64,000 nucleotides of DNA. Source: Gemmatimonadaceae bacterium (GTDB taxonomy: Bacteria > Gemmatimonadota > Gemmatimonadetes > Gemmatimonadales > Gemmatimonadaceae). The notes beneath the pieces are model-generated. The model ran no database searches and was not told the origin of the DNA. It saw only the letters and a program-made list of their open reading frames with translations. How positions within the stretch are numbered: the stretch's first letter is position 1; each line of letters opens with the position of its first letter. Location: assembly GCA_020846935.1 (NCBI GenBank), contig JADLCY010000015.1, positions 1 through 64,000 on the forward strand. Reading direction: 5' to 3'. Of the stretch, positions 1-64,000 are shown piece by piece. The position numbers and the translations under genes were made by a program.

Positions 1-72
1 CGCGCGCAACATGGCGGTCAGCGTCCGCCGCTCGTCGGGCGACAAGGAGAGGGACATGAGAGAGCGAAACAT
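1..72 (-). CDS. partial CDS, N-terminus only, unknown function
   Basis: An open frame reads from an ATG at position 72 off the left edge (24 codons). It is preceded by AGAAGGGG about 5 bases before the ATG, a usable Shine-Dalgarno site, and an in-frame TAA lies upstream. A second ATG at 57 is an alternative start. The visible protein contains SLSPDERRTLTAML, which looks like ordinary helical protein, and third codon positions are GC-rich. Too little is present to name a family. Confidence 0.5.
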   Translation of the reverse strand, partial: MFRSLMSLSLSPDERRTLTAMLRA

Positions 73-387
73 GCCTTCCCCTTCTGCAAGATCAATGCTC
101 CCACTACTTGGTTAACAGTCCACTAGGAGCGGTGTGCCTGGTGGTTGCGAGGACATGTGGACGACAAACGAACCGGCAGCGCGGCACGCCTGATGACTCC
201 AGGCCGGCCGGTCAAACCGGAGTGTTTACGATGTGTTGCCGGGGAAGCTCGGGTTCCTGATGTTGGCTGGCGTGGCTCGCCCAGCGAGGGACACGTCACG
301 CATCGTGGTGCGGACCCGCGCCGCACGCGGCAGCACGGTGTCTGCCCTTCCTCGCTGAGCGGACGCATGTCGGGGCCACGCCAGGCG
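73..387. other. intergenic stretch without a supported gene
   Basis: About 315 bases between two minus-strand genes. Open frames here show no protein-like composition and look like shadows. A short inverted repeat CCGGT-CAA-ACCGG lies near 206-218, too small to call a terminator. A GTTAAC palindrome lies near 112. I see no tRNA fold or convincing promoter. Confidence 0.4.
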
Positions 388-732
388 TCAGCTGGCGTCA
401 CGAATGGAGGCCCACAGCGCGTAGACGATACCCGCCACGTAGATCCCGCCGAAGATCTGCTTGTTGTAGCGGGCGAGCCAGAGCGGCAGGTAGATATCGA
501 AGTTGTCCCGACGCTCGAGGGTGTAACGCTCCGCCACATCGGTGAGCGGACACTTCATGCGGTTCGCCAGGAGCACGGCCACCTCGAGGAACACGAATCC
601 GATCAACCCCCACGCACCTGTCGCCCTGCCGCGTGACACGTACACGGGAATGGCGAGAATGGAAGCAGCGAACACGGCCCACACGATCGTGTGAATCGTC
701 TTGATGGCGCGCAACTTCGCGTCTTGACTCAC
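388..732 (-). CDS. small membrane protein, unknown function
   Basis: 114 residues with a GTG start; GAGGG lies 5 bases upstream of it. The hydrophobic segments are roughly residues 14-32, 38-56 and 92-110, so two to three membrane helices are likely. A conserved-looking stretch between helices reads KCPLTDVAERYTLERRDNFD, followed by YNKQIFGG; the Cys-Pro-Leu-Thr pattern resembles small DUF2784-type membrane proteins, but I cannot confirm that family. It lies 47 bases downstream of the GIY-YIG-like gene on the same strand and may be cotranscribed with it. No function can be assigned. Confidence 0.7.
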   Translation of the reverse strand: MSQDAKLRAIKTIHTIVWAVFAASILAIPVYVSRGRATGAWGLIGFVFLEVAVLLANRMKCPLTDVAERYTLERRDNFDIYLPLWLARYNKQIFGGIYVAGIVYALWASIRDAS

Positions 733-779
733 TGGCGCCCTCGGTCGCCATCAAACCCGTCCTGGCCGGAACCGCCCGG

Positions 780-1094
780 CTATTTCTGCCATACGCCGAA
801 TCCCTTCTTGCGGAGCCGGCGCGCCAGCTCAGACTCCATCTTGACGGCATCGTCGAAGGGCATGGGGTTGAATCGCGCGTAGAAACGCGGCCGCAACCGC
901 ACCCCATACACCCGCACGATGCGCGATGCCTGGATCCCGGCTTTGTGTCGGCGGAAGCGCTCCTCCGGGGACAATCCCGTGAGACCAACATAGAGGCAAG
1001 GTTTGTCCGAGCGTGCGGCCGGATTGGCTTCGGCAAAGCGGGCCAAACTCCACACCGCACGATCAAGCTCGACGACGTACACGTTGTGGGTCAC
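780..1094 (-). CDS. GIY-YIG-like small protein
   Basis: 104 residues. The N-terminus has VYVVEL followed by CLYVGLTGLSPEERFRRHKAG, which matches the second half of the GIY-YIG nuclease core (YVG in place of YIG, then the conserved Arg/His stretch). A Glu in MESELARRL could be the metal-binding Glu of the family. The first tyrosine motif is reduced to VYV, so catalytic competence is uncertain. GIY-YIG proteins cut DNA in repair, restriction or homing; small free-standing ones like this are mostly uncharacterised. No neighbour points to a mobile element. Confidence 0.6.
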   Translation of the reverse strand: MTHNVYVVELDRAVWSLARFAEANPAARSDKPCLYVGLTGLSPEERFRRHKAGIQASRIVRVYGVRLRPRFYARFNPMPFDDAVKMESELARRLRKKGFGVWQK

Positions 1095-1493
1095 GGGCTG
1101 TCCGGCCAGGTGGAAGTCGTCCTGGATGACGTTCTTGCTGCAACGGCGCCGCTCTCGATGATCGGGCGCGATGAACCGGCACCGTTGCGCATTCTAACGG
1201 GAACCTGATGTCGTCCGTTCGCGGTCACCGGCCAGACGCGGTGTCCCACGAATCGGCCCTGCTCGCACACGCGCCGGAAACCTGGATCCGGCAACAGGGA
1301 GTGGAGCAGCGCTCGGCCGCCCAGCATCGCAGAAGCGAACCAATCCACCTTGGTGGGCAATCCAAACGGCCCAGCCCGGCGTAGCAGCTCGTCCTCCGCC
1401 CGCTTGCCCACTCCGCCCGGCTCGGTGCAGCGTGTTGCGGTACCCGCCGTGGCACTCGGCGCCTGCTGGCCCGCCGGGCCCCTCACAAACGTC
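1095..1493. other. divergent intergenic region
   Basis: About 400 bases between the start of the minus-strand GIY-YIG-like gene and the chosen start of the plus-strand hydrolase. It must hold the promoters of both. Long open frames exist on both strands but have the composition of shadows. The hydrolase frame itself is open back to 1350, but that stretch lacks protein-like character. Confidence 0.35.
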
Positions 1494-2351
1494 ATGCGCC
1501 TCGCCCTCGCCACCCTGTCCATTCTCGTCCTCCTCGGCTACGGCGGCGCCTCGGCGTACCTGGTGCTCAACGAGCGGGAACTCGTATTCCATCCCGCCGA
1601 ACGGGCTGTTCACGCACCGCCGGCGGAGTTCGCGCTGCGCGAACGTCGCGTCAGCTACCCCTCGGTCGACGGCACTCGGCTCCAGGCCTGGGTCATGCCT
1701 GGCGCGCTCCCGGACTCGGTTGGCTACTGGCTCCTCATCTGCCACGGCAACTACGGCAATATCGGCTATGGTGATCGCCCGGCCTTCTATGCCGGGGCCC
1801 GCGATCTCGGGCTCAACCTGCTCGCCTTCGACTATCGCGGGTTTGGCGAAAGTGAAGGCTCACCCGAGGAGCAGGGCCTCTACGCCGACGCCGAGGCTTC
1901 GTATCGATACCTCACCGACTCCCTGCGCGTGCCCCCGGATCGCATCGTCATTTTCGGGCATTCGCTCGGCAGCGGCGTTGCCATCGAACTGGCCACGCGC
2001 GTGCCGTCCGCGGCGCTCGTGGTGGAAGGAGCCTACACGTCGGTGGTCGACCGCGGCCAGGAGCTGTACCCATGGCTCCCGGTGCGCTACATCGCGAGCC
2101 AGCGCTTCGCCTCGATCGACAAGATCGGGAAGGTGAGCGCCCCCAAGCTCTTCCTGCACTCCCCGACCGACGACGTGATCCCCATCGACCACGGACGTCG
2201 ACTCTTCGAGGCCGCGCGTGAGCCCCGCAAGTTCGTTCCGGTGATCGGGGGTCACATGGAAGCGTTCAAGCAGGACCGCGGCACCTACTACGGCGCGATC
2301 CGCGCCCTCGTCGACTCGCTCGCCTCGACGTCATACGCTGCAAAGAGTTAG
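1494..2351 (+). CDS. membrane-anchored alpha/beta hydrolase
   Basis: 285 residues from the ATG at 1494, chosen because the protein then begins with a hydrophobic anchor or signal (MRLALATLSILVLLGYGGA); the frame is open 144 bases further upstream but without protein-like sequence. The fold shows the oxyanion region HGNYGNIG, the nucleophile elbow GHSLGSG (Ser), an acid in SPTDDVIP (Asp) and a late His in GGHMEAF. This is the BEM46/ABHD13-like subgroup of serine hydrolases, probably acting at the outer face of the inner membrane. Substrate unknown. Its stop is directly adjacent to that of the convergent MFS gene. Confidence 0.85.
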   Translation: MRLALATLSILVLLGYGGASAYLVLNERELVFHPAERAVHAPPAEFALRERRVSYPSVDGTRLQAWVMPGALPDSVGYWLLICHGNYGNIGYGDRPAFYAGARDLGLNLLAFDYRGFGESEGSPEEQGLYADAEASYRYLTDSLRVPPDRIVIFGHSLGSGVAIELATRVPSAALVVEGAYTSVVDRGQELYPWLPVRYIASQRFASIDKIGKVSAPKLFLHSPTDDVIPIDHGRRLFEAAREPRKFVPVIGGHMEAFKQDRGTYYGAIRALVDSLASTSYAAKS

Positions 2352-3530
2352 TCACCCACGACCCCGTGGCGGAGCGACCCCGCGAGGCACCAGCGCCAGG
2401 AGCACAGCGGCCCCACCCGCACACGCCGCCCCCGCCGAGAAGGCCGTCGCCGACCCCCAGGTCTCCCACATCCAGCCAAACACCAGCGACGCCGGGAGCG
2501 CAGCGATACCGATCGCGAGGTGGAACCAGCCGAACGCGATGCCCCGCACTTCCGGAGCCACGAGGTCGGCCACGAGCGCCTTCTCCACGCCCTCGGTGAG
2601 CCCGTAGTACACCCCGTACGCGGCCATCAGCAACCACACCTGCGTCACCGACGTCGCGCGCGCAAACCCGAGGTAGACCAGCGCGTAGACTGCCCACCCG
2701 CCGACGATCAGCGGCCCCCGCCCGATCCGATCCGAAAGCGCGCCGCCCGGTGTGGACGTGAGGCTCTTCACGACGTGCAGGAATGCCCAGAGGAGCGGCA
2801 AGTGCTGCGGCGCCACGCCGCCCTCCTGCGCCCTCAACAGGAGGAACGCATCCGTCGAGTTGCCCATGGTGAAGAGCGCGAGCACGACCAGGTACGCGCG
2901 AAACCGCCCCGACATTGGCGCCGCCATCGGAGGGCGCGCAGCGACGAGGGGGCGCCCTGTCTCGCGAACACCCACCATGATCACGAGCACCGCCAGCGCC
3001 GCCGGAATCGCCGAGAGCAGGAAGACCTGCCGGATGGTGAGCGAGAACCCCTGCAGCAGGACGAACGCAATTAGCGGCCCGATCACGGCGCCCGCGTGGT
3101 CCGCTGCCCGGTGAAACCCGAAGGCACGGCCCCGCATCGCCGGCTCCACCGAGTCGGCGATGAGCGCGTCGCGCGGCGACGACCGGATCCCCTTCCCCAC
3201 CCGGTCGCCCACCCGGATGGCCAGCACCTGCGCCGCACTCTGTGCCACGCCGGTCAACGGGCGGAGCACGGACGCCAGCGCGTACCCGGCCAGCACCATC
3301 GGCCGCCGCGAGGTCAGGCGATCCGACCAGCGTCCACTTGCCACGTTGAGCAACGCGGCCGTCATCTGTGCGCACCCCTCGATCACCCCGATGCTGATCG
3401 CGCCCGCCCCGATCACCGTGGCGAGGAACGTGGGCAACAGCGGATAGATCATCTCGCTCGACGCGTCCGTCAGGAGCGAGACCAGCGAGAGCGCGAGTAC
3501 GTTGCGGCCGAGGCCACGGGTCCACGTCAT
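2352..3530 (-). CDS. MFS transporter
   Basis: 392 residues with about 12 hydrophobic segments. The start at 3530 (MTWTRGLGRNVLALS) is preferred because upstream codons would run into the divergent peptidase promoter. The MFS motif-A region appears as GRWSDRLTSRRPM between helices 2 and 3, and RVGDRVGKGIRSSPRDALIADS (in part) is typical of a subgroup of bacterial drug/metabolite exporters. Direction and substrate cannot be read from the sequence. It faces the hydrolase tail to tail with no spacer and is divergent from the M20 peptidase across a gap of about 58 bases. Confidence 0.85.
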   Translation of the reverse strand: MTWTRGLGRNVLALSLVSLLTDASSEMIYPLLPTFLATVIGAGAISIGVIEGCAQMTAALLNVASGRWSDRLTSRRPMVLAGYALASVLRPLTGVAQSAAQVLAIRVGDRVGKGIRSSPRDALIADSVEPAMRGRAFGFHRAADHAGAVIGPLIAFVLLQGFSLTIRQVFLLSAIPAALAVLVIMVGVRETGRPLVAARPPMAAPMSGRFRAYLVVLALFTMGNSTDAFLLLRAQEGGVAPQHLPLLWAFLHVVKSLTSTPGGALSDRIGRGPLIVGGWAVYALVYLGFARATSVTQVWLLMAAYGVYYGLTEGVEKALVADLVAPEVRGIAFGWFHLAIGIAALPASLVFGWMWETWGSATAFSAGAACAGGAAVLLALVPRGVAPPRGRG

Positions 3531-3556
3531 GCCCACAAACGTAGGGTGGCTCTCCA

Positions 3557-3586
3557 TTGCCGCCACACGGCGGGCGACCCCATACT
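3557..3586 (+). promoter_or_regulatory. candidate promoter for the M20 peptidase
   Basis: TTGCCG at 3557-3562 and CATACT at 3581-3586 are separated by 18 bases. The -10-like box ends just before ATG codons at 3589 and 3592, so transcription would begin at or beside the start codon and the message would be leaderless. No Shine-Dalgarno sequence is visible, which fits. Both boxes match the sigma-70 consensus only partly. Confidence 0.3.
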
Positions 3587-3588
3587 GC

Positions 3589-4776
3589 ATGATGCTCGAC
3601 CTGACCGGCGTGGTGGACGGACTCATCGCTCGATTCCGCGCGGCGGTCGAGCACGAAGATCCGCGCACCATGGCCAATCAGGTGCAGCTGGCGGAGATTC
3701 CCGCGCCCACCGCGGCCGAGCAGCGGCGCGCCACCTGGGTCGCCGCAGCGCTCGCTCGGCTCGGCTACCTCACGCGCCGCGACGATGTGGGCAACGTGCT
3801 GGCCTCGGATCCGCTGGCCACTGACGCTCCTCCCGTCGTGGTGTGCGCGCATCTGGACACGGTCTTCAGCGACGACGTCCCCCATCGCATCGAGACCCAC
3901 AGCGGGCGATGGATCGGCCCCGGCATCGGCGACAACGCCCGCGGACTCGCCGCCATGCTCACCATCGCGCGCGTGCTGCGAGCACACCACGTGCAGACGC
4001 GCCACCCGATCCTGTTTGCCGCAACGGTCGGCGAGGAGGGCGAAGGAGACCTCCGCGGTGCGCGACACCTCTTTTCGCACGACGCGGCCCACGCGCACGC
4101 CGCCTTTGCGATCGACGGGGCGGGCGACGATCGCATCGTGACGCACGCGATCGGCACGCGACGGTTCCGCATCACGATCAGCGGGCCGGGTGGCCACAGC
4201 TGGGCCGCGAGCCAGTCGCCCAACCCGCTGCACGCCGCCGCAGACATCACCACCTGCCTGTCGCGCCTCCAGCTTCGGAATGCGGCGCGTACGACGATTG
4301 CCGTCACGCGCTTGCACGGTGGTGAGGCGGTCAACGCGATTCCAGGAAGCGCGACGCTCGACGTGGAGATGCGTGCCCCGCAGGCAGCGATCCTCGACGC
4401 CGCCGAACGCGAACTCTCTCGGCTGATTTCGGCAGCCCTCGAGCGCGAGGCCCCACCTGCCAGTGCGTTGCACGGCACCCTCTCGGCGGTCACCGCGATC
4501 ATCAGCAATCGACCCACAGGCGCCGTCGCCGAAGACGCGACCCCCGTGCGCGCCTCGGTCGCCGCCACGCGCGCCATCGATCGGTTCCCCGAGTTCGGCA
4601 TCGCCTCCACCGACGCCAACATCCCGCTCAGTCTCGGCATTCCCGCCGTCGCACTCGGCGCAGGCGGTATCGGTGGCGACACGCACACCACCGCCGAGTG
4701 GTTCGAGAACCGGTCCGGAGCGCTTGGGGTGACCCGCGCCCTCGCCGCAATCGTGACGACCGCGGGGCTCGCCTAA
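3589..4776 (+). CDS. M20-family metallopeptidase
   Basis: About 395 residues. Metal-binding motifs of the M20 (peptidase T / carboxypeptidase) family are in order: CAHLDTVF (first His/Asp), GIGDNARG (bridging Asp), TVGEEGEGDL (catalytic Glu-Glu) and a late HTTAEWF (His). The dimerisation domain is signalled by ISGPGGHSWA in the middle. It likely hydrolyses small peptides or acylated amino acids in the cytoplasm. Two ATGs, at 3589 and 3592, are equally plausible starts; neither has a ribosome binding site. The stop overlaps the stop of the convergent flavoprotein gene. Confidence 0.85.
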   Translation: MMLDLTGVVDGLIARFRAAVEHEDPRTMANQVQLAEIPAPTAAEQRRATWVAAALARLGYLTRRDDVGNVLASDPLATDAPPVVVCAHLDTVFSDDVPHRIETHSGRWIGPGIGDNARGLAAMLTIARVLRAHHVQTRHPILFAATVGEEGEGDLRGARHLFSHDAAHAHAAFAIDGAGDDRIVTHAIGTRRFRITISGPGGHSWAASQSPNPLHAAADITTCLSRLQLRNAARTTIAVTRLHGGEAVNAIPGSATLDVEMRAPQAAILDAAERELSRLISAALEREAPPASALHGTLSAVTAIISNRPTGAVAEDATPVRASVAATRAIDRFPEFGIASTDANIPLSLGIPAVALGAGGIGGDTHTTAEWFENRSGALGVTRALAAIVTTAGLA

Positions 4777-5891
4777 CGACTGGCGGCGGCGATCGCCGCG
4801 GCCACCAGCGGTGCATCGCGCCGGATGTTCGTGATGCCGCCCGTGTGGTCGTAGTTGTGGCCCACGAACCAGAGACCGGCCTGGTCGGCGCTCGTCACCC
4901 GATCCGTCCTCGCCGCAAAACCCCGGGCATCGCGCTGCACGAGCGTACCCAGGCTGTCGATCGCCGGGGAATAACCCGTCGCGAACAGCACGACGTCGAA
5001 ATCCTGCGTCACCCCGTCGTCGAACCGGACGCCGGTGGCCGTGTAGGCGGCGGGCGCCCCGTGATGCAACTGAATGCGCCCCTCGCGGATCGCATCCACG
5101 AGTCCAAAACCAATGAGCGGAATCGCATCGAGCGCAGACACGCTGGCCCGCGGCAGCGGCGACTCCCCGTAGCGCCTGATCAGCCGACGTTGCACCAGGC
5201 CGAGCACCTTGATCTGCATCGAACGCGGCAGGTTCCCCAGCAGGTAACGAACGTACTGCGTGGGGAACGGCCCGATCTGCCGCGGTACCACGTTCGCCCC
5301 CGAACGCACCGCAACCGTGACATTCGCGCCAGCGCGCGCCAGCTCGCTCCCGATCTCACCGCCGGAGTTTCCCACGCCCACCACCAGAACCCGCTTTCCC
5401 ACGTACGGCGTCGGGCGCAGGTAGCTGACCGAATGCAGCACCTCGCCGCCGAAGTCGGAGCGCCCGGGAAGCTCCGGCATTCGGGGCTTGGCCACGATGC
5501 CGGTCGCCATCACCACCGCGCGTGCGTCCACGACGTCCCCATCGTTCGTGTGCGCGCGCCAGCCCGCGTCGCTACGTTCGAGCCTCAGCACCTCACGCTG
5601 CAGCTCGGCGGTGATCCCTTTCGCTGTCACGTATCGCCGGAGGTACGCGATGAATTCGGCACGCGTGGGGAAGAGCGACGTTCCGGCCGGATAGCGCAGC
5701 CCGGGGAGGGTGGACATGTGCCGACCCGTGTGGAGCGTCAGTGAGTCGTAGAGCGACTCCCACGTGTGGGCGATGGTGTGCCCCCGTTCGAGCAATCGAT
5801 ACGGTTGGCCGCGTCGGGCGAGTTCGGCGGCGGTGGCGAGTCCCGCCGGTCCGGCACCGACAATGAGGGTAGGTGAGGCGCCTCCAGGCAT
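4773..5891 (-). CDS. flavin-containing monooxygenase-like oxidoreductase
   Basis: About 372 residues from the ATG at 5891; the frame is open to 5972 but the Rossmann fold starts right after this Met. The FAD site is IVGAGPAGLATA near residue 10, and the NADPH site is VVGVGNSGGEIG near the middle. ATGIVAKP and FATGYSPAID are the ATG-type motifs linking the domains. This arrangement is that of FMO/Baeyer-Villiger/YUCCA-like single-component monooxygenases; the substrate is unknown. The gene ends inside the peptidase stop codon (4 bp shared), at one of the GCCTAACG octamers. Confidence 0.8.
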   Translation of the reverse strand: MPGGASPTLIVGAGPAGLATAAELARRGQPYRLLERGHTIAHTWESLYDSLTLHTGRHMSTLPGLRYPAGTSLFPTRAEFIAYLRRYVTAKGITAELQREVLRLERSDAGWRAHTNDGDVVDARAVVMATGIVAKPRMPELPGRSDFGGEVLHSVSYLRPTPYVGKRVLVVGVGNSGGEIGSELARAGANVTVAVRSGANVVPRQIGPFPTQYVRYLLGNLPRSMQIKVLGLVQRRLIRRYGESPLPRASVSALDAIPLIGFGLVDAIREGRIQLHHGAPAAYTATGVRFDDGVTQDFDVVLFATGYSPAIDSLGTLVQRDARGFAARTDRVTSADQAGLWFVGHNYDHTGGITNIRRDAPLVAAAIAAASR

Positions 5892-6031
5892 GAGGCGGAA
5901 CCTCTCGCGCCCGCGCGGCCAACGCAACACAGCGACGCGCCCCGGCAGCGGTCCCCTGGTGCAGGCCTCCATCTTGCCCGCGCACCCCGCAAGCGGTAGC
6001 GTGGACGCCTCTCAAGCACCGGAGGTACCAC

Positions 6032-6481
6032 GTGCGTCGCGCCGTCGTTGTCCTCGTGCCCATTGCCCTCGCCCTCGCGTGCGCGAAGGCCGAGACCCCC
6101 GCCACCGATTCGTCCGCAACGGCGATGGCGCCCGCTGGCCTGACCGAGGCCCAGGTGGCCGGAACATGGACCGGCACGGCGAAGGCCGAGTCGGGAGACA
6201 CCACCACGATCCACTGGACGCAGGTCTGCGGAGGCGGCACGTGCCGTGGCACGCTGCAGGAGATGCCGGGCGACACGATCGTGTCCACCTACAGCATCGA
6301 AGCAGACAGCTCTGTTGGTGTTTCGACGCCGTACGTCGACAAGATGTCGGGCAACGTGCGCGTCGTGGACCACTGGGTCGCACGCGTCAGCGGCAGTGCG
6401 ATCAGCGGTCGCGGCTGGGCCACGCTCGCCGACAAGCCAGACTCCGTCGTCAGCCGCTACACGTTTACCGGCGGCAAGTAG
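6032..6481 (+). CDS. small lipoprotein, unknown function
   Basis: 149 residues. The GTG start at 6032 follows GGAGGT by 5 bases, a strong Shine-Dalgarno. A type II signal peptide ends in the lipobox LALAC, so Cys17 should be lipidated. The mature protein begins with an Ala/Thr/Ser linker, then AGTWTGTAKAESGD and a beta-rich domain with two Cys in VCGGGTC. The pattern resembles small exported beta-barrel or lipocalin-like proteins, but no family is recognisable. It is a single-gene unit with its own terminator. Confidence 0.75.
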   Translation: MRRAVVVLVPIALALACAKAETPATDSSATAMAPAGLTEAQVAGTWTGTAKAESGDTTTIHWTQVCGGGTCRGTLQEMPGDTIVSTYSIEADSSVGVSTPYVDKMSGNVRVVDHWVARVSGSAISGRGWATLADKPDSVVSRYTFTGGK

Positions 6482-6497
6482 CCCTTCAGCGCGCGCC

Positions 6498-6525
6498 GGG
6501 GCCGGCTCGTTTCCGAGCGGGCCCC
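6498..6525 (+). terminator. hairpin terminator after the lipoprotein gene
   Basis: GGGGCCGGCTCG at 6498-6509, loop TTTC, then CGAGCGGGCCCC at 6514-6525: a 12 bp stem with one mismatch, 16 bases past the stop. No long T run follows, as is common in high-GC genomes. It sits between two convergent genes and could serve both. Confidence 0.55.
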
Positions 6526-6543
6526 GCGTTCGCCCTGACGGCG

Positions 6544-7527
6544 TCAGGCGTCGGCTCTGATCTCCGAGTGATCGCCAACCGTGACTTCGCCCTTCACACC
6601 GGCGAGCACGACCTCGTTGCCGACCATGGAGTTGGAGATCTCGCAGCGCGCCAGGCGCGACTTGGTGCCGATCACCGTGTCGCTGATGTGCGACCGCTCG
6701 ATGATCGAGCCCGCGCCGATCGACACGTTGGGCCCCACCGTCGAATCGCTGATCGTCACGCCGTCCTCGATGTAGACCGGTTCGATGATCGTCCCGCCAA
6801 TCCCCGCCGGTCGACGCGCCCGACCGCGCTCCAGCATCACGCGGTTTGTCTCCAGCAGCGTGTCGATCTTCCCCGCGTCGTACCACCCGGCGACGTCGAC
6901 CACCCTGATCTTCGCCCCCTTGTCGATCATGTACTGGAAGGCGTCCGTCAGGTAGTACTCGCCCTTGTTTTTCGGCTGCGTGAGGACGTGCGCGATCCCC
7001 TCGTACAGCAGCTGCCAGTTGCGGATGTAGTACAGCCCGATGTTGGCGCGCTTCGAGATCGGCTCCTTCGGCTTCTCGACGATCTTCGTCATGTGGCCGT
7101 CGGCATCGGTCACCACGACGCCGAACCGCTGGTAGTCCTCGACTTCCTTCGTCCAGATGATACCGTCGGCCTCGGTCGTCTTGATGATCGACAGGTCGGC
7201 GTCGAAGATCGTGTCGACAAAGATGATCAGCACCGGCGCGTCGACGAACGGCCGGGCCAGCGCCACGGCGCCGGCGGTCCCGTCCTGCACCTGCTGCTCG
7301 ATGAACACCCCGGGGATCGCGTATTTCGTGCGGACGTGCTCCTCGACGCGCTCCTTGAGATGTCCCGTGATGTAGACCACCTGGTCGACGTTGCCAAGCT
7401 TCTGCACGTCGTCCATCACGTAGTCCATCACCGGCTTCCCCGCCACGCGCAGCATCGGCTTGGGCGTGAGGTGCGTATGCGGGCGAAGTCGCGTACCCTT
7501 CCCGGCCAGGGGGATGATGACCTTCAT
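6544..7527 (-). CDS. sugar-1-phosphate nucleotidylyltransferase with left-handed beta-helix
   Basis: 327 residues. The N-terminal 235 residues are a nucleotidyltransferase (PLAGKGTRLRPHTHLTPKPM, with the signature G-G-x-G-T-R-L-type loop as GKGTRL, and the Lys-Pro-Met substrate site). FVDTIFDADL carries the metal-binding Asp. The C-terminal 90 residues have hexapeptide repeats (IIEPVYIEDGVTISDSTVG) of a left-handed beta-helix. The family activates glucose-, mannose- or GlcNAc-1-phosphate to NDP-sugars; RmlA-long or GlmU-N-like enzymes fit best. It overlaps the upstream cupin gene by 4 bp (ATGA), so the two are translationally coupled and may act in one pathway. Confidence 0.85.
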   Translation of the reverse strand: MKVIIPLAGKGTRLRPHTHLTPKPMLRVAGKPVMDYVMDDVQKLGNVDQVVYITGHLKERVEEHVRTKYAIPGVFIEQQVQDGTAGAVALARPFVDAPVLIIFVDTIFDADLSIIKTTEADGIIWTKEVEDYQRFGVVVTDADGHMTKIVEKPKEPISKRANIGLYYIRNWQLLYEGIAHVLTQPKNKGEYYLTDAFQYMIDKGAKIRVVDVAGWYDAGKIDTLLETNRVMLERGRARRPAGIGGTIIEPVYIEDGVTISDSTVGPNVSIGAGSIIERSHISDTVIGTKSRLARCEISNSMVGNEVVLAGVKGEVTVGDHSEIRADA

Positions 7528-7901
7528 GGTGCGCTCGTTCCCTCGCGTCCGTAGCGGTCCTTGATGCGAACGACGTCGTCAAGCTCCGGCGTCGACGCCT
7601 CGAGCACGTCGCAGTCGGTGACGGCTTCCATCCAGTGGATGGTGCCGGGCGTTATGCGGAACGCATCGCCCGCCACGAGATGCTGATCCCTGGGCTCATC
7701 GGTGCCCGGCAGCTGCACCCAGTAGCGCATTTCACCCGTGAGGAGGTAGACGGTCTCGTCCTTCACGTTGTGGTACTGCACCGAAAGCGCCTGGCCTGCC
7801 GTGATATGCAGGATCTTACCGACGTAGCGGTCGGTGTGCGCCCAGATGAGCTCATGGCCCCAGGGCTTGATGACGCGCCGGGGAGCGAACGGTCCGCTCA
7901 T
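7524..7901 (-). CDS. cupin, type II mannose-6-phosphate isomerase-like
   Basis: 125 residues, a single cupin domain. KPWGHELIW at the N-terminus, QYHNVKDETVYLLTGE (metal-binding His and Glu) and GDAFRITPGTIHWMEA (second cupin motif with His) match the isolated cupin of type II phosphomannose isomerase / mannose-1-phosphate guanylyltransferase. The length equals that of stand-alone versions. It starts 10 bases after the atpH stop, so it probably belongs to the F0 ATP synthase transcript, and it overlaps the nucleotidylyltransferase by 4 bp. Function is probably in sugar-nucleotide supply; isomerase activity is inferred. Confidence 0.75.
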   Translation of the reverse strand: MSGPFAPRRVIKPWGHELIWAHTDRYVGKILHITAGQALSVQYHNVKDETVYLLTGEMRYWVQLPGTDEPRDQHLVAGDAFRITPGTIHWMEAVTDCDVLEASTPELDDVVRIKDRYGREGTSAP

Positions 7902-7911
7902 GTCCGCAGAG

Positions 7912-8454
7912 TCACCGCGCCGCGGACAGCCTGCCGCGCAGCGTGGCGAGGCGCCTGCGGACCGAGCCGTCCATCACCGTGTCGCCCACCTTCACGATCA
8001 CGCCGCCGAGGATCTGCGGGTTCACCGTGACGTGCGGCACGACGGTCTTCCCGAGCCGCGCCGAGAGCTGGGCGGCGATCGCAGCCCGCTCGGCATCACC
8101 CGTCGCGCGTGCGACGGTGACGCGGGCGTGCACGCGACCTTCCTGCTCGTCGACGAGGTTCGCATACTCGGTGGCGACGTCGGCCAGCAGCAGCTGGCGC
8201 CGGTTGTCGATCAGCTTCTGCACGAAGCGCACGAGCGGACGCGGCAAGCGCGCGCTGAACGCCTGCTCGATCACGCGCTTCTTATCCGCGCTGCTCACCG
8301 ACGGTGACGCCAGAAAGTTCTGGAGGCGCTGATCCCCCGCCACGGCGTCGGCGAGTCCGCCGATCGCAGCGCCATACGCGTCGAGTGCATTCGCCTTGCG
8401 CGCGAGGGCGATGAGCGCCTCGGCGTAGTTCCTCGCGATGGTCGTGTCGCGCAT
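7912..8454 (-). CDS. atpH: ATP synthase F1 delta subunit
   Basis: 180 residues, normal length for bacterial delta/OSCP. The N-terminal six-helix domain starts with ARNYAEALIALA, and the C-terminal signature GGVIVKVGDTVMDGSVRRRL is typical. Delta joins the alpha3beta3 head to the b-subunit stalk. It begins immediately after the atpF stop (adjacent codons), so translation is coupled. Unusually, it is the last ATP synthase gene here: alpha, gamma, beta and epsilon are not in the window, and the next gene is a cupin. Confidence 0.95.
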   Translation of the reverse strand: MRDTTIARNYAEALIALARKANALDAYGAAIGGLADAVAGDQRLQNFLASPSVSSADKKRVIEQAFSARLPRPLVRFVQKLIDNRRQLLLADVATEYANLVDEQEGRVHARVTVARATGDAERAAIAAQLSARLGKTVVPHVTVNPQILGGVIVKVGDTVMDGSVRRRLATLRGRLSAAR

Positions 8455-9015
8455 CTATCGCTTGGGAATGGAGGCGAGGAAGTCTTCGATCAGCTTCCGG
8501 TTGGATGCGTCGTCCAGGTTGCGCTCGATCACCTTGCCGGCGCCGGCCAGCGCGAGATCGATCGCCTCGCGTCGCAGCTCCGCGATGGCGCGGGTCTTCT
8601 CGTTCTCCAGCTCACGACGCGCGCGCTCGAGCATCGCCTGCTGCTGCGCCTTGGTCTCCTCGAGCATCGACGCCTTGAGCTTTTCGGCGGTTGCCCGACC
8701 GTCGGCAACAAAACGCTGTGCGTCCGCACGAGCTGCGTCGAGCAGCGCCTGTTGCTCGGCGAGGAGCTTCTGGGCCGACTCCCGGTCCGCCGTCGCCTTG
8801 CGAATGGCCTCATCGAGCGCCGCCTCCCGCGCCTCGACCGCCGCGAGCAGCGGTTTGAAGGCGAACTTCGAGAGGACGAACATGAGGACGAGGAAGATCG
8901 CCAGCGTCCAGAACATCAGCCCGCCGTTGGGCGACAGGAGGCTCGGCTTTCCACCCTCCTGCGCGGCGATCGCGAGGTTCGGGAGGAAGACAGTCAACGC
9001 AAGGGCGACGCGCAT
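8455..9015 (-). CDS. atpF: ATP synthase F0 subunit b
   Basis: 186 residues from the ATG at 9015. The start is chosen because the upstream extension is Arg/Ser-rich noise from a hairpin region. The first 24 residues (MRVALALTVFLPNLAIAAQ) look like a cleavable signal peptide, which is unusual for b. The real membrane helix follows (MFWTLAIFLVLMFVLSKFAF), then a long charged coiled coil rich in Ala, Glu, Arg and Gln that forms the peripheral stalk. It abuts atpH. Confidence 0.92.
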   Translation of the reverse strand: MRVALALTVFLPNLAIAAQEGGKPSLLSPNGGLMFWTLAIFLVLMFVLSKFAFKPLLAAVEAREAALDEAIRKATADRESAQKLLAEQQALLDAARADAQRFVADGRATAEKLKASMLEETKAQQQAMLERARRELENEKTRAIAELRREAIDLALAGAGKVIERNLDDASNRKLIEDFLASIPKR

Positions 9016-9089
9016 ATGAAGTCTGATGATCGAGGTGTCAGGTGGTGCTGGCTGCCTGCGGCGTGGCGCCCGCCATCGGCGCCCGGACG

Positions 9090-9124
9090 GACGGATGAAC
9101 GGACCGGTCGTCCGTCCATCCGTC
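9090..9124 (-). other. hairpin between atpE and atpF
   Basis: GACGGATGAACGGAC (9090-9104) pairs with GTCCGTCCATCCGTC (9110-9124) over 15 bp with one mismatch and a 5-base loop. On the minus-strand transcript it starts about 12 bases past the atpE stop. No T tract follows, so it is more likely an mRNA processing or stability element, or a partial terminator, than a full terminator. Confidence 0.55.
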
Positions 9125-9136
9125 CCGTGTTCCCGT

Positions 9137-9412
9137 TTAGAACTTGCCCTGAATCTGGAACGCGATGACGACGCCGAAGAGCGCCGCGCCTTCGATGAGC
9201 GCCGCAAGGATCAGCGCGGCCGTCTGGATGCGACCGGCAGCTTCCGGCTGGCGCGCCATGCCTTCGACCGCCTGGCCACCGATGCGGCCGATGCCCAGGC
9301 CGGCGCCGATGACGGAGAGACCTGCACCGAGGCTGGCGCCGATGAGCGCAAGACCGGTGTTGTTGTTGGCAGCCGTCTCGGCGGCAGCCTGCAGCGACGG
9401 GAAGAACGTCAT
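9137..9412 (-). CDS. atpE: ATP synthase F0 subunit c
   Basis: 91 residues, two transmembrane helices. Helix 1 is Gly/Ala-rich (GASLGAGLSVIGAGLGIG); the polar loop reads EGMARQPEAAGRIQ with the conserved Arg-Gln-Pro; helix 2 carries the ion-binding Glu in LAALIEGAALFG. The Gln of helix 1 and the Ser/Thr next to the Glu that mark sodium-specific rings are absent, so proton specificity is likely. It is separated from atpB by 193 bases and from atpF by 121 bases, both holding hairpins, whereas the other genes of the operon overlap or abut. Confidence 0.95.
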   Translation of the reverse strand: MTFFPSLQAAAETAANNNTGLALIGASLGAGLSVIGAGLGIGRIGGQAVEGMARQPEAAGRIQTAALILAALIEGAALFGVVIAFQIQGKF

Positions 9413-9507
9413 GTCTGCTTACTCCAGTTGGTATTGTCCCTGGAACCACCGCTCTGCGGCCAGGACACCGCGCGTCCGCTCCCGGGACTCACGCCCCAGC
9501 GAACTTC

Positions 9508-9525
9508 GCTGATCGCTCGATCAGC
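9508..9525 (-). other. hairpin between atpB and atpE
   Basis: GCTGATC-GCTC-GATCAGC is a perfect 7 bp stem with a four-base loop. It lies about 95 bases upstream of the atpE start in a 193-base gap between atpB and atpE that holds no gene. It may protect or separate the atpE part of the message. Confidence 0.4.
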
Positions 9526-9605
9526 TACGAACGGAAGCAGCGAGCCCTGCCCCCGAGGTCCATCCAGCTGCGTGCCACCCGAACGTCCACCCGCCACCCA
9601 TCCGT

Positions 9606-10577
9606 CTAGTGATGTGCCTCCCGGATCTGCCCGATGAACACCGCGCTCAGGAGGGTGAAGATGAACGCCTGCAGGAAGGCGACGAACAGTTCGAGCATCG
9701 AGATCGCCACAGCCATCAGGAAGGGCGCCCCCGAGACGATCGACTTGAACGTGAAGATCAGGCTGATGAACGCGAGGAGCACGATGTGGCCCGCGGTCAT
9801 GTTTGCGAAGAGACGGATGGCGAGTGCGAACGGCTTGGTGAACTTCCCGATCAGTTCCACCGGACTCATGATGATGAACATCAGCACGCGGATCGGCAGC
9901 GCGAGATCCTTGTTCCAGTAGAAGATCGTGCTGAGGTAGTGCGAACCCAGCGCGCGCATGCCGGCGATCTCCACGACCACGAAGGTCATGAGCGCGAGCG
10001 TGGCCGTGACGGAGATGTTGCCGGTGGCCGTGGACCCGTAAGGGATCAGGCCGAGCAGGTTCGCCGTAAGGATGAAGAAGAACGCGGTGAGGAGGAATGG
10101 CACGTATCCGTTGCCGTGGTGACCGACGTTCGGGATGATGACCTCATTCCTGATGTAGAGCACCATCGCCTCGATCCCGGCGGCGAATCCCTGCGGTCGC
10201 CCGATCACGTGGGTGTGTCGTGCGTGTGCGCGCGCCGTGAGGATCAGCGTGAGCGACACCAGCGTCGCCCCGAGCAGCAGGAAAACGACGTGTTTGGTCG
10301 GCGAGAAGTTGAGCGTGAGCGGTCCGACCCGGACGTCATCCCACAGCGGCGCGCACTCGTGTTCGCTGATGTGCCGGCCGATGCACGCCTCGATGGCGAA
10401 CGGCGGCTTCCAGTACGGAATCTCGAGGTGGTAGCCGTCGGTGATGTGCGGCGTGATGATGTCGACGTTCTCGCCGGCCGGGGCGTCGTGCTCGCCGGCG
10501 GGAGCCGCGTGTTCCTGGGCGTACGCCGGCGCGGCAGCGAGCAGCGCGGCAAGGGCAAACGAGCGGAGGGCGCTCAT
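9606..10577 (-). CDS. atpB: ATP synthase F0 subunit a
   Basis: About 323 residues from the ATG at 10577. A cleavable signal peptide (MSALRSFALAALLAAAPAYAQ) is followed by a His- and acid-rich periplasmic stretch of about 70 residues with two Cys (IEACIGRHISEHECAP), then five or six membrane helices. The essential Arg is in FALAIRLFANMTAGH. The long exported N-terminus resembles a subunits of Bacteroidota more than those of E. coli. Start overlaps the upstream gene by 4 bp. Confidence 0.93.
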   Translation of the reverse strand: MSALRSFALAALLAAAPAYAQEHAAPAGEHDAPAGENVDIITPHITDGYHLEIPYWKPPFAIEACIGRHISEHECAPLWDDVRVGPLTLNFSPTKHVVFLLLGATLVSLTLILTARAHARHTHVIGRPQGFAAGIEAMVLYIRNEVIIPNVGHHGNGYVPFLLTAFFFILTANLLGLIPYGSTATGNISVTATLALMTFVVVEIAGMRALGSHYLSTIFYWNKDLALPIRVLMFIIMSPVELIGKFTKPFALAIRLFANMTAGHIVLLAFISLIFTFKSIVSGAPFLMAVAISMLELFVAFLQAFIFTLLSAVFIGQIREAHH

Positions 10578-10921
10578 GACTTCAGGAAGAGTGGTTCGAC
10601 CAGCGTCGTGACGAACAGAAACAGCGCCAAACTGATTGTTGCGGGCGCCGAGGGCAACGAGAACCGCTGGACGATCACCAGCGCGAACACCACCAGCACC
10701 GCGAACCGGAGCAGCGCTCCGACCCCCCACCCGGCGATCACGTTCCGACGGCCCATCCCCCGCACCACCGCGTAGGCCGCACCCTGCACCAGCAGCGCGA
10801 GGACCGCCGCCACCAGAACCCCGCGCCGCGCCTCGGGCCCGCCATACAGCAGCAGCATCACCGACGCCGCGAGTCCGATCAGCACTACGCTCACGAGCGC
10901 AAACGTCAGGGCCTGCTTCAT
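10574..10921 (-). CDS. ATP synthase-associated membrane protein (AtpI/subunit I-like)
   Basis: 115 residues from the ATG at 10921 with four hydrophobic helices (about 8-27, 36-55, 64-83, 92-110) and few charged residues. It overlaps the genes on either side by 4 bp (ATGA), directly before atpB. The position and topology fit the accessory protein I/AtpR-like group thought to help assemble the c ring. Sequence identity in this group is low, so the assignment rests mainly on context. Confidence 0.7.
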   Translation of the reverse strand: MKQALTFALVSVVLIGLAASVMLLLYGGPEARRGVLVAAVLALLVQGAAYAVVRGMGRRNVIAGWGVGALLRFAVLVVFALVIVQRFSLPSAPATISLALFLFVTTLVEPLFLKS

Positions 10922-11196
10922 CGTCGCTTCGCGGCTTCGTCCCGCTCCAGGTCGGCCATCAGCCGGCGATACATGCTGTAGAATGCCGCCCCGGCCCCCG
11001 TGAACACCCCCACGATCAACCCCCAGGGCTCCGTTCCCAATCGACCGTCCACCCACTGGCCGATGTACAGGAACACCAGAATCGAAACCGCAAACTGGAG
11101 CCCCACACCGGCATACCGCCCGAGCTTTCTGGCCTCGCGCCGGTCCTCGGACTCCGATCCGGAACCCGGAAAATGAGGTCCTCGATCCCCGGTCAT
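10918..11196 (-). CDS. AtpZ/AtpI-family protein, first gene of the F0 operon
   Basis: 92 residues. After a charged head (DRREARKLGRYAGVGLQF) come two helices with VFLYIGQWVDGRLGTEPWGL between them, the hallmark of the AtpZ/AtpI family (gated magnesium/calcium channel or assembly factor linked to F0). It ends in a basic, acidic tail. It heads the operon; the promoter lies only about 10 bases upstream of the ATG. Confidence 0.85.
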   Translation of the reverse strand: MTGDRGPHFPGSGSESEDRREARKLGRYAGVGLQFAVSILVFLYIGQWVDGRLGTEPWGLIVGVFTGAGAAFYSMYRRLMADLERDEAAKRR

Positions 11197-11205
11197 CCGC
11201 GCGGG

Positions 11206-11234
11206 AATCTAGGACTTTGTGAAATTTTTCGCAA
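11206..11234 (-). promoter_or_regulatory. sigma-70-type promoter of the F0 operon, nearly leaderless
   Basis: On the minus strand TTGCGA (11234-11229) and TAGATT (11211-11206) are separated by exactly 17 bases rich in A and T, in a region otherwise GC-rich. Each box matches 4 of 6 consensus bases. Transcription would start near 11199, only 2-4 bases before the ATG of the first gene, and no Shine-Dalgarno is visible there, so the message would be leaderless or nearly so. Confidence 0.55.
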
Positions 11235-11372
11235 GCAAAGCACCGAGCCCTGGAACGCTCCAGAGTCCACATGAGATCGCGCGGTGAAACCCACCGATTT
11301 GCCTGCATTTACGTGTGAATTGGTTATTGACGAAGCGTTAGGTTGTTGATAAGTTGGCGCCGCATCGAGTCC

Positions 11373-11855
11373 GTGACCTTCTCTCCACGTCGTCGTCTGC
11401 GGCACGTGACCCCACGACTGGCCCTCCTCGCGTCAATAGTTGTCACCACCGCCTGCGGCCCCAGACCGCCGGCCCAGGAGGCGCACACCCGAAAGCCCGG
11501 CAATACCGCCCGGTCGACGACGGTCGAAGGCCAACTCCGCGTTGCCGTAGGCCAGCAAGTGCACCTGGCTCTCCAGGTTGCCAACGGAACGGCCAAGGCC
11601 GTCGAGCTGAGCTTCCCGAGCGGCCACACGCATGACTTCGTGGTTACCGATACGACCGGACGCGAGGTCTGGTCCTGGGCCGAGGGCCGCCTCTTCACCC
11701 AGGCCATGCAGAACCGGGTGCTCGGACGCGACGAGTCAGCCACCTGGCAGGCCGACTGGGACCCCGGTCAGCACCGCGGCGCCTTCATCGCCGTCGTATC
11801 GCTGCGCAGTGACAGCCACCCCATCGAGCAGCGCGTTCGCTTCGACATCCCCTGA
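11373..11855 (+). CDS. BsuPI-domain lipoprotein
   Basis: About 160 residues from a GTG at 11373; another GTG at 11406 would also work, but the upstream one gives an Arg-rich n-region (PRRRLRH) for the signal peptide. Lipobox is VVTTAC. The mature part matches the BsuPI intracellular-proteinase-inhibitor fold: LALQVANGTAKAVELSFPSG, a DF pair, then GREVWSWAEGRLFTQA, a strongly conserved block in that family. In this setting it is an exported, lipid-anchored beta-sandwich of unknown role. It is a single-gene unit followed by a terminator. Confidence 0.8.
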   Translation: MTFSPRRRLRHVTPRLALLASIVVTTACGPRPPAQEAHTRKPGNTARSTTVEGQLRVAVGQQVHLALQVANGTAKAVELSFPSGHTHDFVVTDTTGREVWSWAEGRLFTQAMQNRVLGRDESATWQADWDPGQHRGAFIAVVSLRSDSHPIEQRVRFDIP

Positions 11856-11887
11856 TCGCGCTTCACGCGGCGTCATCACGTCCCGAA

Positions 11888-11916
11888 GGGGCGGGCCAAC
11901 GACAAGCCCGCCCTTT
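11888..11916 (+). terminator. rho-independent terminator
   Basis: GGGCGGGC (11889-11896) pairs with GCCCGCCC (11906-11913) around a 9-base loop, followed by TTTGCGTTTC. It lies about 35 bases after the lipoprotein stop. Confidence 0.65.
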
Positions 11917-12031
11917 GCGTTTCGTTCAGCCACGTCACACCAGCGGAACTCGCGCGACGAGTGGCCGTCAGGCCTGACCCTGTTCCTGCACGTCCGTTAC
12001 CTTCCGCCGACCTCCAACCCAGCACTGTCTC

Positions 12032-13048
12032 GTGGGGACTCCCGCCGAACGCCTGACTGATGCACGCGACCTCGAGCTGCTCCAGAAGCTCCAGGTCGGT
12101 CGAAAGCGTATGCTCGACCAGATCGGTCGACGCATCATTGGCCAGGTCGACGTCGTCGAGAACCTGGTCTGCGCCATTCTCGCCGGGGGCCACGTCATCA
12201 TCGTCGGCGTCCCGGGGCTCGCCAAGACGCTCCTGATCCAGACCGTCTCGGAAGCGATGGACCTCGCGTTTTCGCGCGTGCAGTTCACGCCTGACCTCAT
12301 GCCCGGCGACATCACGGGCACCGAACTGCTCGAAGAAGACCACGCCACCGGGCGCCGCGTCTTCAAGTTCGTGAAGGGGCCCGTGTTCGCGAACGTCGTT
12401 CTCGCGGACGAAATCAACCGCGCCCCGCCAAAGACGCAGTCGGCCCTGCTCCAGGCCATGCAGGAGCGGACCGTCACCGTCGCCGGCCAGACGCATCGCC
12501 TCCCGCAGCCCTTCTTCGTGCTCGCCACCCAGAACCCGATCGAGCAGGAAGCGACGTACCCGCTTCCAGAGGCGCAGCTCGACCGCTTCATGTTCGAACT
12601 CCGGGTGGGCTATCCGTCGTTCGAGGAGGAGGAGCGCATCGTCACGTCGACGACCAGCTCCTACGAAGCGCGTATCGAACCGGTCCTCACGGGGGCCGAG
12701 GTGCTCGAACTCCAGCAGCTCGTCCGCCGAATGCCCGCCCCGCCAACCATCGTGAACTACTGCGTGCGGCTCGCCCGGTCCACGCGGCCCACCGAGCCCG
12801 ACGCGCTGCCCGACGTCCGCAAGTACATCAACTACGGCACCGGGCCTCGTGCCTCGCAGTACCTCGTACTCGGCGCCAAGGCCCGTGCCGCGATGGACGG
12901 CCGCGCAGTGCCCGATATCGACGACGTCCGCTCCATCGCGATGTCGGTGCTCCGGCACCGGATGGTGATGAACTTCCAGGCCGAAGCCGAAGGGTTCGCG
13001 GCCGACAAGGTCGTACTGGAAGTGCTGGACAAGCACAAGTCGGCCTAG
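12032..13048 (+). CDS. MoxR-family AAA+ ATPase
   Basis: 338 residues with a GTG start. Walker A is GVPGLAKTLL near residue 66; Walker B VVLADEINRAPPKTQSALLQAMQE and sensor 1 ATQNPIEQEATYPLPEAQLDRF are diagnostic of MoxR. The C-terminal lid domain carries RASQYLVLGAKARA. MoxR ATPases act as chaperones for metal-cofactor insertion or stress responses and are normally followed by DUF58 and VWA genes. None is present: a terminator and an unrelated VPS10 gene follow. So its partner must be encoded elsewhere. Confidence 0.92.
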   Translation: MGTPAERLTDARDLELLQKLQVGRKRMLDQIGRRIIGQVDVVENLVCAILAGGHVIIVGVPGLAKTLLIQTVSEAMDLAFSRVQFTPDLMPGDITGTELLEEDHATGRRVFKFVKGPVFANVVLADEINRAPPKTQSALLQAMQERTVTVAGQTHRLPQPFFVLATQNPIEQEATYPLPEAQLDRFMFELRVGYPSFEEEERIVTSTTSSYEARIEPVLTGAEVLELQQLVRRMPAPPTIVNYCVRLARSTRPTEPDALPDVRKYINYGTGPRASQYLVLGAKARAAMDGRAVPDIDDVRSIAMSVLRHRMVMNFQAEAEGFAADKVVLEVLDKHKSA

Positions 13049-13105
13049 CAGCCCGCGGCGGACGCCAGCGGCAGAAGGCGCGCGGGAGGAGCAGCAGAAC
13101 GGACG

Positions 13106-13131
13106 AGCGGTGCCATGCGAATGGCACCGCT
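13106..13131 (+). terminator. strong terminator after moxR
   Basis: AGCGGTGCCAT (13106-13116), loop GCGA, ATGGCACCGCT (13121-13131): a perfect 11 bp stem with a GNRA-type loop, followed by TTGTCGTTG. It lies 57 bases after the moxR stop and cuts moxR off from the VPS10 gene. Confidence 0.75.
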
Positions 13132-13242
13132 TTGTCGTTGTGGCGGGTCGACGTTCAGGATCCGGTCACCATTGCGAGGCGTGGGGACAGCGTTATCGTC
13201 TCCGCCGCCGTAGTCGAGCCAACTCGATTCCCCACCCGTCCG

Positions 13243-16200
13243 ATGACGAGACCCGTTCTCCTCCCAGTCACCCGTGCGCTCCTGCTGACCGCGGCCTTCT
13301 CTGCGAGAGGCGCAGCCCAGACGCCGGCCACGCCGGGGGCCACGGAGTTCGACAAGCTGCACTTCCGATCGATCGGTCCGGCGACGATGTCGGGTCGCGT
13401 CGCCGACGTCGCGGTGTACGAGCAGAATCCCGCGATCTACTACGTGGGGACCGCCCATGGTGGCGTGTGGAAGACGACGAGCAATGGCGCGACGTTCACG
13501 GCGCTCTTTCAGGATCAGGGGCTGATCGCGATCGGCGATGTGGCGATCTCGCAGGCGAATCCCGATCTGCTGTGGGTCGGCACCGGCGAGTCCAACAACC
13601 GGCAGAGCACCTCATGGGGGAGTGGACTCTACAAGTCCACAGATGGAGGAAAGACCTTCTCGTTCGTGGGGCTCCCGAACTCGAAGCACATCAACCGTAT
13701 CGCCATCCACCCGGCAAACAACGACGTCGTGCTGGTGGCAGCGACCGGACCGCTCTACGGCCCAGGTGGCGATCGCGGCCTGTACAAGACCACCGATGGT
13801 GGCCGCACGTGGAAGGTGGTCCTCGCCGTCGACGCCGAGACCGGAGCGAATGACGTCGTGATCTCGGCGAGCGATCCGAACGTGATGTTCGCCTCCACGT
13901 ATCAGCGGCGTCGGACGACGTGCTGCTTCAACGGTGGCGGCGCGGGCAGCGGCCTCTGGAAGTCGACCAACGGCGGTGACACCTGGACCAGGTTGGCAGG
14001 AAACGGCTTTCCTGCCGGTGACCTCGGTCGCATCGCCGTGGATGTGTTCCGTCAGAACGGCCAGGTGGTGTACGCGTCCATCGAGGGCCCCGGTGGATTC
14101 GGCGGTGGTCCGGGTGGCGGCGGCGCGCCGCCGGCCGCCGCAGGCGCGGCGGGAGCGGCAGGCGCCGCCCAGGGTCAGGCGGCCACGATCACCGGGCTCT
14201 ACCGATCCGATGACGGTGGAGGTTCCTGGCGCAAGGTGAGCTCGGTGAATCCACGTCCCATGTACTTCAGCCAGGTGGTGATCGACCCGACCAACCCGGA
14301 GCGCGTGTACATGGGCGGCGTGGGCATGCAGATGACGGAGACTGGCGGTCGGACCTTCGAGACCGACGCCGCGCTGGTGACGCACGACGACGTGCATGCC
14401 ATCTGGGTGAACCCCCGCAACACCGACCACGTGCTCATCGGCAACGATGGTGGGCTGGCCGTGTCGTACGACCGCAGTCGCACGTGGACCTTCATTCCCA
14501 ATCTGCCCGTCGGGCTGTTCTACCACGTCAGTTATGACATGGAGCAGCCGTACAACGTCTGCGGCGGCATGCAGGACAACTACAACTGGTGCGGGCCGAG
14601 CACGTCGCGGTTCAATCGCGGGATTCTGAACCACGACTGGTTCCAGATCCTGGGTGGCGACGGCTTTGTTGCCATCCCCGATCCCAGGGACTCCCGCATC
14701 GTGTACACCGAGTCGCAGGATGGGAACATCATTCGGCGCAACACGGTCACGGGTGAGTCGCGTACGATTCGGCCGACGGCACAGAACGTGGTGAACGCCA
14801 CGCGCGGTGAAGCGTATCGGTTTCACTGGGACACGCCGCTCTTCGTATCGCCTAACGATCCTGGCGTCCTGCTGGCGGCGGCCAATCGCGTATTCCGCTC
14901 GACGGACAAGGGTGATTCCTGGGAGGCGATCTCCCCTGACCTGACGAAGGGCGCAAACCGGGACACCATCACGACGATGGGCGTCATCGGTCGCGATATC
15001 CGCATGTCGCGGAACGACGGCATCTCGCAATGGCCCGCCATCGTCGCCTTTGCCGAATCACCGCGTCAGGCCGGCGTGTACTACACGGGAACGGATGACG
15101 GCACGGTGAGTGTTTCGCGCGACGGTGGGAAGTCGTGGCAGAACGTGACGAAGAACATCCCCGGTTTCCCGGCCGGCTATGTGTTCGTGAGCGAAGTGGT
15201 GCCTTCGCGATTCGACGGCGGCACGGTGTATGTGACCGTCGAGAACCATCGGGAGAATGACTATGCCCCGTACATCTGGGTGAGTCGCGACTATGGGGCC
15301 ACGTTCACGTCGCTCGTCGGCAACCTCAAGGGCGAGGTGGTGCGTACGCTTACCGAGGACACCAGGAACGCGAACGTGCTCTACATCGGCACGGAGACCG
15401 GGATCTTTGTGTCGCTCGATCGTGGCGAGTCGTGGCGCCGGCTTCAGGGGAACAACTTCCCGACCGTGCGCGTCGACGAGCTGACGATCCACCCCCGTGA
15501 CAACGCGCTGCTCGTCGCCACGCACGGTCGCGCGCTCTGGATCCTCGACAATCTTGCGCCCATCCAGGAATACTCGGCGGCTCGAGACGTGGCCGCGAGG
15601 CTCTTTACCCCCGCGCCGACGCTGCAGTGGAAGTCCAAGGACGACCGCAACGACGAGTTCTGGGGGCATCAGTTCTTCACCGGGGAGAACGCGCCCACCG
15701 AGGCGGTGATCCACGTGGGCCTGACGAAGCCTGCGACTAACCCGCGACTGCGCATCAGTGACGATCGCGGAGCGGTGGTGCGCGAGATCCCCTTCCCTGC
15801 CAACCGCAACCAGGCCGGTATTCAGGCGATTTGCTGGGACCAGCGCGTTGAGCCGATCCGCGCACTGCAGGCTGGCGGTGGCGCTGGTGGACCTGGAGGT
15901 GGCGGTGGTGGCGCCGGCGCGCCAGGTGGCGGTGGCGGCCAGGCCGTGGGAGCCGCGCGACCGATTCCCGGCGTTCCAATGCCGCTGCCCCCGGTTGGTC
16001 ACGAGGCAGAGAACCCCTGTGCGCCGCCTGCGGGCGCCGGCGGTCCCGGTGGCGGTGGAGGCGGCGGCTTTGGCGGGTTTGGTGGTGGTGGCAATCAGGG
16101 GCCCATGGTGGCTCCGGGGCGCTACACCGTCGCGCTGGTGGTTGAGGACAAGGTCGTGGACACCAAGCCGTTGACTCTGGTGATGGATCCTGCCGTGCGC

Positions 16201-16701
16201 ATGGACGTGGCGGCGCGGTCGCGGTACAACGCCGTCCTGGTGGATCTCCACGAGGCCCAGAAGCGCGGCACCGATGCCGCGCGGCCGTTGCAGGCGCTGT
16301 TCGCGGAGGTTCAGCGAGCCGCGGCCAAGGTCGATTCGAGCGCTGCGCCTGCCGACGTGAAGGCGGCGTGGTCGGATTTCCGAAAGCAGTTCGATTCCGT
16401 GCGGGTGAAGTTTGGTGTTGGGGCGCCCCAGGCGGGTGGGTTTGGGGGAGGCGGTGGCGGTGGCGGCGCGGCCGCACAGGCAGCGGCAGCAGCGAATGCC
16501 CTTGGTCGCGTGTCGGCCGTGAAGGGGGCGATCATGGGGATCTGGGAGACACCGAGTGCCGCGAGCCTTCGACAGGCGAACGAGGCTAAGGCGGCGCTGA
16601 CTGCCGCGATCGGGGAGGCCAACGCGTTCATGCCCAAGGCGCGCGCGATGAGCCAGAGGCTGGCCCAGTTCAACGTCGCCTTTCCGGTTGGCGGCAGCTG
16701 A
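13243..16701 (+). CDS. VPS10/sortilin-type beta-propeller exported protein (paralog 1)
   Basis: 1152 residues from the ATG at 13243, where a signal peptide begins (ending ARGAAQ). Repeated BNR/Asp-box motifs (for example STDGGKTFSF, TTDGGRTWKV, STDKGDSWEA, SRDGGKSWQN) build two seven- to ten-bladed propellers of the VPS10/sortilin class. After about residue 760 come beta-rich domains separated by very Gly-rich linkers, e.g. around residues 285-305, 870-960 and 1065-1085. These are often annotated as glycosyl hydrolases, but no catalytic residues are evident. It is probably periplasmic or on the surface. Function unknown; a paralog lies at 60793-63828. Confidence 0.9.
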   Translation: MTRPVLLPVTRALLLTAAFSARGAAQTPATPGATEFDKLHFRSIGPATMSGRVADVAVYEQNPAIYYVGTAHGGVWKTTSNGATFTALFQDQGLIAIGDVAISQANPDLLWVGTGESNNRQSTSWGSGLYKSTDGGKTFSFVGLPNSKHINRIAIHPANNDVVLVAATGPLYGPGGDRGLYKTTDGGRTWKVVLAVDAETGANDVVISASDPNVMFASTYQRRRTTCCFNGGGAGSGLWKSTNGGDTWTRLAGNGFPAGDLGRIAVDVFRQNGQVVYASIEGPGGFGGGPGGGGAPPAAAGAAGAAGAAQGQAATITGLYRSDDGGGSWRKVSSVNPRPMYFSQVVIDPTNPERVYMGGVGMQMTETGGRTFETDAALVTHDDVHAIWVNPRNTDHVLIGNDGGLAVSYDRSRTWTFIPNLPVGLFYHVSYDMEQPYNVCGGMQDNYNWCGPSTSRFNRGILNHDWFQILGGDGFVAIPDPRDSRIVYTESQDGNIIRRNTVTGESRTIRPTAQNVVNATRGEAYRFHWDTPLFVSPNDPGVLLAAANRVFRSTDKGDSWEAISPDLTKGANRDTITTMGVIGRDIRMSRNDGISQWPAIVAFAESPRQAGVYYTGTDDGTVSVSRDGGKSWQNVTKNIPGFPAGYVFVSEVVPSRFDGGTVYVTVENHRENDYAPYIWVSRDYGATFTSLVGNLKGEVVRTLTEDTRNANVLYIGTETGIFVSLDRGESWRRLQGNNFPTVRVDELTIHPRDNALLVATHGRALWILDNLAPIQEYSAARDVAARLFTPAPTLQWKSKDDRNDEFWGHQFFTGENAPTEAVIHVGLTKPATNPRLRISDDRGAVVREIPFPANRNQAGIQAICWDQRVEPIRALQAGGGAGGPGGGGGGAGAPGGGGGQAVGAARPIPGVPMPLPPVGHEAENPCAPPAGAGGPGGGGGGGFGGFGGGGNQGPMVAPGRYTVALVVEDKVVDTKPLTLVMDPAVRMDVAARSRYNAVLVDLHEAQKRGTDAARPLQALFAEVQRAAAKVDSSAAPADVKAAWSDFRKQFDSVRVKFGVGAPQAGGFGGGGGGGGAAAQAAAAANALGRVSAVKGAIMGIWETPSAASLRQANEAKAALTAAIGEANAFMPKARAMSQRLAQFNVAFPVGGS

Positions 16702-16723
16702 GCCGGTGGGGTGGTGATGAGTC

Positions 16724-16749
16724 CGAGGGGCGGCGCAAGCCGCCCCTCG
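16724..16749 (+). terminator. strong terminator after the VPS10 gene
   Basis: CGAGGGGCGGC (16724-16734), loop GCAA, GCCGCCCCTCG (16739-16749): perfect 11 bp stem with a GNRA loop, followed by TTGCGTTTT. It lies 22 bases after the stop. Confidence 0.8.
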
Positions 16750-16921
16750 TTGCGTTTTCGGCCGCTGTTCGAGGTCGCGGAGGCGCTGGAATTGCGTTTC
16801 TGGGTGACGGGGGGCGGACTTTTTGACGCGAATCGAGGGACGTGACGGTGACGTGATGCGGTGGTGGAGTTTGGCGGGAACCAGCAACGGGAGCCTCGGC
16901 GGGCCGGGCTCCGGGGGCGCC

Positions 16922-19900
16922 ATGCGAGGGACAACGTTTGGAGCGGCGGTCTTCGAGACCGAGGTAACGCGGATCGAGCCGTCTTCGGAGCTGCATTTTG
17001 CGGTAGTGCTGTACGCGGCCGTGTGCGACCCAGACATCGGGGTGGCACGGGACGAGCTCGCGTCGTTGATCTGGCCCGAAGCGTCGATCGAGTCGTCTCG
17101 GCACAACCTGCGACAGACGCTGTATCGTCTGCGGCAGCTCGGGGTGCCGGTCAATATGAAGGGAGGGCGGGTGGTGCTGACGGAGCTGGACGTCGAGGTG
17201 GACGTTCGGGAGCTCATTCATGGGGCCGTATCGCGCGAAGGCCTCTTGCGGCTCGCAACTCGAGGATTCCTTCCCGGATATGCTCCACGGTTCGGGACGA
17301 AGTTCATGAGTTGGCTTCAGGATCTTCGTGATCGCATTGATCGAGTACGGAGGCACGCGCTGGTTGATGCTCTCCAGGCGGCGCGGTCTCATGCGACCTT
17401 TCGCGAAGTGCAGGGGTTCGCTCGTGCCCTCCTAGCGCTCGATCCACTCAACGAGACGGCGACTCTGCTTCTCGCTGAGGCGCTGGTCATGGAGGGAAGC
17501 AAGGTAGAGGCTGTCCGCCTGCTGGAGGTATACGAGCAAGAGGTCGGCAGTGTATCCGAGGCGATGCAGGTACCAGCTCGGAAGCTGCGCCAGCGAGTCT
17601 CTGAGCGCCTGGATGAGGCGCTCCTTCCTCGACGATCCGAGGTGCCGTTCGTTGGTCGCTCGCAGGAGTTCCAGCAGTTGCGGGAGGGGCTTGCCCGGTG
17701 CCGAGGTGGAGTCGGACAGTACTTCGCGGTTACGGGCGAGGCCGGCATTGGCAAGACGCGCATTGCTAAGGAGCTTCTTCGCTTCGCGGTGCTCGACGGC
17801 GCCCTGCATGTCACGTACGCCTGCACGTCCGGCGACGCGCTGTCCCCGCTGTCGAGCCTCCTCGCGCTGTCAGCATCGATGCTGGCTCTCCCTGGCGCGT
17901 TGGGATGCGCGACGGAGCACCTGCAGCATCTTCGTCGCTTGCAATTGCCTGAAACTGATGCAGCCGAGCTCCAGCGCACAAGCGCGGATATAGCCTATGC
18001 CCAATTGGTGTTGTCTCTCGGAGAGTTGACGTCTGCCGTAACCGACGAAGCACCCTTAGTCCTTTTTGTTGACGACGCGCATCGCCTTCACCAGACATCT
18101 TGGCGCATACTCAGCGACGTCGTGGACAGATGTGCGGGCAAGCGCCTGCTGCTCATCCTGGCAGCGCGCAGACTCCCAGACTGGTACGCGCAGCTGGGGA
18201 TTGATGGTTCCAGTGGCCGAAATCACCACATGATCCTGAAGCCCCTCTCCGTCGAAGACTCTCGGTTGTTCGTCACGGCGTGGAGAGCTAAGGATTCGCC
18301 GATGCCGACAGAGGTCGACTATGAGCGTCTTGTGCAGACCGCCCATGGCAACCCCTTCTACTTGGCCGAACTCCTAGCGCAGGGTGTCACTGACGGTGCT
18401 CACGCCGCGCCTCCCGCAGGCATCAGTGCGCTCATCCAGATGCAGCACCTTTCGCTTACTAAAGGCGCTCAGCGCGCGCTCGCGGCTGCAGCGTTGCTGG
18501 AGCGCCACGCGACAATAGGTCGCGTGGAAGCGGTCCTTGGCTTCTCGTCAGCCGACTTCGTGGGCTTCCTTGACGAACTGGAGACCTCAGGTCTCGTGTC
18601 GATCCAGCAGGGCCACCTCACAGTGAGGCACGCGCTGATTGGTGAGTTCGCGATCTCGCACACCCCCACCTCGGTCGTCTGCTACCTGCGCAATCGCGCG
18701 GCGACCTGCCTCGAGAGAGAAGGCCTCAGCAGCCAAGGCCATGAGCTTCTGAGCGATGCGCTGTCGCACTGGGAGCGTGCCGGCGCTGGCGATCGCGCTG
18801 CTGAGACAGCAGTACGTCTAGGGAAGTGCTTGTCTGACCGCCGCATGTCCACCGAAGCGGCTGCATCCTACCTCAGAGCTCTGAACTTGACCGCCGCTGC
18901 GGGAGTGCGTTCGCGCGCGCTGCTGGGCGCTGCCCAGTCATTGGCGGAGGCCTACGAGTGGCACTCCATTACCGCATTGCGGCCAGAGCTCACGCCGGAG
19001 ATCATGAGCTATCTGCAGCCCCCCCAGCGAGCAACCCTTGCAGTCGTGACTGAGCAGGCGACGATGTGGACCTCGCTTGGAGAGCCGGACTACGAAACGC
19101 TCGAGGAGATTATCGAAGCCGTGGACCTGCACCCCCGGATACGCCTTGAGGCAGCTCAGCTTGCGGTAATCGCGGCCGACAATGCTATGCGAGGGCACGA
19201 GTATTGTGCGCCTCGACAGGCAACCCTTGAGGCCCTGTGCGCGAACGCGCCGAGTGCAATCGAGCGCGCTACCTTCGGAATGATCTGCGCTCTGGCGTTG
19301 AACCAAATCCCCCAGGCACGCAGGACCGCGCTCTCGCTTAGGTCCAGCGCGTGTGAACGGCCGCCTTCAGAACGAGTCCGCCTCAGTCGGCTCGCTGGTC
19401 ACTGTCTCCTTCGACTCGGCTACACCCACGAAGCGCTTGAGGACTTTCAGAGGTCCCTCTCGGACGCAAGGTATCTCCGTCTGCGGACACACCTCGTGAA
19501 CTCGTTGGAGATGCTCGTGCGCTGCCACCTTCAGCTGGGGGACTTTGAGGCGGCGAGCGAGGCTCTCGCCGAGATCAGGAGTAACATTCCAGGTGATGCC
19601 AAGAGTCCAAGGTATGCACGTGCAACTTTTCACTTCGAAGCGATGCTCGCAATGGCGTCACAAGACGGGGAAAGAGCTTCTGTGTCGCGAGCGCTATTGG
19701 AGCGCTTGGACGATGGGCCTCTCTTCGCGCTCGAGCGGCACAGTGAGCTTTTCGCGCGCGCCGCTCTCTCGTTCGCATTTCCGGAGCTAGTCACCATCGA
19801 TTCGGAAAGCTGGCTCCGTACCCTCGACAAGCGCGTACTGACGCGAGGAGCTGTCGACTACTCGGTGGTTGCCCTAACAAGGGCGCTCAAGCTGGTGGGA

Positions 19901-20068
19901 CGAACCCACGACGCAGTAGAGACTGTTAGAGAGTACTTCTCTGAGCTGCGCGCCGAGCGTACACCGCCCTCCGAGCGGCTCTGGTCACTTGCCCCCGCTG
20001 AAGTGCAGTCGGCCTGCCCCCATGTCCTTCGCGGCTATGCGACCACGGTTGCGCGATCTGAGCTGTGA
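16922..20068 (+). CDS. BTAD-type transcriptional regulator with AAA ATPase and TPR-like region
   Basis: 1048 residues from the ATG at 16922 (GGGGG 5 bases upstream); the frame is open back to 16823 but that part is Gly/Ser-rich and dispensable. The first 90 residues form an OmpR-like winged helix (ARDELASLIWP, SSRHNLRQTLYRLRQLG), then a bacterial transcriptional activation domain to about residue 240. An AAA/STAND ATPase follows: Walker A GEAGIGKTRIAKE, Walker B LVLFVDDAHRL. The last 450 residues are helical and TPR-like, likely a sensor for a ligand or partner. Codon use becomes less GC-rich from about 17.9 kb. It ends overlapping the convergent HD-GYP gene. Confidence 0.82.
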   Translation: MRGTTFGAAVFETEVTRIEPSSELHFAVVLYAAVCDPDIGVARDELASLIWPEASIESSRHNLRQTLYRLRQLGVPVNMKGGRVVLTELDVEVDVRELIHGAVSREGLLRLATRGFLPGYAPRFGTKFMSWLQDLRDRIDRVRRHALVDALQAARSHATFREVQGFARALLALDPLNETATLLLAEALVMEGSKVEAVRLLEVYEQEVGSVSEAMQVPARKLRQRVSERLDEALLPRRSEVPFVGRSQEFQQLREGLARCRGGVGQYFAVTGEAGIGKTRIAKELLRFAVLDGALHVTYACTSGDALSPLSSLLALSASMLALPGALGCATEHLQHLRRLQLPETDAAELQRTSADIAYAQLVLSLGELTSAVTDEAPLVLFVDDAHRLHQTSWRILSDVVDRCAGKRLLLILAARRLPDWYAQLGIDGSSGRNHHMILKPLSVEDSRLFVTAWRAKDSPMPTEVDYERLVQTAHGNPFYLAELLAQGVTDGAHAAPPAGISALIQMQHLSLTKGAQRALAAAALLERHATIGRVEAVLGFSSADFVGFLDELETSGLVSIQQGHLTVRHALIGEFAISHTPTSVVCYLRNRAATCLEREGLSSQGHELLSDALSHWERAGAGDRAAETAVRLGKCLSDRRMSTEAAASYLRALNLTAAAGVRSRALLGAAQSLAEAYEWHSITALRPELTPEIMSYLQPPQRATLAVVTEQATMWTSLGEPDYETLEEIIEAVDLHPRIRLEAAQLAVIAADNAMRGHEYCAPRQATLEALCANAPSAIERATFGMICALALNQIPQARRTALSLRSSACERPPSERVRLSRLAGHCLLRLGYTHEALEDFQRSLSDARYLRLRTHLVNSLEMLVRCHLQLGDFEAASEALAEIRSNIPGDAKSPRYARATFHFEAMLAMASQDGERASVSRALLERLDDGPLFALERHSELFARAALSFAFPELVTIDSESWLRTLDKRVLTRGAVDYSVVALTRALKLVGRTHDAVETVREYFSELRAERTPPSERLWSLAPAEVQSACPHVLRGYATTVARSEL

Positions 20069-21456
20069 GACTTGAGCCGCTCGTGCTTAGCGGCCGCATA
20101 GAGCTGTGGCCACACATCTGACGAAACGACCAGATCGCAGATAGTTGGGTCGAACTGCTTTCCGCGGAACTTTATGAACTCTCGACGCGCCTCATCGGGG
20201 TCCAAGGCCTTTCTATATGGCCGGTCGGTTGTGATCGCGTCCAGAGTGTCAGCAAACATGATAATCCTCGATGCCAACGGGATGGCATCGCCTCGAACAC
20301 CATCAGGGTAACCAGTTCCATCCCAGTTCTCATGGTGATGGCGAACCGCCGGTACCACATCCTTAAGTGTTCTGACGAGCCCAACCAGCTCGCTGCTGCG
20401 AACAGGGTGCCGCTTCATCACCTCCCACTCGTCTGGCGTCAGGCGACCCTCCTTGGAAAGAACCTTGGCGAACTCTTCATAGATCTTCCCAACATCATGA
20501 AGCAATGCGGCCACCTGCACGCGCTCGACAGCCGCCTCGCTTAGGCCAAGGGCCCTGGCTATCGTGACCGCGGTAGCCGAGACGCGCTTCGAGTGTCCTG
20601 ACGTGTACGGATCGCGCGCTTCAATCGCAGCTACCATAAGATCCAGAAGCTCTTCGGTTACGTTGGTAAGGTCTGCGGCTGTCTTCATGAGCTGACGCAG
20701 CGCAAGGATCGGCAGGGCCATTCCCAATGCGCCAATCCACCCGAGGTTGGCCGCCAGCCACGCCAAGTACACGACAAACACGATCTGCAGGGCGGTGGTG
20801 CGCACTGATTTCGCCATCGCCTCGGTGAGGAGGCGCATGAACTTCGCATCGGTCACCGACGCCATGATGGCCGAGATGCAGATGTGATTCACCACCATCT
20901 GCGCGACAACATATCCAGCGGCAGGCAGCAGGAGTGCACCCAGCGCGTCCCCGAATCCACTTCCTCTGATGATGAAGTCGCCGTCCGTGAGCGACAGTTG
21001 AACGAGCAGCGCGACTCCCATCTGAAGCACGAGCTGCGCGATGTTAAACGTCGCCTTCACAAGGGCGCGACGGTGCCATACCTGCACCGCGACTTGCCCA
21101 ATCGCAACACCGGCGAGTAGTCGCCAGTCCGGCGCACAAAGGAGCCCCGCCGCATACGGCACGACGCTCGCGGCAGAGACGGTACTCTTGCCCTTGTCGT
21201 AGTGTGCGAGTACCTCGGCAAGGAGCCCGAGCGCCACCAACACCGCGCCAACGACGAAGTGCGGGCCCTTAGGAGGTGTTGTCCCCGAAACGAACCAAAG
21301 GGTGACGACTGCCAGCAACCCGACGGCAACTACAACCGGCAGCGCGCGCATGGCGTCGCTCGGTCGAAGTCGACTCTGCTCGATGTGCTCGCGCACTCGA
21401 CTCCAAGGTCGAGCCTTGAGCCGCTGTGTGGGCTGGGCGTGAGAACCTTCGATCAC
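20035..21456 (-). CDS. membrane HD-GYP phosphodiesterase
   Basis: Up to 473 residues from a GTG at 21456; an ATG at 21351 (MRALPVVV) is an alternative. About seven hydrophobic segments occupy residues 36-250. The HD-GYP domain follows with GHSKRVS, LLHDVGKIYEEF, MKRHP, HHHENWDGTGYPDG and FADTLDAITTDRPYR, so all metal and GYP residues are present and c-di-GMP hydrolysis is expected. The N-terminal membrane region could sense a small ligand. Its 3' end overlaps the BTAD gene by 34 bp, tail to tail. A small peptide gene lies 55 bases upstream in the same orientation. Confidence 0.88.
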   Translation of the reverse strand: MIEGSHAQPTQRLKARPWSRVREHIEQSRLRPSDAMRALPVVVAVGLLAVVTLWFVSGTTPPKGPHFVVGAVLVALGLLAEVLAHYDKGKSTVSAASVVPYAAGLLCAPDWRLLAGVAIGQVAVQVWHRRALVKATFNIAQLVLQMGVALLVQLSLTDGDFIIRGSGFGDALGALLLPAAGYVVAQMVVNHICISAIMASVTDAKFMRLLTEAMAKSVRTTALQIVFVVYLAWLAANLGWIGALGMALPILALRQLMKTAADLTNVTEELLDLMVAAIEARDPYTSGHSKRVSATAVTIARALGLSEAAVERVQVAALLHDVGKIYEEFAKVLSKEGRLTPDEWEVMKRHPVRSSELVGLVRTLKDVVPAVRHHHENWDGTGYPDGVRGDAIPLASRIIMFADTLDAITTDRPYRKALDPDEARREFIKFRGKQFDPTICDLVVSSDVWPQLYAAAKHERLKSHSSDRATVVA

Positions 21457-21511
21457 GGCGTGGTTTGCTGTGCAGCCGCAGCCGCTTCGACAGGAAGGGC
21501 CCCCGAACCCT

Positions 21512-21568
21512 CTAGTGCCACTGAATCACGCCACTTGCGAGCGCCAGCAGCCACTGAATGATGTCCAT
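21512..21568 (-). CDS. small hydrophobic peptide (18 residues) upstream of HD-GYP gene
   Basis: The minus strand reads GAAGGGAGGTTACGCAG-ATG: GGGAGG lies 8 bases before the ATG at 21568, among the best ribosome binding sites in the window. The frame encodes MDIIQWLLALASGVIQWH and then TAG. The peptide is hydrophobic, begins acidic and repeats Ile-Gln-Trp at both ends of an alanine/leucine core. Third codon positions are mostly G or C. It is 55 bases before the HD-GYP start, so the two are likely cotranscribed. It may be a secreted or membrane peptide, a signal, a leader peptide, or a chance frame; a longer overlapping frame is less GC-rich in its third positions. Confidence 0.45.
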   Translation of the reverse strand: MDIIQWLLALASGVIQWH

Positions 21569-21796
21569 CTGCGTAACCTCCCTTCGAGTAGCGCAGACTG
21601 CGATGTGCAGCTGCGTCTTTCCGGTCGGCTCCGCTCACTTGCATTGTGTTCCCGCTCGACGTTCGCTCACGTACTCGGTCCTGCTCGTCCTGCAAACCTG
21701 CTCGGTGGGAACGGGGGCCCTTCAGTTGTCTCGACTGGTCTGCTGTGCGTTCGCCTCGAAAAGGTCGAGTTCCAGTTTCGTCAGGTCGTACGTGCG

Positions 21797-22600
21797 CTAC
21801 CGACGGCTCAGCCAACGATTGGTTGCATCCAGGACCGCCAACACGCTGGCCGTCTCCGGACTGTCCTTCAACTCGCAACTCCCCGTCAACAACACGCTCG
21901 CGCGTGCATGCTGCACCGTCACCCCGACAAAGACGAACTCACGGTCGAACGCCTCGAACACCCGTGCTCCTTCCAGGTCCAGCGGCCTGAGGGAAACATC
22001 CCCAACCGCCAGCGCCCGCATCGCCGCCCGCGCCGCCAACTCGACTCGCGACCGCTCGTTCTCCGTGCCTTCGGCTTCTCCTGTGAAGGACTTGCCGCCT
22101 TTGGCAAGGGTAACGCGGCACGTCAGCCCCTTGGCCCGCGACCGACTCACCTCGACATCCTCAAAATAGAACAACCGCCGCCCACCGGCGTCCGCCAAGG
22201 GCACCACCGGCGCCGGGAGAGACTCCACCACCGGCGCCGGCCCGACCGCCCCCGGCACGCTGGGCACCGCCTGGGGACCCTTCGGCACCTCCGCAGGCGC
22301 CGTCGCCACAGGAACCGCCTCCTCCTTCACCCGGCGCGGCTCCATGCTCGTCGCCACCGAAATCTTGCGGTGATCCACCCGCATCCCCAAGTGCGCGATT
22401 AGAGCACTCTCAATATTCCGGACGGTCTGCTTGGGCGTGAGGTCCGCACTCGTCAGCACATGGATCTCGTCCACCGCCCCGCTATCGCCCGCGATGATCC
22501 GCGCCGCGATGACTCCAGGCAGCGTCGCCAACAGCTCCTCCGCACGCTTGATCGGGAGGACGCTACCAGCAATGAGGGCTGAGGGCTGCGGCTGCGCCAT
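21797..22600 (-). CDS. conserved hypothetical protein with paired small domains
   Basis: 267 residues. Residues 25-85 read LPGVIAARIIAGDSGAVDEIHVL, then KQTVRNIESAL and VDHRKISVA (given here in pieces). I recognise this EIHVL/VRNIES/HRKIS pattern from uncharacterised bacterial proteins, but no function is known. A Pro/Ala/Val-rich linker (about 90-135) joins it to a C-terminal alpha/beta domain (FYFEDVEVSRSRAK, GKSFTGEAEG) ending in LDATNRWLSRR. Not membrane-bound. It is 174 bases after the sigma-54 activator gene on the same strand. The frame continues protein-like for 24 codons beyond the TAG. Confidence 0.75.
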   Translation of the reverse strand: MAQPQPSALIAGSVLPIKRAEELLATLPGVIAARIIAGDSGAVDEIHVLTSADLTPKQTVRNIESALIAHLGMRVDHRKISVATSMEPRRVKEEAVPVATAPAEVPKGPQAVPSVPGAVGPAPVVESLPAPVVPLADAGGRRLFYFEDVEVSRSRAKGLTCRVTLAKGGKSFTGEAEGTENERSRVELAARAAMRALAVGDVSLRPLDLEGARVFEAFDREFVFVGVTVQHARASVLLTGSCELKDSPETASVLAVLDATNRWLSRR

Positions 22601-22774
22601 GCGGATCCACCAACCGAAAAGGGGAGGTTCGTCTCCTGCGCGCCGAGTCGACGTCCCCGAGACCCTCTCCTCAGATCCCCGCGTCGTCCGGGCGCGAGAT
22701 AATGCGTCACACGTCGAGGATTTTCAAGCGACAGGTTCTGCCGCGCAGTTCCAAGTCACTGTCTCGTTCCTGCC

Positions 22775-24376
22775 TCACGAGTCCGCATCCTGCCCCTCCC
22801 CCTCCTCACCGACACCTTCGGAACCGACGAGCTCGTATTCGCGAATCTTCCGGTACAGCGTGCGCTCACCGATCTCGAGCAGCTCCGCCGCCCGACGGCG
22901 ATTACCCCGCGTCTCCCGCAGCGCGTTCTCGATCGCCGCGCGCTCGATCTGCGCCATCGTCATGCCCGGCCGAATGGTCACCGCATTCTCGATCACCTGG
23001 TCCCGCGGCTCGATGCCCGCAGCACTCGCACCGCCCGAGAGCCGATATGCTGAGTCTGCCGCGGGAGCATCTCCGATCCATTGGCCTGCTCCAATGCGAT
23101 CGACATTGTGACCTGGATCATCAATCCGTCGGCGAAGCTCCTCCACCTGAAGCTTGAGCTCCACCAGGCTCCGCAGGATGAACTCCAGCTCCCGACCATC
23201 TGACCCCGACTGCCCGCGGACGAGCGGACCGATGTGCACCGGCAACAGCCGCGACCCACCCTCGCGGATCTGCGAGGGAATATCCGACGCCCCCACCTCG
23301 CGACCATGGGCCAGCACCACCATGCTCTCGATGAGGTTACGCAGCTCGCGCACGTTTCCCGGCCACGCGTAGTCGGTCAGCACCTGCATCGCTTCGGCCG
23401 AAATTCCGCGGAACGGTCGGTCATGTTGACGCGAAAGCTCGCTCACGAACTGCCTGACGAGGACCGGAATGTCGTCCTTCCGGTCGCGAAGCGGCGGCAG
23501 GTAGATCCGCAGCACGTTGAGTCGATAGAACAGGTCCGCGCGAAAGCTCCCGTGCTCGACGGCCTCGCGCAGAGGGGCATTGGTCGCGGCAACGACGCGG
23601 ACGTCCACGGGAATCGTGCTGGTCCCGCCCACGCGTGTGAGCTCTCGCTGCTCCAGCACCCTCAGCAGCTTGACCTGGGTCGAGTGCGGCACGTCGCCGA
23701 TCTCGTCCAGGAAGATCGTCCCGCCGTGCGCCAGTTCGAATCGGCCAAGCCGCCGCTCGGCGGCACCGGTGAACGCACCCTTCTCGTGGCCGAACAGTTC
23801 GCTCTCGAGCAGCGAGTCCGGCAGGGCGCCGACGTTGACCGCGATGAACGGCTTGTTGCGCCGCGGGCTGAGCTGATGGATCGCGCGCGCTACCAGTTCC
23901 TTGCCGGTGCCGCTCTCCCCTTCGATGAGCACGGTGCTGGTCACCGGGGCGATCTGCTCGACCTGCACGAGCACTTCGCGAATCGCTTCGGAGTCCCCGA
24001 TGAGGCCGGTCGCACGGGAGAGACGCCGTCGATCGAGCAGGCGCCTGACACTCCGCACCGCGTCATCGAGGGCGATGGGCTTGGAGAGGACGTCGCTGTA
24101 GCCCATGGCGCGCAGACGCGCCTCGATGCCAGGGTCGGACACGTCCATGAACCCGACCGCGGTGAGGCCGTCCCACAGGAGTTCGCGAACGAGAGCGACG
24201 TTATGCGGATCGAGGAGGCCGCCCGAGAGCACCAGGAGATCGGGCCGCTCGCGACGAATCGCCGATCGTATGTCGTCAAGCGGAGAGACGACCGCGGTCT
24301 CCACTCCGGACTGTTCGAGCGCTGCGTTCAGCCGTACGGCGGGTTCGACGTCGTTGAGGGTGATGAGCACCTTCAC
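22775..24376 (-). CDS. sigma-54-dependent activator with degenerate receiver
   Basis: 533 residues. The N-terminal 120 residues have a receiver fold, but the acidic pocket is altered (ITLNDVEP) and the phospho-acceptor position reads LLVLSGG with no Asp; the Lys in VLSKP is kept. A full sigma-54 AAA+ domain follows: GESGTGKE (Walker A), GAFTGA (sigma-54 loop), FLDEIGD, and R-finger region FYRLNVLRIYLPPLRDR. The end is a Fis-type helix-turn-helix (NRRRAAELLEIGERTLYRKI). It probably works without phosphorylation. It overlaps mogA by 4 bp (ATGA). Confidence 0.9.
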   Translation of the reverse strand: MKVLITLNDVEPAVRLNAALEQSGVETAVVSPLDDIRSAIRRERPDLLVLSGGLLDPHNVALVRELLWDGLTAVGFMDVSDPGIEARLRAMGYSDVLSKPIALDDAVRSVRRLLDRRRLSRATGLIGDSEAIREVLVQVEQIAPVTSTVLIEGESGTGKELVARAIHQLSPRRNKPFIAVNVGALPDSLLESELFGHEKGAFTGAAERRLGRFELAHGGTIFLDEIGDVPHSTQVKLLRVLEQRELTRVGGTSTIPVDVRVVAATNAPLREAVEHGSFRADLFYRLNVLRIYLPPLRDRKDDIPVLVRQFVSELSRQHDRPFRGISAEAMQVLTDYAWPGNVRELRNLIESMVVLAHGREVGASDIPSQIREGGSRLLPVHIGPLVRGQSGSDGRELEFILRSLVELKLQVEELRRRIDDPGHNVDRIGAGQWIGDAPAADSAYRLSGGASAAGIEPRDQVIENAVTIRPGMTMAQIERAAIENALRETRGNRRRAAELLEIGERTLYRKIREYELVGSEGVGEEGEGQDADS

Positions 24377-24867
24377 GCGAAGGACCCCGAGTGGTCGGTC
24401 GGATCACCACGGACGATGTCGACGGCGTGACGGATGACGGGCGCCAGGGCGTCCAGCGCGTCCGCCACACCACTCGGCGAGCCCGGGAGATTCACGATGA
24501 GCGTCCGCGCGCGCGTCCCCGCGGTCGCGCGCGACAGGGCGGCCCGTGGGAATCGTTGCAGTTCCAGGGCACGCATGCGCTCGACGAGACCGGGGGCCTC
24601 ACGTTCGAGCACCGCTCGCGTGGCCTCGGGCGTGTGATCGCGCGGCGAGAGGCCGGTGCCGCCGGTAGTGAACACCACGTCGGCAGAGCCGGTGTCGGAC
24701 CAGTCGAGGAGCCGACGCACGATCGCAACGGTGTCGTCGGGCACGACGGCGCGCGAGACCACGTGCGCGCCGGAACGGCCGGCCCAGGCGACGATCACCT
24801 CGCCCGACGCGTCGGAGCGCGTGCCGGCGGCACAGGCGTCGGACACGGTGAGAACCGCGACGCGCAT
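24373..24867 (-). CDS. MogA/MoaB-family molybdopterin adenylyltransferase-like protein
   Basis: 164 residues from the ATG at 24867, where the typical MRVAVLTVSD start appears. VVFTTGGTGLSPRDHTPEAT is the family signature that binds molybdopterin, and LIVNLPGSPSGVADAL is the second signature. The family adenylylates molybdopterin before metal insertion. No other molybdenum cofactor gene is nearby. It is 4 bases from gcvT and overlaps the sigma-54 activator, so all three are probably in one transcript. Confidence 0.9.
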   Translation of the reverse strand: MRVAVLTVSDACAAGTRSDASGEVIVAWAGRSGAHVVSRAVVPDDTVAIVRRLLDWSDTGSADVVFTTGGTGLSPRDHTPEATRAVLEREAPGLVERMRALELQRFPRAALSRATAGTRARTLIVNLPGSPSGVADALDALAPVIRHAVDIVRGDPTDHSGSFA

Positions 24868-24871
24868 GACC

Positions 24872-25984
24872 CTAGAGGTGCGATCCCTTCGTATAGAACG
24901 GCGTCTTGACGACGGTCGCCCCCACGCGCTTCCCCCGGATCTCCACCTCGAAGGTGTTGCCCGCGGCCGCACGGGCCGCAGGGACGTAGCAGGTGCCGAT
25001 CGCGATGCCTAACGAAGGGCTCATCGTGCCGCTGCACACCTGTCCGCTGGGCACGCCATCGACAAATACGGGATAGCCGTGCCGCGGAATGGCACGCTCG
25101 GCGAAGGTGAAGCCGACCAGCTTGCGCGGAACGCCGGCTTCCTTCTGCCTGACGAGCGCATCGCGGCCGACAAAGTCGCCCTTGGCCAGCTTCACGATCC
25201 AGCCCAGCCCGGCCTCGAGCGGCGTCACCGAGTCGTCGATGTCGTTGCCGTAGAGCGCCATGCCCATCTCGAGACGCAGGGAGTCGCGACACCCCAGGCC
25301 CGTGGGCACGACCTGTCCGGTGGCGATGAGCGCCTTCCACACGGTGGCCGCGTGGGCGTTGTCGAAGTACAGCTCGAAGCCGTCTTCCCCGGTGTAGCCG
25401 GTGCGCGAGATGTACACGCGCGGCGCGCCGGCCACGGTGCCCTGCGTGAAGTGGTAGTAGCCGATCGCGCTCAGATCGACGTCGGTGAGGGGTTGCAGGA
25501 TCGACACGGCCATGGGCCCCTGCAGTGCCAGCAGCGCCACGTCGTCGCTGATGTCCTCGAGCGTGCAGTCAAACCCCGTCAGGTGCCGCGAGATGTGGGC
25601 GAAGTCCTTGTCCTTGTTGCTGGCGTTCACGACCATCAGGATACGATCAGCCTCGCGATACACCAGGCAATCGTCCTCGAAGGTGCCTCGATCGTTCAGA
25701 ATGCCCGAGTACTGCACCTGACCGACGGCCAGCGATGCCACGTTGTTCGTGGTCACGCGGTTGACGAAGTCCACCGCACCGGGCCCTCGCACCAGGAACT
25801 CACCCATGTGCGAGACGTCAAACAGGCCACAACCCTCCCGCACCGCCTTGTGCTCAGCGGAAATCCCGGACGGGTACTGCACGGGCATTTCGTAGCCGGC
25901 AAACGGCACGATCTTGGCGCCGGCGGCCACGTGGAAGTCGAAGAACGGCGTGCGCTTGAGAGCGCCGGACTGAGCGTCGGACAC
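24872..25984 (-). CDS. gcvT: aminomethyltransferase (glycine cleavage T protein)
   Basis: 370 residues, the normal length. LKRTPFFDFHVAAGAKIVPFAG is close to the consensus N-terminus (quoted in part), followed by GCGLFDVSHMGE, YSGILNDRGTFEDDCLVYR, and ISRTGYTGEDGFELYF, which contact folate. The C-terminal barrel has the LGWIVKL region. GcvT transfers the aminomethyl carbon to tetrahydrofolate. The gcvH and gcvP genes are not in the window. Confidence 0.95.
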   Translation of the reverse strand: MSDAQSGALKRTPFFDFHVAAGAKIVPFAGYEMPVQYPSGISAEHKAVREGCGLFDVSHMGEFLVRGPGAVDFVNRVTTNNVASLAVGQVQYSGILNDRGTFEDDCLVYREADRILMVVNASNKDKDFAHISRHLTGFDCTLEDISDDVALLALQGPMAVSILQPLTDVDLSAIGYYHFTQGTVAGAPRVYISRTGYTGEDGFELYFDNAHAATVWKALIATGQVVPTGLGCRDSLRLEMGMALYGNDIDDSVTPLEAGLGWIVKLAKGDFVGRDALVRQKEAGVPRKLVGFTFAERAIPRHGYPVFVDGVPSGQVCSGTMSPSLGIAIGTCYVPAARAAAGNTFEVEIRGKRVGATVVKTPFYTKGSHL

Positions 25985-26109
25985 GAATGGCCTCTATGGT
26001 GGGGGCAGCTTTGGGAATCTGCCACGGTGGCAGGGCGCGCGAAAGCGCCCGCGCGAGACTGAGGCTCCGACGGCAGCGGGCCGACAGCCCTCAGTCCTGC
26101 GATTCAGCC

Positions 26110-26200
26110 ATCGGCCTCTCGCCAAGGCCGCGAGCGCCAGCTGCGTGCGACGCCAGGACAGCGAGCACCAGCTCCGCGCTACGCCAGGGCCGAGAGCACC
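26110..26200. repeat. three imperfect ~31 bp tandem repeats including the bcp stop codon
   Basis: Copies at 26139-26169 and 26170-26200 match at 25 of 31 positions (common core ACGCCAGG and GAGCACC); a more diverged copy covers 26110-26138. The last copy overlaps the final codons and stop of bcp, so the spacer between bcp and gcvT seems to have grown by duplication of the bcp 3' end. Confidence 0.6.
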
Positions 26201-26637
26201 TGCTCGGCGTGGCCGGCCGGCTTGACCTTCGCGAACACATGGGTGACTCGGCCGTCCGGCCCGATCACGAACGTCGTACGCTCCACGCCCATGTACCTGC
26301 GTCCATACATCGACTTCTCCTTCCACACCCCATACTGCTCGGCCAGCGCGTGATCCGCGTCGGCGAGCAACCGGAACGGGAAGTCGTACTTCTTTCGGAA
26401 CTTCGCCTGCGCGACCACCGTGTCAGGGCTGGCGCCGAGTACAACGGCATCGACGCCGTCGAAGCGAGGGAAGGCGTCGCGGAACTCACACGACTCGGTG
26501 GTGCATCCCGGCGTGTCGGCCCTGGGGTAGAAGTAGAGCACCACGCGCTTTCCCTTGAAGTCCTCCAACGACACGGTCGCACCCGTGTCGTCGGGCAGGG
26601 AGAACCCGGGAGCCATGTCTCCGACATTCACGCTCAC
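26179..26637 (-). CDS. bcp: peroxiredoxin, Bcp/PrxQ type
   Basis: 152 residues, full length. MAPGFSLPDDTG begins the thioredoxin fold; YPRADTPGCTTESCEFRDAF (20 residues) holds the peroxidatic Cys and, five residues later, the resolving Cys, which is the atypical 2-Cys PrxQ pattern. It reduces hydroperoxides at the cost of thioredoxin. The start overlaps the argF stop by 4 bp. The last codons lie in a short tandem repeat. Confidence 0.95.
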   Translation of the reverse strand: MSVNVGDMAPGFSLPDDTGATVSLEDFKGKRVVLYFYPRADTPGCTTESCEFRDAFPRFDGVDAVVLGASPDTVVAQAKFRKKYDFPFRLLADADHALAEQYGVWKEKSMYGRRYMGVERTTFVIGPDGRVTHVFAKVKPAGHAEQVLSALA

Positions 26638-27545
26638 AGCGATTCACCTCCGATCAGCACGGCCATGATGGCCTTCTGGATGTGGAGCCGATTCTCGGCT
26701 TCGTCCCACACGCGGCTCTGTGGTCCATCGATCACGTCGGCCGTCACTTCCTCGTCACGGTGCGCCGGCAGGCAGTGCAGAAAAATCGCCGACGCGTCAG
26801 CGCGCGCCATGAGGTTGGCATCGACGGTGTAGCGTGCAAAGGCCCTCTGCCGCACCGCCTGCTCTTCCTCCTGCCCCATCGACGCCCAGACGTCCGTATT
26901 CACGACGTGCGCACCCTCGACGGCCTCCCGCGGATCGCGCACCAGGGTCACGCGCGCTCCGGCGCGTGCGCGCGCCAGCAGTTCAGCGTCTGGCTCGTAG
27001 CCTTCCGGGCAGGCCAGGCGCAGCTCGAAGCCAAGTCGCCACGCCGCGTTGAGCCATGAGTTGGCCATGTTGTTGCCGTCACCGACCCACGCGATGACCT
27101 TGTCGTCGATCCCGCCGAGGTGCTGGCGCACCGTGAGCAGATCGGCGAGGATCTGGCATGGGTGCAGCAGATCGGTGAGGCCATTGATCACCGGCACCGT
27201 GGCGTGGTGGGCGAAGTCCTCGAGGTCCGCATGGCCGTACGTGCGGATCATGATCCCGTCCACGTAGCGCGAGAGTACGCGGGCCGTGTCAGCGATGGGC
27301 TCACCTCGCCCCAGCTGCACGTCGCGCTGCGAGAGGAAGAGCGCGTGACCTCCGAGCTGAGTCGCGCCCACCTCGAACGACACGCGCGTGCGCGTGGACG
27401 ACTTCATGAAGATCATCGCCAGCGACTTGCCGGCGAGTGGCCGCGCGTCATACCGCCCCGCGCGCATGCGCTCGGCAAGCGCGAAGAGCGCGTTCAGCTC
27501 CGTGGTGGAGAAATCGGGGATGGCGAGGAAATCACGGTGGGCCAT
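26634..27545 (-). CDS. argF: ornithine carbamoyltransferase
   Basis: 303 residues. The carbamoyl-phosphate loop is SSTRTRVSFEVG; HPCQILADLLT and FLHCLPAHRDEEV are the ornithine and catalytic motifs. It makes citrulline for arginine synthesis. No other arg genes are close; it follows hslU by 63 bases on the same strand and overlaps bcp by 4 bp. N-acetylornithine carbamoyltransferase is a less likely alternative, as the HCLPAHR region fits OTC. Confidence 0.92.
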   Translation of the reverse strand: MAHRDFLAIPDFSTTELNALFALAERMRAGRYDARPLAGKSLAMIFMKSSTRTRVSFEVGATQLGGHALFLSQRDVQLGRGEPIADTARVLSRYVDGIMIRTYGHADLEDFAHHATVPVINGLTDLLHPCQILADLLTVRQHLGGIDDKVIAWVGDGNNMANSWLNAAWRLGFELRLACPEGYEPDAELLARARAGARVTLVRDPREAVEGAHVVNTDVWASMGQEEEQAVRQRAFARYTVDANLMARADASAIFLHCLPAHRDEEVTADVIDGPQSRVWDEAENRLHIQKAIMAVLIGGESL

Positions 27546-27608
27546 GGCAGTGGGGCCAGAGCGGAAGGGGCGAAAACCAGTCGACGGAGCCTGCGGGTAG
27601 CGGCGTCC

Positions 27609-29063
27609 CTACAGGATGTACTTGCGCAAGTCCTCGTCGTCGAGCACGGACTTGAGCCGCTCCCTCACCATGGCGGCATCGACGACGACGGCGCCCTTGC
27701 CGCGATCGGGGAGGCCAAAGAGCACCTCATCGAGGAGGGTCGTCATCACGGTGTGCAGGCGGCGCGCGCCGATGTTCTCCATGCGCACGTTCGCGAGCGA
27801 CGCAATGTGGGCGATCTCCCGAATGCCGTCTTCGGTGAACGAGAGCTGAGCCCCATCGGCCTCCACCAGCGCCGCGTACTGTCGCGTGAGGGCGTTCTCG
27901 GGCTCGGTCATGATGCGCACGAAGTCGGCTTCCGTCAGCGCGGTGAGTTCGACGCGGATCGGGAAACGCCCCTGAAGCTCCGGAATCAGGTCGCTCGGCT
28001 TCGCCACGTGAAACGCACCGGCGGCGACGAAGAGGACGTGGTCGGTCTTCACCATGCCGTGCTTGGTCTGCACGTTGGAGCCTTCGACGATCGGCAGCAG
28101 GTCACGCTGCACGCCCTGGCGCGAGACGTCCGGCCCCGATGTTTCGCCCTTGCCGGAGGCGATCTTGTCGATTTCATCGAGGAAGACGATGCCCATCTTC
28201 TCGACACGGGCGATGGCATCGGTCACGAGGTCGTCGGTGTCGATGAGCTTCTCCAGTTCCTGCTCGAGCAGGATGCGGCGCGCCTCGCTCACCTTCAGCT
28301 GCCGCCGCTTCGTACGCTTTGGAAGCATGTCCTTCAGCATGTCGCCGATGGACTCCATCCCTTCGGGCGGGCCACCGGGAGTCATCACGCCAAAGGCAGG
28401 CGTCGTGGCCTGCTGCACCTCGACCTCGACTTCCCGCTCTTCGAGCTGACCGTCCCTGAGCAGCTGCTTGAGCTTCTCGCGCGTCCGCTGGTAGCGCTCG
28501 CGCGCGGCGGAGTCGTCGCGCTCCTGCTGCACGGCGCCGGTTGGGGAGACGACAAAGACATTGGCATCGGCGCCGGCCGCGGCGTCCCTGGACGAGGCCT
28601 TCGCATCGGCAGGCACCGGCAGCAGCAGGTCGAGCAGTCGCTCGTCGACCTTCTCATACGCGAGGTCTTCCACGTCGCTCTCGCGTTCGGTGCGCACCAT
28701 GTCGATCGCGCTCTCGACGAGATCGCGGATCATGCCCTCGACGTCGCGGCCGACGTAGCCGACCTCGGTGAACTTCGAGGCTTCGACCTTGATGAATGGC
28801 GCACCGGCCAGGCGCGCGAGGCGGCGGGCGATCTCGGTCTTCCCGACCCCCGTGGGGCCGATGAGGATGATGTTGTTGGGCGAGATCTCGTCGCGGATCG
28901 ACTCGGGGGCGCGCTGGCGGCGCCAGCGATTGCGGAGCGCGATGGCGACGGCGCGTTTGGCGGCATGCTGGCCCACGATGTAGCGATCCAGCTCTCCCAC
29001 GATCTGCGTGGGGGTGAGGTCGGCAAGTCGCGCGAGGGCGGCTTCGGTGCGGCGGGACGCCAT
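27609..29063 (-). CDS. hslU: HslU ATPase subunit of HslVU protease
   Basis: 484 residues. It starts with the typical LTPTQIVGELDRYIVGQ; Walker A is GPTGVGKTEIARR; the intermediate domain (about 110-260) is enlarged and charged; Walker B is GIVFLDEIDKIA; sensor 2 region is IGARRLHTVMTTLLDE. The C-terminal LRKYIL tail, which inserts into HslV and activates it, is intact. The ATG shares one base with the hslV stop. Confidence 0.97.
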   Translation of the reverse strand: MASRRTEAALARLADLTPTQIVGELDRYIVGQHAAKRAVAIALRNRWRRQRAPESIRDEISPNNIILIGPTGVGKTEIARRLARLAGAPFIKVEASKFTEVGYVGRDVEGMIRDLVESAIDMVRTERESDVEDLAYEKVDERLLDLLLPVPADAKASSRDAAAGADANVFVVSPTGAVQQERDDSAARERYQRTREKLKQLLRDGQLEEREVEVEVQQATTPAFGVMTPGGPPEGMESIGDMLKDMLPKRTKRRQLKVSEARRILLEQELEKLIDTDDLVTDAIARVEKMGIVFLDEIDKIASGKGETSGPDVSRQGVQRDLLPIVEGSNVQTKHGMVKTDHVLFVAAGAFHVAKPSDLIPELQGRFPIRVELTALTEADFVRIMTEPENALTRQYAALVEADGAQLSFTEDGIREIAHIASLANVRMENIGARRLHTVMTTLLDEVLFGLPDRGKGAVVVDAAMVRERLKSVLDDEDLRKYIL

Positions 29064-29602
29064 CAGGCGGCAGGCTCCACCACGGTGATGTGGCGGTTGG
29101 TGTAGATGCAGATGTCGGCGGCGATCTCGAGGCTCTTGCGCACGATCTCGGTCGGCGCGAGGTCGGTGTGCGCCACGAGCGCGCGGGCGGCACTCAGTGC
29201 GTAGGCGCCGCCGGACCCGATGGCGAGCACCCCGTCATCGGGCTCGATGATGTCGCCGTTGCCGGAGACCAGGAAGCTGTTGTTGCGATCGGCCACGGCG
29301 AGCAGCGCCTCGAGGCGTCGCAACACGCGGTCGCTTCGCCACTCCTTGGCAAGTTCGACGACAGCCTTGGGCAGGTTGCCGGGATAGCGCTCGAGCTTTT
29401 CCTCGAACTTCTCGAAGAGCGTGAACGCATCCGCGGCCGCACCGGCGAACCCGGCAACGACGCGGCCACCGGCGAGCGTGCGCACCTTCTGCGCGTTGGC
29501 CTTGGTGACGGTGTCACCCATGGTGACCTGGCCGTCACCGCCTAACGCGATGCGGGCGTCACGGCGGACACAGAGAATGGTGGTGGCGTGAAATACTGGC
29601 AT
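29063..29602 (-). CDS. hslV: HslV protease subunit
   Basis: 179 residues from the ATG at 29602. After processing, the catalytic Thr of [12 protein letters not shown] becomes N-terminal. [13 protein letters not shown] and [20 protein letters not shown] are family-typical, and [15 protein letters not shown] precedes the end. An in-frame upstream extension to 29683 is disfavoured because it would bury the active-site Thr. HslV forms the double-ring peptidase capped by HslU. Confidence 0.95.
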
Positions 29603-29651
29603 TGGGGACGTGGTCGGACGGACGATCACGGCACGGCTCCTCCCGATGCCG

Positions 29652-29671
29652 CCCGGGAACACGGTCCCGGG
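29652..29671 (-). other. perfect hairpin between xerC and hslV
   Basis: CCCGGGA-ACACGG-TCCCGGG: 7 bp stem with a 6-base loop in the 112-base gap between xerC and hslV. No T run, so perhaps an mRNA processing or pausing element before hslVU. Confidence 0.35.
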
Positions 29672-29714
29672 AGCGCGGGGCATTGCCGGCCGTCAGTTCA
29701 GGTGGGACGCCGGC

Positions 29715-30680
29715 TCATGCGCGTGGATGCGCCTTGCGATACGCCGCCTTGAGGCGCTCGACGCTGGTGTGGGTGTAGATCTGTGTGGTGGACACCGATG
29801 CGTGGCCAAGAAGTTCCTGCACGCTCCGGAGGTCGGCCCCGGCGTCGAGCAGGTGCGTGGCGAACGTGTGTCGCAGGGAGTGGGTGCTGAGCCCGGCGTC
29901 CTCGTCCACCTTCCCGAGGAACCTGCTCACGACCTGCTGGATGCCGCGGGTACTGATGCGTTTGCCGGTACGCCCGAGGAAATATGCCGCCCGGTCGGCG
30001 CCATGGCCAAGTTGCCGCGTCAGGATATCGCGCCGGGCTTCGTAGTTGCGCAGCGCGAGCACGGCGTGTGATCCGACCGGAACGATGCGCTCCTTGCGAC
30101 CCTTGCCGCGGACCTTGAGCTGCTGCGATACGAGATCGAGGTCGCGCCGGTTGATGCCCTGCAATTCGGACAGCCGGATGCCTGACGAGTAGAACAGTTC
30201 GAGCATGGCGAGGTTGCGCACGTCGGCGAACGTACCGTCCATTGCCCGCGCGGCCGCGACGTCGAAGAGCCGCTCCACCTGGGCCGAATCGAGCCAGGCG
30301 GGCAGGTACTTCTCGAACTTCGGCGCCGCGACCGCGCGTGCCGGATTGGCGTCGACGAGATCTTCGCGCTGAAGGAACCGATAGAACGTGCGCAGCGCGG
30401 ACACCGTGCGACCGATCGATCGCCGCGACAGCCCCCGCCGCGTGAGCCATCCGAGAAAGCCGCGCATCAGCAGCCGATCGACCGCCAGCAGGTCGGGTGA
30501 CGCTTCCGCGCCCTGCCCCGCGAGGTACTCGAGGAAGAGGTCGATGTCGCGCGCGTAGGCAACCCGTGTGTTGGGTGAAAGGTCGCGCTCCTTGTCGAGG
30601 TGCGTCAGGAACGTCGTGACCACCTCCGGGCGCACGCGTTCGGCGACCGGTACGCTCTCGTCGAACTCGCGACGGGTCAT
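29715..30680 (-). CDS. xerC: tyrosine recombinase XerC-like
   Basis: About 321 residues from the ATG at 30680. The N-terminal SAM-like domain has TFLTHLDKERDLSPNTRVAY (20 residues). Catalytic residues of the C-terminal domain are visible: Arg in SSGIRLSEL, Lys in GKGRKERIV, His-x-x-Arg in THSLRHTFATHLL, His in LLGHASVSTTQ and Tyr in QIYTH. It resolves chromosome dimers at dif with XerD. Its place between trmFO and hslV matches the Firmicutes order. A role in another integrase system is unlikely. Confidence 0.92.
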   Translation of the reverse strand: MTRREFDESVPVAERVRPEVVTTFLTHLDKERDLSPNTRVAYARDIDLFLEYLAGQGAEASPDLLAVDRLLMRGFLGWLTRRGLSRRSIGRTVSALRTFYRFLQREDLVDANPARAVAAPKFEKYLPAWLDSAQVERLFDVAAARAMDGTFADVRNLAMLELFYSSGIRLSELQGINRRDLDLVSQQLKVRGKGRKERIVPVGSHAVLALRNYEARRDILTRQLGHGADRAAYFLGRTGKRISTRGIQQVVSRFLGKVDEDAGLSTHSLRHTFATHLLDAGADLRSVQELLGHASVSTTQIYTHTSVERLKAAYRKAHPRA

Positions 30681-30682
30681 GG

Positions 30683-32044
30683 TCAGGCCGCGCCGGCGGG
30701 AAGCAACGCGAACTCGTCCACCCACCCGCGCATCGCGGCCAACGAGCGTTCGGCAAACCGCTCGCGCTTCACACGCTTGTCGCGCACCTCGGTCGCGAGG
30801 GGCGGCAGGAGGCCGAAGTTGGCGTTCATAGGCTGAAAGTATCGCGGATCGGCCTCACGCAGGTAGCGATAGAGCGCGCCGAGCATCGTTACGGGCGGCG
30901 GCAGGACCGGCGGGAGCCCGCGCAGCTGGCGGGCGAGGTTGATACCGGCGATGAGCCCCGTGGCCGTGCTCTCGGTGTACCCTTCGACCCCCGTGAGCTG
31001 CCCCGCAAACATCACCATCGGGTCGTCGCGCAGCGAGAGGTGGGCCGACAGCGCACCGGGCGTGTTGAGGTACGAATTGCGGTGGATCGAGCCGTAACGG
31101 AGAAACTCCGCGTTCTCCAGTCCGGGGATCATGCGCAGCACCCGCTGCTGCTCCGGGATGCGAAGGCGCGTCTGGAAGCCGACCAGGTTCCACATCTGGC
31201 CCGCGGCATCTTCGCGACGCAGCTGCGTGACCGCCCACGGCCGGCGGCCGGTCGCGGGATCGGTGAGTCCAACAGGCTTCATGGGACCAAACCGCAGCGT
31301 GTCACGCCCGCGCTTCACCATCTCCTCGACCGGCATGCAGCCCTCGAAGTACGGGACTTCGTCGAACTCGTGGCCGTGATACTGGTCGGCGCTCGACAAC
31401 GCGTCGATGAAGGCCTCGTACTGCTCGCGGCTGAACGGGCAGTTGAGGTACGCGCCCTCCTCGCCGGCATCCGCCATCGTCTCCTTGTCGTACCGAGCGG
31501 CACGGAACGCGATGGACTCGTCGATGCTTTCGACGGCAACGATGGGGGCGATGGCATCGTAGAACGCGAGCCCGTCTGCGCCGAGTCGCGCGCGGATGGA
31601 CTCGGCGAGGGTGGGCGAGGTGAGCGGGCCCGTGGCGACGATGCCGCGGTCGGGGAGCCCGTTGACCTCGCCCCTGACGACCTGGACGTTCGGATGAGCC
31701 AGCACGGCATCATGCACACCCTGCGAGAACACGTCGCGATCGACGGCAAGGGCGCTGCCAGCCGGCACGCGCGCGGCGTCCGCCGAGCGAAGCACCAGGC
31801 TGCAGAGGAGCCGCATTTCCTCCTTGAGCAGCCCGTGTGCGTTGGTGATCTCGGTGCTCTTGAACGTGTTGGAGCAGACGAGTTCGGCGAGCCGATCGGT
31901 CTTGTGGGCTTCGGTCCCGCGCACCGGCCGCATCTCGTGCAACCGGACGCCGACCCCGCGCTCGGCAAGCTGCCATGCCGCTTCGCTGCCGGCCAGGCCG
32001 CCGCCGATGACGGAGACCGGACGCACGTCGCGCGGGGTGCTCAC
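30683..32044 (-). CDS. trmFO: TrmFO, folate-dependent tRNA U54 methyltransferase
   Basis: 453 residues. FAD-binding GGGLAGSEAAWQLAERGV at the N-terminus; ELVCSNTFKS holds the nucleophilic Cys; NCPFSREQYEAF, MPVEEMVKRGRDTLRFGPMK and FAGQLTGVEGYTES are family blocks. It makes m5U54 in tRNA with methylene-tetrahydrofolate. Two bases separate it from xerC; 70 bases from topA. Confidence 0.96.
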   Translation of the reverse strand: MSTPRDVRPVSVIGGGLAGSEAAWQLAERGVGVRLHEMRPVRGTEAHKTDRLAELVCSNTFKSTEITNAHGLLKEEMRLLCSLVLRSADAARVPAGSALAVDRDVFSQGVHDAVLAHPNVQVVRGEVNGLPDRGIVATGPLTSPTLAESIRARLGADGLAFYDAIAPIVAVESIDESIAFRAARYDKETMADAGEEGAYLNCPFSREQYEAFIDALSSADQYHGHEFDEVPYFEGCMPVEEMVKRGRDTLRFGPMKPVGLTDPATGRRPWAVTQLRREDAAGQMWNLVGFQTRLRIPEQQRVLRMIPGLENAEFLRYGSIHRNSYLNTPGALSAHLSLRDDPMVMFAGQLTGVEGYTESTATGLIAGINLARQLRGLPPVLPPPVTMLGALYRYLREADPRYFQPMNANFGLLPPLATEVRDKRVKRERFAERSLAAMRGWVDEFALLPAGAA

Positions 32045-32114
32045 GAGGCTGATGGTCGCGGCACTGCTGGCGCCGTCGAGAAGGGGAAGGTTGCCACGGC
32101 TCTTGCCACGCCGG

Positions 32115-34661
32115 TCAGACGGCGACCGCTTCTTCCTCGCTCTTCACCACGTCCCATTCGTTCTCGCACTTGAGGCAGCGACGGAACTCGCCGCGCGTCT
32201 TGTTCGATTTCGCCTCTGCACCAACGAATCCGCACTCGGGGCACGTCTCCTTCACGGGCTTGTCCCAGCAGATGAACTCACAGGTGGGGTAGTTCTCACA
32301 GCCAAAGAACACCTTGCCGCGCGCCTTGGAGCGACGCTGCGCCAGCTCGCCGCCGTCCCGGGGGCAATGCACGCCGGTGGGCAGGCTGCGCGTCCCGCGG
32401 CACTTGGGGAACCTGGAGCACCCGAGGAAGTCGCCCGAGCGTCCGTGGCGAATGACCATCTGCGCGCCGCACACCTGGCACAGGTGCTCGGTGAGTTGGG
32501 CGGGCTTGCGTTCGCCGGAGATGGGCCGAGTGTAGTCGCAGTTCCTGGGGTGGTTCTCGCAGGCGACAAACGGTCCGAAGAAGCCGCCCTTGGGCACGAG
32601 CTTGCCTCCGCACTTCGGGCACTTCTCCTTTGCCAGCGCCGACACATCGTGCGCCTCGGCGATCAGGCCTTCGACGTCGACGTCGTCCAGCGACTTGCCG
32701 AACGGCCCATAGAAGTCCTTGAGCACGCGGCGCCACGGCAGTTCGCCCTCCTCGATCTTGTCGAGTTCTCCCTCCATCTCGGAGGTGAAGCCGACGTTGA
32801 AGATGTCGGGGAACTGCTTGACCATCACGCGCTCGACGCTTTCGCCAAGCGGCGTCGGCGTAAAGCGGCGCTGCTCGAGAAGGGTGTAGCGACGGTCGAC
32901 GAGCGTGGAGATGATGGACGCGTAGGTCGACGGGCGGCCGATGCCGAGCCGCTCCAGTTCCTTCACCAGACTCGCCTCGGAAAACCGCGGGGGTGGCTCG
33001 GTGAAGTGCTGGTTGGGCGTGATCGTGTGCAGCGGCACCTGGTCACCTACGACCGCGATCGGCAGCGCCTGCTCGTCTTCGAGCGCCTTCCCGTCACCTT
33101 CCTCGCGCGACTCGCGATACAGGGCGAGGAACCCGGGGAACTTCACGATGCTGCCGGTGGCACGGAACAGGTAGCGCCCCTGCTGGCCATCGAAGGTGAA
33201 GTCAAGCGTCGTCGTGTCGAAGACGGCCGGGGCCATCTGCGAGGCCATGAAGCGCTGCCAGATGAGCTGGTAGAGCTTGAACTGGTCGTCCTTGAGGAAG
33301 CGCCGCACCTGGTCGGGGTGACGCGCCGGGTCGGTTGGGCGAACGGCTTCGTGCGCATCCTGCGTGTTGGCGCCCTGCTTCCTGTCCGATCCGTAGACCT
33401 GGGGACCGGCGGCGAGATACTCGGCACCGTAGAGCTGGCGCACGACGTCGCGCGCCTGGAGCGCCGACGCCTCCGACACGCGCGTGCTGTCCGTGCGCAT
33501 GTACGTGATGAGGCCAACCGCGCCCTCATCCTTGCCAAGTTCGATGCCTTCGTAGAGGTCCTGCGCGAGGCGCATCGTGCGCTTGGAGCCAAAGCCCAGC
33601 TTCTTTGCGGCCTCCTGCTGCAGCGTGGACGTGGTGAACGGCGCCGCGGGGTTCTTGCGGCGCTCGCGTCGCTTGACCTCCGTGAGCGGGAAGACGCCTA
33701 ACGGACCGCGGGCGTTCCGGCCCAGCGCCGCGGCGAGCCGAGCCGCCGTAGCGGTCACGTCGTCGACGATGCCCGTGGCCGTGGCGCCGTCATGGATCTC
33801 GACCTTTTTCTCGTTCACCGAATGGAGGCGCGCGGCGAACTTCTGCCCACCCTTCTCCAGCTCCGCGGCGATGCTCCAGTACTCCTGTGGCCTGAAGGCG
33901 CGAATCTCCCGCTCGCGCTCCACGATGAGCCGCAACGCGACCGTCTGCACGCGTCCCGCAGACAGGCCCTTCTTCACAACCTTCCACAGAATGGGTGAGG
34001 CCTTGTATCCGACAAGGCGATCGAGGATGCGCCGGGCCTGCTGCGCCTCGAACAGCCTGGTGTCGATGCGCCGCGGTTTCTCCATCGCCGCCTTCACACT
34101 GTCCTTCGTGATTTCGTGAAAGAGGACGCGATGGATCGGCGCGGTGACCTTGTGCGCCCGGCTCGCGGTCAGGTGCTCGGCCACGTGCCATCCGATCGCC
34201 TCACCCTCGCGATCAGGGTCGGTGGCGATGTAGACGGCACTGGCGTCCTTCGCCGCTTCCTTGAGCTCGGCGAGCGTCTTCTCCTTGCCCTCGATCGTGA
34301 CATAGCTGGGCTCGAAGCCCTTGTCGACGTCGATACCGAGCTTCTTGGCCGGCAGGTCGCGCACGTGCCCGACCGTCGCTTTCACGCGATAGCCGCGACC
34401 CAGGTACTTGCCGATGTTTTTCGCCTTGGTGGGCGACTCAACGATGACGAGCGCCGCGCCAGCAGCCGGCGCCTCGTCGGCCGTGACCTCGACCGGCGTC
34501 CGGCGCGCGCGTGCCTTCGTCGACGCCGACGCGGCGGCGGTTGTCTTTGCTGCAGAGCGTTTGGTGGTCTTTTTTGCCGCGGCGCGCGAAGCGCCCCGGC
34601 CGACCACCCGGCGGACGCCTAACGCTTCCTTCGAGCTGCTGCTTCGCTTCTTCGCTGCCAT
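32115..34661 (-). CDS. topA: DNA topoisomerase I with basic N-terminal tail
   Basis: 848 residues. The Toprim domain begins near residue 70 (LVIVESPTKAKNIGKYLG, ATDPDREGEAIGWH). The catalytic Tyr is in GLITYMRTDSTRVS. The C-terminus has four zinc-ribbon-like units, one with a lost Cys (CPRDGG), ending in a modern CPECG repeat. Unusual is the first 65 residues: a Lys/Ala/Ser/Thr/Arg tail (AAKKTTKRSAAKTTAAAS) like histone H1 tails, placed before Toprim. Eight bases separate it from the smg-like gene. Confidence 0.96.
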   Translation of the reverse strand: MAAKKRSSSSKEALGVRRVVGRGASRAAAKKTTKRSAAKTTAAASASTKARARRTPVEVTADEAPAAGAALVIVESPTKAKNIGKYLGRGYRVKATVGHVRDLPAKKLGIDVDKGFEPSYVTIEGKEKTLAELKEAAKDASAVYIATDPDREGEAIGWHVAEHLTASRAHKVTAPIHRVLFHEITKDSVKAAMEKPRRIDTRLFEAQQARRILDRLVGYKASPILWKVVKKGLSAGRVQTVALRLIVEREREIRAFRPQEYWSIAAELEKGGQKFAARLHSVNEKKVEIHDGATATGIVDDVTATAARLAAALGRNARGPLGVFPLTEVKRRERRKNPAAPFTTSTLQQEAAKKLGFGSKRTMRLAQDLYEGIELGKDEGAVGLITYMRTDSTRVSEASALQARDVVRQLYGAEYLAAGPQVYGSDRKQGANTQDAHEAVRPTDPARHPDQVRRFLKDDQFKLYQLIWQRFMASQMAPAVFDTTTLDFTFDGQQGRYLFRATGSIVKFPGFLALYRESREEGDGKALEDEQALPIAVVGDQVPLHTITPNQHFTEPPPRFSEASLVKELERLGIGRPSTYASIISTLVDRRYTLLEQRRFTPTPLGESVERVMVKQFPDIFNVGFTSEMEGELDKIEEGELPWRRVLKDFYGPFGKSLDDVDVEGLIAEAHDVSALAKEKCPKCGGKLVPKGGFFGPFVACENHPRNCDYTRPISGERKPAQLTEHLCQVCGAQMVIRHGRSGDFLGCSRFPKCRGTRSLPTGVHCPRDGGELAQRRSKARGKVFFGCENYPTCEFICWDKPVKETCPECGFVGAEAKSNKTRGEFRRCLKCENEWDVVKSEEEAVAV

Positions 34662-34669
34662 GTCGTTCC

Positions 34670-35092
34670 CTAGTGCATGATCGTCGGCTCGCCAAACGGC
34701 CCGAAACCCTCCGAGCCCCCGGCCTCCACCACCGATCGCGCGTCGTCCAGGCTGACCCGACCGTCAACCTGCATCATGAGTCGTTCAATGACCTGCTCCA
34801 GCGCCTCCGCCCCGAGCACCCCACCGGCCCTGAGCCCCAGCAAATACCCCCACGCCTCGGGCGTGAATCGGCTCCGCTCGTGTGGCCCCTGTATCCGGAC
34901 CGGGCCCTGTGACGTGACCGGAACCCCCTGTCCCGGACGACCAATATCAGCGAGCCATGCCGACACAATGGTACCGATCTGTCCCCGGTCGAACCCCTTC
35001 GACGTCAGGTACTCCTCGACCTCGGCGATATGTTCGGCGGTATCGAACCGCCGGCGCAACTGCGCGAGAAGATGGGTTATTCGTGGCTCCAT
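34670..35092 (-). CDS. Smg/DUF494-like protein
   Basis: 140 residues. The C-terminal half RFTPEAWGYLLGLRAGGVL and EQVIERLMMQVDGRVSLDDA (quoted in pieces) follows the Smg/DUF494 pattern of a helix ending in GVL, then a helix with Arg and a final DD. Smg lies next to topA and dprA in many proteobacteria, and here it is directly upstream of topA. The function of Smg is unknown; a link to DNA metabolism is only by neighbourhood. Confidence 0.65.
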   Translation of the reverse strand: MEPRITHLLAQLRRRFDTAEHIAEVEEYLTSKGFDRGQIGTIVSAWLADIGRPGQGVPVTSQGPVRIQGPHERSRFTPEAWGYLLGLRAGGVLGAEALEQVIERLMMQVDGRVSLDDARSVVEAGGSEGFGPFGEPTIMH

Positions 35093-35095
35093 GGC

Positions 35096-35620
35096 CTAAC
35101 CTATTCCCGCGGTCCAGAATGAGGCAAGCCGGGCGATTTGGCGCACAACCTCTTGATGTGTAAGGACTTCCGTGTCAATCGCTGCGGCAGATCTTGCGTA
35201 ATACTCCTCTCGTTCGGCCCCAAGACGGGTCAAAATGGCCTCGGGATCCCCCTTCATTAATAGCGGGCGCGCGTCACGGTTCCCCTCCATCCGACGAACG
35301 GCGGTGGCCGGAGAAACCCGCAACCAGACGAGCCGAATCCCTGGCCGGAGCAGATCAACGGTCTCCGATCGGGTAACCCAACCGCCACCGGGCGACAGTA
35401 TGGCGGGGGGAGCTCCGACGAGCGCCGCCGTTACCTCGCACTCGCGCTCCCTGAAGTAGTCCTCACCGCTCTCCTCAAAGATCCGAGCGATCGAGCGTCC
35501 TTCCTGACGTTCGATGACGGCGTCGAAGTCGATCACGTCGCGCGCGAGCAGCTCGCCGAGCGCACGCGCGATGGTCGTCTTTCCCGCTCCAGGCAGTCCC
35601 ACCAGCGCCAGGTGCCGCAC
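35096..35620 (-). CDS. aroK: shikimate kinase
   Basis: 174 residues from a GTG at 35620, one base after the aroC stop (TGA-G-GTG) with GGGAG upstream inside aroC; the frame remains open upstream but inside aroC. P-loop is GLPGAGKTTIA (Gly-Lys-Thr-Thr). Shikimate-binding residues appear in DFDAVIE, YFRERECEV and SPGGGWV. The lid Arg is in GNRDARPLL. It phosphorylates shikimate in the chorismate pathway, next to aroC. Pil clusters in proteobacteria often adjoin aroK; the pil genes here are upstream too. Confidence 0.92.
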   Translation of the reverse strand: MRHLALVGLPGAGKTTIARALGELLARDVIDFDAVIERQEGRSIARIFEESGEDYFRERECEVTAALVGAPPAILSPGGGWVTRSETVDLLRPGIRLVWLRVSPATAVRRMEGNRDARPLLMKGDPEAILTRLGAEREEYYARSAAAIDTEVLTHQEVVRQIARLASFWTAGIG

Positions 35621-35621
35621 C

Positions 35622-36827
35622 TCAATCTCCCGTGGCCTGACCGATCCTTGCGGCGATGTGCGCCACGTACGCCGCATGATTCCGCCGAATCTCCTCGACC
35701 GAGTCGCCGCCGAACTTCTCCAGCCAGGCGTCGGCCAGGACGATTGCGGTCATTGCTTCGGCGATGACTCCCATCGCGGGTACGGCGGTCACGTCGGACC
35801 GTTCGGCCACCGCGGCTGCCGCTGCTCCGGTGGTCACGTCGACCGTACTCAGCGGTCGCATCAGCGTGGCAATCGGCTTCATGGCCACGCGGAGCACGAG
35901 CGATTCGCCCGTGGTCATGCCTCCTTCCAGGCCACCCGCCCGGTTGGTGGCGCGCCGAACGCCGCCCGTCGCTGCACTCGACGCATCACGATTGATCTCG
36001 TCATGTACCTCGGATCCCGGTCGGCGCGCCGCCTCGAAGCCGAGTCCCACTTCGACGCCCTTGACTGCCGGGATGGACATGATTGCCGCGGCGAGACGCC
36101 CATCGAGCTTTCGGTCCCATGAGACGTGCGAGCCGAGTCCGGCGGGAAGTCCGGTGACGACAACCTCACAGATGCCGCCAAGCGTGTTGCCGGCCCGCTT
36201 TGCCTCGTCGACGAGTGCGATCATGCGTGACTCCGCATCGCGGTCGAGCGTGCGGAGCGGTGAGGGGTCGGCCGCCGCATTGAGGTCGGCGGGGAGGGTG
36301 GCGGGCGGCGCAGCGTCAATGCCGCCGAGGTGGACGAGATGGCTGCCAATCTTCACTCCAAATGCATCAAGCAGGTGACGACACACGGCGCCTACGGCGA
36401 CGCGCGCGGTCGTCTCTCGCGCGGAGGCGCGTTCCAGAATGTCGCGGGCGTCGTCGCGATCGTACTTGAGCATGCCTGTGAGGTCGGCATGTCCGGGGCG
36501 GGGTCTGGTTACGGCTCGGCGACGCAGCACAGGGTCGCCCTCCTGCGGCGCCGGGTCCATGATCTCCTGCCAGTTCTTCCAGTCGCGGTTGCGGATGAGC
36601 ATCGCGATCGGAGAGCCCAGGGTCTGCCCCGCACGCACGCCGGAGAGGAACTCGACCTCGTCCTTCTCGATCTGCATGCGTCGCCCGCGTCCATAGCCCT
36701 GCTGTCGACGCGCGAGTTCGCTATTGACGTCGTCGGCGAGGAGAGCGAGCCCTGCGGGCATGCCCTCCAGTGTGGCGACGAGCGCGGGGCCGTGGGATTC
36801 GCCGGCGGTGGAGAATCGAAGGAACAT
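35622..36827 (-). CDS. aroC: chorismate synthase
   Basis: 401 residues from the ATG at 36827 (MFLRFSTAGESHGPALV). GYGRGRRMQIEKDEVEFLSG is the FMN-binding signature (20 residues), and RASARETTARVAVGAV is the second. It converts EPSP to chorismate. The upstream gap of 540 bases is noncoding and contains the repeat array; aroK follows with one base between. No overlap with upstream genes suggests an operon starts here. Confidence 0.96.
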   Translation of the reverse strand: MFLRFSTAGESHGPALVATLEGMPAGLALLADDVNSELARRQQGYGRGRRMQIEKDEVEFLSGVRAGQTLGSPIAMLIRNRDWKNWQEIMDPAPQEGDPVLRRRAVTRPRPGHADLTGMLKYDRDDARDILERASARETTARVAVGAVCRHLLDAFGVKIGSHLVHLGGIDAAPPATLPADLNAAADPSPLRTLDRDAESRMIALVDEAKRAGNTLGGICEVVVTGLPAGLGSHVSWDRKLDGRLAAAIMSIPAVKGVEVGLGFEAARRPGSEVHDEINRDASSAATGGVRRATNRAGGLEGGMTTGESLVLRVAMKPIATLMRPLSTVDVTTGAAAAAVAERSDVTAVPAMGVIAEAMTAIVLADAWLEKFGGDSVEEIRRNHAAYVAHIAARIGQATGD

Positions 36828-37120
36828 CAGTCTGGCTGTTGACAATCTGTTGGTCGTTTGGTGCTGCTCTCGGCGCGTCCCGCGCCCTGCCTGCGGGCTG
36901 GATTCGAGCCGCAGGCTTTCCAGGGGTGACAGGTAGGTTCGAACCCTCGGGAGCGCCTGCAACGGGGGAATGTCTTCCGCCGGCCCGCGAAGGGAAACGT
37001 GTTACGGCAGGGGGAGCAAGGCCTTCCCGGGGGCATCTCGCCTACGGTGGCGCGGGGCCGTGGCCCAGCGGCTTCATTTCCGACGTCGATTGATCGGTGG
37101 CGACCTGGCGAAGGACGGAC
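36828..37120. other. leader region of aroC, no gene
   Basis: GC-rich noncoding sequence. A hairpin CCTGCGG-(12)-CCGCAGG occupies 36890-36915, and a palindrome GGTTCGAACC lies at 36936-36945. These T-loop-like words are not part of a foldable tRNA. Open frames here have shadow-like composition. Confidence 0.4.
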
Positions 37121-37291
37121 GAGCGTCTTGTTTGAGCCTCGTAGCGTCTGGTTGCGCCTCGGGCCGTCTTGTGAGCCTCGTTGAGCCCGTAGCGCCTCGT
37201 TGAGGCTCCGTAGCGCCATGTTGGTGCCTCGTAGCGCCACGTTGAGCCTCGTAGCGCCACGTCGGGCCTCGTAGCGCCTCTTGGCGCCCTC
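37121..37291. repeat. array of about nine degenerate 20-21 bp repeats
   Basis: Successive units follow the consensus GTAGCGCCACGTTGAGCCTC: the clearest are 37210-37230, 37231-37250, 37251-37270 and 37271-37291; older, diverged units run back to 37121. Unit length alternates between 20 and 21 with a 19 and a truncated one, so no reading frame is kept and the array is noncoding. It lies between the lipoprotein gene and aroC. Confidence 0.75.
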
Positions 37292-37313
37292 GTCGCGCCG
37301 ACGCACAAACGAC

Positions 37314-37344
37314 GCGAGCCCCGCCGAGGATCGACGGGGCTCGC
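37314..37344 (-). terminator. terminator of the pilM-Q/lipoprotein operon
   Basis: GCGAGCCCCG (37314-37323) pairs perfectly with CGGGGCTCGC (37335-37344); three further pairs (CGA/TCG) are possible inside. On the minus strand it starts 23 bases after the lipoprotein stop and is followed by GTCGTTTGTG. Confidence 0.65.
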
Positions 37345-37367
37345 GAGGCCGATTCAGGCTTCGGCGA

Positions 37368-39836
37368 TCAGGGCTGCCTGATCCTTGCCTGTGAGATCGC
37401 GTTGTTGATATCGGCGCGACGCACATCGATCACGACCAGGCCTTCGGGCGTGAGGCCGAACAGCTTCACCACCAGGTTCGGATCCTGCGCAGCTTCGGCC
37501 GGCGAAGGCACCGCGGCGCGAAGCGGGCCGTACAGGTTGGTGCGGATCGGAATGCGTCCGCGCAGCCGGTACGTGTAGGAGTCGACGATCTGGATCGAGA
37601 AGTCACCCGAGGCCACGAACGCAACGCGCGCGAGCGAGTCGACGGTGTTCTCGTCCTTGTTGTTCGGGTGGAAGACGATTCCGGCGCCCGTGTTGAAGGT
37701 GGCGTATTTGCCCTGCAGCCGGAGCGACGAGTCCGCAAAGAACGTCTCGACGCCATGCACGCCGATGTTCGACGAATTCTGGTTGATGTCGAGACCGTAG
37801 ACCTTGTCTGATGCGTTGTTCGTCAGGTCGGCCACTTCCATCGGCGCCGAATATTGCGCGCCGTCGGCCGTGGTGCCTGTGGGATCGAACACCAGGAGCA
37901 CGCGACCGGCGCGGCGCGGCGTGTTGCCTTCGCCAAAGGCGACGCGGCGACGGTCACCGCCAACCGCCACGAAGTTCGTGTCGGGCAGGGCGAGTGACGC
38001 GACGTCGAGATCCTTGACGGCCACCACGTTGCCGGAGACCGGCGCCTGGCGGAGGGTGGCAATCGCACCCTCGACGGTGAGGGAGTTGACGCACACCGCG
38101 GTGTTGGGGTTGTTGCCGGGTGTGTGTTCGCAGATGATGATGCGATCGGGAACGCCATCTTCGCCCTCGATCACGTCCACGTGGTCGGCGTTGATGATGA
38201 CGTAGTGGCCCTTGAGGAACGCGCCGTACTGCCAGATCTGGCGCGGCTCGGCGCGCGCATCGAGGAAGTTGTCGATGCGCCGCAGGGTGCCCGGGATCGC
38301 GGAACTGGTGGGACGCGTCGAGTAGTAGAGCGCGCCGCTCGCCGCCTGAGCGATGTACTGCGGGCGGTCGGAGTAGTCGATCGGCGGGGCGACGGTGAAC
38401 TTGAAGCCGCCCGAGCTCTCGTCCTTGTTGTACGACACGTCGAACACGTACTCGTTCGCCGTCTTCACCCGCCCCGTTTCGAGGCGCGTGTCGAGGGCGA
38501 CCTTGGAGACGTTGGTACCGCCCGAGTTGGCGACCAGCAACAGCGAGTTGGAATTGTCGATCGCCATACCCCACGGTTGGGCGCCTACGGCGACCGACGC
38601 GAGGCGCTGCAGGGTGGTGGAGTAGTTCCAGGCCTCGAGGGAGTTCCGATTGATGTTCGAGACGTAGACGGTGGCGCGTGCGGTGTCGATTGCAATGTCC
38701 GCCCCAAGGCTGCCGGCGGGCATGGCATAGGTGAGGCCGTAGGCATATGTGACCGCGTCGCGCTTGGCGAGCGAGTCCGCATTCACCGGCACGCTGGCGC
38801 CGGTCGGTACCGCGTAGCCCGTCTTGCCGGACACGTCGGTGGCGTACGCGGTGATGAACATCGCCTGTCCACGGAGCGCGATGGGGGCGTTGAACACCTT
38901 GCGACGCGTGACGTGCTGCGCCGGCGCGGTGAGCGTGTCGGCGGCGCGGTAGACGACAACGCCGGCGGAGTTCTTCGCGACGAACCCGATGATGCGCACG
39001 AGGCCATCGGTGTCACGCGCCTCCAGGTCGAGCGAATCCGGAGTCTCCAGGCGCGGGGCGACCGTCTGATAGACGATCGGCGCCAGGAGGTCGGGGCCGG
39101 CCGCGGCGACGCGGACCACGAACGGCTGGCCCTGACCACGGAGCCCGTCACGGTTCTCGGCGAACGGGGTGATCGTGATCATACTGCCGGCGCCGAGGGC
39201 CGCTGGCACCTGGAACTGGTACGTCACGGTGTCGCCCTTGGGGTACGGCACCGGGAAGAGCGTGGAATCCGCGCGACCAAAGCCCGTCGCACTGGCCTTG
39301 TAGCCGACCTTGGTCAGGCCGGTGGTGTCGATCACGCCGACGTTGAAGCTGTACGTGCCGGAGATGATGACGTTGGGCTGCGGTTGCACGAGCGCGATGC
39401 GAGGCACGTTTGGATCGAACGCGATCGCGCTCGCGGCGCTGGACGCGGTGTTCGAGGCGCCGTCGCTGACCGACGTGCGCACCGTGATCACCTGGCCCGG
39501 ACGCACACCGGCGAGAGGGATGCTGATGGTCTTGGAGTACGTGCTGCTCGCGGCCACAAAGCTGGCCGAGTCGCGGCCGACCACCAGGGAGTCCGCGAAG
39601 ACGCGGGTCACGACCGTGGTGAGGGCAGCGTTGTCCTTTGCGTTGACGAGGACCTGCAGGGGGACGCGCACGCTGACGGAATCGACCCCGTCACTGCCGA
39701 CCTTCCCCTCGATCGAGACGGCGACCTCGGGCACGATCCGATCGGACGTGGTCGAGGCGATCTCGGTCGACGCGCAGCCTGCGGCCGCAAGGGCCGCGAG
39801 GAGCCCCGGGGCAACGCGACGAATGGAATGCTTCAT
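37368..39836 (-). CDS. large lipoprotein with Ig-like and beta-propeller domains, in pil operon
   Basis: 822 residues from the ATG at 39836. Lipobox AAAGC gives a lipid anchor. Residues 35-330 are Ig-like beta domains (SIPLAGVRPGQVITVRTSVSD; PRIALVQPQPNVIISGTYSF); residues 380-800 are a YVTN/NHL-type propeller (TVYVSNINRNSLEAWN, QPWGMAIDNSNSLLLVANSGG). It starts 19 bases after pilQ and has a terminator behind it, so it is the last gene of pilMNOPQ. I infer a surface or periplasmic role with the pilus, for example an adhesin or a secretin partner like PilY1 or PilF in function, not in sequence. Confidence 0.8.
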   Translation of the reverse strand: MKHSIRRVAPGLLAALAAAGCASTEIASTTSDRIVPEVAVSIEGKVGSDGVDSVSVRVPLQVLVNAKDNAALTTVVTRVFADSLVVGRDSASFVAASSTYSKTISIPLAGVRPGQVITVRTSVSDGASNTASSAASAIAFDPNVPRIALVQPQPNVIISGTYSFNVGVIDTTGLTKVGYKASATGFGRADSTLFPVPYPKGDTVTYQFQVPAALGAGSMITITPFAENRDGLRGQGQPFVVRVAAAGPDLLAPIVYQTVAPRLETPDSLDLEARDTDGLVRIIGFVAKNSAGVVVYRAADTLTAPAQHVTRRKVFNAPIALRGQAMFITAYATDVSGKTGYAVPTGASVPVNADSLAKRDAVTYAYGLTYAMPAGSLGADIAIDTARATVYVSNINRNSLEAWNYSTTLQRLASVAVGAQPWGMAIDNSNSLLLVANSGGTNVSKVALDTRLETGRVKTANEYVFDVSYNKDESSGGFKFTVAPPIDYSDRPQYIAQAASGALYYSTRPTSSAIPGTLRRIDNFLDARAEPRQIWQYGAFLKGHYVIINADHVDVIEGEDGVPDRIIICEHTPGNNPNTAVCVNSLTVEGAIATLRQAPVSGNVVAVKDLDVASLALPDTNFVAVGGDRRRVAFGEGNTPRRAGRVLLVFDPTGTTADGAQYSAPMEVADLTNNASDKVYGLDINQNSSNIGVHGVETFFADSSLRLQGKYATFNTGAGIVFHPNNKDENTVDSLARVAFVASGDFSIQIVDSYTYRLRGRIPIRTNLYGPLRAAVPSPAEAAQDPNLVVKLFGLTPEGLVVIDVRRADINNAISQARIRQP

Positions 39837-39855
39837 CGGTAAGCTCCAGGTAGGG

Positions 39856-41832
39856 TTACTTGCTGCCGCTCGGCGGCCGCACCGGGTCACCATCGTTGAT
39901 GATCGTCGGTGTGATCATGATCAGCAGGTCCTTCTTTTCCTCGCGCGAGTCGGACTGCGAGAAGAAGCGCCCGATGAGGGGCAGGTCGGACAGGAAGGGG
40001 ATGCCGGCGCGGTTCTTCACGACCTGAGTCTGGACCAGGCCGGCGATCACCGCGGTCTCGCCGTCGTTCACGAGCAGCTGCGTCTGGGCGTTGCGCTTGT
40101 CAATGATGAAGCCGAGGTCGCCGCCAACGATGCGCAGTTCCGACTGCTCCGCTTCCATCTTCATGCGGATCTGGCGGTTGCTCGTGATGTGCGGCGTGAC
40201 CTTGAGGATGATGCCCGTTTCGCGGAACTGGACGTTGGCACGGGCGGGCGTACCGATCTGACCCAGGGAGCCGGCGTCGATTACGCGGACCGGGGTTTCC
40301 TGGCCGACCGTGAGGCGCGCTTCGCGGTTGTCGAGCGTCACGACACTCGGCTCGGCCTGGACGTCGGAGAGCTGCGACTCGCGGAGTGCGTCGAGGAACG
40401 ACGTGAGCGAGTACTTCCCGAGTGCGGTGGAGAAGATGAGGTTGAGCGCGCTCCCGGACTTGTACTTTCTCGTCGCGTTGGCGACGCCGGCGATCGCGTC
40501 GCCGCCGAGTTCCACCCGCGATTCGAACTGACCGGGCGTTGTGGCGCCTTCGGGGATGCGCGGGAGCAGCGTATTGAGGAACGTGTTCGCCGAGCCGATG
40601 TCATAGCTCAGGCCGAGCTGTTCGATCGAGGTGCGCTGGACCGAGATGATCTTGGCCTTGAGGGCCACCTGCGGCGTGCGCACGTCGAGCCCGCGGACGT
40701 ACGAGAGCAGGTTCGGCAGCCGCGAAGCGACTTCGGTGATGATCAGCGAGTTGGTGGCGCTGTCTGCCGCGACGGTTCCGCGGACGATGCAACCGGCCGG
40801 TACGCCGCCGACACCACCGCCACCCTGCGCGCCACCGGTGCCCTGACTCGTGCCAGGCGCACAGTCCTTGTAGAGAAGCCCCTGCACCGTGGGCTGCAGC
40901 GACGTGGCCGACACGTAGTTGATGTTCACCATCTGCGTGGCGACCGGCTCACTGGCCTGCTTCTCGAGGATGTTCTTGTAGCTGTCGACCGTGATGATGC
41001 CTGACGCTTCTTCGATGGCGGCAAGGCCCTGTGCCTCGAGGAGTGCCTTGAGGGCGACGTCCCAGGGCTGGTCCTTGATCTCGGCGGTGATGGTGCCCGA
41101 GACGTCCTTGCCGACGACGATGGTGCGCTGTGAGAAGGTGGCGAACGCCGCGAGCACGTCGCGGATGTCAGCACCGGCGTAGGTTACCGTGATGCGCGGC
41201 TGCTGTGCCTGCGGCGCCGCAGCGTCGATCCGGGGCTCGGGGCGCACGTTCTGCGTCGCGGCCTCCTCGATGTCGCGGGCCGGCGGCGAGGTCACGACCT
41301 CACCGGCCTTCTCGACGACCGTGGTGTCTGACTTCGGGGTCGCCGCGGGACGTTCGGCCGCAACTTCGGCGACCGCCTCGGCGAGCATCTGGCCGGAGGA
41401 GTGCCAAGCGGCGAACCGCTCTTCTGCGGTGAGCGAGATGCGGACCGTGTTGCCTTCGCGGGTCACCGCGTAGTCGCGCTCGCGGTCCAGGTCGAGGACG
41501 ATGCGCACGACGTCGCTGCGGTACTGGGCGAGCCGGACGTTGCTGATCCCGGCGCGGGCGATGCGATCGTACGCGCGGGCAAACGGCGCGAGCCGAGCGC
41601 CGCTGATGTCGAGCACGATGCGGTGCGGCGACGGGACGGTGAAGTCCTGCACCTCGACCGGACCGGACACCGAGACGATCACGTCGGCGCGTCCGGTACC
41701 CGGGACGATCGAGAGCGCGGTAATGGAGCTGGCGGCCTCGATCGCGACCGCCGGACGGCCGGCATGCGCCTCACGAGAGCTGCCGAACAGCGCGACGGTC
41801 GTGATGGCGACCAGCGAACAGACTCGCCTCAT
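39856..41832 (-). CDS. pilQ: type IV pilus secretin PilQ
   Basis: 658 residues with a signal peptide ending SREAHAG. One AMIN domain (residues about 40-135, SPHRIVLDISGARL) binds peptidoglycan; an STN/N0 domain (DIRDVLAAFATFSQRTIVVG) and N1 domain follow, then the secretin barrel with VQTQVVKNRAGIPFLSDLP and GRFFSQSDSREEKKDLLIMI (20). It is the outer-membrane gate for pili. The start overlaps pilP by 4 bp. Confidence 0.95.
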   Translation of the reverse strand: MRRVCSLVAITTVALFGSSREAHAGRPAVAIEAASSITALSIVPGTGRADVIVSVSGPVEVQDFTVPSPHRIVLDISGARLAPFARAYDRIARAGISNVRLAQYRSDVVRIVLDLDRERDYAVTREGNTVRISLTAEERFAAWHSSGQMLAEAVAEVAAERPAATPKSDTTVVEKAGEVVTSPPARDIEEAATQNVRPEPRIDAAAPQAQQPRITVTYAGADIRDVLAAFATFSQRTIVVGKDVSGTITAEIKDQPWDVALKALLEAQGLAAIEEASGIITVDSYKNILEKQASEPVATQMVNINYVSATSLQPTVQGLLYKDCAPGTSQGTGGAQGGGGVGGVPAGCIVRGTVAADSATNSLIITEVASRLPNLLSYVRGLDVRTPQVALKAKIISVQRTSIEQLGLSYDIGSANTFLNTLLPRIPEGATTPGQFESRVELGGDAIAGVANATRKYKSGSALNLIFSTALGKYSLTSFLDALRESQLSDVQAEPSVVTLDNREARLTVGQETPVRVIDAGSLGQIGTPARANVQFRETGIILKVTPHITSNRQIRMKMEAEQSELRIVGGDLGFIIDKRNAQTQLLVNDGETAVIAGLVQTQVVKNRAGIPFLSDLPLIGRFFSQSDSREEKKDLLIMITPTIINDGDPVRPPSGSK

Positions 41833-42413
41833 TGCTTCCTCTCTTTGTTGGAATCACCCAGCGCCAGCGTTTCCTGGCGGCTGTACCCGAACTCTTCAAT
41901 CGTGAACACCACCGACCGCGGCGAGATGGCGGAGACCCGCATGCGACCGAGCGACTGCCCGACGCGGATGCGGTACTGCTCCTTCTCCTTGGTCGAGACG
42001 TCGTGGAGGACCGCGACGGAGTTGCGACCGCCCGCGTCGTACGCCACGGCGACGAGCCGCAGGTCCGAGATGAGGGGTCGGAGCTCGCTCGTGCTCATGA
42101 GCGAGACGAACGGATCGCGGCGTCCGCCGCGATCGTACAGGAACGTTTCGCGTTCGAAGCTGCTGCCAGCGGAGACCACCGAGGCGGTGCCGGCTGCGGA
42201 ATCGGTGGCGACGCGACGTGCCGCGGCGGGCGTGGCGGCCGGCGCGGCGACCGCGGAGTCAGTCGGCAGCGTCGAGTTTGCGCGTGTCTGCGCGTTTGAC
42301 GCGGCGACGGCGTTGGTGGCCGCCGCCTTGGTCCGCGAGATGGACGGGATCGACTGCGCCTGTACCGCGTTCGCGGCAAAGACGACGGCCCCGAGGAGCA
42401 CCGGGATACGCAT
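41829..42413 (-). CDS. pilP: type IV pilus assembly protein PilP-like
   Basis: 194 residues. Signal peptide MRIPVLLGAVVFAANAVQA without a lipobox, so it is periplasmic rather than a lipoprotein as in Pseudomonas. An Ala/Thr/Arg-rich linker covers 30-85. The C-terminal domain has RRDPFVSLMS, a match to the F/DPF motif of PilP, then beta strands ending in FTIEEFGYSRQE. PilP links PilNO to PilQ. Overlaps pilO by one base and pilQ by four. Confidence 0.85.
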   Translation of the reverse strand: MRIPVLLGAVVFAANAVQAQSIPSISRTKAAATNAVAASNAQTRANSTLPTDSAVAAPAATPAAARRVATDSAAGTASVVSAGSSFERETFLYDRGGRRDPFVSLMSTSELRPLISDLRLVAVAYDAGGRNSVAVLHDVSTKEKEQYRIRVGQSLGRMRVSAISPRSVVFTIEEFGYSRQETLALGDSNKERKQ

Positions 42414-43027
42414 CAGGACTTCCCTCCACGCGTCACTGTCGCCGTCCTGGCGACATAGGTCTGGATCTCGAACTTCGTGTCGAGGGCCGAGGAGCCGACG
42501 GGGCGCCGGGCGACCGCATCGAGGTTGGTGTTACCGGCCACCGCGAGCGACACGTTCACCGGCGCCATGATGCGCGTCAGCGAGCCGACGTTCGCGAGGA
42601 ACTCGGCGACGGCGTGGTAGCCGCCGGTGACGGCGATCTGGTAGCGGTAGGTGTCGAACTGCTCGCCCTCGACCACGGGGGCCGGGGTGACGGCAGAGAT
42701 GTCCAGGCCCGCACGACGCGCGGCGGTCGACACCTGCTCGAGGAGCGCGGGCACCTCGTTGCCGGTGGGCACGAGCTGCCGCATGACTTCCAGGTCGCGG
42801 CCGAACTGATCGGCCTCGGCGCGGAGCTGCTCGCCCTTGCCTTCGGCGGCCTCGGAGCGTGCGACGTTGTTGCGCTTTTCGAGCGTATCCACACGCGAGC
42901 GCAGTTCGGTCAGTTCCTCGGACTTGGGCTTGTAGACGAAGTTCCAGTACGAGGAGGCGAGCATCGCGGCGACGACGCAGACCAGGACCATCGCCTGTTC
43001 ACGCTGTGTCTTTGGCGGGAAAGCCAT
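42413..43027 (-). CDS. pilO: type IV pilus assembly protein PilO
   Basis: 204 residues: cytoplasmic start, one membrane helix (MVLVCVVAAMLASSYWNFVY), then a coiled coil and a ferredoxin-like periplasmic domain with RYQIAVTGGYHAVAEFLANV (20), a typical PilO motif. It pairs with PilN. The gene is 3 bases after pilN. Confidence 0.92.
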   Translation of the reverse strand: MAFPPKTQREQAMVLVCVVAAMLASSYWNFVYKPKSEELTELRSRVDTLEKRNNVARSEAAEGKGEQLRAEADQFGRDLEVMRQLVPTGNEVPALLEQVSTAARRAGLDISAVTPAPVVEGEQFDTYRYQIAVTGGYHAVAEFLANVGSLTRIMAPVNVSLAVAGNTNLDAVARRPVGSSALDTKFEIQTYVARTATVTRGGKS

Positions 43028-43030
43028 GGG

Positions 43031-43768
43031 TTACCTCACCGAGAGCGAAACGGGGGCGGTGGTGATGACGGACTTGTCGGGGCGTTCGAACTCGGCGTCG
43101 AGCTGGAACTCCGTGACTTCCTTGCCATCGAGAATGACGAGCTCGGACTTCGCGAGCTGGACGTTCTGCAGGAACGGCGACGTTTCGAGGAGCTTCATGA
43201 AGCGAGTGAGCGCCTGGATGTCGACGGTGTTGCCGATGAGCCGGAAGCGGAGCGGGCCGACCGGCGCCTCGTCCTTCTTGCCAGGCCTGGCGGTGGTGTC
43301 GGCCTTCTCCTTCTTCTTCTGGTCTTCGAGCAGGGCTGCCGGCACGGCGACCGCGGAGGTCTGCTGGATGGACTTGAGCCACGTGTAGGGCGGCAGCGAG
43401 CGTGACACCTCGTCGAGGATGTGCGGCCACACGTAGCGATCGTTGTCGATCGAGCGGATGATGGTCAGCTGCTTCATGACCGAGTCGCGCTTGGCTTCGG
43501 CGCGGCGGCGTTCCTTGAGCACCATCGCGTATCGCGTGGAGTCCCGGAGTGCCGCGGTCTCGCGAAGGCCGAGGTCCATGGCGTTGGACGACTGCGAGAG
43601 GTGCATGGTGCCGACGCCGCCGACCGCGAGCAGCACGGCGACGATGGCGGAGAGCAGGTACGGATCCCGGGTGCGCGAGGCGGCACCGGTGGCGAAGCCC
43701 TTGAGCGAGAAGCCGCCGTGGGACTTGCTCTTCCTGGCGGCGCCTGGCAGGAGGTTGATCTGGATCAT
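43031..43768 (-). CDS. pilN: type IV pilus assembly protein PilN
   Basis: 245 residues. The INLLPG motif at the N-terminus binds PilM. One membrane helix (about 34-52), coiled coil, then a ferredoxin-like fold with an inserted Lys/Glu/Asp-rich loop (QKKKEKADTTARPGKKDEAP). FRLIGNTVDIQALTRFMKLL (20) is a typical PilN strand-helix. It starts 21 bases after the pilM stop. Confidence 0.92.
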   Translation of the reverse strand: MIQINLLPGAARKSKSHGGFSLKGFATGAASRTRDPYLLSAIVAVLLAVGGVGTMHLSQSSNAMDLGLRETAALRDSTRYAMVLKERRRAEAKRDSVMKQLTIIRSIDNDRYVWPHILDEVSRSLPPYTWLKSIQQTSAVAVPAALLEDQKKKEKADTTARPGKKDEAPVGPLRFRLIGNTVDIQALTRFMKLLETSPFLQNVQLAKSELVILDGKEVTEFQLDAEFERPDKSVITTAPVSLSVR

Positions 43769-43789
43769 CGGAATGATTCGCTCGTGGGG

Positions 43790-44833
43790 TTACGCCGCCT
43801 TGCGCAGGGCGAGGCCAATGGGAAGCATGAGGAGCGGCGCGACTTCGTCGGTGACGAGGTTGTCGAGGGCGCCTTCGCGAATGCGGAGGTTGGCGAGCGG
43901 GTTCGCGAGTTCGACCGGGAGTCGCAGCCGCTGGCTGAGCGCCTGCGTGAGACCGGGGACGCGGGCGCCGCCGCCGCACAGGTACACGGCGCGCATCTGC
44001 GAGGCGTTGCGCGACGACGAGGCGAGGAACGCGGCGGCGCGCTCGACACCAACAGCGATCTCCTCGCCGCGATTCTCGATGACTGCGTCGAGGTGCGGCG
44101 AGCGATCGTAGCCCTGGAGGAGGCCATCGGCCTCGTCGGGACTCAGGCCGCGCTCGCGCTGCAGATCTTCGCGGAAGCGGCGCGTCCCCACCGTGAGGTC
44201 ACGGGTGAGGATCGGCACGCCGTCATCCATGATGTTGATGTTGGTGACTTCGTGCCCGATGTTGATCAGCCCGACGACGCCGTTCATGGCATCGGGGTGA
44301 TTGACCTCGAAGGCGTTATGCAGGGCGAAGGCGTCGACGTCGACGACGGCGGGCGTGAGGCCGGCGTCGGTGAGGAGGCGCATCTTGTTCTCGATCAGGT
44401 CGCGCTTGGCGGCAACGAGCAGCACGCTCATCTCCATGCCGTCGGCTTCGGGATCGAGGATCTGGAAGTCGAGCTCCACCGACTCCATGTCGAACGGCAC
44501 GTGCTGTTCGGCTTCCCAGCGCATCAGTTCGCGCGCCTGCTGTTCCTTCACGCGCTCGATCTGGATCTTCTTGATGATGACGTCGCGGCCACCGACCGCG
44601 GTGACAACATCGCGCGCCTTGAGACCTGCCTGTTCCATGGCGCTGCGGATCGCATCGGTGACGATGCCGGGGTCCATGACTTCGCCCTCGACGATCGCAT
44701 CGGCGAGCAGCGGCGCGATGACGACCTTCGCGAGTTCCGGTTCACCTCGACCGTGGTCGATCACGGCGATCTTGATGAGGCCCGAGCCGATGTCGAGCCC
44801 GATCGTGGACTTCTTGCGACCGAAGAGCGCCAT
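43790..44833 (-). CDS. pilM: type IV pilus assembly ATPase-fold protein PilM
   Basis: 347 residues from the ATG at 44833 (MALFGRKKSTIGLDIGSGLIK). Actin-like phosphate 1 loop TIGLDIGSGLIKIAV; VGLINIGHEVTNINIMDDGV is the phosphate 2 loop (20); GGGARVPGLTQAL is the adenosine motif. PilM is cytoplasmic and binds PilN. It opens pilMNOPQ. The 202 bases in front hold its promoter or continue the minor pilin transcript. Confidence 0.95.
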   Translation of the reverse strand: MALFGRKKSTIGLDIGSGLIKIAVIDHGRGEPELAKVVIAPLLADAIVEGEVMDPGIVTDAIRSAMEQAGLKARDVVTAVGGRDVIIKKIQIERVKEQQARELMRWEAEQHVPFDMESVELDFQILDPEADGMEMSVLLVAAKRDLIENKMRLLTDAGLTPAVVDVDAFALHNAFEVNHPDAMNGVVGLINIGHEVTNINIMDDGVPILTRDLTVGTRRFREDLQRERGLSPDEADGLLQGYDRSPHLDAVIENRGEEIAVGVERAAAFLASSSRNASQMRAVYLCGGGARVPGLTQALSQRLRLPVELANPLANLRIREGALDNLVTDEVAPLLMLPIGLALRKAA

Positions 44834-45035
44834 AACGTTGTGGGGTGAACGGAAGCTGTGCGTGCGATGGAGTCGAGCCGGACGTGCTGCGCGCGCGTGG
44901 GGCCTATCCGCCCGGCTGCGCTGCCATTCACACGACCGCCCCACCGTCGGCGTAACAGCAGATTGCGGCTGGCGTTGCGAAATCCCGGAGGCGTGCGTCA
45001 AATCACCAGTTGAGGGTGACTCGCCGCGGGCGGGG

Positions 45036-46166
45036 CTAGTGGAGCGGCGCCCAGGCGCGCCGTCGCACCGGAACCAGGGGCGCCCAGCGTCTCAGCGCGC
45101 CTAGAGCCGCGCAGCGCGACCAGCGCAGCGTGACGCCATCGAGGATCTCCGTGCCATCGCCCGCACCCGGGCGTGCGTCGCCGGCCAGCACGGCGCCATA
45201 CACCCTGCCTCCCCCCCGCCCGCTCCTCAGGTCGTCCCGGGTCACGATCACGCCGTGGAACTCGGCGCCGCCCGAGATCGTGAGATCGCCCTCCACGAGC
45301 AGCACGCCCTGCCCTCGGCCTCCGCGCAGTTCGAGGTCGCCCGTGGCATGCACCACCGGGGCGTGCCGCGCACAGGCCCCGGCGCCACGCGGCTCTCCCC
45401 AGTTTGTGGAGTCACTCGTATCGCATACGCCGACGCGCAGGGTGGGCGCGGGGGCCACGACAGCGCCCGGCGCGAGCGTCACGGTCGCGCGCGCCAGGAG
45501 CGATGCCCACGCGTTCCCGGTGTAGGTGCCAGCGAGGCCGGCCCGGGGATCGGGGTCGAGGGGTGGGATGCCGACCACGGTCCCGGCGCGTACGGTGCTG
45601 GTGTCAGGGACGGCGATACCCGCGACCGTGCCTGTGTCTGCACACCCGACACTCCAGGAGCCTGTGAGCGTATCGGTGCCGATCACGCGTCCGGTACCGG
45701 CCACGGTGACGGACTCGCGCGCCGAGAGCGCGGCAGCGCGATCGACCCAGTCCACGAGCTGTTGCCGGTACACGAGGCTAACCCGGCGTTGGGCATGGCC
45801 GGGGCTCGACGAGTCGGGGACGACACCCAGGGCGGTGATCCACCAGGCGATCGGCGAGATGCGCCGGCCGCGGACGATGGCCCATCCATCGCCGGCCGCG
45901 AGCTGTCTCGTGGGGATGGTGTCTCCCACGGCCATACTGTCGAAGTCGAAGCCGGCCCAGTCTCTCAGGATCGACCATGCCCCGGCGTCTGCCGCGGCCC
46001 CGGCGATGGTGATGCCGCGGTTCTCAACGCCTCGGCGCGCGTCGCCAAGGGCGATATGCACAGCTCCGGTGCTGAGCACGAGAAGCAGGAGGAGGACGCC
46101 AAGTACAGTGATGAGGGCCACGCCGCGTTTCGTGCTCGGGCGGCGGGCACGCGATGCGGTGGTCAT
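45036..46166 (-). CDS. PilX-like protein with polymer-like C-terminal domain
   Basis: 376 residues. Type IV pilin-like N-terminus RRGVALITVLGVLLLLLVLS: a Gly-Val-Ala-Leu motif after RR, followed by the helix, but without the usual Glu5, as in PilX. The rest is beta-rich with DLELRGGRGQGVLLVEGDL and GGAEFHGVIVTRDDL, repeating patterns like a right-handed beta-helix or polymer-forming cytoskeletal-type domain. It ends with a basic tail. It overlaps the PilW-like gene by 4 bp. Confidence 0.75.
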   Translation of the reverse strand: MTTASRARRPSTKRGVALITVLGVLLLLLVLSTGAVHIALGDARRGVENRGITIAGAAADAGAWSILRDWAGFDFDSMAVGDTIPTRQLAAGDGWAIVRGRRISPIAWWITALGVVPDSSSPGHAQRRVSLVYRQQLVDWVDRAAALSARESVTVAGTGRVIGTDTLTGSWSVGCADTGTVAGIAVPDTSTVRAGTVVGIPPLDPDPRAGLAGTYTGNAWASLLARATVTLAPGAVVAPAPTLRVGVCDTSDSTNWGEPRGAGACARHAPVVHATGDLELRGGRGQGVLLVEGDLTISGGAEFHGVIVTRDDLRSGRGGGRVYGAVLAGDARPGAGDGTEILDGVTLRWSRCAALGALRRWAPLVPVRRRAWAPLH

Positions 46167-47095
46167 GGGCGATTGCGCAGCGCGAGGATGACACTCAGGG
46201 ATTCGGTGACCGACGGCCGGCCTCCCGGGAGTGGTCGCAGGTTGCGGCGAGTTGGTGCCTGGATGTCGATGCCGATGGCGGCCACGCGGGTGGAGTCAGC
46301 GCGGAAGAGCGAGTCGAGCCAGCGCAACTTGAGTCCTGCGGCGCGCGGTGGAGCGAGCGGACCGGCGGCGGGTTGGACGGTGGCCCACCCTGCCGGGGCG
46401 TTGAACTCGGTGACGCCGAGCATCCAGTCAGGAGTGGAGAGGTAGAGGAGGAACCGGCGCGGGCGCAGGATGCGTACAGGCGCCCCAATGGCGGCGGCGG
46501 TTGCGGGCGGCACGAGATCGAGTCTCCAGGCGGGCGTGGCCGCATCGCGCACGGCGTCGGCGAGTTGCCCTCCGACGCAGCCGCCGGAGCTGGTGCCGAC
46601 ACCAACGATGGCGTGCCGGTTCCAGCGATCGTCCGCTGAGGTGCGGCTGGCAGCGTCATCGAGCAGGACGAGGACGTCGCCGACCTGTGGGGCGCTGGTG
46701 TAGCCAGCGAGGTCGACCCCGCTGATGAGGGGAGCGCGGGGGAGCATGAGGGCGCCGGACGTTTCGCGGCAGGCGACGGCTGCTGCGACGGTGGCGGACC
46801 ATGTGAGCGCGGAATCGCCGAGCGTGAGGAGATCGCCGTCTGCGGGGGAGGCCGCCGAGGGTAGCGCGGTGAGGATGCGTAGCGCGGCGTCGACCTGGGC
46901 GTGCTGTTCGGCCACGAGGGTGGTGCGCTCATACCAGCGCGTGCTGGACGCGAGTGCGCGGAGGCACGCGGTGGCGACCGCACCGAAGACCGAGAGCGCG
47001 ACGAGCAGTTCTGCGAGGGAGGTGCCGCGGCGCGCGCGGTGACGGTGGCGCGGGCTGCGCGGGACGGCGCGAAGGAGCGATCCGGGCCTGGTCAT
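46163..47095 (-). CDS. PilW-like minor pilin
   Basis: 310 residues from the ATG at 47095, chosen because it overlaps the previous stop in ATGA. The prepilin cleavage site is RRG-TSLAELLVALSVFGAV, with Glu at position 5 of the mature protein. The globular domain is large, as in PilW (GspJ-like), with a Cys pair likely in TACLRAL and VACRETSG. It belongs to the tip complex that starts pilus assembly. Confidence 0.8.
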   Translation of the reverse strand: MTRPGSLLRAVPRSPRHRHRARRGTSLAELLVALSVFGAVATACLRALASSTRWYERTTLVAEQHAQVDAALRILTALPSAASPADGDLLTLGDSALTWSATVAAAVACRETSGALMLPRAPLISGVDLAGYTSAPQVGDVLVLLDDAASRTSADDRWNRHAIVGVGTSSGGCVGGQLADAVRDAATPAWRLDLVPPATAAAIGAPVRILRPRRFLLYLSTPDWMLGVTEFNAPAGWATVQPAAGPLAPPRAAGLKLRWLDSLFRADSTRVAAIGIDIQAPTRRNLRPLPGGRPSVTESLSVILALRNRP

Positions 47096-47442
47096 GGGCA
47101 TGGCCGGACGGACTCGATGCGCCACGGGATGCCGCCGGTGGGGACGGCGCTGAGCGTGATGGTGGCGACGGTGGTTGTTGGGGCAACGCGCCAGGCGAGG
47201 GTACCGGACGGGGTGACCGCGCTACCGGACGCAAGGGTCGCGCACGGAACGGTGCGGAGCGAGTCGAGTGTGGAGGTAGCGGCGATGGCGAGGAGGCGGC
47301 GCCATTGGACGCGGGAGGCGAGCGCGGTGGCTTTGGCCTGGACCGCGAGCGTGGCGGAGATCGCGGAGACGAGGAGGGTGACCGCGACGAGGACTTCGAT
47401 GGTGGTGAGGCCGGCGTGGCGCGGGCGGGTTGCGGGTCGCAT
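47092..47442 (-). CDS. PilV-like minor pilin
   Basis: 116 residues. The cleavage site is RHAG-LTTIEVLVAVTLLVSAI, with Glu5. A short globular domain with VPCATLAS and the C-terminal SVRPCP gives a possible disulfide. It resembles PilV/GspI. It heads the minor pilin operon; CGTTAGGC lies just upstream. Confidence 0.8.
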   Translation of the reverse strand: MRPATRPRHAGLTTIEVLVAVTLLVSAISATLAVQAKATALASRVQWRRLLAIAATSTLDSLRTVPCATLASGSAVTPSGTLAWRVAPTTTVATITLSAVPTGGIPWRIESVRPCP

Positions 47443-47720
47443 GGGGCAACGTTAGGCATGGCGCCCGCTGCGCGCGTCATCATCCTGTCCCGACCTGAAC
47501 CGATTCGTCGCCGTGGGCGTCAGCCCGCTCGGGGAGCCGGCATCTTCACGGGCAAAGCTGACGAAAGGCCGCGCCACCTCCCGCCCAATCACGCAACTGG
47601 GTGAGTTTGGTATGACGCCACGCTGCGGACGCGCGGCGCTGATGCTTGCTCGCGCTCTGTCGATGCAAGCCCGGAAGTCCCCTTCAAGTGGACGGTGCGG
47701 TCCATGGTGTCGCCAAACGC
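47443..47720. other. intergenic region between pilA terminator and minor pilins
   Basis: No gene is supported. On the plus strand GGGCAAAGCTGACGAAAGG near 47550 resembles half of a GEMM/c-di-GMP riboswitch core, but the second half is missing and it is on the wrong strand for the pil genes. The promoter of the minor pilin genes must be in this stretch. Confidence 0.35.
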
Positions 47721-47756
47721 CAAAGGGCGGCGATCCGTCCGGATCACCGCCCTCTG
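47721..47756 (-). terminator. pilA terminator
   Basis: CAAAGGGCGGCGATCC (47721-47736), loop GTCC, GGATCACCGCCCTCTG (47741-47756). Read as minus-strand RNA the two mismatches become G-U pairs, so all 16 pairs form, while on the plus strand they would be A-C mismatches. This shows it belongs to pilA, whose stop is 45 bases before. A GGCGTTTGG tail follows. Confidence 0.8.
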
Positions 47757-47801
47757 GGCACCGCTGGAGATCACCCCAGCGTTACATCACGTGCGCCGTT
47801 G

Positions 47802-48212
47802 TTACGGCGTGCACTTGGGCTCGGCTTCCACGGTCGCCGGCGCAAGCACCGTCGGGCCGACGAAGATCGCGCAAGTCTTGGTGGTGGCCGTGTGCGTCGT
47901 GCTGGCCGTCCAGCCCGTGCCGCCCGTGGCGCTTGCGGCCACCGTCACGCCAGCCGACGGAACGAAGCCGTTGAGCGAAGCGGTACCGCCCGAGGTGTTG
48001 CTCGCCGTTCCGCTGGTGTAGACCTGGTTGTCGGCGAAGTACGACTCCTGCGTGGTCGCCATGTTGCGAAGGTCCGACTTCATCGAGGCGAGGTAGGCCT
48101 TCTCCTTGGTGTTCGCGAACTTCGGGATCGCGATCGCGGCCAGGATGCCGATGATGACGACGACGATGAGGAGTTCGATCAGGGTGAAGCCCTTCCGAGT
48201 CGTGTTGCGCAT
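47802..48212 (-). CDS. pilA: major type IV pilin
   Basis: 136 residues. Prepilin leader MRNTTRKG of eight residues, then FTLIELLIVVVIIGILAAIA, the class IVa hallmark with Glu5. The mature protein is 128 residues. From residue 65 to 112 it is unusually rich in Ser, Thr, Gly and Ala (SGTASNTSGGTASL, TGWTASTTHTATTKT), a good target for O-glycosylation. Two Cys (TTKTCAI and EPKCTP) should form the C-terminal disulfide loop. It has its own terminator and a candidate sigma-54 promoter. Confidence 0.95.
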   Translation of the reverse strand: MRNTTRKGFTLIELLIVVVIIGILAAIAIPKFANTKEKAYLASMKSDLRNMATTQESYFADNQVYTSGTASNTSGGTASLNGFVPSAGVTVAASATGGTGWTASTTHTATTKTCAIFVGPTVLAPATVEAEPKCTP

Positions 48213-48280
48213 GGTGTCTCCGGGTGCCGGTTGAGTTGGTGAGTGGTGCGCCTTGCAGGTGCCTTGCTCGATCGGGTAGT

Positions 48281-48298
48281 TAGGCAATCGGTGGACCA
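48281..48298 (-). promoter_or_regulatory. candidate sigma-54 promoter of pilA
   Basis: The minus strand reads TGGTCC-ACCGA-TTGC: GG at 48297-48296 and GC at 48285-48284, exactly 10 bases apart, as required for -24/-12 elements. The -12 half TTGC is perfect; the -24 half has one or two mismatches to TGGCAC. Transcription would start near 48272, giving a leader of about 60 bases. Confidence 0.45.
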
Positions 48299-48678
48299 GA
48301 AGCCGTCTGACCTGTTGAACCGATTGTGCCGCAACAGCTTGGACGTTTCGTTGGACTGCCAGCAGACCGCGAGCGAGGTGCCGATTTGCGCGCTGTCTTG
48401 CAGTCTGCCACACGCCCAACCCCGTCGTGGCTCCCCTCACCACCCTCATGCCTCACGTGCCCGATCGAACCCGCCGACCTGTCTCAGGCACCCTCAGGAC
48501 GCTCGGCGCGGAATCGAGGTAACTCGCTGTGCGGGCTGCTTTTCCGCTTTGTGATGCGGCGCACCGAGTCGCCGATCGCGACGAGCGATCGAAGGCACGC
48601 TCGACGAGGTGCCCAAAGGACACGTGGGCAGAAGACACCACGCGCATGGTGCGACTTCGAGCGAAATGACCGATCTCT
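48299..48678. other. upstream regulatory region of pilA, no gene
   Basis: No convincing gene. The stretch is long enough for activator sites of a PilR-like protein upstream of the sigma-54 promoter; I cannot identify a clear repeated site. Confidence 0.3.
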
Positions 48679-48711
48679 GCGAGTGGCGCGACGTCCCGCC
48701 GACGCACTCGC
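48679..48711 (-). terminator. possible terminator of the glycosyltransferase operon
   Basis: GCGAGTG (48679-48685) pairs with CACTCGC (48705-48711), 9 bases after the GT2 stop on the minus strand. Large loop of 19 bases with possible inner pairs; no T run. Confidence 0.3.
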
Positions 48712-48720
48712 TCTCGCGCC

Positions 48721-49500
48721 CTACCTGGGCGGGAACAGGTTGAAGCGCACGATGTGCCAGAAGGCGGCCACGCCATCCTTCCAGTTGATCTTCTTGCCTT
48801 CGGCGTAAGTGCGTCCCGAATACGAGATCGGCACCTCATAGATGCGGACGCGCGCGGCCGACAAGCGCGCCGTGACCTCGGGTTCGAACCCGAAGCGATC
48901 CGACGTCAACGTCAGGGAGCGCGCCACCTCGCCGCGGATCGCCTTGTAGCAGGTCTCCATGTCGGTGAGGTTCAGGTTCGTGAACATGTTGCTCGTGAGC
49001 GTGAGCAGCATGTTGCCGACCGAATGCCAGTAGTACAGCACACGGTGCGGCCCGCTGAGGAAGCGCGAGCCGAAGACCGCGTCCGCCTTGCCATCGATGA
49101 TCGGCTCGAGCAGTTGCGGCCAGTCTGCCGGGTCGTACTCGAGATCCGCGTCCTGGACGATGACCACGTTGCCCGTGCTTGCCTGCAGCGCCGTGCGGAT
49201 GGCGAACCCCTTGCCGCGGTTGACGGGCTGGTGGATGAGGACGTCGATCAGGCCCTCGTCGCGCAGCTGGTCGAGGATCTGTGTGGTGCCATCGGTCGAG
49301 CAGTCGTTGACGCAGATGACCTGCTTGCGCACCGGCACCGCGTGCACCTGGTCAAGGATCAGCCGGATGGTGTTCTTCTCGTTGTAGACGGGAATGAGCA
49401 CCGACAGCACGAGTTCATCGGCGGCAATCGGCGTGCGGCCGCGCATGCGCGGCGTGCTGCCTTCCGTGAAGCCCAGGGTGGGCGCAGGGGACATGGTCAT
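48721..49500 (-). CDS. GT2 glycosyltransferase, DPM1/polyprenyl-phosphate sugar synthase-like
   Basis: 259 residues, soluble. GT-A fold: LSVLIPVYNEKNTI, VNDCSTDGT, NRGKGFAIRTAL, then QDADLEYDPADWPQLLEPI, with the DAD metal site as in dolichol-phosphate mannose synthase, and VFGSRFLSG. No membrane segments, like eukaryotic DPM1. It probably loads mannose or another hexose onto undecaprenyl phosphate for the GT-C proteins encoded just upstream. Start overlaps the upstream GT39 stop by 4 bp. A later start (MSPAP at 49494) is also possible. Confidence 0.85.
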   Translation of the reverse strand: MTMSPAPTLGFTEGSTPRMRGRTPIAADELVLSVLIPVYNEKNTIRLILDQVHAVPVRKQVICVNDCSTDGTTQILDQLRDEGLIDVLIHQPVNRGKGFAIRTALQASTGNVVIVQDADLEYDPADWPQLLEPIIDGKADAVFGSRFLSGPHRVLYYWHSVGNMLLTLTSNMFTNLNLTDMETCYKAIRGEVARSLTLTSDRFGFEPEVTARLSAARVRIYEVPISYSGRTYAEGKKINWKDGVAAFWHIVRFNLFPPR

Positions 49501-51113
49501 GGTGTCGTGCGTTGGTAGATCAGGACGTCGGGGGTGCGACCGACGAAGGTGAGCATGGAATCCGGCCCCGAGGCGAGGGTCGACGCGGTTCGGACTCCTT
49601 GCTGTGATCCGACGATGAACCAGGCAGGACGGTACGCGGCGAAGATCTCCCGCGCCACCGTTGCATCTTGAGCGTCGGTGAGGGGCGCGAGCCGCTGAGC
49701 GGGCCGGAACGTGGATGTTGGAACGGCCTTTCGGTGGGCGTACAGGTAGACGATGAGGTCGTCTTCGGTGGAGAGGACGTCGGTGGAGTCTGTATACCGA
49801 GCCGCCCACTCGACGATGGGCCGAGCGCGTTTGCCGGCATCCCGCTGGACAGAGACCCACCATTTTCGGGAGTAGCCCATCGCATTGTACCAGCCTGACC
49901 CGCCCACAAAGGCCGCCACGGCCAAGGCGAGTGCCACGATAGCACCTGTGGAAACGGGGCCTGCGGGTAACCTCGCCGCTGAGTGCCAGACGGCGAGCAC
50001 GCCGCTGCCCACGAGGAGCGGCCAAAGTGGCCACACGGCAAGCACGAATCGGGCAGGTTCGAAGGGCCAGGCCATGATGACCAACGTATAGAAGACCAGA
50101 AACAGCAGGGATACCGGGGCAACGCGCAGGAATCGTTTCATTCCCAGGAGCGCGAACGACAGGACGATCGCCATGACCACCGCGCGCGGCCACCGCGCCA
50201 CCACCGGGAGGAAGTAGTAGCTCAGCATGGCCTCGAGCTCGGTGGCGTTCCGGCGCAGGACAGCGAGCGCAAACTCCGCGCCGCCAAGGCGGTAGCCCTC
50301 GACAAGCCAGCCCCCGTACGACCCGAACTTGCCGACCAGGACGGGAGCGACCTCGTGCTGGTGCGCCCCGACCCAGAGCTGCCAGGGCGTCAGAACGGCA
50401 AGGGCCACGGCGCCCAGGGTCAGGGCGCCCGCCCAGCGTCGGCGCCACAGCATGACCAGCCCGGCGGCAGGGACCGCGAACACCCCGATGGTGCGAACGA
50501 GGGCGAGCGCGCCCAGCAGTGCGCCGGCGACCGCGGCGTCCCTCGCACGTCCGGTCTCTGCCGCGCGTTCAGCCCGGAGCAGCGTGGGGAACAGCAGAGC
50601 AAGGAACATGGGCTCCGACATCACGACGCCGGTGACGAGCAGGACCACGATGGAGAGCGTACCGATGATGGCGACGGCGGCGGCCACCGTGACCGGTGCC
50701 GCGAACCGTTGCCGCGCATACCGAAAGGCGCCGAGCGCCGCGGCCGCGAGCAGGCCCGCGTTGACAAACTTGAAGAGAACGATGTTGTCGGGGAACGATG
50801 GCCAGAGCTTCCAGAGACCGGCCAGGAGCAGCGGGTAGCCGGGCGGAAAGTGGGTTGCGTTAGGCTCTCCTGGCAGATTGAGGAAGCGGTAGCCCTTCCC
50901 CTCCGCAAGAGACTTGGCGAGTACGGTGTACATCGCATCGTCCTGGAACGCGCCGACTGGCCACGGAGTGACGGTGAGGATCGCGACGCCGAGTACCAGG
51001 ACGGCGAGCAGCACCATCGTCAGTTTCTCTGATGGCAAAGGGACGCGCGCCAGGCGCGCGCTCCACATGCGGCGTGTTTCTGCTGCGGTCGACCCGACGT
51101 CAGACGGCGTCAT
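49497..51113 (-). CDS. GT39/ArnT-like membrane glycosyltransferase (1)
   Basis: 538 residues with about 11 hydrophobic segments. The first periplasmic loop has the catalytic acidic pair in GAFQDDAMYTVLAKSLAEG and FPPGYPLLLAGLW, as in PMT/ArnT GT-C enzymes that use lipid-linked sugars. The C-terminal 100 residues are periplasmic. It is a paralog of the protein at 52549-54096 (same QDD, LAEG-GYR-LNLPG, PPGYP blocks). Overlaps both neighbours by 4 bp. Confidence 0.85.
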   Translation of the reverse strand: MTPSDVGSTAAETRRMWSARLARVPLPSEKLTMVLLAVLVLGVAILTVTPWPVGAFQDDAMYTVLAKSLAEGKGYRFLNLPGEPNATHFPPGYPLLLAGLWKLWPSFPDNIVLFKFVNAGLLAAAALGAFRYARQRFAAPVTVAAAVAIIGTLSIVVLLVTGVVMSEPMFLALLFPTLLRAERAAETGRARDAAVAGALLGALALVRTIGVFAVPAAGLVMLWRRRWAGALTLGAVALAVLTPWQLWVGAHQHEVAPVLVGKFGSYGGWLVEGYRLGGAEFALAVLRRNATELEAMLSYYFLPVVARWPRAVVMAIVLSFALLGMKRFLRVAPVSLLFLVFYTLVIMAWPFEPARFVLAVWPLWPLLVGSGVLAVWHSAARLPAGPVSTGAIVALALAVAAFVGGSGWYNAMGYSRKWWVSVQRDAGKRARPIVEWAARYTDSTDVLSTEDDLIVYLYAHRKAVPTSTFRPAQRLAPLTDAQDATVAREIFAAYRPAWFIVGSQQGVRTASTLASGPDSMLTFVGRTPDVLIYQRTTP

Positions 51114-52552
51114 CGCGACTTTCGCTCCTGCTCGATCGCGGTTGCCGACTCGATCAGGCGCTGACCCTCATCGTGTCGGCCGAGCTCGAGCGCCAGCGCA
51201 CCCGCCTCGCGAAGCAGCGTGGCATCCCGGTCGTAGATCCGCCGGGCGATGGTGAACTCGCGGTCCGCGGCGCTGACGTCGTTCGCCGCGCGCATGGCGC
51301 GCGCCGCGACCCAGTGGCCGCGGTAGGACTCCGGGTGCTGGGTAACGAGCGCAATGGCGTGGGTGCGGGCATCGCGCCACGTCGGCGTGCGCTGCCATGT
51401 GATCGACGCCAATCCGATCAGGACAGCGCACAGCAGTGCGACCGTCGGGCGCTGTCGCGCCGGCGGCACCTTCTCCGCCATCACACCGACGACCAGCGCC
51501 AGTCCAACACTCGGCAAGTACAACGTTCGCTCGGCGAGCGCCACGCCGGTGGGGAACAGCACGTTGGACGCGGGTGCGAGCGCGACCACAATCCACGCGA
51601 GCCCCAGCGCGAGCGCGGGCCAGCGCCGCCATGTGAGTGCGAGACACACGAGGAACGCGACGACGACGCCTGCGCCCAGCAGCACGGCTGGCGTGATCGA
51701 AGACGCGGTCACGATCACGTCCGGCTCATAGTCCGAGGAAAGTCGGGTCGGCACGACCAGCAGGCGCACATAGTGCGGAACGATACTCAGTACGGTCAGG
51801 AGCCGCGTCGACGCATCGTGATCGAGGAAGACCGCGGACGTGACGTGCCATGGTGTGCCGGCGAGTGCGTAGCGCATGAGGAGCACCCAGGCCGCAGCAA
51901 CGGCAGCGTACGCTCCGTACAGTCGAGCGCGTTCGCGAAGCGCGCGCCGCCAGTCCGGTGTTCCCAGCCGATCGACGAGCAGCGCGAGGAACGGGACCAT
52001 GATCGCGCTCTCCTTGGAGGCGAGCGCCGCGGCGAACAGTGGAACCGCCGCAAGGGAAGCCCGGCGATGTGCAAGCACGGCGCCCACCCCGAATGCGGCA
52101 GCCATCAGCTCGAGCCGGCCAACGACGTTGGCCACAGCCTCCACGTGGACGGGATGCACGGCGAAGATCACCGCCGCGAGCACGGCGAATGCTGGCGCCA
52201 TGCACGTCAGAGCCAGGCGGTGGACAAGCACGACCACGGCGGCGTGCCACGCAACGTTCACGACATGGAACCACGCCGCACGATTGCCCGCGATCGCATG
52301 GTCGAGCGCAAACGAGACGATGCCTAACGGGCGATACTGCCCTCCCCCCACGGCCGACGGCCAGTAGGGCTGGACGAACGCGCGCCACGCGGTCGCCGGA
52401 TCCTGCACCAGCGGGTTGTGGAGGATGATGCCCGGATCATCGAGGACGAAGCCGTTGCGCCACGCGTTGGCGTAGGCCATCGTGGCCACGAGCGCGACGG
52501 CCAGCGACGCGGAACGGGCAGCGAAGGGACTGGCCGGGAGCGCGGCGCTCAT
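51110..52552 (-). CDS. TMTC-like membrane protein with TPR
   Basis: 480 residues. About 10 hydrophobic segments, then a soluble TPR-like end (residues about 405-475). The first loop reads NGFVLDDPGIILHNPL with the DD pair, then YRPLGIVSFALDH, HPVHVEAVANVVGRLELMAA and ASKESAIM, which are the hallmarks of TMTC/DUF1736 proteins. Eukaryotic TMTC1-4 are ER O-mannosyltransferases that use dolichol-phosphate mannose. The TPR part is short. It sits between two GT39 genes, overlapping each by 4 bp. Confidence 0.8.
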   Translation of the reverse strand: MSAALPASPFAARSASLAVALVATMAYANAWRNGFVLDDPGIILHNPLVQDPATAWRAFVQPYWPSAVGGGQYRPLGIVSFALDHAIAGNRAAWFHVVNVAWHAAVVVLVHRLALTCMAPAFAVLAAVIFAVHPVHVEAVANVVGRLELMAAAFGVGAVLAHRRASLAAVPLFAAALASKESAIMVPFLALLVDRLGTPDWRRALRERARLYGAYAAVAAAWVLLMRYALAGTPWHVTSAVFLDHDASTRLLTVLSIVPHYVRLLVVPTRLSSDYEPDVIVTASSITPAVLLGAGVVVAFLVCLALTWRRWPALALGLAWIVVALAPASNVLFPTGVALAERTLYLPSVGLALVVGVMAEKVPPARQRPTVALLCAVLIGLASITWQRTPTWRDARTHAIALVTQHPESYRGHWVAARAMRAANDVSAADREFTIARRIYDRDATLLREAGALALELGRHDEGQRLIESATAIEQERKSR

Positions 52553-54096
52553 CGCGCTGGCGCGGTGACATACACATCCCCGCCCTGCACCGCGGCCACC
52601 GCTACCAGCGCGGGCGCCGGAGCACTGGCGAGCGCCCGCGCGGCGGTCTTTCCGTACGCCGTCGTCGCGATGACGTGGTCGACCTTGTACGCGGCGAGGA
52701 TCTCTCGCAGTCGCTGCGTGGCAACGGCGGCCGACTGTGGCGTGAGGTGCTCCTGCGCCGTGAACGCGCTGATCGGTACCGTGCGTCGCCCGGTGTAGAG
52801 GTACATGAGCGCGTCGTCGTCAGTCGCGAGCACGTCGCCGGGGCGCGTGTTCGCGCGCACCCACTCCGCGAGCGGCCTCGCGCGCTGCGCGACGTTTGCC
52901 TGTACCTGTGACCACCAGCCGGCCTGCAGCGCCTGCAGGTTGAATCGCGTGTATCCGACGACGAGCGCGACGACGAGGACGCTAGCCGGAACGCGGATGG
53001 ATCTCGACGCCGCGCCGCCAATGGCATGCGCTCCCAGTCCGAGGAGCACGCCGATCACGGGCCAGATGCCCCAGAGGAAGCGCGCGGGCGCGAACGGCCA
53101 CGCAAGCACCACCACGAGGTAGCCGAAGGTGAACACCGTCGTCACAGGCAGGCGACGCATCCCGATCCGCGCACCGGTAACCAGCAGGATGGCGACGCCC
53201 AGGGTAGCAGCGACGCGCGCAACGGGCGAAAGGAGCGCGGTGCTCGTGTGCGCCCACGTCTCGCTGACGAGCTGCCTGGCGTTGGCCAGCACGACCTCGA
53301 TCATCCAGCTCGCGCCCTCCGCACGCGCAGCGTCGCCGAACCACGCGCCGTAGCTGCCGTACTTGCCGGCGAGGACGACGGGAACGCCGCCGGCGTGGGT
53401 TGCGGTCCAGATGTGCCAGGGCGCGAGCACCAGCGCGGCACCAACGAGTGCGCCCGCGGCCGCGGACCAGCGCCGCCTGACGAGCAGGACGAGCACGAGC
53501 CCCGGCACCAGACACGCGCCCAGCGTTCGAACGAGCCCGACCGCGCCAGCCATCGCGCCTGCAGCAAGGGCGTCGCGCCACGTTCCACGATCCACCACGC
53601 GCTCGGCGAGCAGCAGCGCCGGAAACAGCATCGCGAGGAACAGGGGCTCCGACAGGACCATCACGCCGAGCAGCACCAGCGGGGCGCAGGTGGTGAACAG
53701 CAGGGTGGTAAGGGCACGCGCCGCGGTACCGAGGCCGGCACGACCGGTGAGCACCCATGTCCCGACGGTGGCGATGCCGAGCAGGCCCGCGTTTGCGAGT
53801 TTGAAGACGACCACGCTCTCCGGGAACGGCGGCGCGATCCTCCACAGGATGGCGAGGAGCACCGGGTAGCCCGGTGGGTAGTGCGTGGCCCACGGCGCGC
53901 CCGGAAGGTTCAGGTATCGGTAGCCCTCGCCCTCGGCGAGGGAGCGGGCGAGGATGGCGTAGATCCCGTCGTCCTGGAACACGCCGACCGGCCACGGGCC
54001 GATGGAGAGTACGACACTGACCGCGGTCGCGAGGGCCAGCACGAGCGGGAGCGCGACGCGGACATCGACCCGCGCGCGCTCATCCGACGCTGCCAT
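52549..54096 (-). CDS. GT39/ArnT-like membrane glycosyltransferase (2)
   Basis: 515 residues from the ATG at 54096. FQDDGIYAILARSLAEGEGY is the catalytic loop (20), followed by THYPPGYPVLLAILWRI; about 11 membrane helices follow and the C-terminus is periplasmic. It is a paralog of the protein at 49497-51113, probably a duplication with different acceptor or sugar specificity. The gene lies 29 bases after the response regulator gene and overlaps the TMTC-like gene by 4 bp. Confidence 0.85.
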   Translation of the reverse strand: MAASDERARVDVRVALPLVLALATAVSVVLSIGPWPVGVFQDDGIYAILARSLAEGEGYRYLNLPGAPWATHYPPGYPVLLAILWRIAPPFPESVVVFKLANAGLLGIATVGTWVLTGRAGLGTAARALTTLLFTTCAPLVLLGVMVLSEPLFLAMLFPALLLAERVVDRGTWRDALAAGAMAGAVGLVRTLGACLVPGLVLVLLVRRRWSAAAGALVGAALVLAPWHIWTATHAGGVPVVLAGKYGSYGAWFGDAARAEGASWMIEVVLANARQLVSETWAHTSTALLSPVARVAATLGVAILLVTGARIGMRRLPVTTVFTFGYLVVVLAWPFAPARFLWGIWPVIGVLLGLGAHAIGGAASRSIRVPASVLVVALVVGYTRFNLQALQAGWWSQVQANVAQRARPLAEWVRANTRPGDVLATDDDALMYLYTGRRTVPISAFTAQEHLTPQSAAVATQRLREILAAYKVDHVIATTAYGKTAARALASAPAPALVAVAAVQGGDVYVTAPAR

Positions 54097-54125
54097 GTGA
54101 TCCCCCAGCGCGGCCGCGCCAGCGT

Positions 54126-55505
54126 TCACGCCTCTCCCCCAAAGCGCTGCAGCTTGCGGTGGAGCGTCGACGGGTCGATGCCGAGTGTCTCGGCGGCGCG
54201 CGTCTTGTTGCCGCCCTCGGACTGCAGGACCCACATGATGTAGGCGCGCTCGATGGTGTCGAGCGTGGGGTTGGGCGTGGCGCGCTGCTCCACGACGCGT
54301 TCCGGCGTGTGCGAGACGATCTTCTCCGGGAGGCTCGCGACCTCGACGGTGTTGCCCGAGGTGAGGATGACGGCACGCTCCAGCGCGTTCTCCAGCTCAC
54401 GCACGTTGCCCGGCCACGAGTACCTCATCAGCGCATCGAGCGCGTCCTCGGCGAGCGACTTGGGGTCCTGTCCGCGTACCTGCGCCTGACGCGCGAGGAA
54501 GGACTCGGCGAGCAGCGGGATATCGTCCTTGCGCTCACGGAGCGACGGGAGGTGGATCGCGATGACGTTGAGCCGATAGAACAGGTCCCGTCGAAAGCCG
54601 CCGCGGCGGATCTCGTCTTCGAGGTCGCGGTTGGTGGCGGCGATGAGGCGCGTGTCAATGGGCTGAGCATCGGTTGCGCCGACGGGAATGACCTCGCGGT
54701 GCTGAAGGACGCGCAGAAGCTTCACCTGCGTGGCCGGGGTCGTTTCACCGATCTCGTCGAGGAAGAACGTGCCCCTGGCCGCCGCGGAGAAGAGCCCGCT
54801 CTTGTCCTTGACGGCGCCGGTGAACGCGCCCTTCACGTGGCCGAACAGTTCGCTCTCGAGAAGGCTCTCGGGCAACGCGCCGCAGTTGATGGAGAGGAAC
54901 GGTCCTTCGGTGCGCGCGGACAGGTCGTGGACGTAGCGGGCAATGACTTCCTTGCCCGAGCCCGACTCACCGGTGATGAGCACCGTCGACTCGGTGGGCG
55001 CAACGGTCTCGGCGAGGCGCAGGACGTCGGTCCACGGGCGGCTGCGTCCGACCGGACGTTGCGCTCCCGACTTCTCCCGGCGGCGCATCTCCTGCTTGAG
55101 CACCTTGTTCTCGGCGCGCAGATGCTTGTGTTCCGTTGCGCGACGCAGGATGGCCAGCAGCTCGTCGTTGCGGAACGGCTTCTGGATGTAGTAGTAGGCG
55201 CCGTCATTCACTGCCTGCATCGCCGACTGCAGCGTGGCCTGGGCGGTCATCAGGATAACGGGCGTATCGGGGTCCTTTTCGCGGGCCGCGCTCAGGATCT
55301 CGAGACCGCCCACGGCCGGCATGCGGATGTCGCTCAGCACGACATCGGGCGCGAGCGCCTCGATCTGCTCGAGTCCCTGCCGGCCGCCTAACGCGACGTG
55401 TGGCGTGAACCCTTCATTCTTGAGCAGGATGCGGAGGGAGTCGAGGATGCCGGCCTCGTCATCGACGACGAGGACGCTGGGTCCGCCTGGGGTGGAAACG
55501 CTCAC
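54126..55505 (-). CDS. NtrC/PilR-type response regulator
   Basis: 459 residues. An intact receiver (LVVDDEAGI, Asp in VVLSDIRMP, Thr in LMTAQ, Lys in IQKPF), AAA+ domain with GESGSGKEVIA, GAFTGA, FLDEIGE, and a Fis-type helix-turn-helix (NKTRAAETLGIDPSTLHRKL). GAFTGA means it works with sigma-54. It overlaps its kinase gene by 4 bp. Next to pilin genes it is a good candidate for PilR. I cannot tell it from other NtrC-family proteins by sequence alone, so no symbol is given. Confidence 0.88.
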   Translation of the reverse strand: MSVSTPGGPSVLVVDDEAGILDSLRILLKNEGFTPHVALGGRQGLEQIEALAPDVVLSDIRMPAVGGLEILSAAREKDPDTPVILMTAQATLQSAMQAVNDGAYYYIQKPFRNDELLAILRRATEHKHLRAENKVLKQEMRRREKSGAQRPVGRSRPWTDVLRLAETVAPTESTVLITGESGSGKEVIARYVHDLSARTEGPFLSINCGALPESLLESELFGHVKGAFTGAVKDKSGLFSAAARGTFFLDEIGETTPATQVKLLRVLQHREVIPVGATDAQPIDTRLIAATNRDLEDEIRRGGFRRDLFYRLNVIAIHLPSLRERKDDIPLLAESFLARQAQVRGQDPKSLAEDALDALMRYSWPGNVRELENALERAVILTSGNTVEVASLPEKIVSHTPERVVEQRATPNPTLDTIERAYIMWVLQSEGGNKTRAAETLGIDPSTLHRKLQRFGGEA

Positions 55506-57178
55506 AGGGAATCTCCCGGGTCAGCCTGGTAAGTGGGAAGCAGGACGGTCACGCGCGTGCCGCGCGGATCGGAATCGACGAAGACGAAGCCCTTGTGTGC
55601 CTCGATCGCGCGGTGCACGACCGACAGGCCGAGGCCCGACCCTCCGGGCTTCGTCGTGAAGAAGGGGTCGAAGAGCCGGTCACGGATTTCCTCGGGAATG
55701 CCCGGCCCTTCGTCGGAGACCCGCAGCGCCACGCCGCCGCTGTCGAACGACAGGCCGGCCGGCGCATCGCTGGACGTGAGGGGCGCGAGTTCCACCGAGA
55801 CGCGACCCGTGCCCCGCGACGCCTGCACGGCGTTCAGCGCGAGGTTGAAGACCGCGCGGTGCAGCAGGTCTTCGTCGCCCTCGACGATCACCGGCGCGTC
55901 GGGAACGCTCGCGCCCACGGCGACGCCATCCGGACGATCCGGGTGCGCCGCGACCAGCCCCGTGGCGTCGCGGGCAACCGCGGTAAGATCGACGGGGCCA
56001 ATGCGCGTTACGCGTACACGCGCGAAGTCGAGGAACTCGTTCAGCAGGCGCGACAGCCGGTCCGACTCCCTGACGATCAGGCCCGTGAGCGTCTGCTCGT
56101 CGAGCGTGGCCCGATGCGATCGCCCCAGCTGCTCCACCGCTGACCGCACCGCGGCCAGCGGGTTCTTGATCTCGTGTGCCAGGGACGCACTCAGTTCCGC
56201 GACCGCCTCGAGGCGCTCGGCGCGCATGTGCAACGAGTCGAGCCGCTTCTGGTCCGAGATGTCCTGAAAGATCGCCGTCGCCGTTTCCTCGGCGTCGGGC
56301 TCCGCGGTCATGCTCGCGGTGGTGGTGGTGTTGAGCCCGATGGGGAACGAGCGCACGGAGTTCGTCACCGTGCCCTCGGCGCGCGTGGCGCGCACCCGAT
56401 CCACCGCAGCGCGCTCGAGCGAACGCGCAAGGACGGGCGAGACCCGTTCGATGGGCTCGATCACACGCGTGCCCAGCAGCGGGTCGAGGTCGAGACCGAG
56501 GAGCGATGACGCGGCCGGGTTGGCGTAGAGCAGGATCCCGCCCGCGTCGACGGTGACGATACCGCTGCGGATGTTCCGGAGGATGTCGCTGGCCTGCAGT
56601 CGTGCCTTGTTGAGCTGGGCGACCAGCTCTTCGGTCCCGGCGCGTGCTTCGCGGAGCCGCGCACCGATGTAGCCCGACGTCAGGGCCACCGCCGCGAAGA
56701 TCGAAAGCTGCAGCCAGAGCCCGATGTTGTTCGTGATCGGGGACCACACCAGCACTTCGGTGAAGTAGAGTGCGCACCCCAACGCGGCGACGACCAGCGA
56801 TCGCCCCGTCGAGAGCAGGAGCGATGCATACGCGATGACGAGGATGTAGAGCGCGGCAACCTGCGTCGCGCCTTCGCCGATCACGTGCACGATCGTCGTG
56901 ACGGCCACGAGGTCGAACACCGCCTGGGCACCGAGGAACATCGCGGTGAGCGGGCGCCGATAGATCTCGGAGTACGTCGCGGAAATCACGGTGAAGGCGA
57001 GCGCACACGTCATCAGCAGCGACGTGATCAGCGTGTCGACCTTTTCCGCGTTCTGCCAGGCGAAGATGGCGGCGAGGTAGATGGCGCCGACCGACGCCAG
57101 CCGTCCGATGTAGACCCAGCGGACGACAGGCTGAGGCTCGACGAAGCCGAGCGAAGGGGCGTTGCGGTCGGGGAGCAC
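55502..57178 (-). CDS. PilS-like sensor histidine kinase
   Basis: About 558 residues from a GTG at 57178; a TTG at 57235 is less likely because it lies inside the inverted repeat. Six hydrophobic segments (about 18-170), then a PAS domain (ILRNIRSGIVTVDAGGILLY, NPAASSLLG). The phospho-acceptor His is in SLAHEIKNPLAAV; ATP site N-box FNLALNAVQAS, G1 RVSDEGPGIPEE, G2 GGSGLGLSVVHRAI. PilS of Pseudomonas has the same order of six helices, PAS and HisKA. It senses a membrane or pilin-level signal. Confidence 0.85.
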   Translation of the reverse strand: MLPDRNAPSLGFVEPQPVVRWVYIGRLASVGAIYLAAIFAWQNAEKVDTLITSLLMTCALAFTVISATYSEIYRRPLTAMFLGAQAVFDLVAVTTIVHVIGEGATQVAALYILVIAYASLLLSTGRSLVVAALGCALYFTEVLVWSPITNNIGLWLQLSIFAAVALTSGYIGARLREARAGTEELVAQLNKARLQASDILRNIRSGIVTVDAGGILLYANPAASSLLGLDLDPLLGTRVIEPIERVSPVLARSLERAAVDRVRATRAEGTVTNSVRSFPIGLNTTTTASMTAEPDAEETATAIFQDISDQKRLDSLHMRAERLEAVAELSASLAHEIKNPLAAVRSAVEQLGRSHRATLDEQTLTGLIVRESDRLSRLLNEFLDFARVRVTRIGPVDLTAVARDATGLVAAHPDRPDGVAVGASVPDAPVIVEGDEDLLHRAVFNLALNAVQASRGTGRVSVELAPLTSSDAPAGLSFDSGGVALRVSDEGPGIPEEIRDRLFDPFFTTKPGGSGLGLSVVHRAIEAHKGFVFVDSDPRGTRVTVLLPTYQADPGDSL

Positions 57179-57196
57179 GATTGGTCTGGAGCGCCT

Positions 57197-57240
57197 TGCA
57201 CTTTGCCAGCCCGGCCGCGGAATGCGGTGGTGCAAAGTGC
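57197..57240. promoter_or_regulatory. inverted repeat upstream of the two-component operon
   Basis: GCACTTTGC (57197-57205) and GCAAAGTGC (57232-57240) are perfect 9-base inverted arms 26 bases apart, directly in front of the kinase start and in the region shared with the divergent arfB. Likely an operator or looped binding site. Confidence 0.4.
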
Positions 57241-57378
57241 CACACTCTTTGACGACGGCGACGCCTCCGGGTAATCAACGCGTGCCGCTCGCGAGGACTC
57301 AGGCCGCGCCCACGCACAGGCGGGGGGCTGCCTCCAAGTCACGGCCTGGTGTAGGCTTAGCCGGTCCCCGCCTTCGGC

Positions 57379-57822
57379 ATGCCTGACGACGCCGCTTCAG
57401 TACACCTCGCCATCGACGACACGCGGAGCATCCCCGGCGACGAGCTCGTGATTCGTGCTTCACGAGCGGGCGGCGCGGGTGGGCAGCACGTGAATACGTC
57501 GTCCACCAGGATCGAGGTTGCCTGGACTCCCGGCACCTCGCGCGTGCTCACCGGCGAGGAGCGCGCGCGGGTGGCCGTGAAGCTGGCGAGCCGCCTTGAT
57601 GGCCAGGGGGTGCTCCGCGTGGTGGCCAGCGACACACGCAGCCAGCGGCAGAATCGCGAGCTCGCCGAGTCGCGGCTTGCTGCGCTCGTGCGGAACGCGC
57701 TGATCGTCCCCCGAACCCGCAAGGCCACGAAGCCGAGTCGTGCGTCGAAGCAGGCGCGGCTCGATGACAAGAAGAAGGCATCGAGGCGAAAGGCGGACCG
57801 GCGATCGCGAGACTGGGACTGA
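57379..57822 (+). CDS. arfB: ArfB-like peptidyl-tRNA hydrolase
   Basis: 147 residues. The catalytic GGQ is in RAGGAGGQHVNTSSTRIEV (19). There is no stop-codon recognition domain, and the C-terminus is a basic tail (RTRKATKPSRASKQARLDDK, 20), which enters the empty mRNA channel. ArfB/YaeJ rescues ribosomes stalled on messages without stop codons. It is divergent from the kinase operon and convergent to trmL, with 3 bases between stops. Confidence 0.9.
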   Translation: MPDDAASVHLAIDDTRSIPGDELVIRASRAGGAGGQHVNTSSTRIEVAWTPGTSRVLTGEERARVAVKLASRLDGQGVLRVVASDTRSQRQNRELAESRLAALVRNALIVPRTRKATKPSRASKQARLDDKKKASRRKADRRSRDWD

Positions 57823-57825
57823 GCG

Positions 57826-58314
57826 TCAGGATCCGCGTGGCGCCTGGCGAACGCCGGCGAGGCGCTGCTGACGGAGAACTTCGTACGCCGCGATCGCGAC
57901 GCTGGTCGAGAGGTTGAGCGAGCGGACCCTCGGCGACAGGATGGGCATGGCGAGGAAGCGGTCGGCGAAACGCTGATGCAGGCTATCAGGGAGCCCGCCG
58001 GTCTCGCGACCAAAGATCAGGACAGCGTCCTCGCCCGCGCCAAGTGGCGCGTCCCAGAGCACGCGTGGCGCCCTTGTCGAGAAGAACCACGGCGCGCCGA
58101 GGCGCGGCAGCTCGAGCTCGAACGCGTCCCACGACGGCCAGACGCGGAGGTCGATGTGCTCCCAGTAGTCGAGGCCCGCGCGCTTCACCTCACGGTCTGA
58201 CAGGGAAAAACCGAGCGGTTCGATGAGGTGCATCGCGGCACCGACGGCCAGACAGGTGCGCCCCGCGTTGCCGGTGTTCCAGTGAATCTCCGGGTGAACG
58301 AGGACGACGTGCAT
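57826..58314 (-). CDS. trmL: tRNA (cytidine(34)-2'-O)-methyltransferase
   Basis: 162 residues. SPOUT fold: HPEIHWNTGNAGRTCLAVGA, IFGRETGGLP and LNLSTSVAIAAYEVLRQ are the three signature motifs, and the length is that of TrmL. It methylates the wobble base of tRNA-Leu. It starts 3 bases after the GH15 gene stop, so the two are probably cotranscribed. Confidence 0.93.
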   Translation of the reverse strand: MHVVLVHPEIHWNTGNAGRTCLAVGAAMHLIEPLGFSLSDREVKRAGLDYWEHIDLRVWPSWDAFELELPRLGAPWFFSTRAPRVLWDAPLGAGEDAVLIFGRETGGLPDSLHQRFADRFLAMPILSPRVRSLNLSTSVAIAAYEVLRQQRLAGVRQAPRGS

Positions 58315-58317
58315 GCG

Positions 58318-60729
58318 TCAGTGCGTCGGCGCTGTCGGCGACACAAGCACCACGGCGTAGTCACGGTTCTCCCAGCGAGCGGCGTCGAGCCAGTAGAACG
58401 TAAAGCGCACCGTGGTGGCGGCGCGCGCCCCGGCGACGGGCAGATCGATCACGTGCGTGCCAAAGGGGCGCTCGCGCGTTTCACTGTCATGGGTGGTTGC
58501 CCACTCATCCGTGCTCCAGTGCACCATGGCACGGGTGGGCAGCTCCACGCGCAGCAGCTTGCCGGCGGGCATCGCGGCGAGCTTGTGGTTGAATCGCCAT
58601 GTGCGAAACGATGCCGTGGTGCCGCGGCGGATGTAGCGGTCGACGCCTTGCGGCGGCATGTCGAAGACCACGCCATCACGCAGCGATCGGCACAGCTTGA
58701 TGTGCTCCGCGTGCGCCCACACGAGCGGCATCGCGCTGCCCGACGGGCGCCCGAAATGCAGTTCCCGCTGTGGAAGCTCTGGTCCATCCCATACCTGCTC
58801 GGGAATGAGTCCGCCTTCGTTCGCTGAGCCTTCGAGCGCAGCCAGAAGAAGTTCGGCGCTGGCACGCCGGCCGGCTGCCAGTTCGTAGTGCGCACGTTCG
58901 CCGGCGAGCAACGGCCACGGCCGGCCAACGCCAACGCCATCGAAAGGCGCCCCGTCCTCGTGTTCACCGTAGCCGTCGTCGGTGTAGCGGTACCAGAGCG
59001 ACCCCTGCGGAAGCTCACGTCGCAACAGGCCATCGATCACCTTTACCGTGGCAAGCATGCGTGGATCACTGGCGTCCCGCAGGCCAAAGCGCACCAGCGC
59101 CAGCGCGTCAGGGCTGACCACGTGACGGGCGGGCAGACGCGAATTGCCTGGCGGCCGATTCTTGATCGGCACGTAGCCGTCCTTTGGCGACGTCGCCTCG
59201 GCGGTGTCTGGCGCGCCGATGCGAATGTAGTAGCCGTCGACGCCGTATCTGGCGGCGAGGTCGGTGTGCTCGACGTACGTCCACTGTTCGATCTGGTCGT
59301 TCCAGCAGTCGGCCGTCTCGCGCAGGTACTTCGCGGACTCCGCGTCATCGAACACTTCGTACATGTCCGCCGCGGCGAGGAGGGCGGCGATTTCCACAGC
59401 CAGTGTGAACGGACTGTAGCCGGCATCCTCTTCCCATCGATCTTCGCCCGTGACCGGGCCGTTGCGCACCACATAGCCGGCTGCCTTTTCGATCATCGGC
59501 ATGAACGCGGCCAGCCGCTCCGTCGGCAGATGACCGCAGCGACGCAGGGCATCGGCGAGAAGAATCGGGAAGGCGCATTCGTCCATCTGCACGCCGTGCC
59601 AGTATGCGGTTCCGTCGAGCCACGCATTCTGCGGCCAGTGCCCATCGGGTTGCTGGATGCTGCGCAGGTAGGCAAGGATGTCGAGCGCTTCGTCGGATGC
59701 ACCAGCGGCGAGGAATCCCCCGGCGGTCTCGACCAGGTCGCGAGGCCACACGAGGTGGTACCCACCGAGATCGTCGTCGCCCTTGGAGAATCCCCACGGC
59801 ACCGAGAGACTGGCCACGGCCGCGCCCGGAGGCGACGACGAGGTGTGGGCGGCCAGGACCGCTGTCGACACGCGATAGGGCTCGAGGCCGGAGGGACATG
59901 GTCTCGCCCGGTCGAGTGGCACGAGGCTCTGCTGCCAGGCGCGCCACGAATCGACATAGGCGTCGGCCGCCACGTCGAACCCGCGCGCGAGCGATGCGAG
60001 CGCGCGCGACGCGGCTTCCTGAGCATCAGCGCCAAACCCCACCACCAACACCGCCGTGCCGGCGTCCATCGAGAATCCGAGCTCGCCGGTGATGGCCACG
60101 TTGCCTTCTTCGGCGCGCGCATGCTCGGGGAGCAGGCGGCCCGTGTTTCGCAGCTGCTGCCAGCCGTCGGACACACCGACGTAGCCCACCGAGCGACCGC
60201 GCCACGGCAGCGAGCACGCCATGGCGAGCGTGGTACCGCGGCCGGTGGCAAAGAGCATCGGAACGCCCTCGTGGTCACCGACCCAGGCGGTGTTGCCGGC
60301 GCCGGCATTCACGAGGTGGGGCGCGAGCAGACCGTACACGTGGTAGTCGGAGACCTTGCCCTGAAGCGCCGTGAACGTGACCTCCTGCAACAGACAGGGA
60401 CGCTCGGTGTCGCTCACGATGCGCTTCGTGATCCGCCAGGCGCCGTTCAGCGCTTCATTCGTCATGCGGTAGCCCGGCACGCCGGGCTCCAGCGCGACGA
60501 TCGCATGCTGCGCGCCGCGCTTCTCCTCGGTGAAGGCACCACCCGGCCCGGTGACGATCAGCCCGAAGTCGCGCGTGCAGGCACTGTCGACCCGAGGGTA
60601 GTAGATCTCGTTGAGGATACCGTGGCTGATCGTGAACCAGAGGGGGCTTGCAGCTGACCGCGCCGTGCCGACGCCGCATTTCGCACTCGACGTCCAGCGC
60701 GGCGGAATCCCCGGCGCCCCGGGCGCCAT
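58318..60729 (-). CDS. GH15 glucoamylase/glucodextranase-like enzyme
   Basis: About 803 residues from the ATG at 60729; the frame extends to 60762 (MGADARPGDG). An N-terminal beta-supersandwich domain (SPLWFTISHGILNEIYYPRV, 20) is followed by the (alpha/alpha)6 barrel from about residue 290 (LVWPRDLVETAGGFLAAG; QMDECAFPILLADAL; WYRYTDDGYGEHEDG; GRPWPLLAGERAHYELA). This is the bacterial glucan 1,4-alpha-glucosidase type. No signal peptide is seen, so it probably works on internal glycogen or oligosaccharides. Ends with a beta domain. Confidence 0.9.
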   Translation of the reverse strand: MAPGAPGIPPRWTSSAKCGVGTARSAASPLWFTISHGILNEIYYPRVDSACTRDFGLIVTGPGGAFTEEKRGAQHAIVALEPGVPGYRMTNEALNGAWRITKRIVSDTERPCLLQEVTFTALQGKVSDYHVYGLLAPHLVNAGAGNTAWVGDHEGVPMLFATGRGTTLAMACSLPWRGRSVGYVGVSDGWQQLRNTGRLLPEHARAEEGNVAITGELGFSMDAGTAVLVVGFGADAQEAASRALASLARGFDVAADAYVDSWRAWQQSLVPLDRARPCPSGLEPYRVSTAVLAAHTSSSPPGAAVASLSVPWGFSKGDDDLGGYHLVWPRDLVETAGGFLAAGASDEALDILAYLRSIQQPDGHWPQNAWLDGTAYWHGVQMDECAFPILLADALRRCGHLPTERLAAFMPMIEKAAGYVVRNGPVTGEDRWEEDAGYSPFTLAVEIAALLAAADMYEVFDDAESAKYLRETADCWNDQIEQWTYVEHTDLAARYGVDGYYIRIGAPDTAEATSPKDGYVPIKNRPPGNSRLPARHVVSPDALALVRFGLRDASDPRMLATVKVIDGLLRRELPQGSLWYRYTDDGYGEHEDGAPFDGVGVGRPWPLLAGERAHYELAAGRRASAELLLAALEGSANEGGLIPEQVWDGPELPQRELHFGRPSGSAMPLVWAHAEHIKLCRSLRDGVVFDMPPQGVDRYIRRGTTASFRTWRFNHKLAAMPAGKLLRVELPTRAMVHWSTDEWATTHDSETRERPFGTHVIDLPVAGARAATTVRFTFYWLDAARWENRDYAVVLVSPTAPTH

Positions 60730-60792
60730 CGTCCCGTCCCCTGGCCGCGCGTCAGCGCCCACGACTGACTACCGGTCTCCCCGCCGCACTGC

Positions 60793-63700
60793 CTAACGCC
60801 GGTTGCCCACCTGCGCGAGCAGCCCGTCCAGTTGGGCGAGCAATCGCGTGGAGGCCGTGCGGACGCTGAGCGTGGGGAGGCGATCGGCCTCGTCCACGGT
60901 CTGCATCAGCGAGGTGAGGTTGTTGCGCAGGCTGGTGAGCGTGGTCGGACCGCCACCTCCACCTCCGAAGCCGCCACCGCCACCGCTGCCCGCCAGGCGG
61001 TCGAGCGTCGCCGCCCGCGTGCTGTCGCCGGCGCTGCGGGCCGTGCGCGCGAGCTCGCGGGCACGTGTGATCCCCTCGGCGGCGCGATTCACGCCGTCCC
61101 AGAGTCGCCAGGCGAGCGTCCCTTGCACGCGAATGTCCGCAGGCGACGTGCGCACTCTCGGATCCATGCGCACCGTGAGCGCATGTGTCAGCACCTGCCC
61201 GTCCACCGTCAGCCGGACGGTGTAGCGGCCGGGTGGGACAAACGGCCCCAGCGGCTCGGGAACCGTCTGGCCCGGAATCGCGCTGATCGGGTAGGAGAAC
61301 GACGCCGCGTTCGGGCGCGGGTAGCGCAGATCCCAAACGAAGCGATGCAGCCCCGGTCCGGCATCGAGCACGGGGAACGGCCGGATCCACCACTCGGGCC
61401 AGTGGCCCTGGTCGCTCGGTTCAGGCTCAGGGTTCACGCCCTTGACGTACTTCCGCACCAGTCGCCCGCCAGCGTCGATGATCTCGAGCGTGAGGTCGTT
61501 GGCCGCGGAGCGAAGGCTGTAGTGAATGCTCACGCCATCCGGCGGATTTGGCGCCCGCGGCTCGTCCGGAGGAAGGGGCGTGTCCGTGTACATCGAGTAG
61601 CGCACCCGCGTCGCCAACGACGGCTTGAACAGATGCACCGCCTTCTGCAGCGGCGCGTCGGCCATCTCGCGCAACGCGGCGATGTCGTCGAGGATCCAGA
61701 TGCCACGCCCATGCGTCCCGGCGATGAGGTCGTCGTCCTTGATGACCAGATCGCGGATCGAGGTAGCCGGCATGTTCACCTGCAGCGACTGCCAGTGATC
61801 ACCATCATCGAACGACACCCAGACCTTCGTTTCGGACCCGGCGAAGAGGAGTCCGCGTCGCCTGGGATCTTCGCGCACCACGTTGATCGTTGCACCACTG
61901 TCGATGCCCGTCACGATGGACGTCCACGTTCGGCCGCCGTCGCGCGTGCGGTAGATGTACGGTCGCAGATCGTCGAGGCGCAGCGTGTTGATGGCAGCGT
62001 AGGCGGTGAGCGTATCGAAGTGCGAAGCGTCCATCAGCGACACCTTGGCCCACGGGACCAGCTGCGGCGGCGTGACATCGCGCCAGGTGCGACCGCCGTT
62101 GAAGGTCACGTGGATGAGGCCATCGTCGCTTCCCGCCCAGAGGATGTTCTCCCTGAGGTAGCTCGGGGCGATGGTATAGACCACGCCGGGGTGACGGGCG
62201 CGCGCCGAACGCTCGTTGGCGTATTTGCCGACGCTGGCCGGGACCACGGAATCCTTGCGCGTGAGGTCCGGCGAGATCTCTCGCCAGCTGTTCGCGCCGT
62301 CGATCGTCTCCCAGATGGTATTGGCGCCGAAGTACAACTTGCGCGGGTTGACCGGGGAAAAGAGGATCGGCGCCGTGCGCAACATTCGATAGTTGGGGTC
62401 ACGGAACGGCTTTGGCGACACATTCTGCGTTTGACCGGTGCGGTAGTCGAATCGCGTGACCTTGCCGCCGTACATGATGTTCGGGTCCAGCGGGTCCGGA
62501 GCTACGTAGCCGTACTCCTCCACGCCAACGGGCCGCCACTCACGGAAGGTGATCTGCCCGTCGTTCCCGCGGCTTTGGACGCACGCCGAGCCCGACTCCT
62601 GCTGGCCCCCGCAGACGCGGTAGGGCCACGAGTTGTCGGCCGTGACGTGATAGAACTGTGCGGTCGGTTGGTTGTACCAGCTGCTCCACGTCTTTCCGCC
62701 GTTGACCGTCACGATCGCGCCCTGGTCGGCGGCGATCAGCATCACGTCAGGCGTGTCCGGGTTGATCCAGATGCGATGGTAGTCGTCGCCGCCGGGGGCG
62801 CCGCGGATCATCTCCCAGGTCACGCCCGCGTCGGTCGACTTCCACGTGACGATGCTGCCCGAGAACACGATGTCCGGATTCTTTGGGTGGACCTTCACCT
62901 CGGCGAAGTCAGAACCGCGGTTGTGCACCCGCGCATCGGTCGACGTCTTGTTCCACGAGGCGCCGGCGTCGTCAGAGCGATAGATGCCGCTCTTCTGCCC
63001 GGCGTCGACGGTTACGAACAGGCGTGAGGGGCGACTTGGAGCGACCGCGATGCCGATGCGCCCGAGCCCATCGGCTTCGAACGTCGGCAGGCCATTCATG
63101 ATGCGTTGCCAGGTTTCGCCGCCGTCGGTGCTCTTGAAGAGGCCGGTGCCACTGCCCTGCCAGACGCCGTTCTCCCACGGACCCTGTCGCGCTTCCCACA
63201 GGGCGGCGTAGAGCGTGTTGGGATCGTCCGGCGCCATGACGACATCGATGGCGCCGGTATTCTCGTCTTTGCCGAGGACCTTGCGGAAGGTTCGGCCGCC
63301 ATCGAGGGAGCGGTACAGCCCGCGTTCTTCGTTGGGACCGTACGGGTGACCAAGCACGGCGACGAAGAGACGATCTGGATTGCGCGGGTCGACGACGATT
63401 TGCGGAATCTGTTGCCCGTCGCGCAGGCCGAGGTGCTGCCAGGTGGCGCCGTTGTCGACGCTCTTGTAGATGCCGTTGCCGGTGGAGAGGTCGGGGCGCT
63501 GCAGTCCCTCACCGGATCCGACATAGATGATGTCGGGATTGGATGGCGCCACTGCGATCGCGCCGACCGACCCCGTGGACTGGCCGTCGAAGATGGGATC
63601 CCAGGTGCGGCCGTAGTCCGTGGAGCGCCAGACGCCGCCATTGACCGCGGCAAAGTAGAACGTGTTGGGGCGCTGGGGCACGCCGGTCGCCGCCTTGATG

Positions 63701-63828
63701 CGACCGCCGCGGAACGGGCCGATGTGGCGCCAGCGCAGTTCGGCGAACGGCGAGGAGGCACCCTGGGCGGCCGCGTCCAGGGAGACGAGGCTGACGGCGA
63801 GAAGGACGAAGGCAACGCGACGCAGCAT
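60793..63828 (-). CDS. VPS10/sortilin-type beta-propeller exported protein (paralog 2)
   Basis: 1011 residues from the ATG at 63828; the signal peptide ends SLDAAAQG. Asp-box repeats (STDYGRTWDP, SVDNGATWQH, SLDGGRTFRK, STDGGETWQR, TRDGGRTWTS) form the propellers in residues 25-640. A beta-sandwich tail (YTVRLTVDGQVLTHALTVRM, 20) and a Gly-rich linker (GSGGGGGFGGGGG) precede a final helix pair. It shares plan with the protein at 13243-16701, but lacks most of its Gly-rich insertions. Function unknown. Confidence 0.9.
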   Translation of the reverse strand: MLRRVAFVLLAVSLVSLDAAAQGASSPFAELRWRHIGPFRGGRIKAATGVPQRPNTFYFAAVNGGVWRSTDYGRTWDPIFDGQSTGSVGAIAVAPSNPDIIYVGSGEGLQRPDLSTGNGIYKSVDNGATWQHLGLRDGQQIPQIVVDPRNPDRLFVAVLGHPYGPNEERGLYRSLDGGRTFRKVLGKDENTGAIDVVMAPDDPNTLYAALWEARQGPWENGVWQGSGTGLFKSTDGGETWQRIMNGLPTFEADGLGRIGIAVAPSRPSRLFVTVDAGQKSGIYRSDDAGASWNKTSTDARVHNRGSDFAEVKVHPKNPDIVFSGSIVTWKSTDAGVTWEMIRGAPGGDDYHRIWINPDTPDVMLIAADQGAIVTVNGGKTWSSWYNQPTAQFYHVTADNSWPYRVCGGQQESGSACVQSRGNDGQITFREWRPVGVEEYGYVAPDPLDPNIMYGGKVTRFDYRTGQTQNVSPKPFRDPNYRMLRTAPILFSPVNPRKLYFGANTIWETIDGANSWREISPDLTRKDSVVPASVGKYANERSARARHPGVVYTIAPSYLRENILWAGSDDGLIHVTFNGGRTWRDVTPPQLVPWAKVSLMDASHFDTLTAYAAINTLRLDDLRPYIYRTRDGGRTWTSIVTGIDSGATINVVREDPRRRGLLFAGSETKVWVSFDDGDHWQSLQVNMPATSIRDLVIKDDDLIAGTHGRGIWILDDIAALREMADAPLQKAVHLFKPSLATRVRYSMYTDTPLPPDEPRAPNPPDGVSIHYSLRSAANDLTLEIIDAGGRLVRKYVKGVNPEPEPSDQGHWPEWWIRPFPVLDAGPGLHRFVWDLRYPRPNAASFSYPISAIPGQTVPEPLGPFVPPGRYTVRLTVDGQVLTHALTVRMDPRVRTSPADIRVQGTLAWRLWDGVNRAAEGITRARELARTARSAGDSTRAATLDRLAGSGGGGGFGGGGGGPTTLTSLRNNLTSLMQTVDEADRLPTLSVRTASTRLLAQLDGLLAQVGNRR

Positions 63829-63923
63829 GATCGTGAGGGAGGAGGCCTCCGGAATATGCAGCCGGTCGCGCGCCAGCGGCATTTCAGGATTCCCTCAGGG
63901 GCGATCCACGGTTCCGCCTATGG

Positions 63924-64000
63924 TCAGGAGGCGGATCTGACCACGGTGAGCGCCTCGCGGCGCGTGTCTGGCCCGGGGTCGAGCGCGGCCCATGGATTCA
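63924..64000 (-). CDS. partial CDS, C-terminus only
   Basis: An open frame enters from the right edge and ends at TGA (63926-63924). The 24 codons include ALDPGPDTRREALTVV and have a nearly complete preference for G or C at third positions, unlike the other two frames. It ends 96 bases before the VPS10 start on the same strand. Family not recognisable. Confidence 0.5.
   Translation of the reverse strand, partial: NPWAALDPGPDTRREALTVVRSAS

Follow-up and report, generated by a model that had tools for sequence, protein, structure and literature searches.

In a Gemmatimonadaceae bacterium, the type IV pilus locus carries four genes between pilR and pilA that probably form a cassette for pilin O-glycosylation, in which an enzyme related to human TMTC O-mannosyltransferases most likely adds sugars to threonines of the pilin. 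The window analyzed here is a stretch of 64,000 nucleotides (contig JADLCY010000015.1), in which the cassette runs in the order GT-C1, TMTC-like gene, GT-C2, and GT2, all on the minus strand, with 29 bp between the stop of pilR and the start of GT-C1 and 508 bp between GT2 and pilA, which lies downstream of it (Table 1). The first-pass annotation of this DNA had described four genes with 4 bp overlaps beside a Ser/Thr-rich pilin, and both points are borne out: its coordinates are correct, the three overlaps are exactly 4 bp each, and PilA after mature residue 50 is composed of 31% Ser+Thr, with Thr at 22%. The complete pil locus around the set, with pilSR upstream and minor pilins and pilMNOPQ downstream, had been missed. 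Gene-order comparison places pilS directly before pilR in relatives as well.

Table 1. Features of the type IV pilus locus and its embedded glycosyltransferase genes in the window.
Feature	Position	Strand	Evidence or remark
pilS-like sensor kinase	55502..57151	-	HATPase/HisKA/PAS and weak 6TM_PilS Pfam match; start uncertain
pilR-like sigma-54 activator	54126..55505	-	Response_reg, Sigma54_activat, and HTH_8
GT-C1, PMT_2-type membrane glycosyltransferase, DD motif	52549..54096	-	PMT_2 28.5 bits
TMTC-like membrane O-glycosyltransferase (predicted)	51110..52552	-	GT-C domain and short TPR-like C-terminus
GT-C2, second PMT_2-type membrane glycosyltransferase	49497..51113	-	PMT_2 24.3 bits
GT2, DPM1/AglJ-like soluble polyprenyl-phosphate sugar synthase (predicted donor maker)	48721..49500	-	Glycos_transf_2 108.8 bits
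Probable sigma-54 -24/-12 promoter of pilA, TGGTCCACCGATTGCC	48283..48298	-	begins 86 bases ahead of start codon
pilA, major type IV pilin, Thr/Ser-rich outer part; proposed acceptor	47802..48212	-	N_methyl 37 bits
Minor pilin-like, PilV/GspI type, weak	47092..47442	-	NCBIfam match below cut-off
Minor pilin-like, N-methylation motif, start uncertain	46163..47110	-	N_methyl 16.4 bits, below cut-off
PilX-like minor protein, without family match	45036..46166	-	position; kept in relatives
pilM	43790..44833	-	one relative in 55/60 related genomes, up to 92% identity
pilN, pilO, pilP, pilQ	39856..43768	-	position and sequence; relatives share order

The position of the set goes beyond chance, as the computed gene order recurs class-wide. 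Of the 35 class genomes holding both genes, 27 have the TMTC-like gene no more than 10 kb from pilR; the eight exceptions comprise three with TMTC beside pilA, three where a fragmented assembly puts it on a different contig, and two that look truly separate. Similarly, 33 of 46 TMTC-bearing stretches have the gene less than 1 kb from pilA, and the other 13 include eight without a recognised pilA, four from the window's own genus (2.6–2.9 kb), where the gene adjoining pilA is not TMTC, and one at 7.8 kb. Where the set is missing, pilA is usually the direct neighbor of pilR: TMTC-less genomes have pilA within approximately 550 bp after pilR in 19 stretches (7 and 12 in two surveys). The possibility, raised at the first pass, that these genes never lie near a pilin in related genomes is not the case, since the pilR–pilA placement holds across several families of the class. 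TMTC-like genes in another class of the phylum lie away from pilins.

Of the cassette genes, the TMTC-like one shows the closest linkage to pilA in relatives, a point likewise missed at the first pass. It stands alone between pilR and pilA in one locus (L111) and is accompanied by GT2, without GT-C, in two others (L104 and L117). Three close relatives (L044–L046) possess two GT-C genes and GT2 beside pilA without TMTC, which is therefore dispensable there. These three loci, together with the DD motif present in both GT-C types, speak for a different division of labor, in which the pilin is glycosylated but the first protein bond is made by the PMT_2-type GT-Cs, the TMTC-like protein only extending the sugar or modifying minor pilins. 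Such an arrangement is unlikely, as it fits poorly with L111, L104, and L117 and with pilin composition, which tracks TMTC and not GT2/GT-C alone.

Computed covariation between pilin and enzyme points the same way as gene order. With TMTC, Ser+Thr in the exposed pilin part is higher by 0.061 (p 3e-4, n=48) or 0.070 (p <1e-5, n=56) in tree-corrected regression, Thr being the main driver of the rise; in the same regression, neither the N-helix of the pilin nor PilR showed one. Pilin Ser+Thr is lowest (0.206, n=8) in genomes that have GT2/GT-C and no TMTC. The uncorrected comparison is weak (p 0.13 with the GT-only genomes left out; 0.009 when they join the TMTC-less group) because family f4 (L131–L141), in which TMTC is absent at the locus, also has Ser/Thr-rich pilins. 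There are two awkward cases, one with TMTC upstream of pilS (L059) and one with a GT2-like gene among the minor pilins (L068); both were first scored as lacking the cassette, and in the regression, L059 was scored as TMTC-bearing and L068 as GT-only. Single acceptor sites were considered at mature residues 58 and 73, where Ser/Thr looks enriched with TMTC (p 8e-4 and 2e-4, respectively), but these values are weak, coming from 128 columns with no tree correction, and no site is claimed.

The predicted structure of the TMTC-like protein (pLDDT 82.9, pTM 0.86) was built on shallow alignments, because the predictions drew only on the window sequences and related loci. The structure prediction proposed at the first pass yielded a GT-C fold like those of OST, ArnT, and PMT (Z 18–20 against OST, ArnT, and Pmt4 in the fold search) followed by TPR helices, a short part at residues ~380–477 that superposes on TPR structures with Z ~13. 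No solved structure of an animal TMTC turned up in the fold search, and we know of none. A PDB profile search with the TMTC-like proteins gave TPR matches only, among the matches listed. The earlier label, TMTC-like TPR protein, needs care: the GT-C fold, the DD motif, and the TPR part of the model agree with it, but the window's protein has no Pfam TPR match, so that this part is visible only in the predicted structure (approximately one-third of the TMTC-like relatives have such matches), and it scores 19.5 bits against TMTC_DUF1736 (PF08409), below the cut-off of 27, which is why it is called TMTC-like and not TMTC. This Pfam model reaches E 0.001 in three of 34 TMTC-like relatives and was rejected as a family marker, being too insensitive with matches in 10 of 119 class genomes.

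Human TMTC1–4 form family GT105 and are known for cadherin O-mannosylation (PMC7801869, PMC11292533), with motifs M2–M7 described in their sequences (PMC7801869). Like them, the bacterial protein has a GT-C domain with DD, RP, KE, and ER motifs and then TPR helices; it differs in a far shorter TPR part, the absence of SHKS of M2, the replacement of DW by DY, and its proposed acceptor, pilin. Among the 34 TMTC-like relatives, DD (D38/D39, first outer loop) is invariant, the residues RP, E (acidic, M3), KE, and ER of the human motifs are present in all, and [DE]Y is present in 32, whereas SHKS of M2, T of M4, W of M5, and the first P of M6 are not conserved. The window's genome has this single TMTC-like gene, and the 34 sequences form two old paralogous clades, without variation at the catalytic and donor-binding motif positions. 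This invariance makes it highly improbable that the GT-C domain is dead and that the protein, with its TPR end, serves as an aid to pilus assembly, an idea that draws on the TPR-like end itself and on the existence of pilin accessory proteins that do not glycosylate, TfpY among them (PMC11841053).

GT-C1 and GT-C2 are approximately 40% identical, both keep the DD motif, and in GT-C1, D42 is invariant and D43 nearly so among 29 relatives. The earlier label GT39 is loose: both match PMT_2, GT-C1 above the cut-off of 26.1 bits and GT-C2 just under it, but neither matches the true PMT family PF02366, in which they differ from PMTs; PMT_2 and the DD motif are what they share with PMT/ArnT-type GT-Cs. 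The structure model of GT-C2 is poor (pLDDT 58.8), too poor for a fold search, and the PDB profile search with the GT-C proteins returned nothing. Lipid A and polysaccharide enzymes, e.g., ArnT, belong to PMT_2-type families, and the genome has other PMT_2 proteins (nine matches), both in keeping with genes that modify another surface target (polysaccharide, lipid A, or other exported protein) and are placed here through PilSR co-regulation of surface structures. This is improbable given the class-wide adjacency to pilA and a Ser/Thr covariation specific to the exposed pilin part, and the cassettes yielded no recognisable polymerase or transporter gene.

The label DPM1-like for GT2 is fair as a sequence class, since its best solved relative is the Pyrococcus dolichol-phosphate mannose synthase (E 8.6e-13), with the DAD motif of the catalytic domain aligned, but no curated equivalog cut-off was reached; against the AglJ model, GT2 scores 115.8 bits, far under the cut-off of 325. 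Human DPM1 is soluble, as GT2 is here. Mannose, like the eukaryotic DPM1/TMTC/PMT parallel, serves only as an analogy, and the term O-mannosylation was dropped, since none of these results identifies the sugar.

Pilin accessory glycosyltransferase cassettes are already known, and the variant with a TMTC-like enzyme is new. TfpW uses a lipid-linked donor, and to our knowledge, it has neither TMTC-type motifs nor a TPR end, and its cassette no paired DPM1-like GT2. It is a GT-C arabinosyltransferase of Pseudomonas aeruginosa group IV that glycosylates pilin and is encoded next to pilA, and it is unrelated to the TfpO/PglL-type enzymes (PMC11841053). Both arrangements have a GT-C membrane enzyme gene beside pilA, with different accessory genes accompanying different pilins, but the TfpW gene lies downstream of pilA and its sugar is D-arabinofuranose, whereas the cassette here lies between pilR and pilA. 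TfpO/PglL-type oligosaccharyltransferases also O-glycosylate pilin; unlike this cassette, where none were seen, they transfer preassembled O-antigen-type units. By its linkage to pilA, conserved in relatives, the cassette is a putative member of the TfpW/TfpO kind.

A literature search found no paper uniting TMTC, bacteria, O-mannosylation, and pilin and none naming an acceptor for any TMTC-like protein of bacteria, in agreement with the earlier claim that such proteins have no known acceptor. The class-wide recurrence provides bacterial TMTC-like enzymes with a well-supported first candidate target. Gene order and pilin composition across the class name an acceptor, and the open question is therefore now a simple mass spectrometry test. 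It is somewhat favored that, class-wide, the GT-C/TPR enzymes of the two clades are dedicated, modular O-glycosyltransferases of pilin that receive their donor from a DPM1-like synthase. They would then form a bacterial equivalent of the animal TMTC pathway, one whose acceptor is defined and in which the transferases diverge fast and the donor synthase is conserved. The system could serve as a tractable model for animal TMTCs. Pilin glycans help Pseudomonas evade pilus phages (PMC11841053), and the fast transferase divergence (~55% identity where pilM has 91%) would fit a similar pressure.

The first-pass proposal of lipid-linked O-glycosylation of pilin gains support from the pilR–pilA gene order and the tree-corrected covariation. 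We infer donor, acceptor, activity, and step order as follows. GT2 would transfer sugar from a nucleotide sugar to polyprenyl phosphate at the inner membrane face, and the sugar-lipid would flip across the membrane; no flippase was seen in the cassette. On the outer face, before the pilus is assembled or while it is, the TMTC-like GT-C enzyme would then move the lipid-linked sugar to Thr (and Ser) in the head of the pilin, with its TPR end perhaps helping to hold pilin or the pilus machinery, and the two PMT_2-type GT-Cs may draw on that donor as well, either lengthening the sugar or acting at other sites. The cassette comes after pilSR, with which its genes are probably co-transcribed, and pilA would retain its own PilR-driven sigma-54 promoter. 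The site before the window's pilA agrees with 8 of 12 consensus positions; relatives have better ones, mostly 60–100 bp before pilA, and sites scoring at least 10 occur in 19 of 60 upstream regions in relatives versus 0.8 expected from shuffles.

The minus strand of the window carries a complete type IV pilus locus with pilS, pilR, a glycosyltransferase cassette, pilA, minor pilin-like genes, and pilMNOPQ. The cassette begins 29 bp after pilSR in the order GT-C1, TMTC-like, GT-C2, and GT2, with three 4-bp overlaps, and a gap of 508 bp separates GT2 from pilA. The coordinates and gene types of the first-pass annotation were correct, with two reservations: GT-C1 alone scores above the cut-off for PMT_2, and the TPR part is not seen by Pfam. 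The cassette's TMTC-like gene is the only one in the window genome.

Coordinates of the cassette, pilA, and additional features in the window and related loci (L-numbers)
Feature	Position	Description
GT-C1	54096-52549, minus	PMT_2-type membrane glycosyltransferase
TMTC-like	52552-51110, minus	GT-C fold (predicted)
GT-C2	51113-49497, minus	PMT_2-type membrane glycosyltransferase
GT2	49500-48721, minus	putative DPM1/AglJ-like polyprenyl-phosphate sugar synthase
pilA	48212-47802, minus	pilin
Small gene	57379-57822	GGQ-type release-factor motif (GGAGGQHVN), read by eye; likely ArfB-like
PMT_2-type genes	G000:C1:234775-256347 (window genome)	four more within 22 kb; another possible glycosylation cluster
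Methyltransferase	L075:2042-2671	class I, directly before GT2 (family f2)
Methyltransferase	L077:2319-3197	as above
Methyltransferase	L096:4254-4994	as above
Membrane protein pair	L106:2792-6296	adjoining, related, large; 53% identical; no Pfam match
Extreme cassette	L040:3064-16043	five TMTC-like genes plus two of the GT-C type, flanked by pilS and a pair of pilA copies; sequence gap inside one GT-C stretch

An AlphaFold model of the TMTC-like protein, built with eight sequences (pLDDT 82.9, pTM 0.86), aligns structurally with oligosaccharyltransferases, ArnT, and Pmt4 across more than 300 residues (Z 18-20), and its residues from about 380 to 477 superpose on TPR structures. GT-C enzymes also head the Foldseek list with a probability of 1.00; since no Foldseek match falls below E 0.001, the predicted GT-C fold rests on both structure rankings together with the motifs. 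The motifs described for human TMTCs (PMC7801869) are partly kept: all 34 relatives share DD, RP, KE, ER, and the M3 acidic residue, and 32 have [DE]Y, whereas conservation is lacking for SHKS, the Thr of M4, the DW Trp, and the initial Pro of M6. The protein tree has two deep clades, each found at pil loci of several families, and only one is represented in the window.

In stretches around pilM from about fifty relatives, a varying number of GT-C, GT2, and TMTC-like genes lies between pilS-pilR and pilA, followed by minor pilins and pilMNOPQ; in 19 stretches without the set, pilA follows pilR within about 550 bp. Cassettes range from TMTC alone (L111) or GT2 with TMTC (L104, L117) to five TMTC-like genes (L040). 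A TMTC-like gene occurs in 49 of 119 genomes of the class, and in 27 of the 35 that also have a pilR match, it lies within 10 kb of pilR. Of the eight exceptions, three have TMTC beside pilA (G040, G054, G056), three are fragmented assemblies, and two have TMTC and pilR truly apart. TMTC is less than 1 kb from a pilA in 33 of 46 annotated TMTC-bearing stretches. In L142-L144, from a different class of the phylum, three longer TMTC-like genes stand in tandem and no pilin was recognised close to them, so the TMTC-pilin linkage is not a by-product of the gene's commonness. A second PilS/PilR-like pair (30-46% identity), absent from the window, lies downstream of the pilA copies and before the minor pilins in L075, L079, L081, L084, L088, L102, and L107 (families f2, f7, and f10).

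On the pilR tree, the pilin Ser+Thr fraction after mature residue 50 rises by 0.061 with TMTC at the locus (p 3e-4, n 48) when genomes keeping GT2/GT-C without TMTC are left out, and by 0.070 (p below 1e-5, n 56) when these are counted as TMTC-less; they have the lowest pilin Ser+Thr (0.206). Ser+Thr is the largest effect across all residues (t 5.3; Thr +0.047), with no effect in the pilin N-helix and a small drop in PilR. In an earlier, smaller set on the pilM tree, genomes with any cassette exceeded those lacking one by 0.059 (p 4e-4), and PilM, PilN, PilO, and PilR showed no rise. The test without tree correction is weak (p 0.13) because one TMTC-less family has Ser/Thr-rich pilins. This covariation is a correlation and not proof of pilin as the acceptor.

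The lipid-linked O-glycosylation system proposed in the first pass for pilin or other exported proteins is supported and narrowed to pilin as the putative acceptor. The kind is already known from the pilin accessory glycosyltransferases TfpW and TfpO, which likewise adjoin pilA (PMC11841053), whereas the TMTC-like enzyme, its DPM1-like partner, and a modular cassette across the class are new relative to them.

In relatives, the sigma-54-type site before pilA is mostly found at a distance of 60-100 bp, with 19 of 60 upstream regions scoring at least 10 of 12 for the consensus (0.8 expected), and a weaker site is present at -86 in the window. PilR therefore probably drives pilA independently of the cassette, which lies 29 bp behind pilSR.

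The nearest matches of GT2 are AglJ and dolichol-phosphate mannose synthase, and almost all relatives that carry the gene have just one strong copy. Between the window and the related genome G002, GT2 (92%) and pilM (91%) are conserved, whereas TMTC-like (55%), GT-C1 (54%), and GT-C2 (67%) diverge fast. Other cassettes encode additional PMT_2-type proteins, and the L106 pair is likely to be further GT-C enzymes. Some f2 cassettes have added a methyltransferase, which could methylate the sugar.
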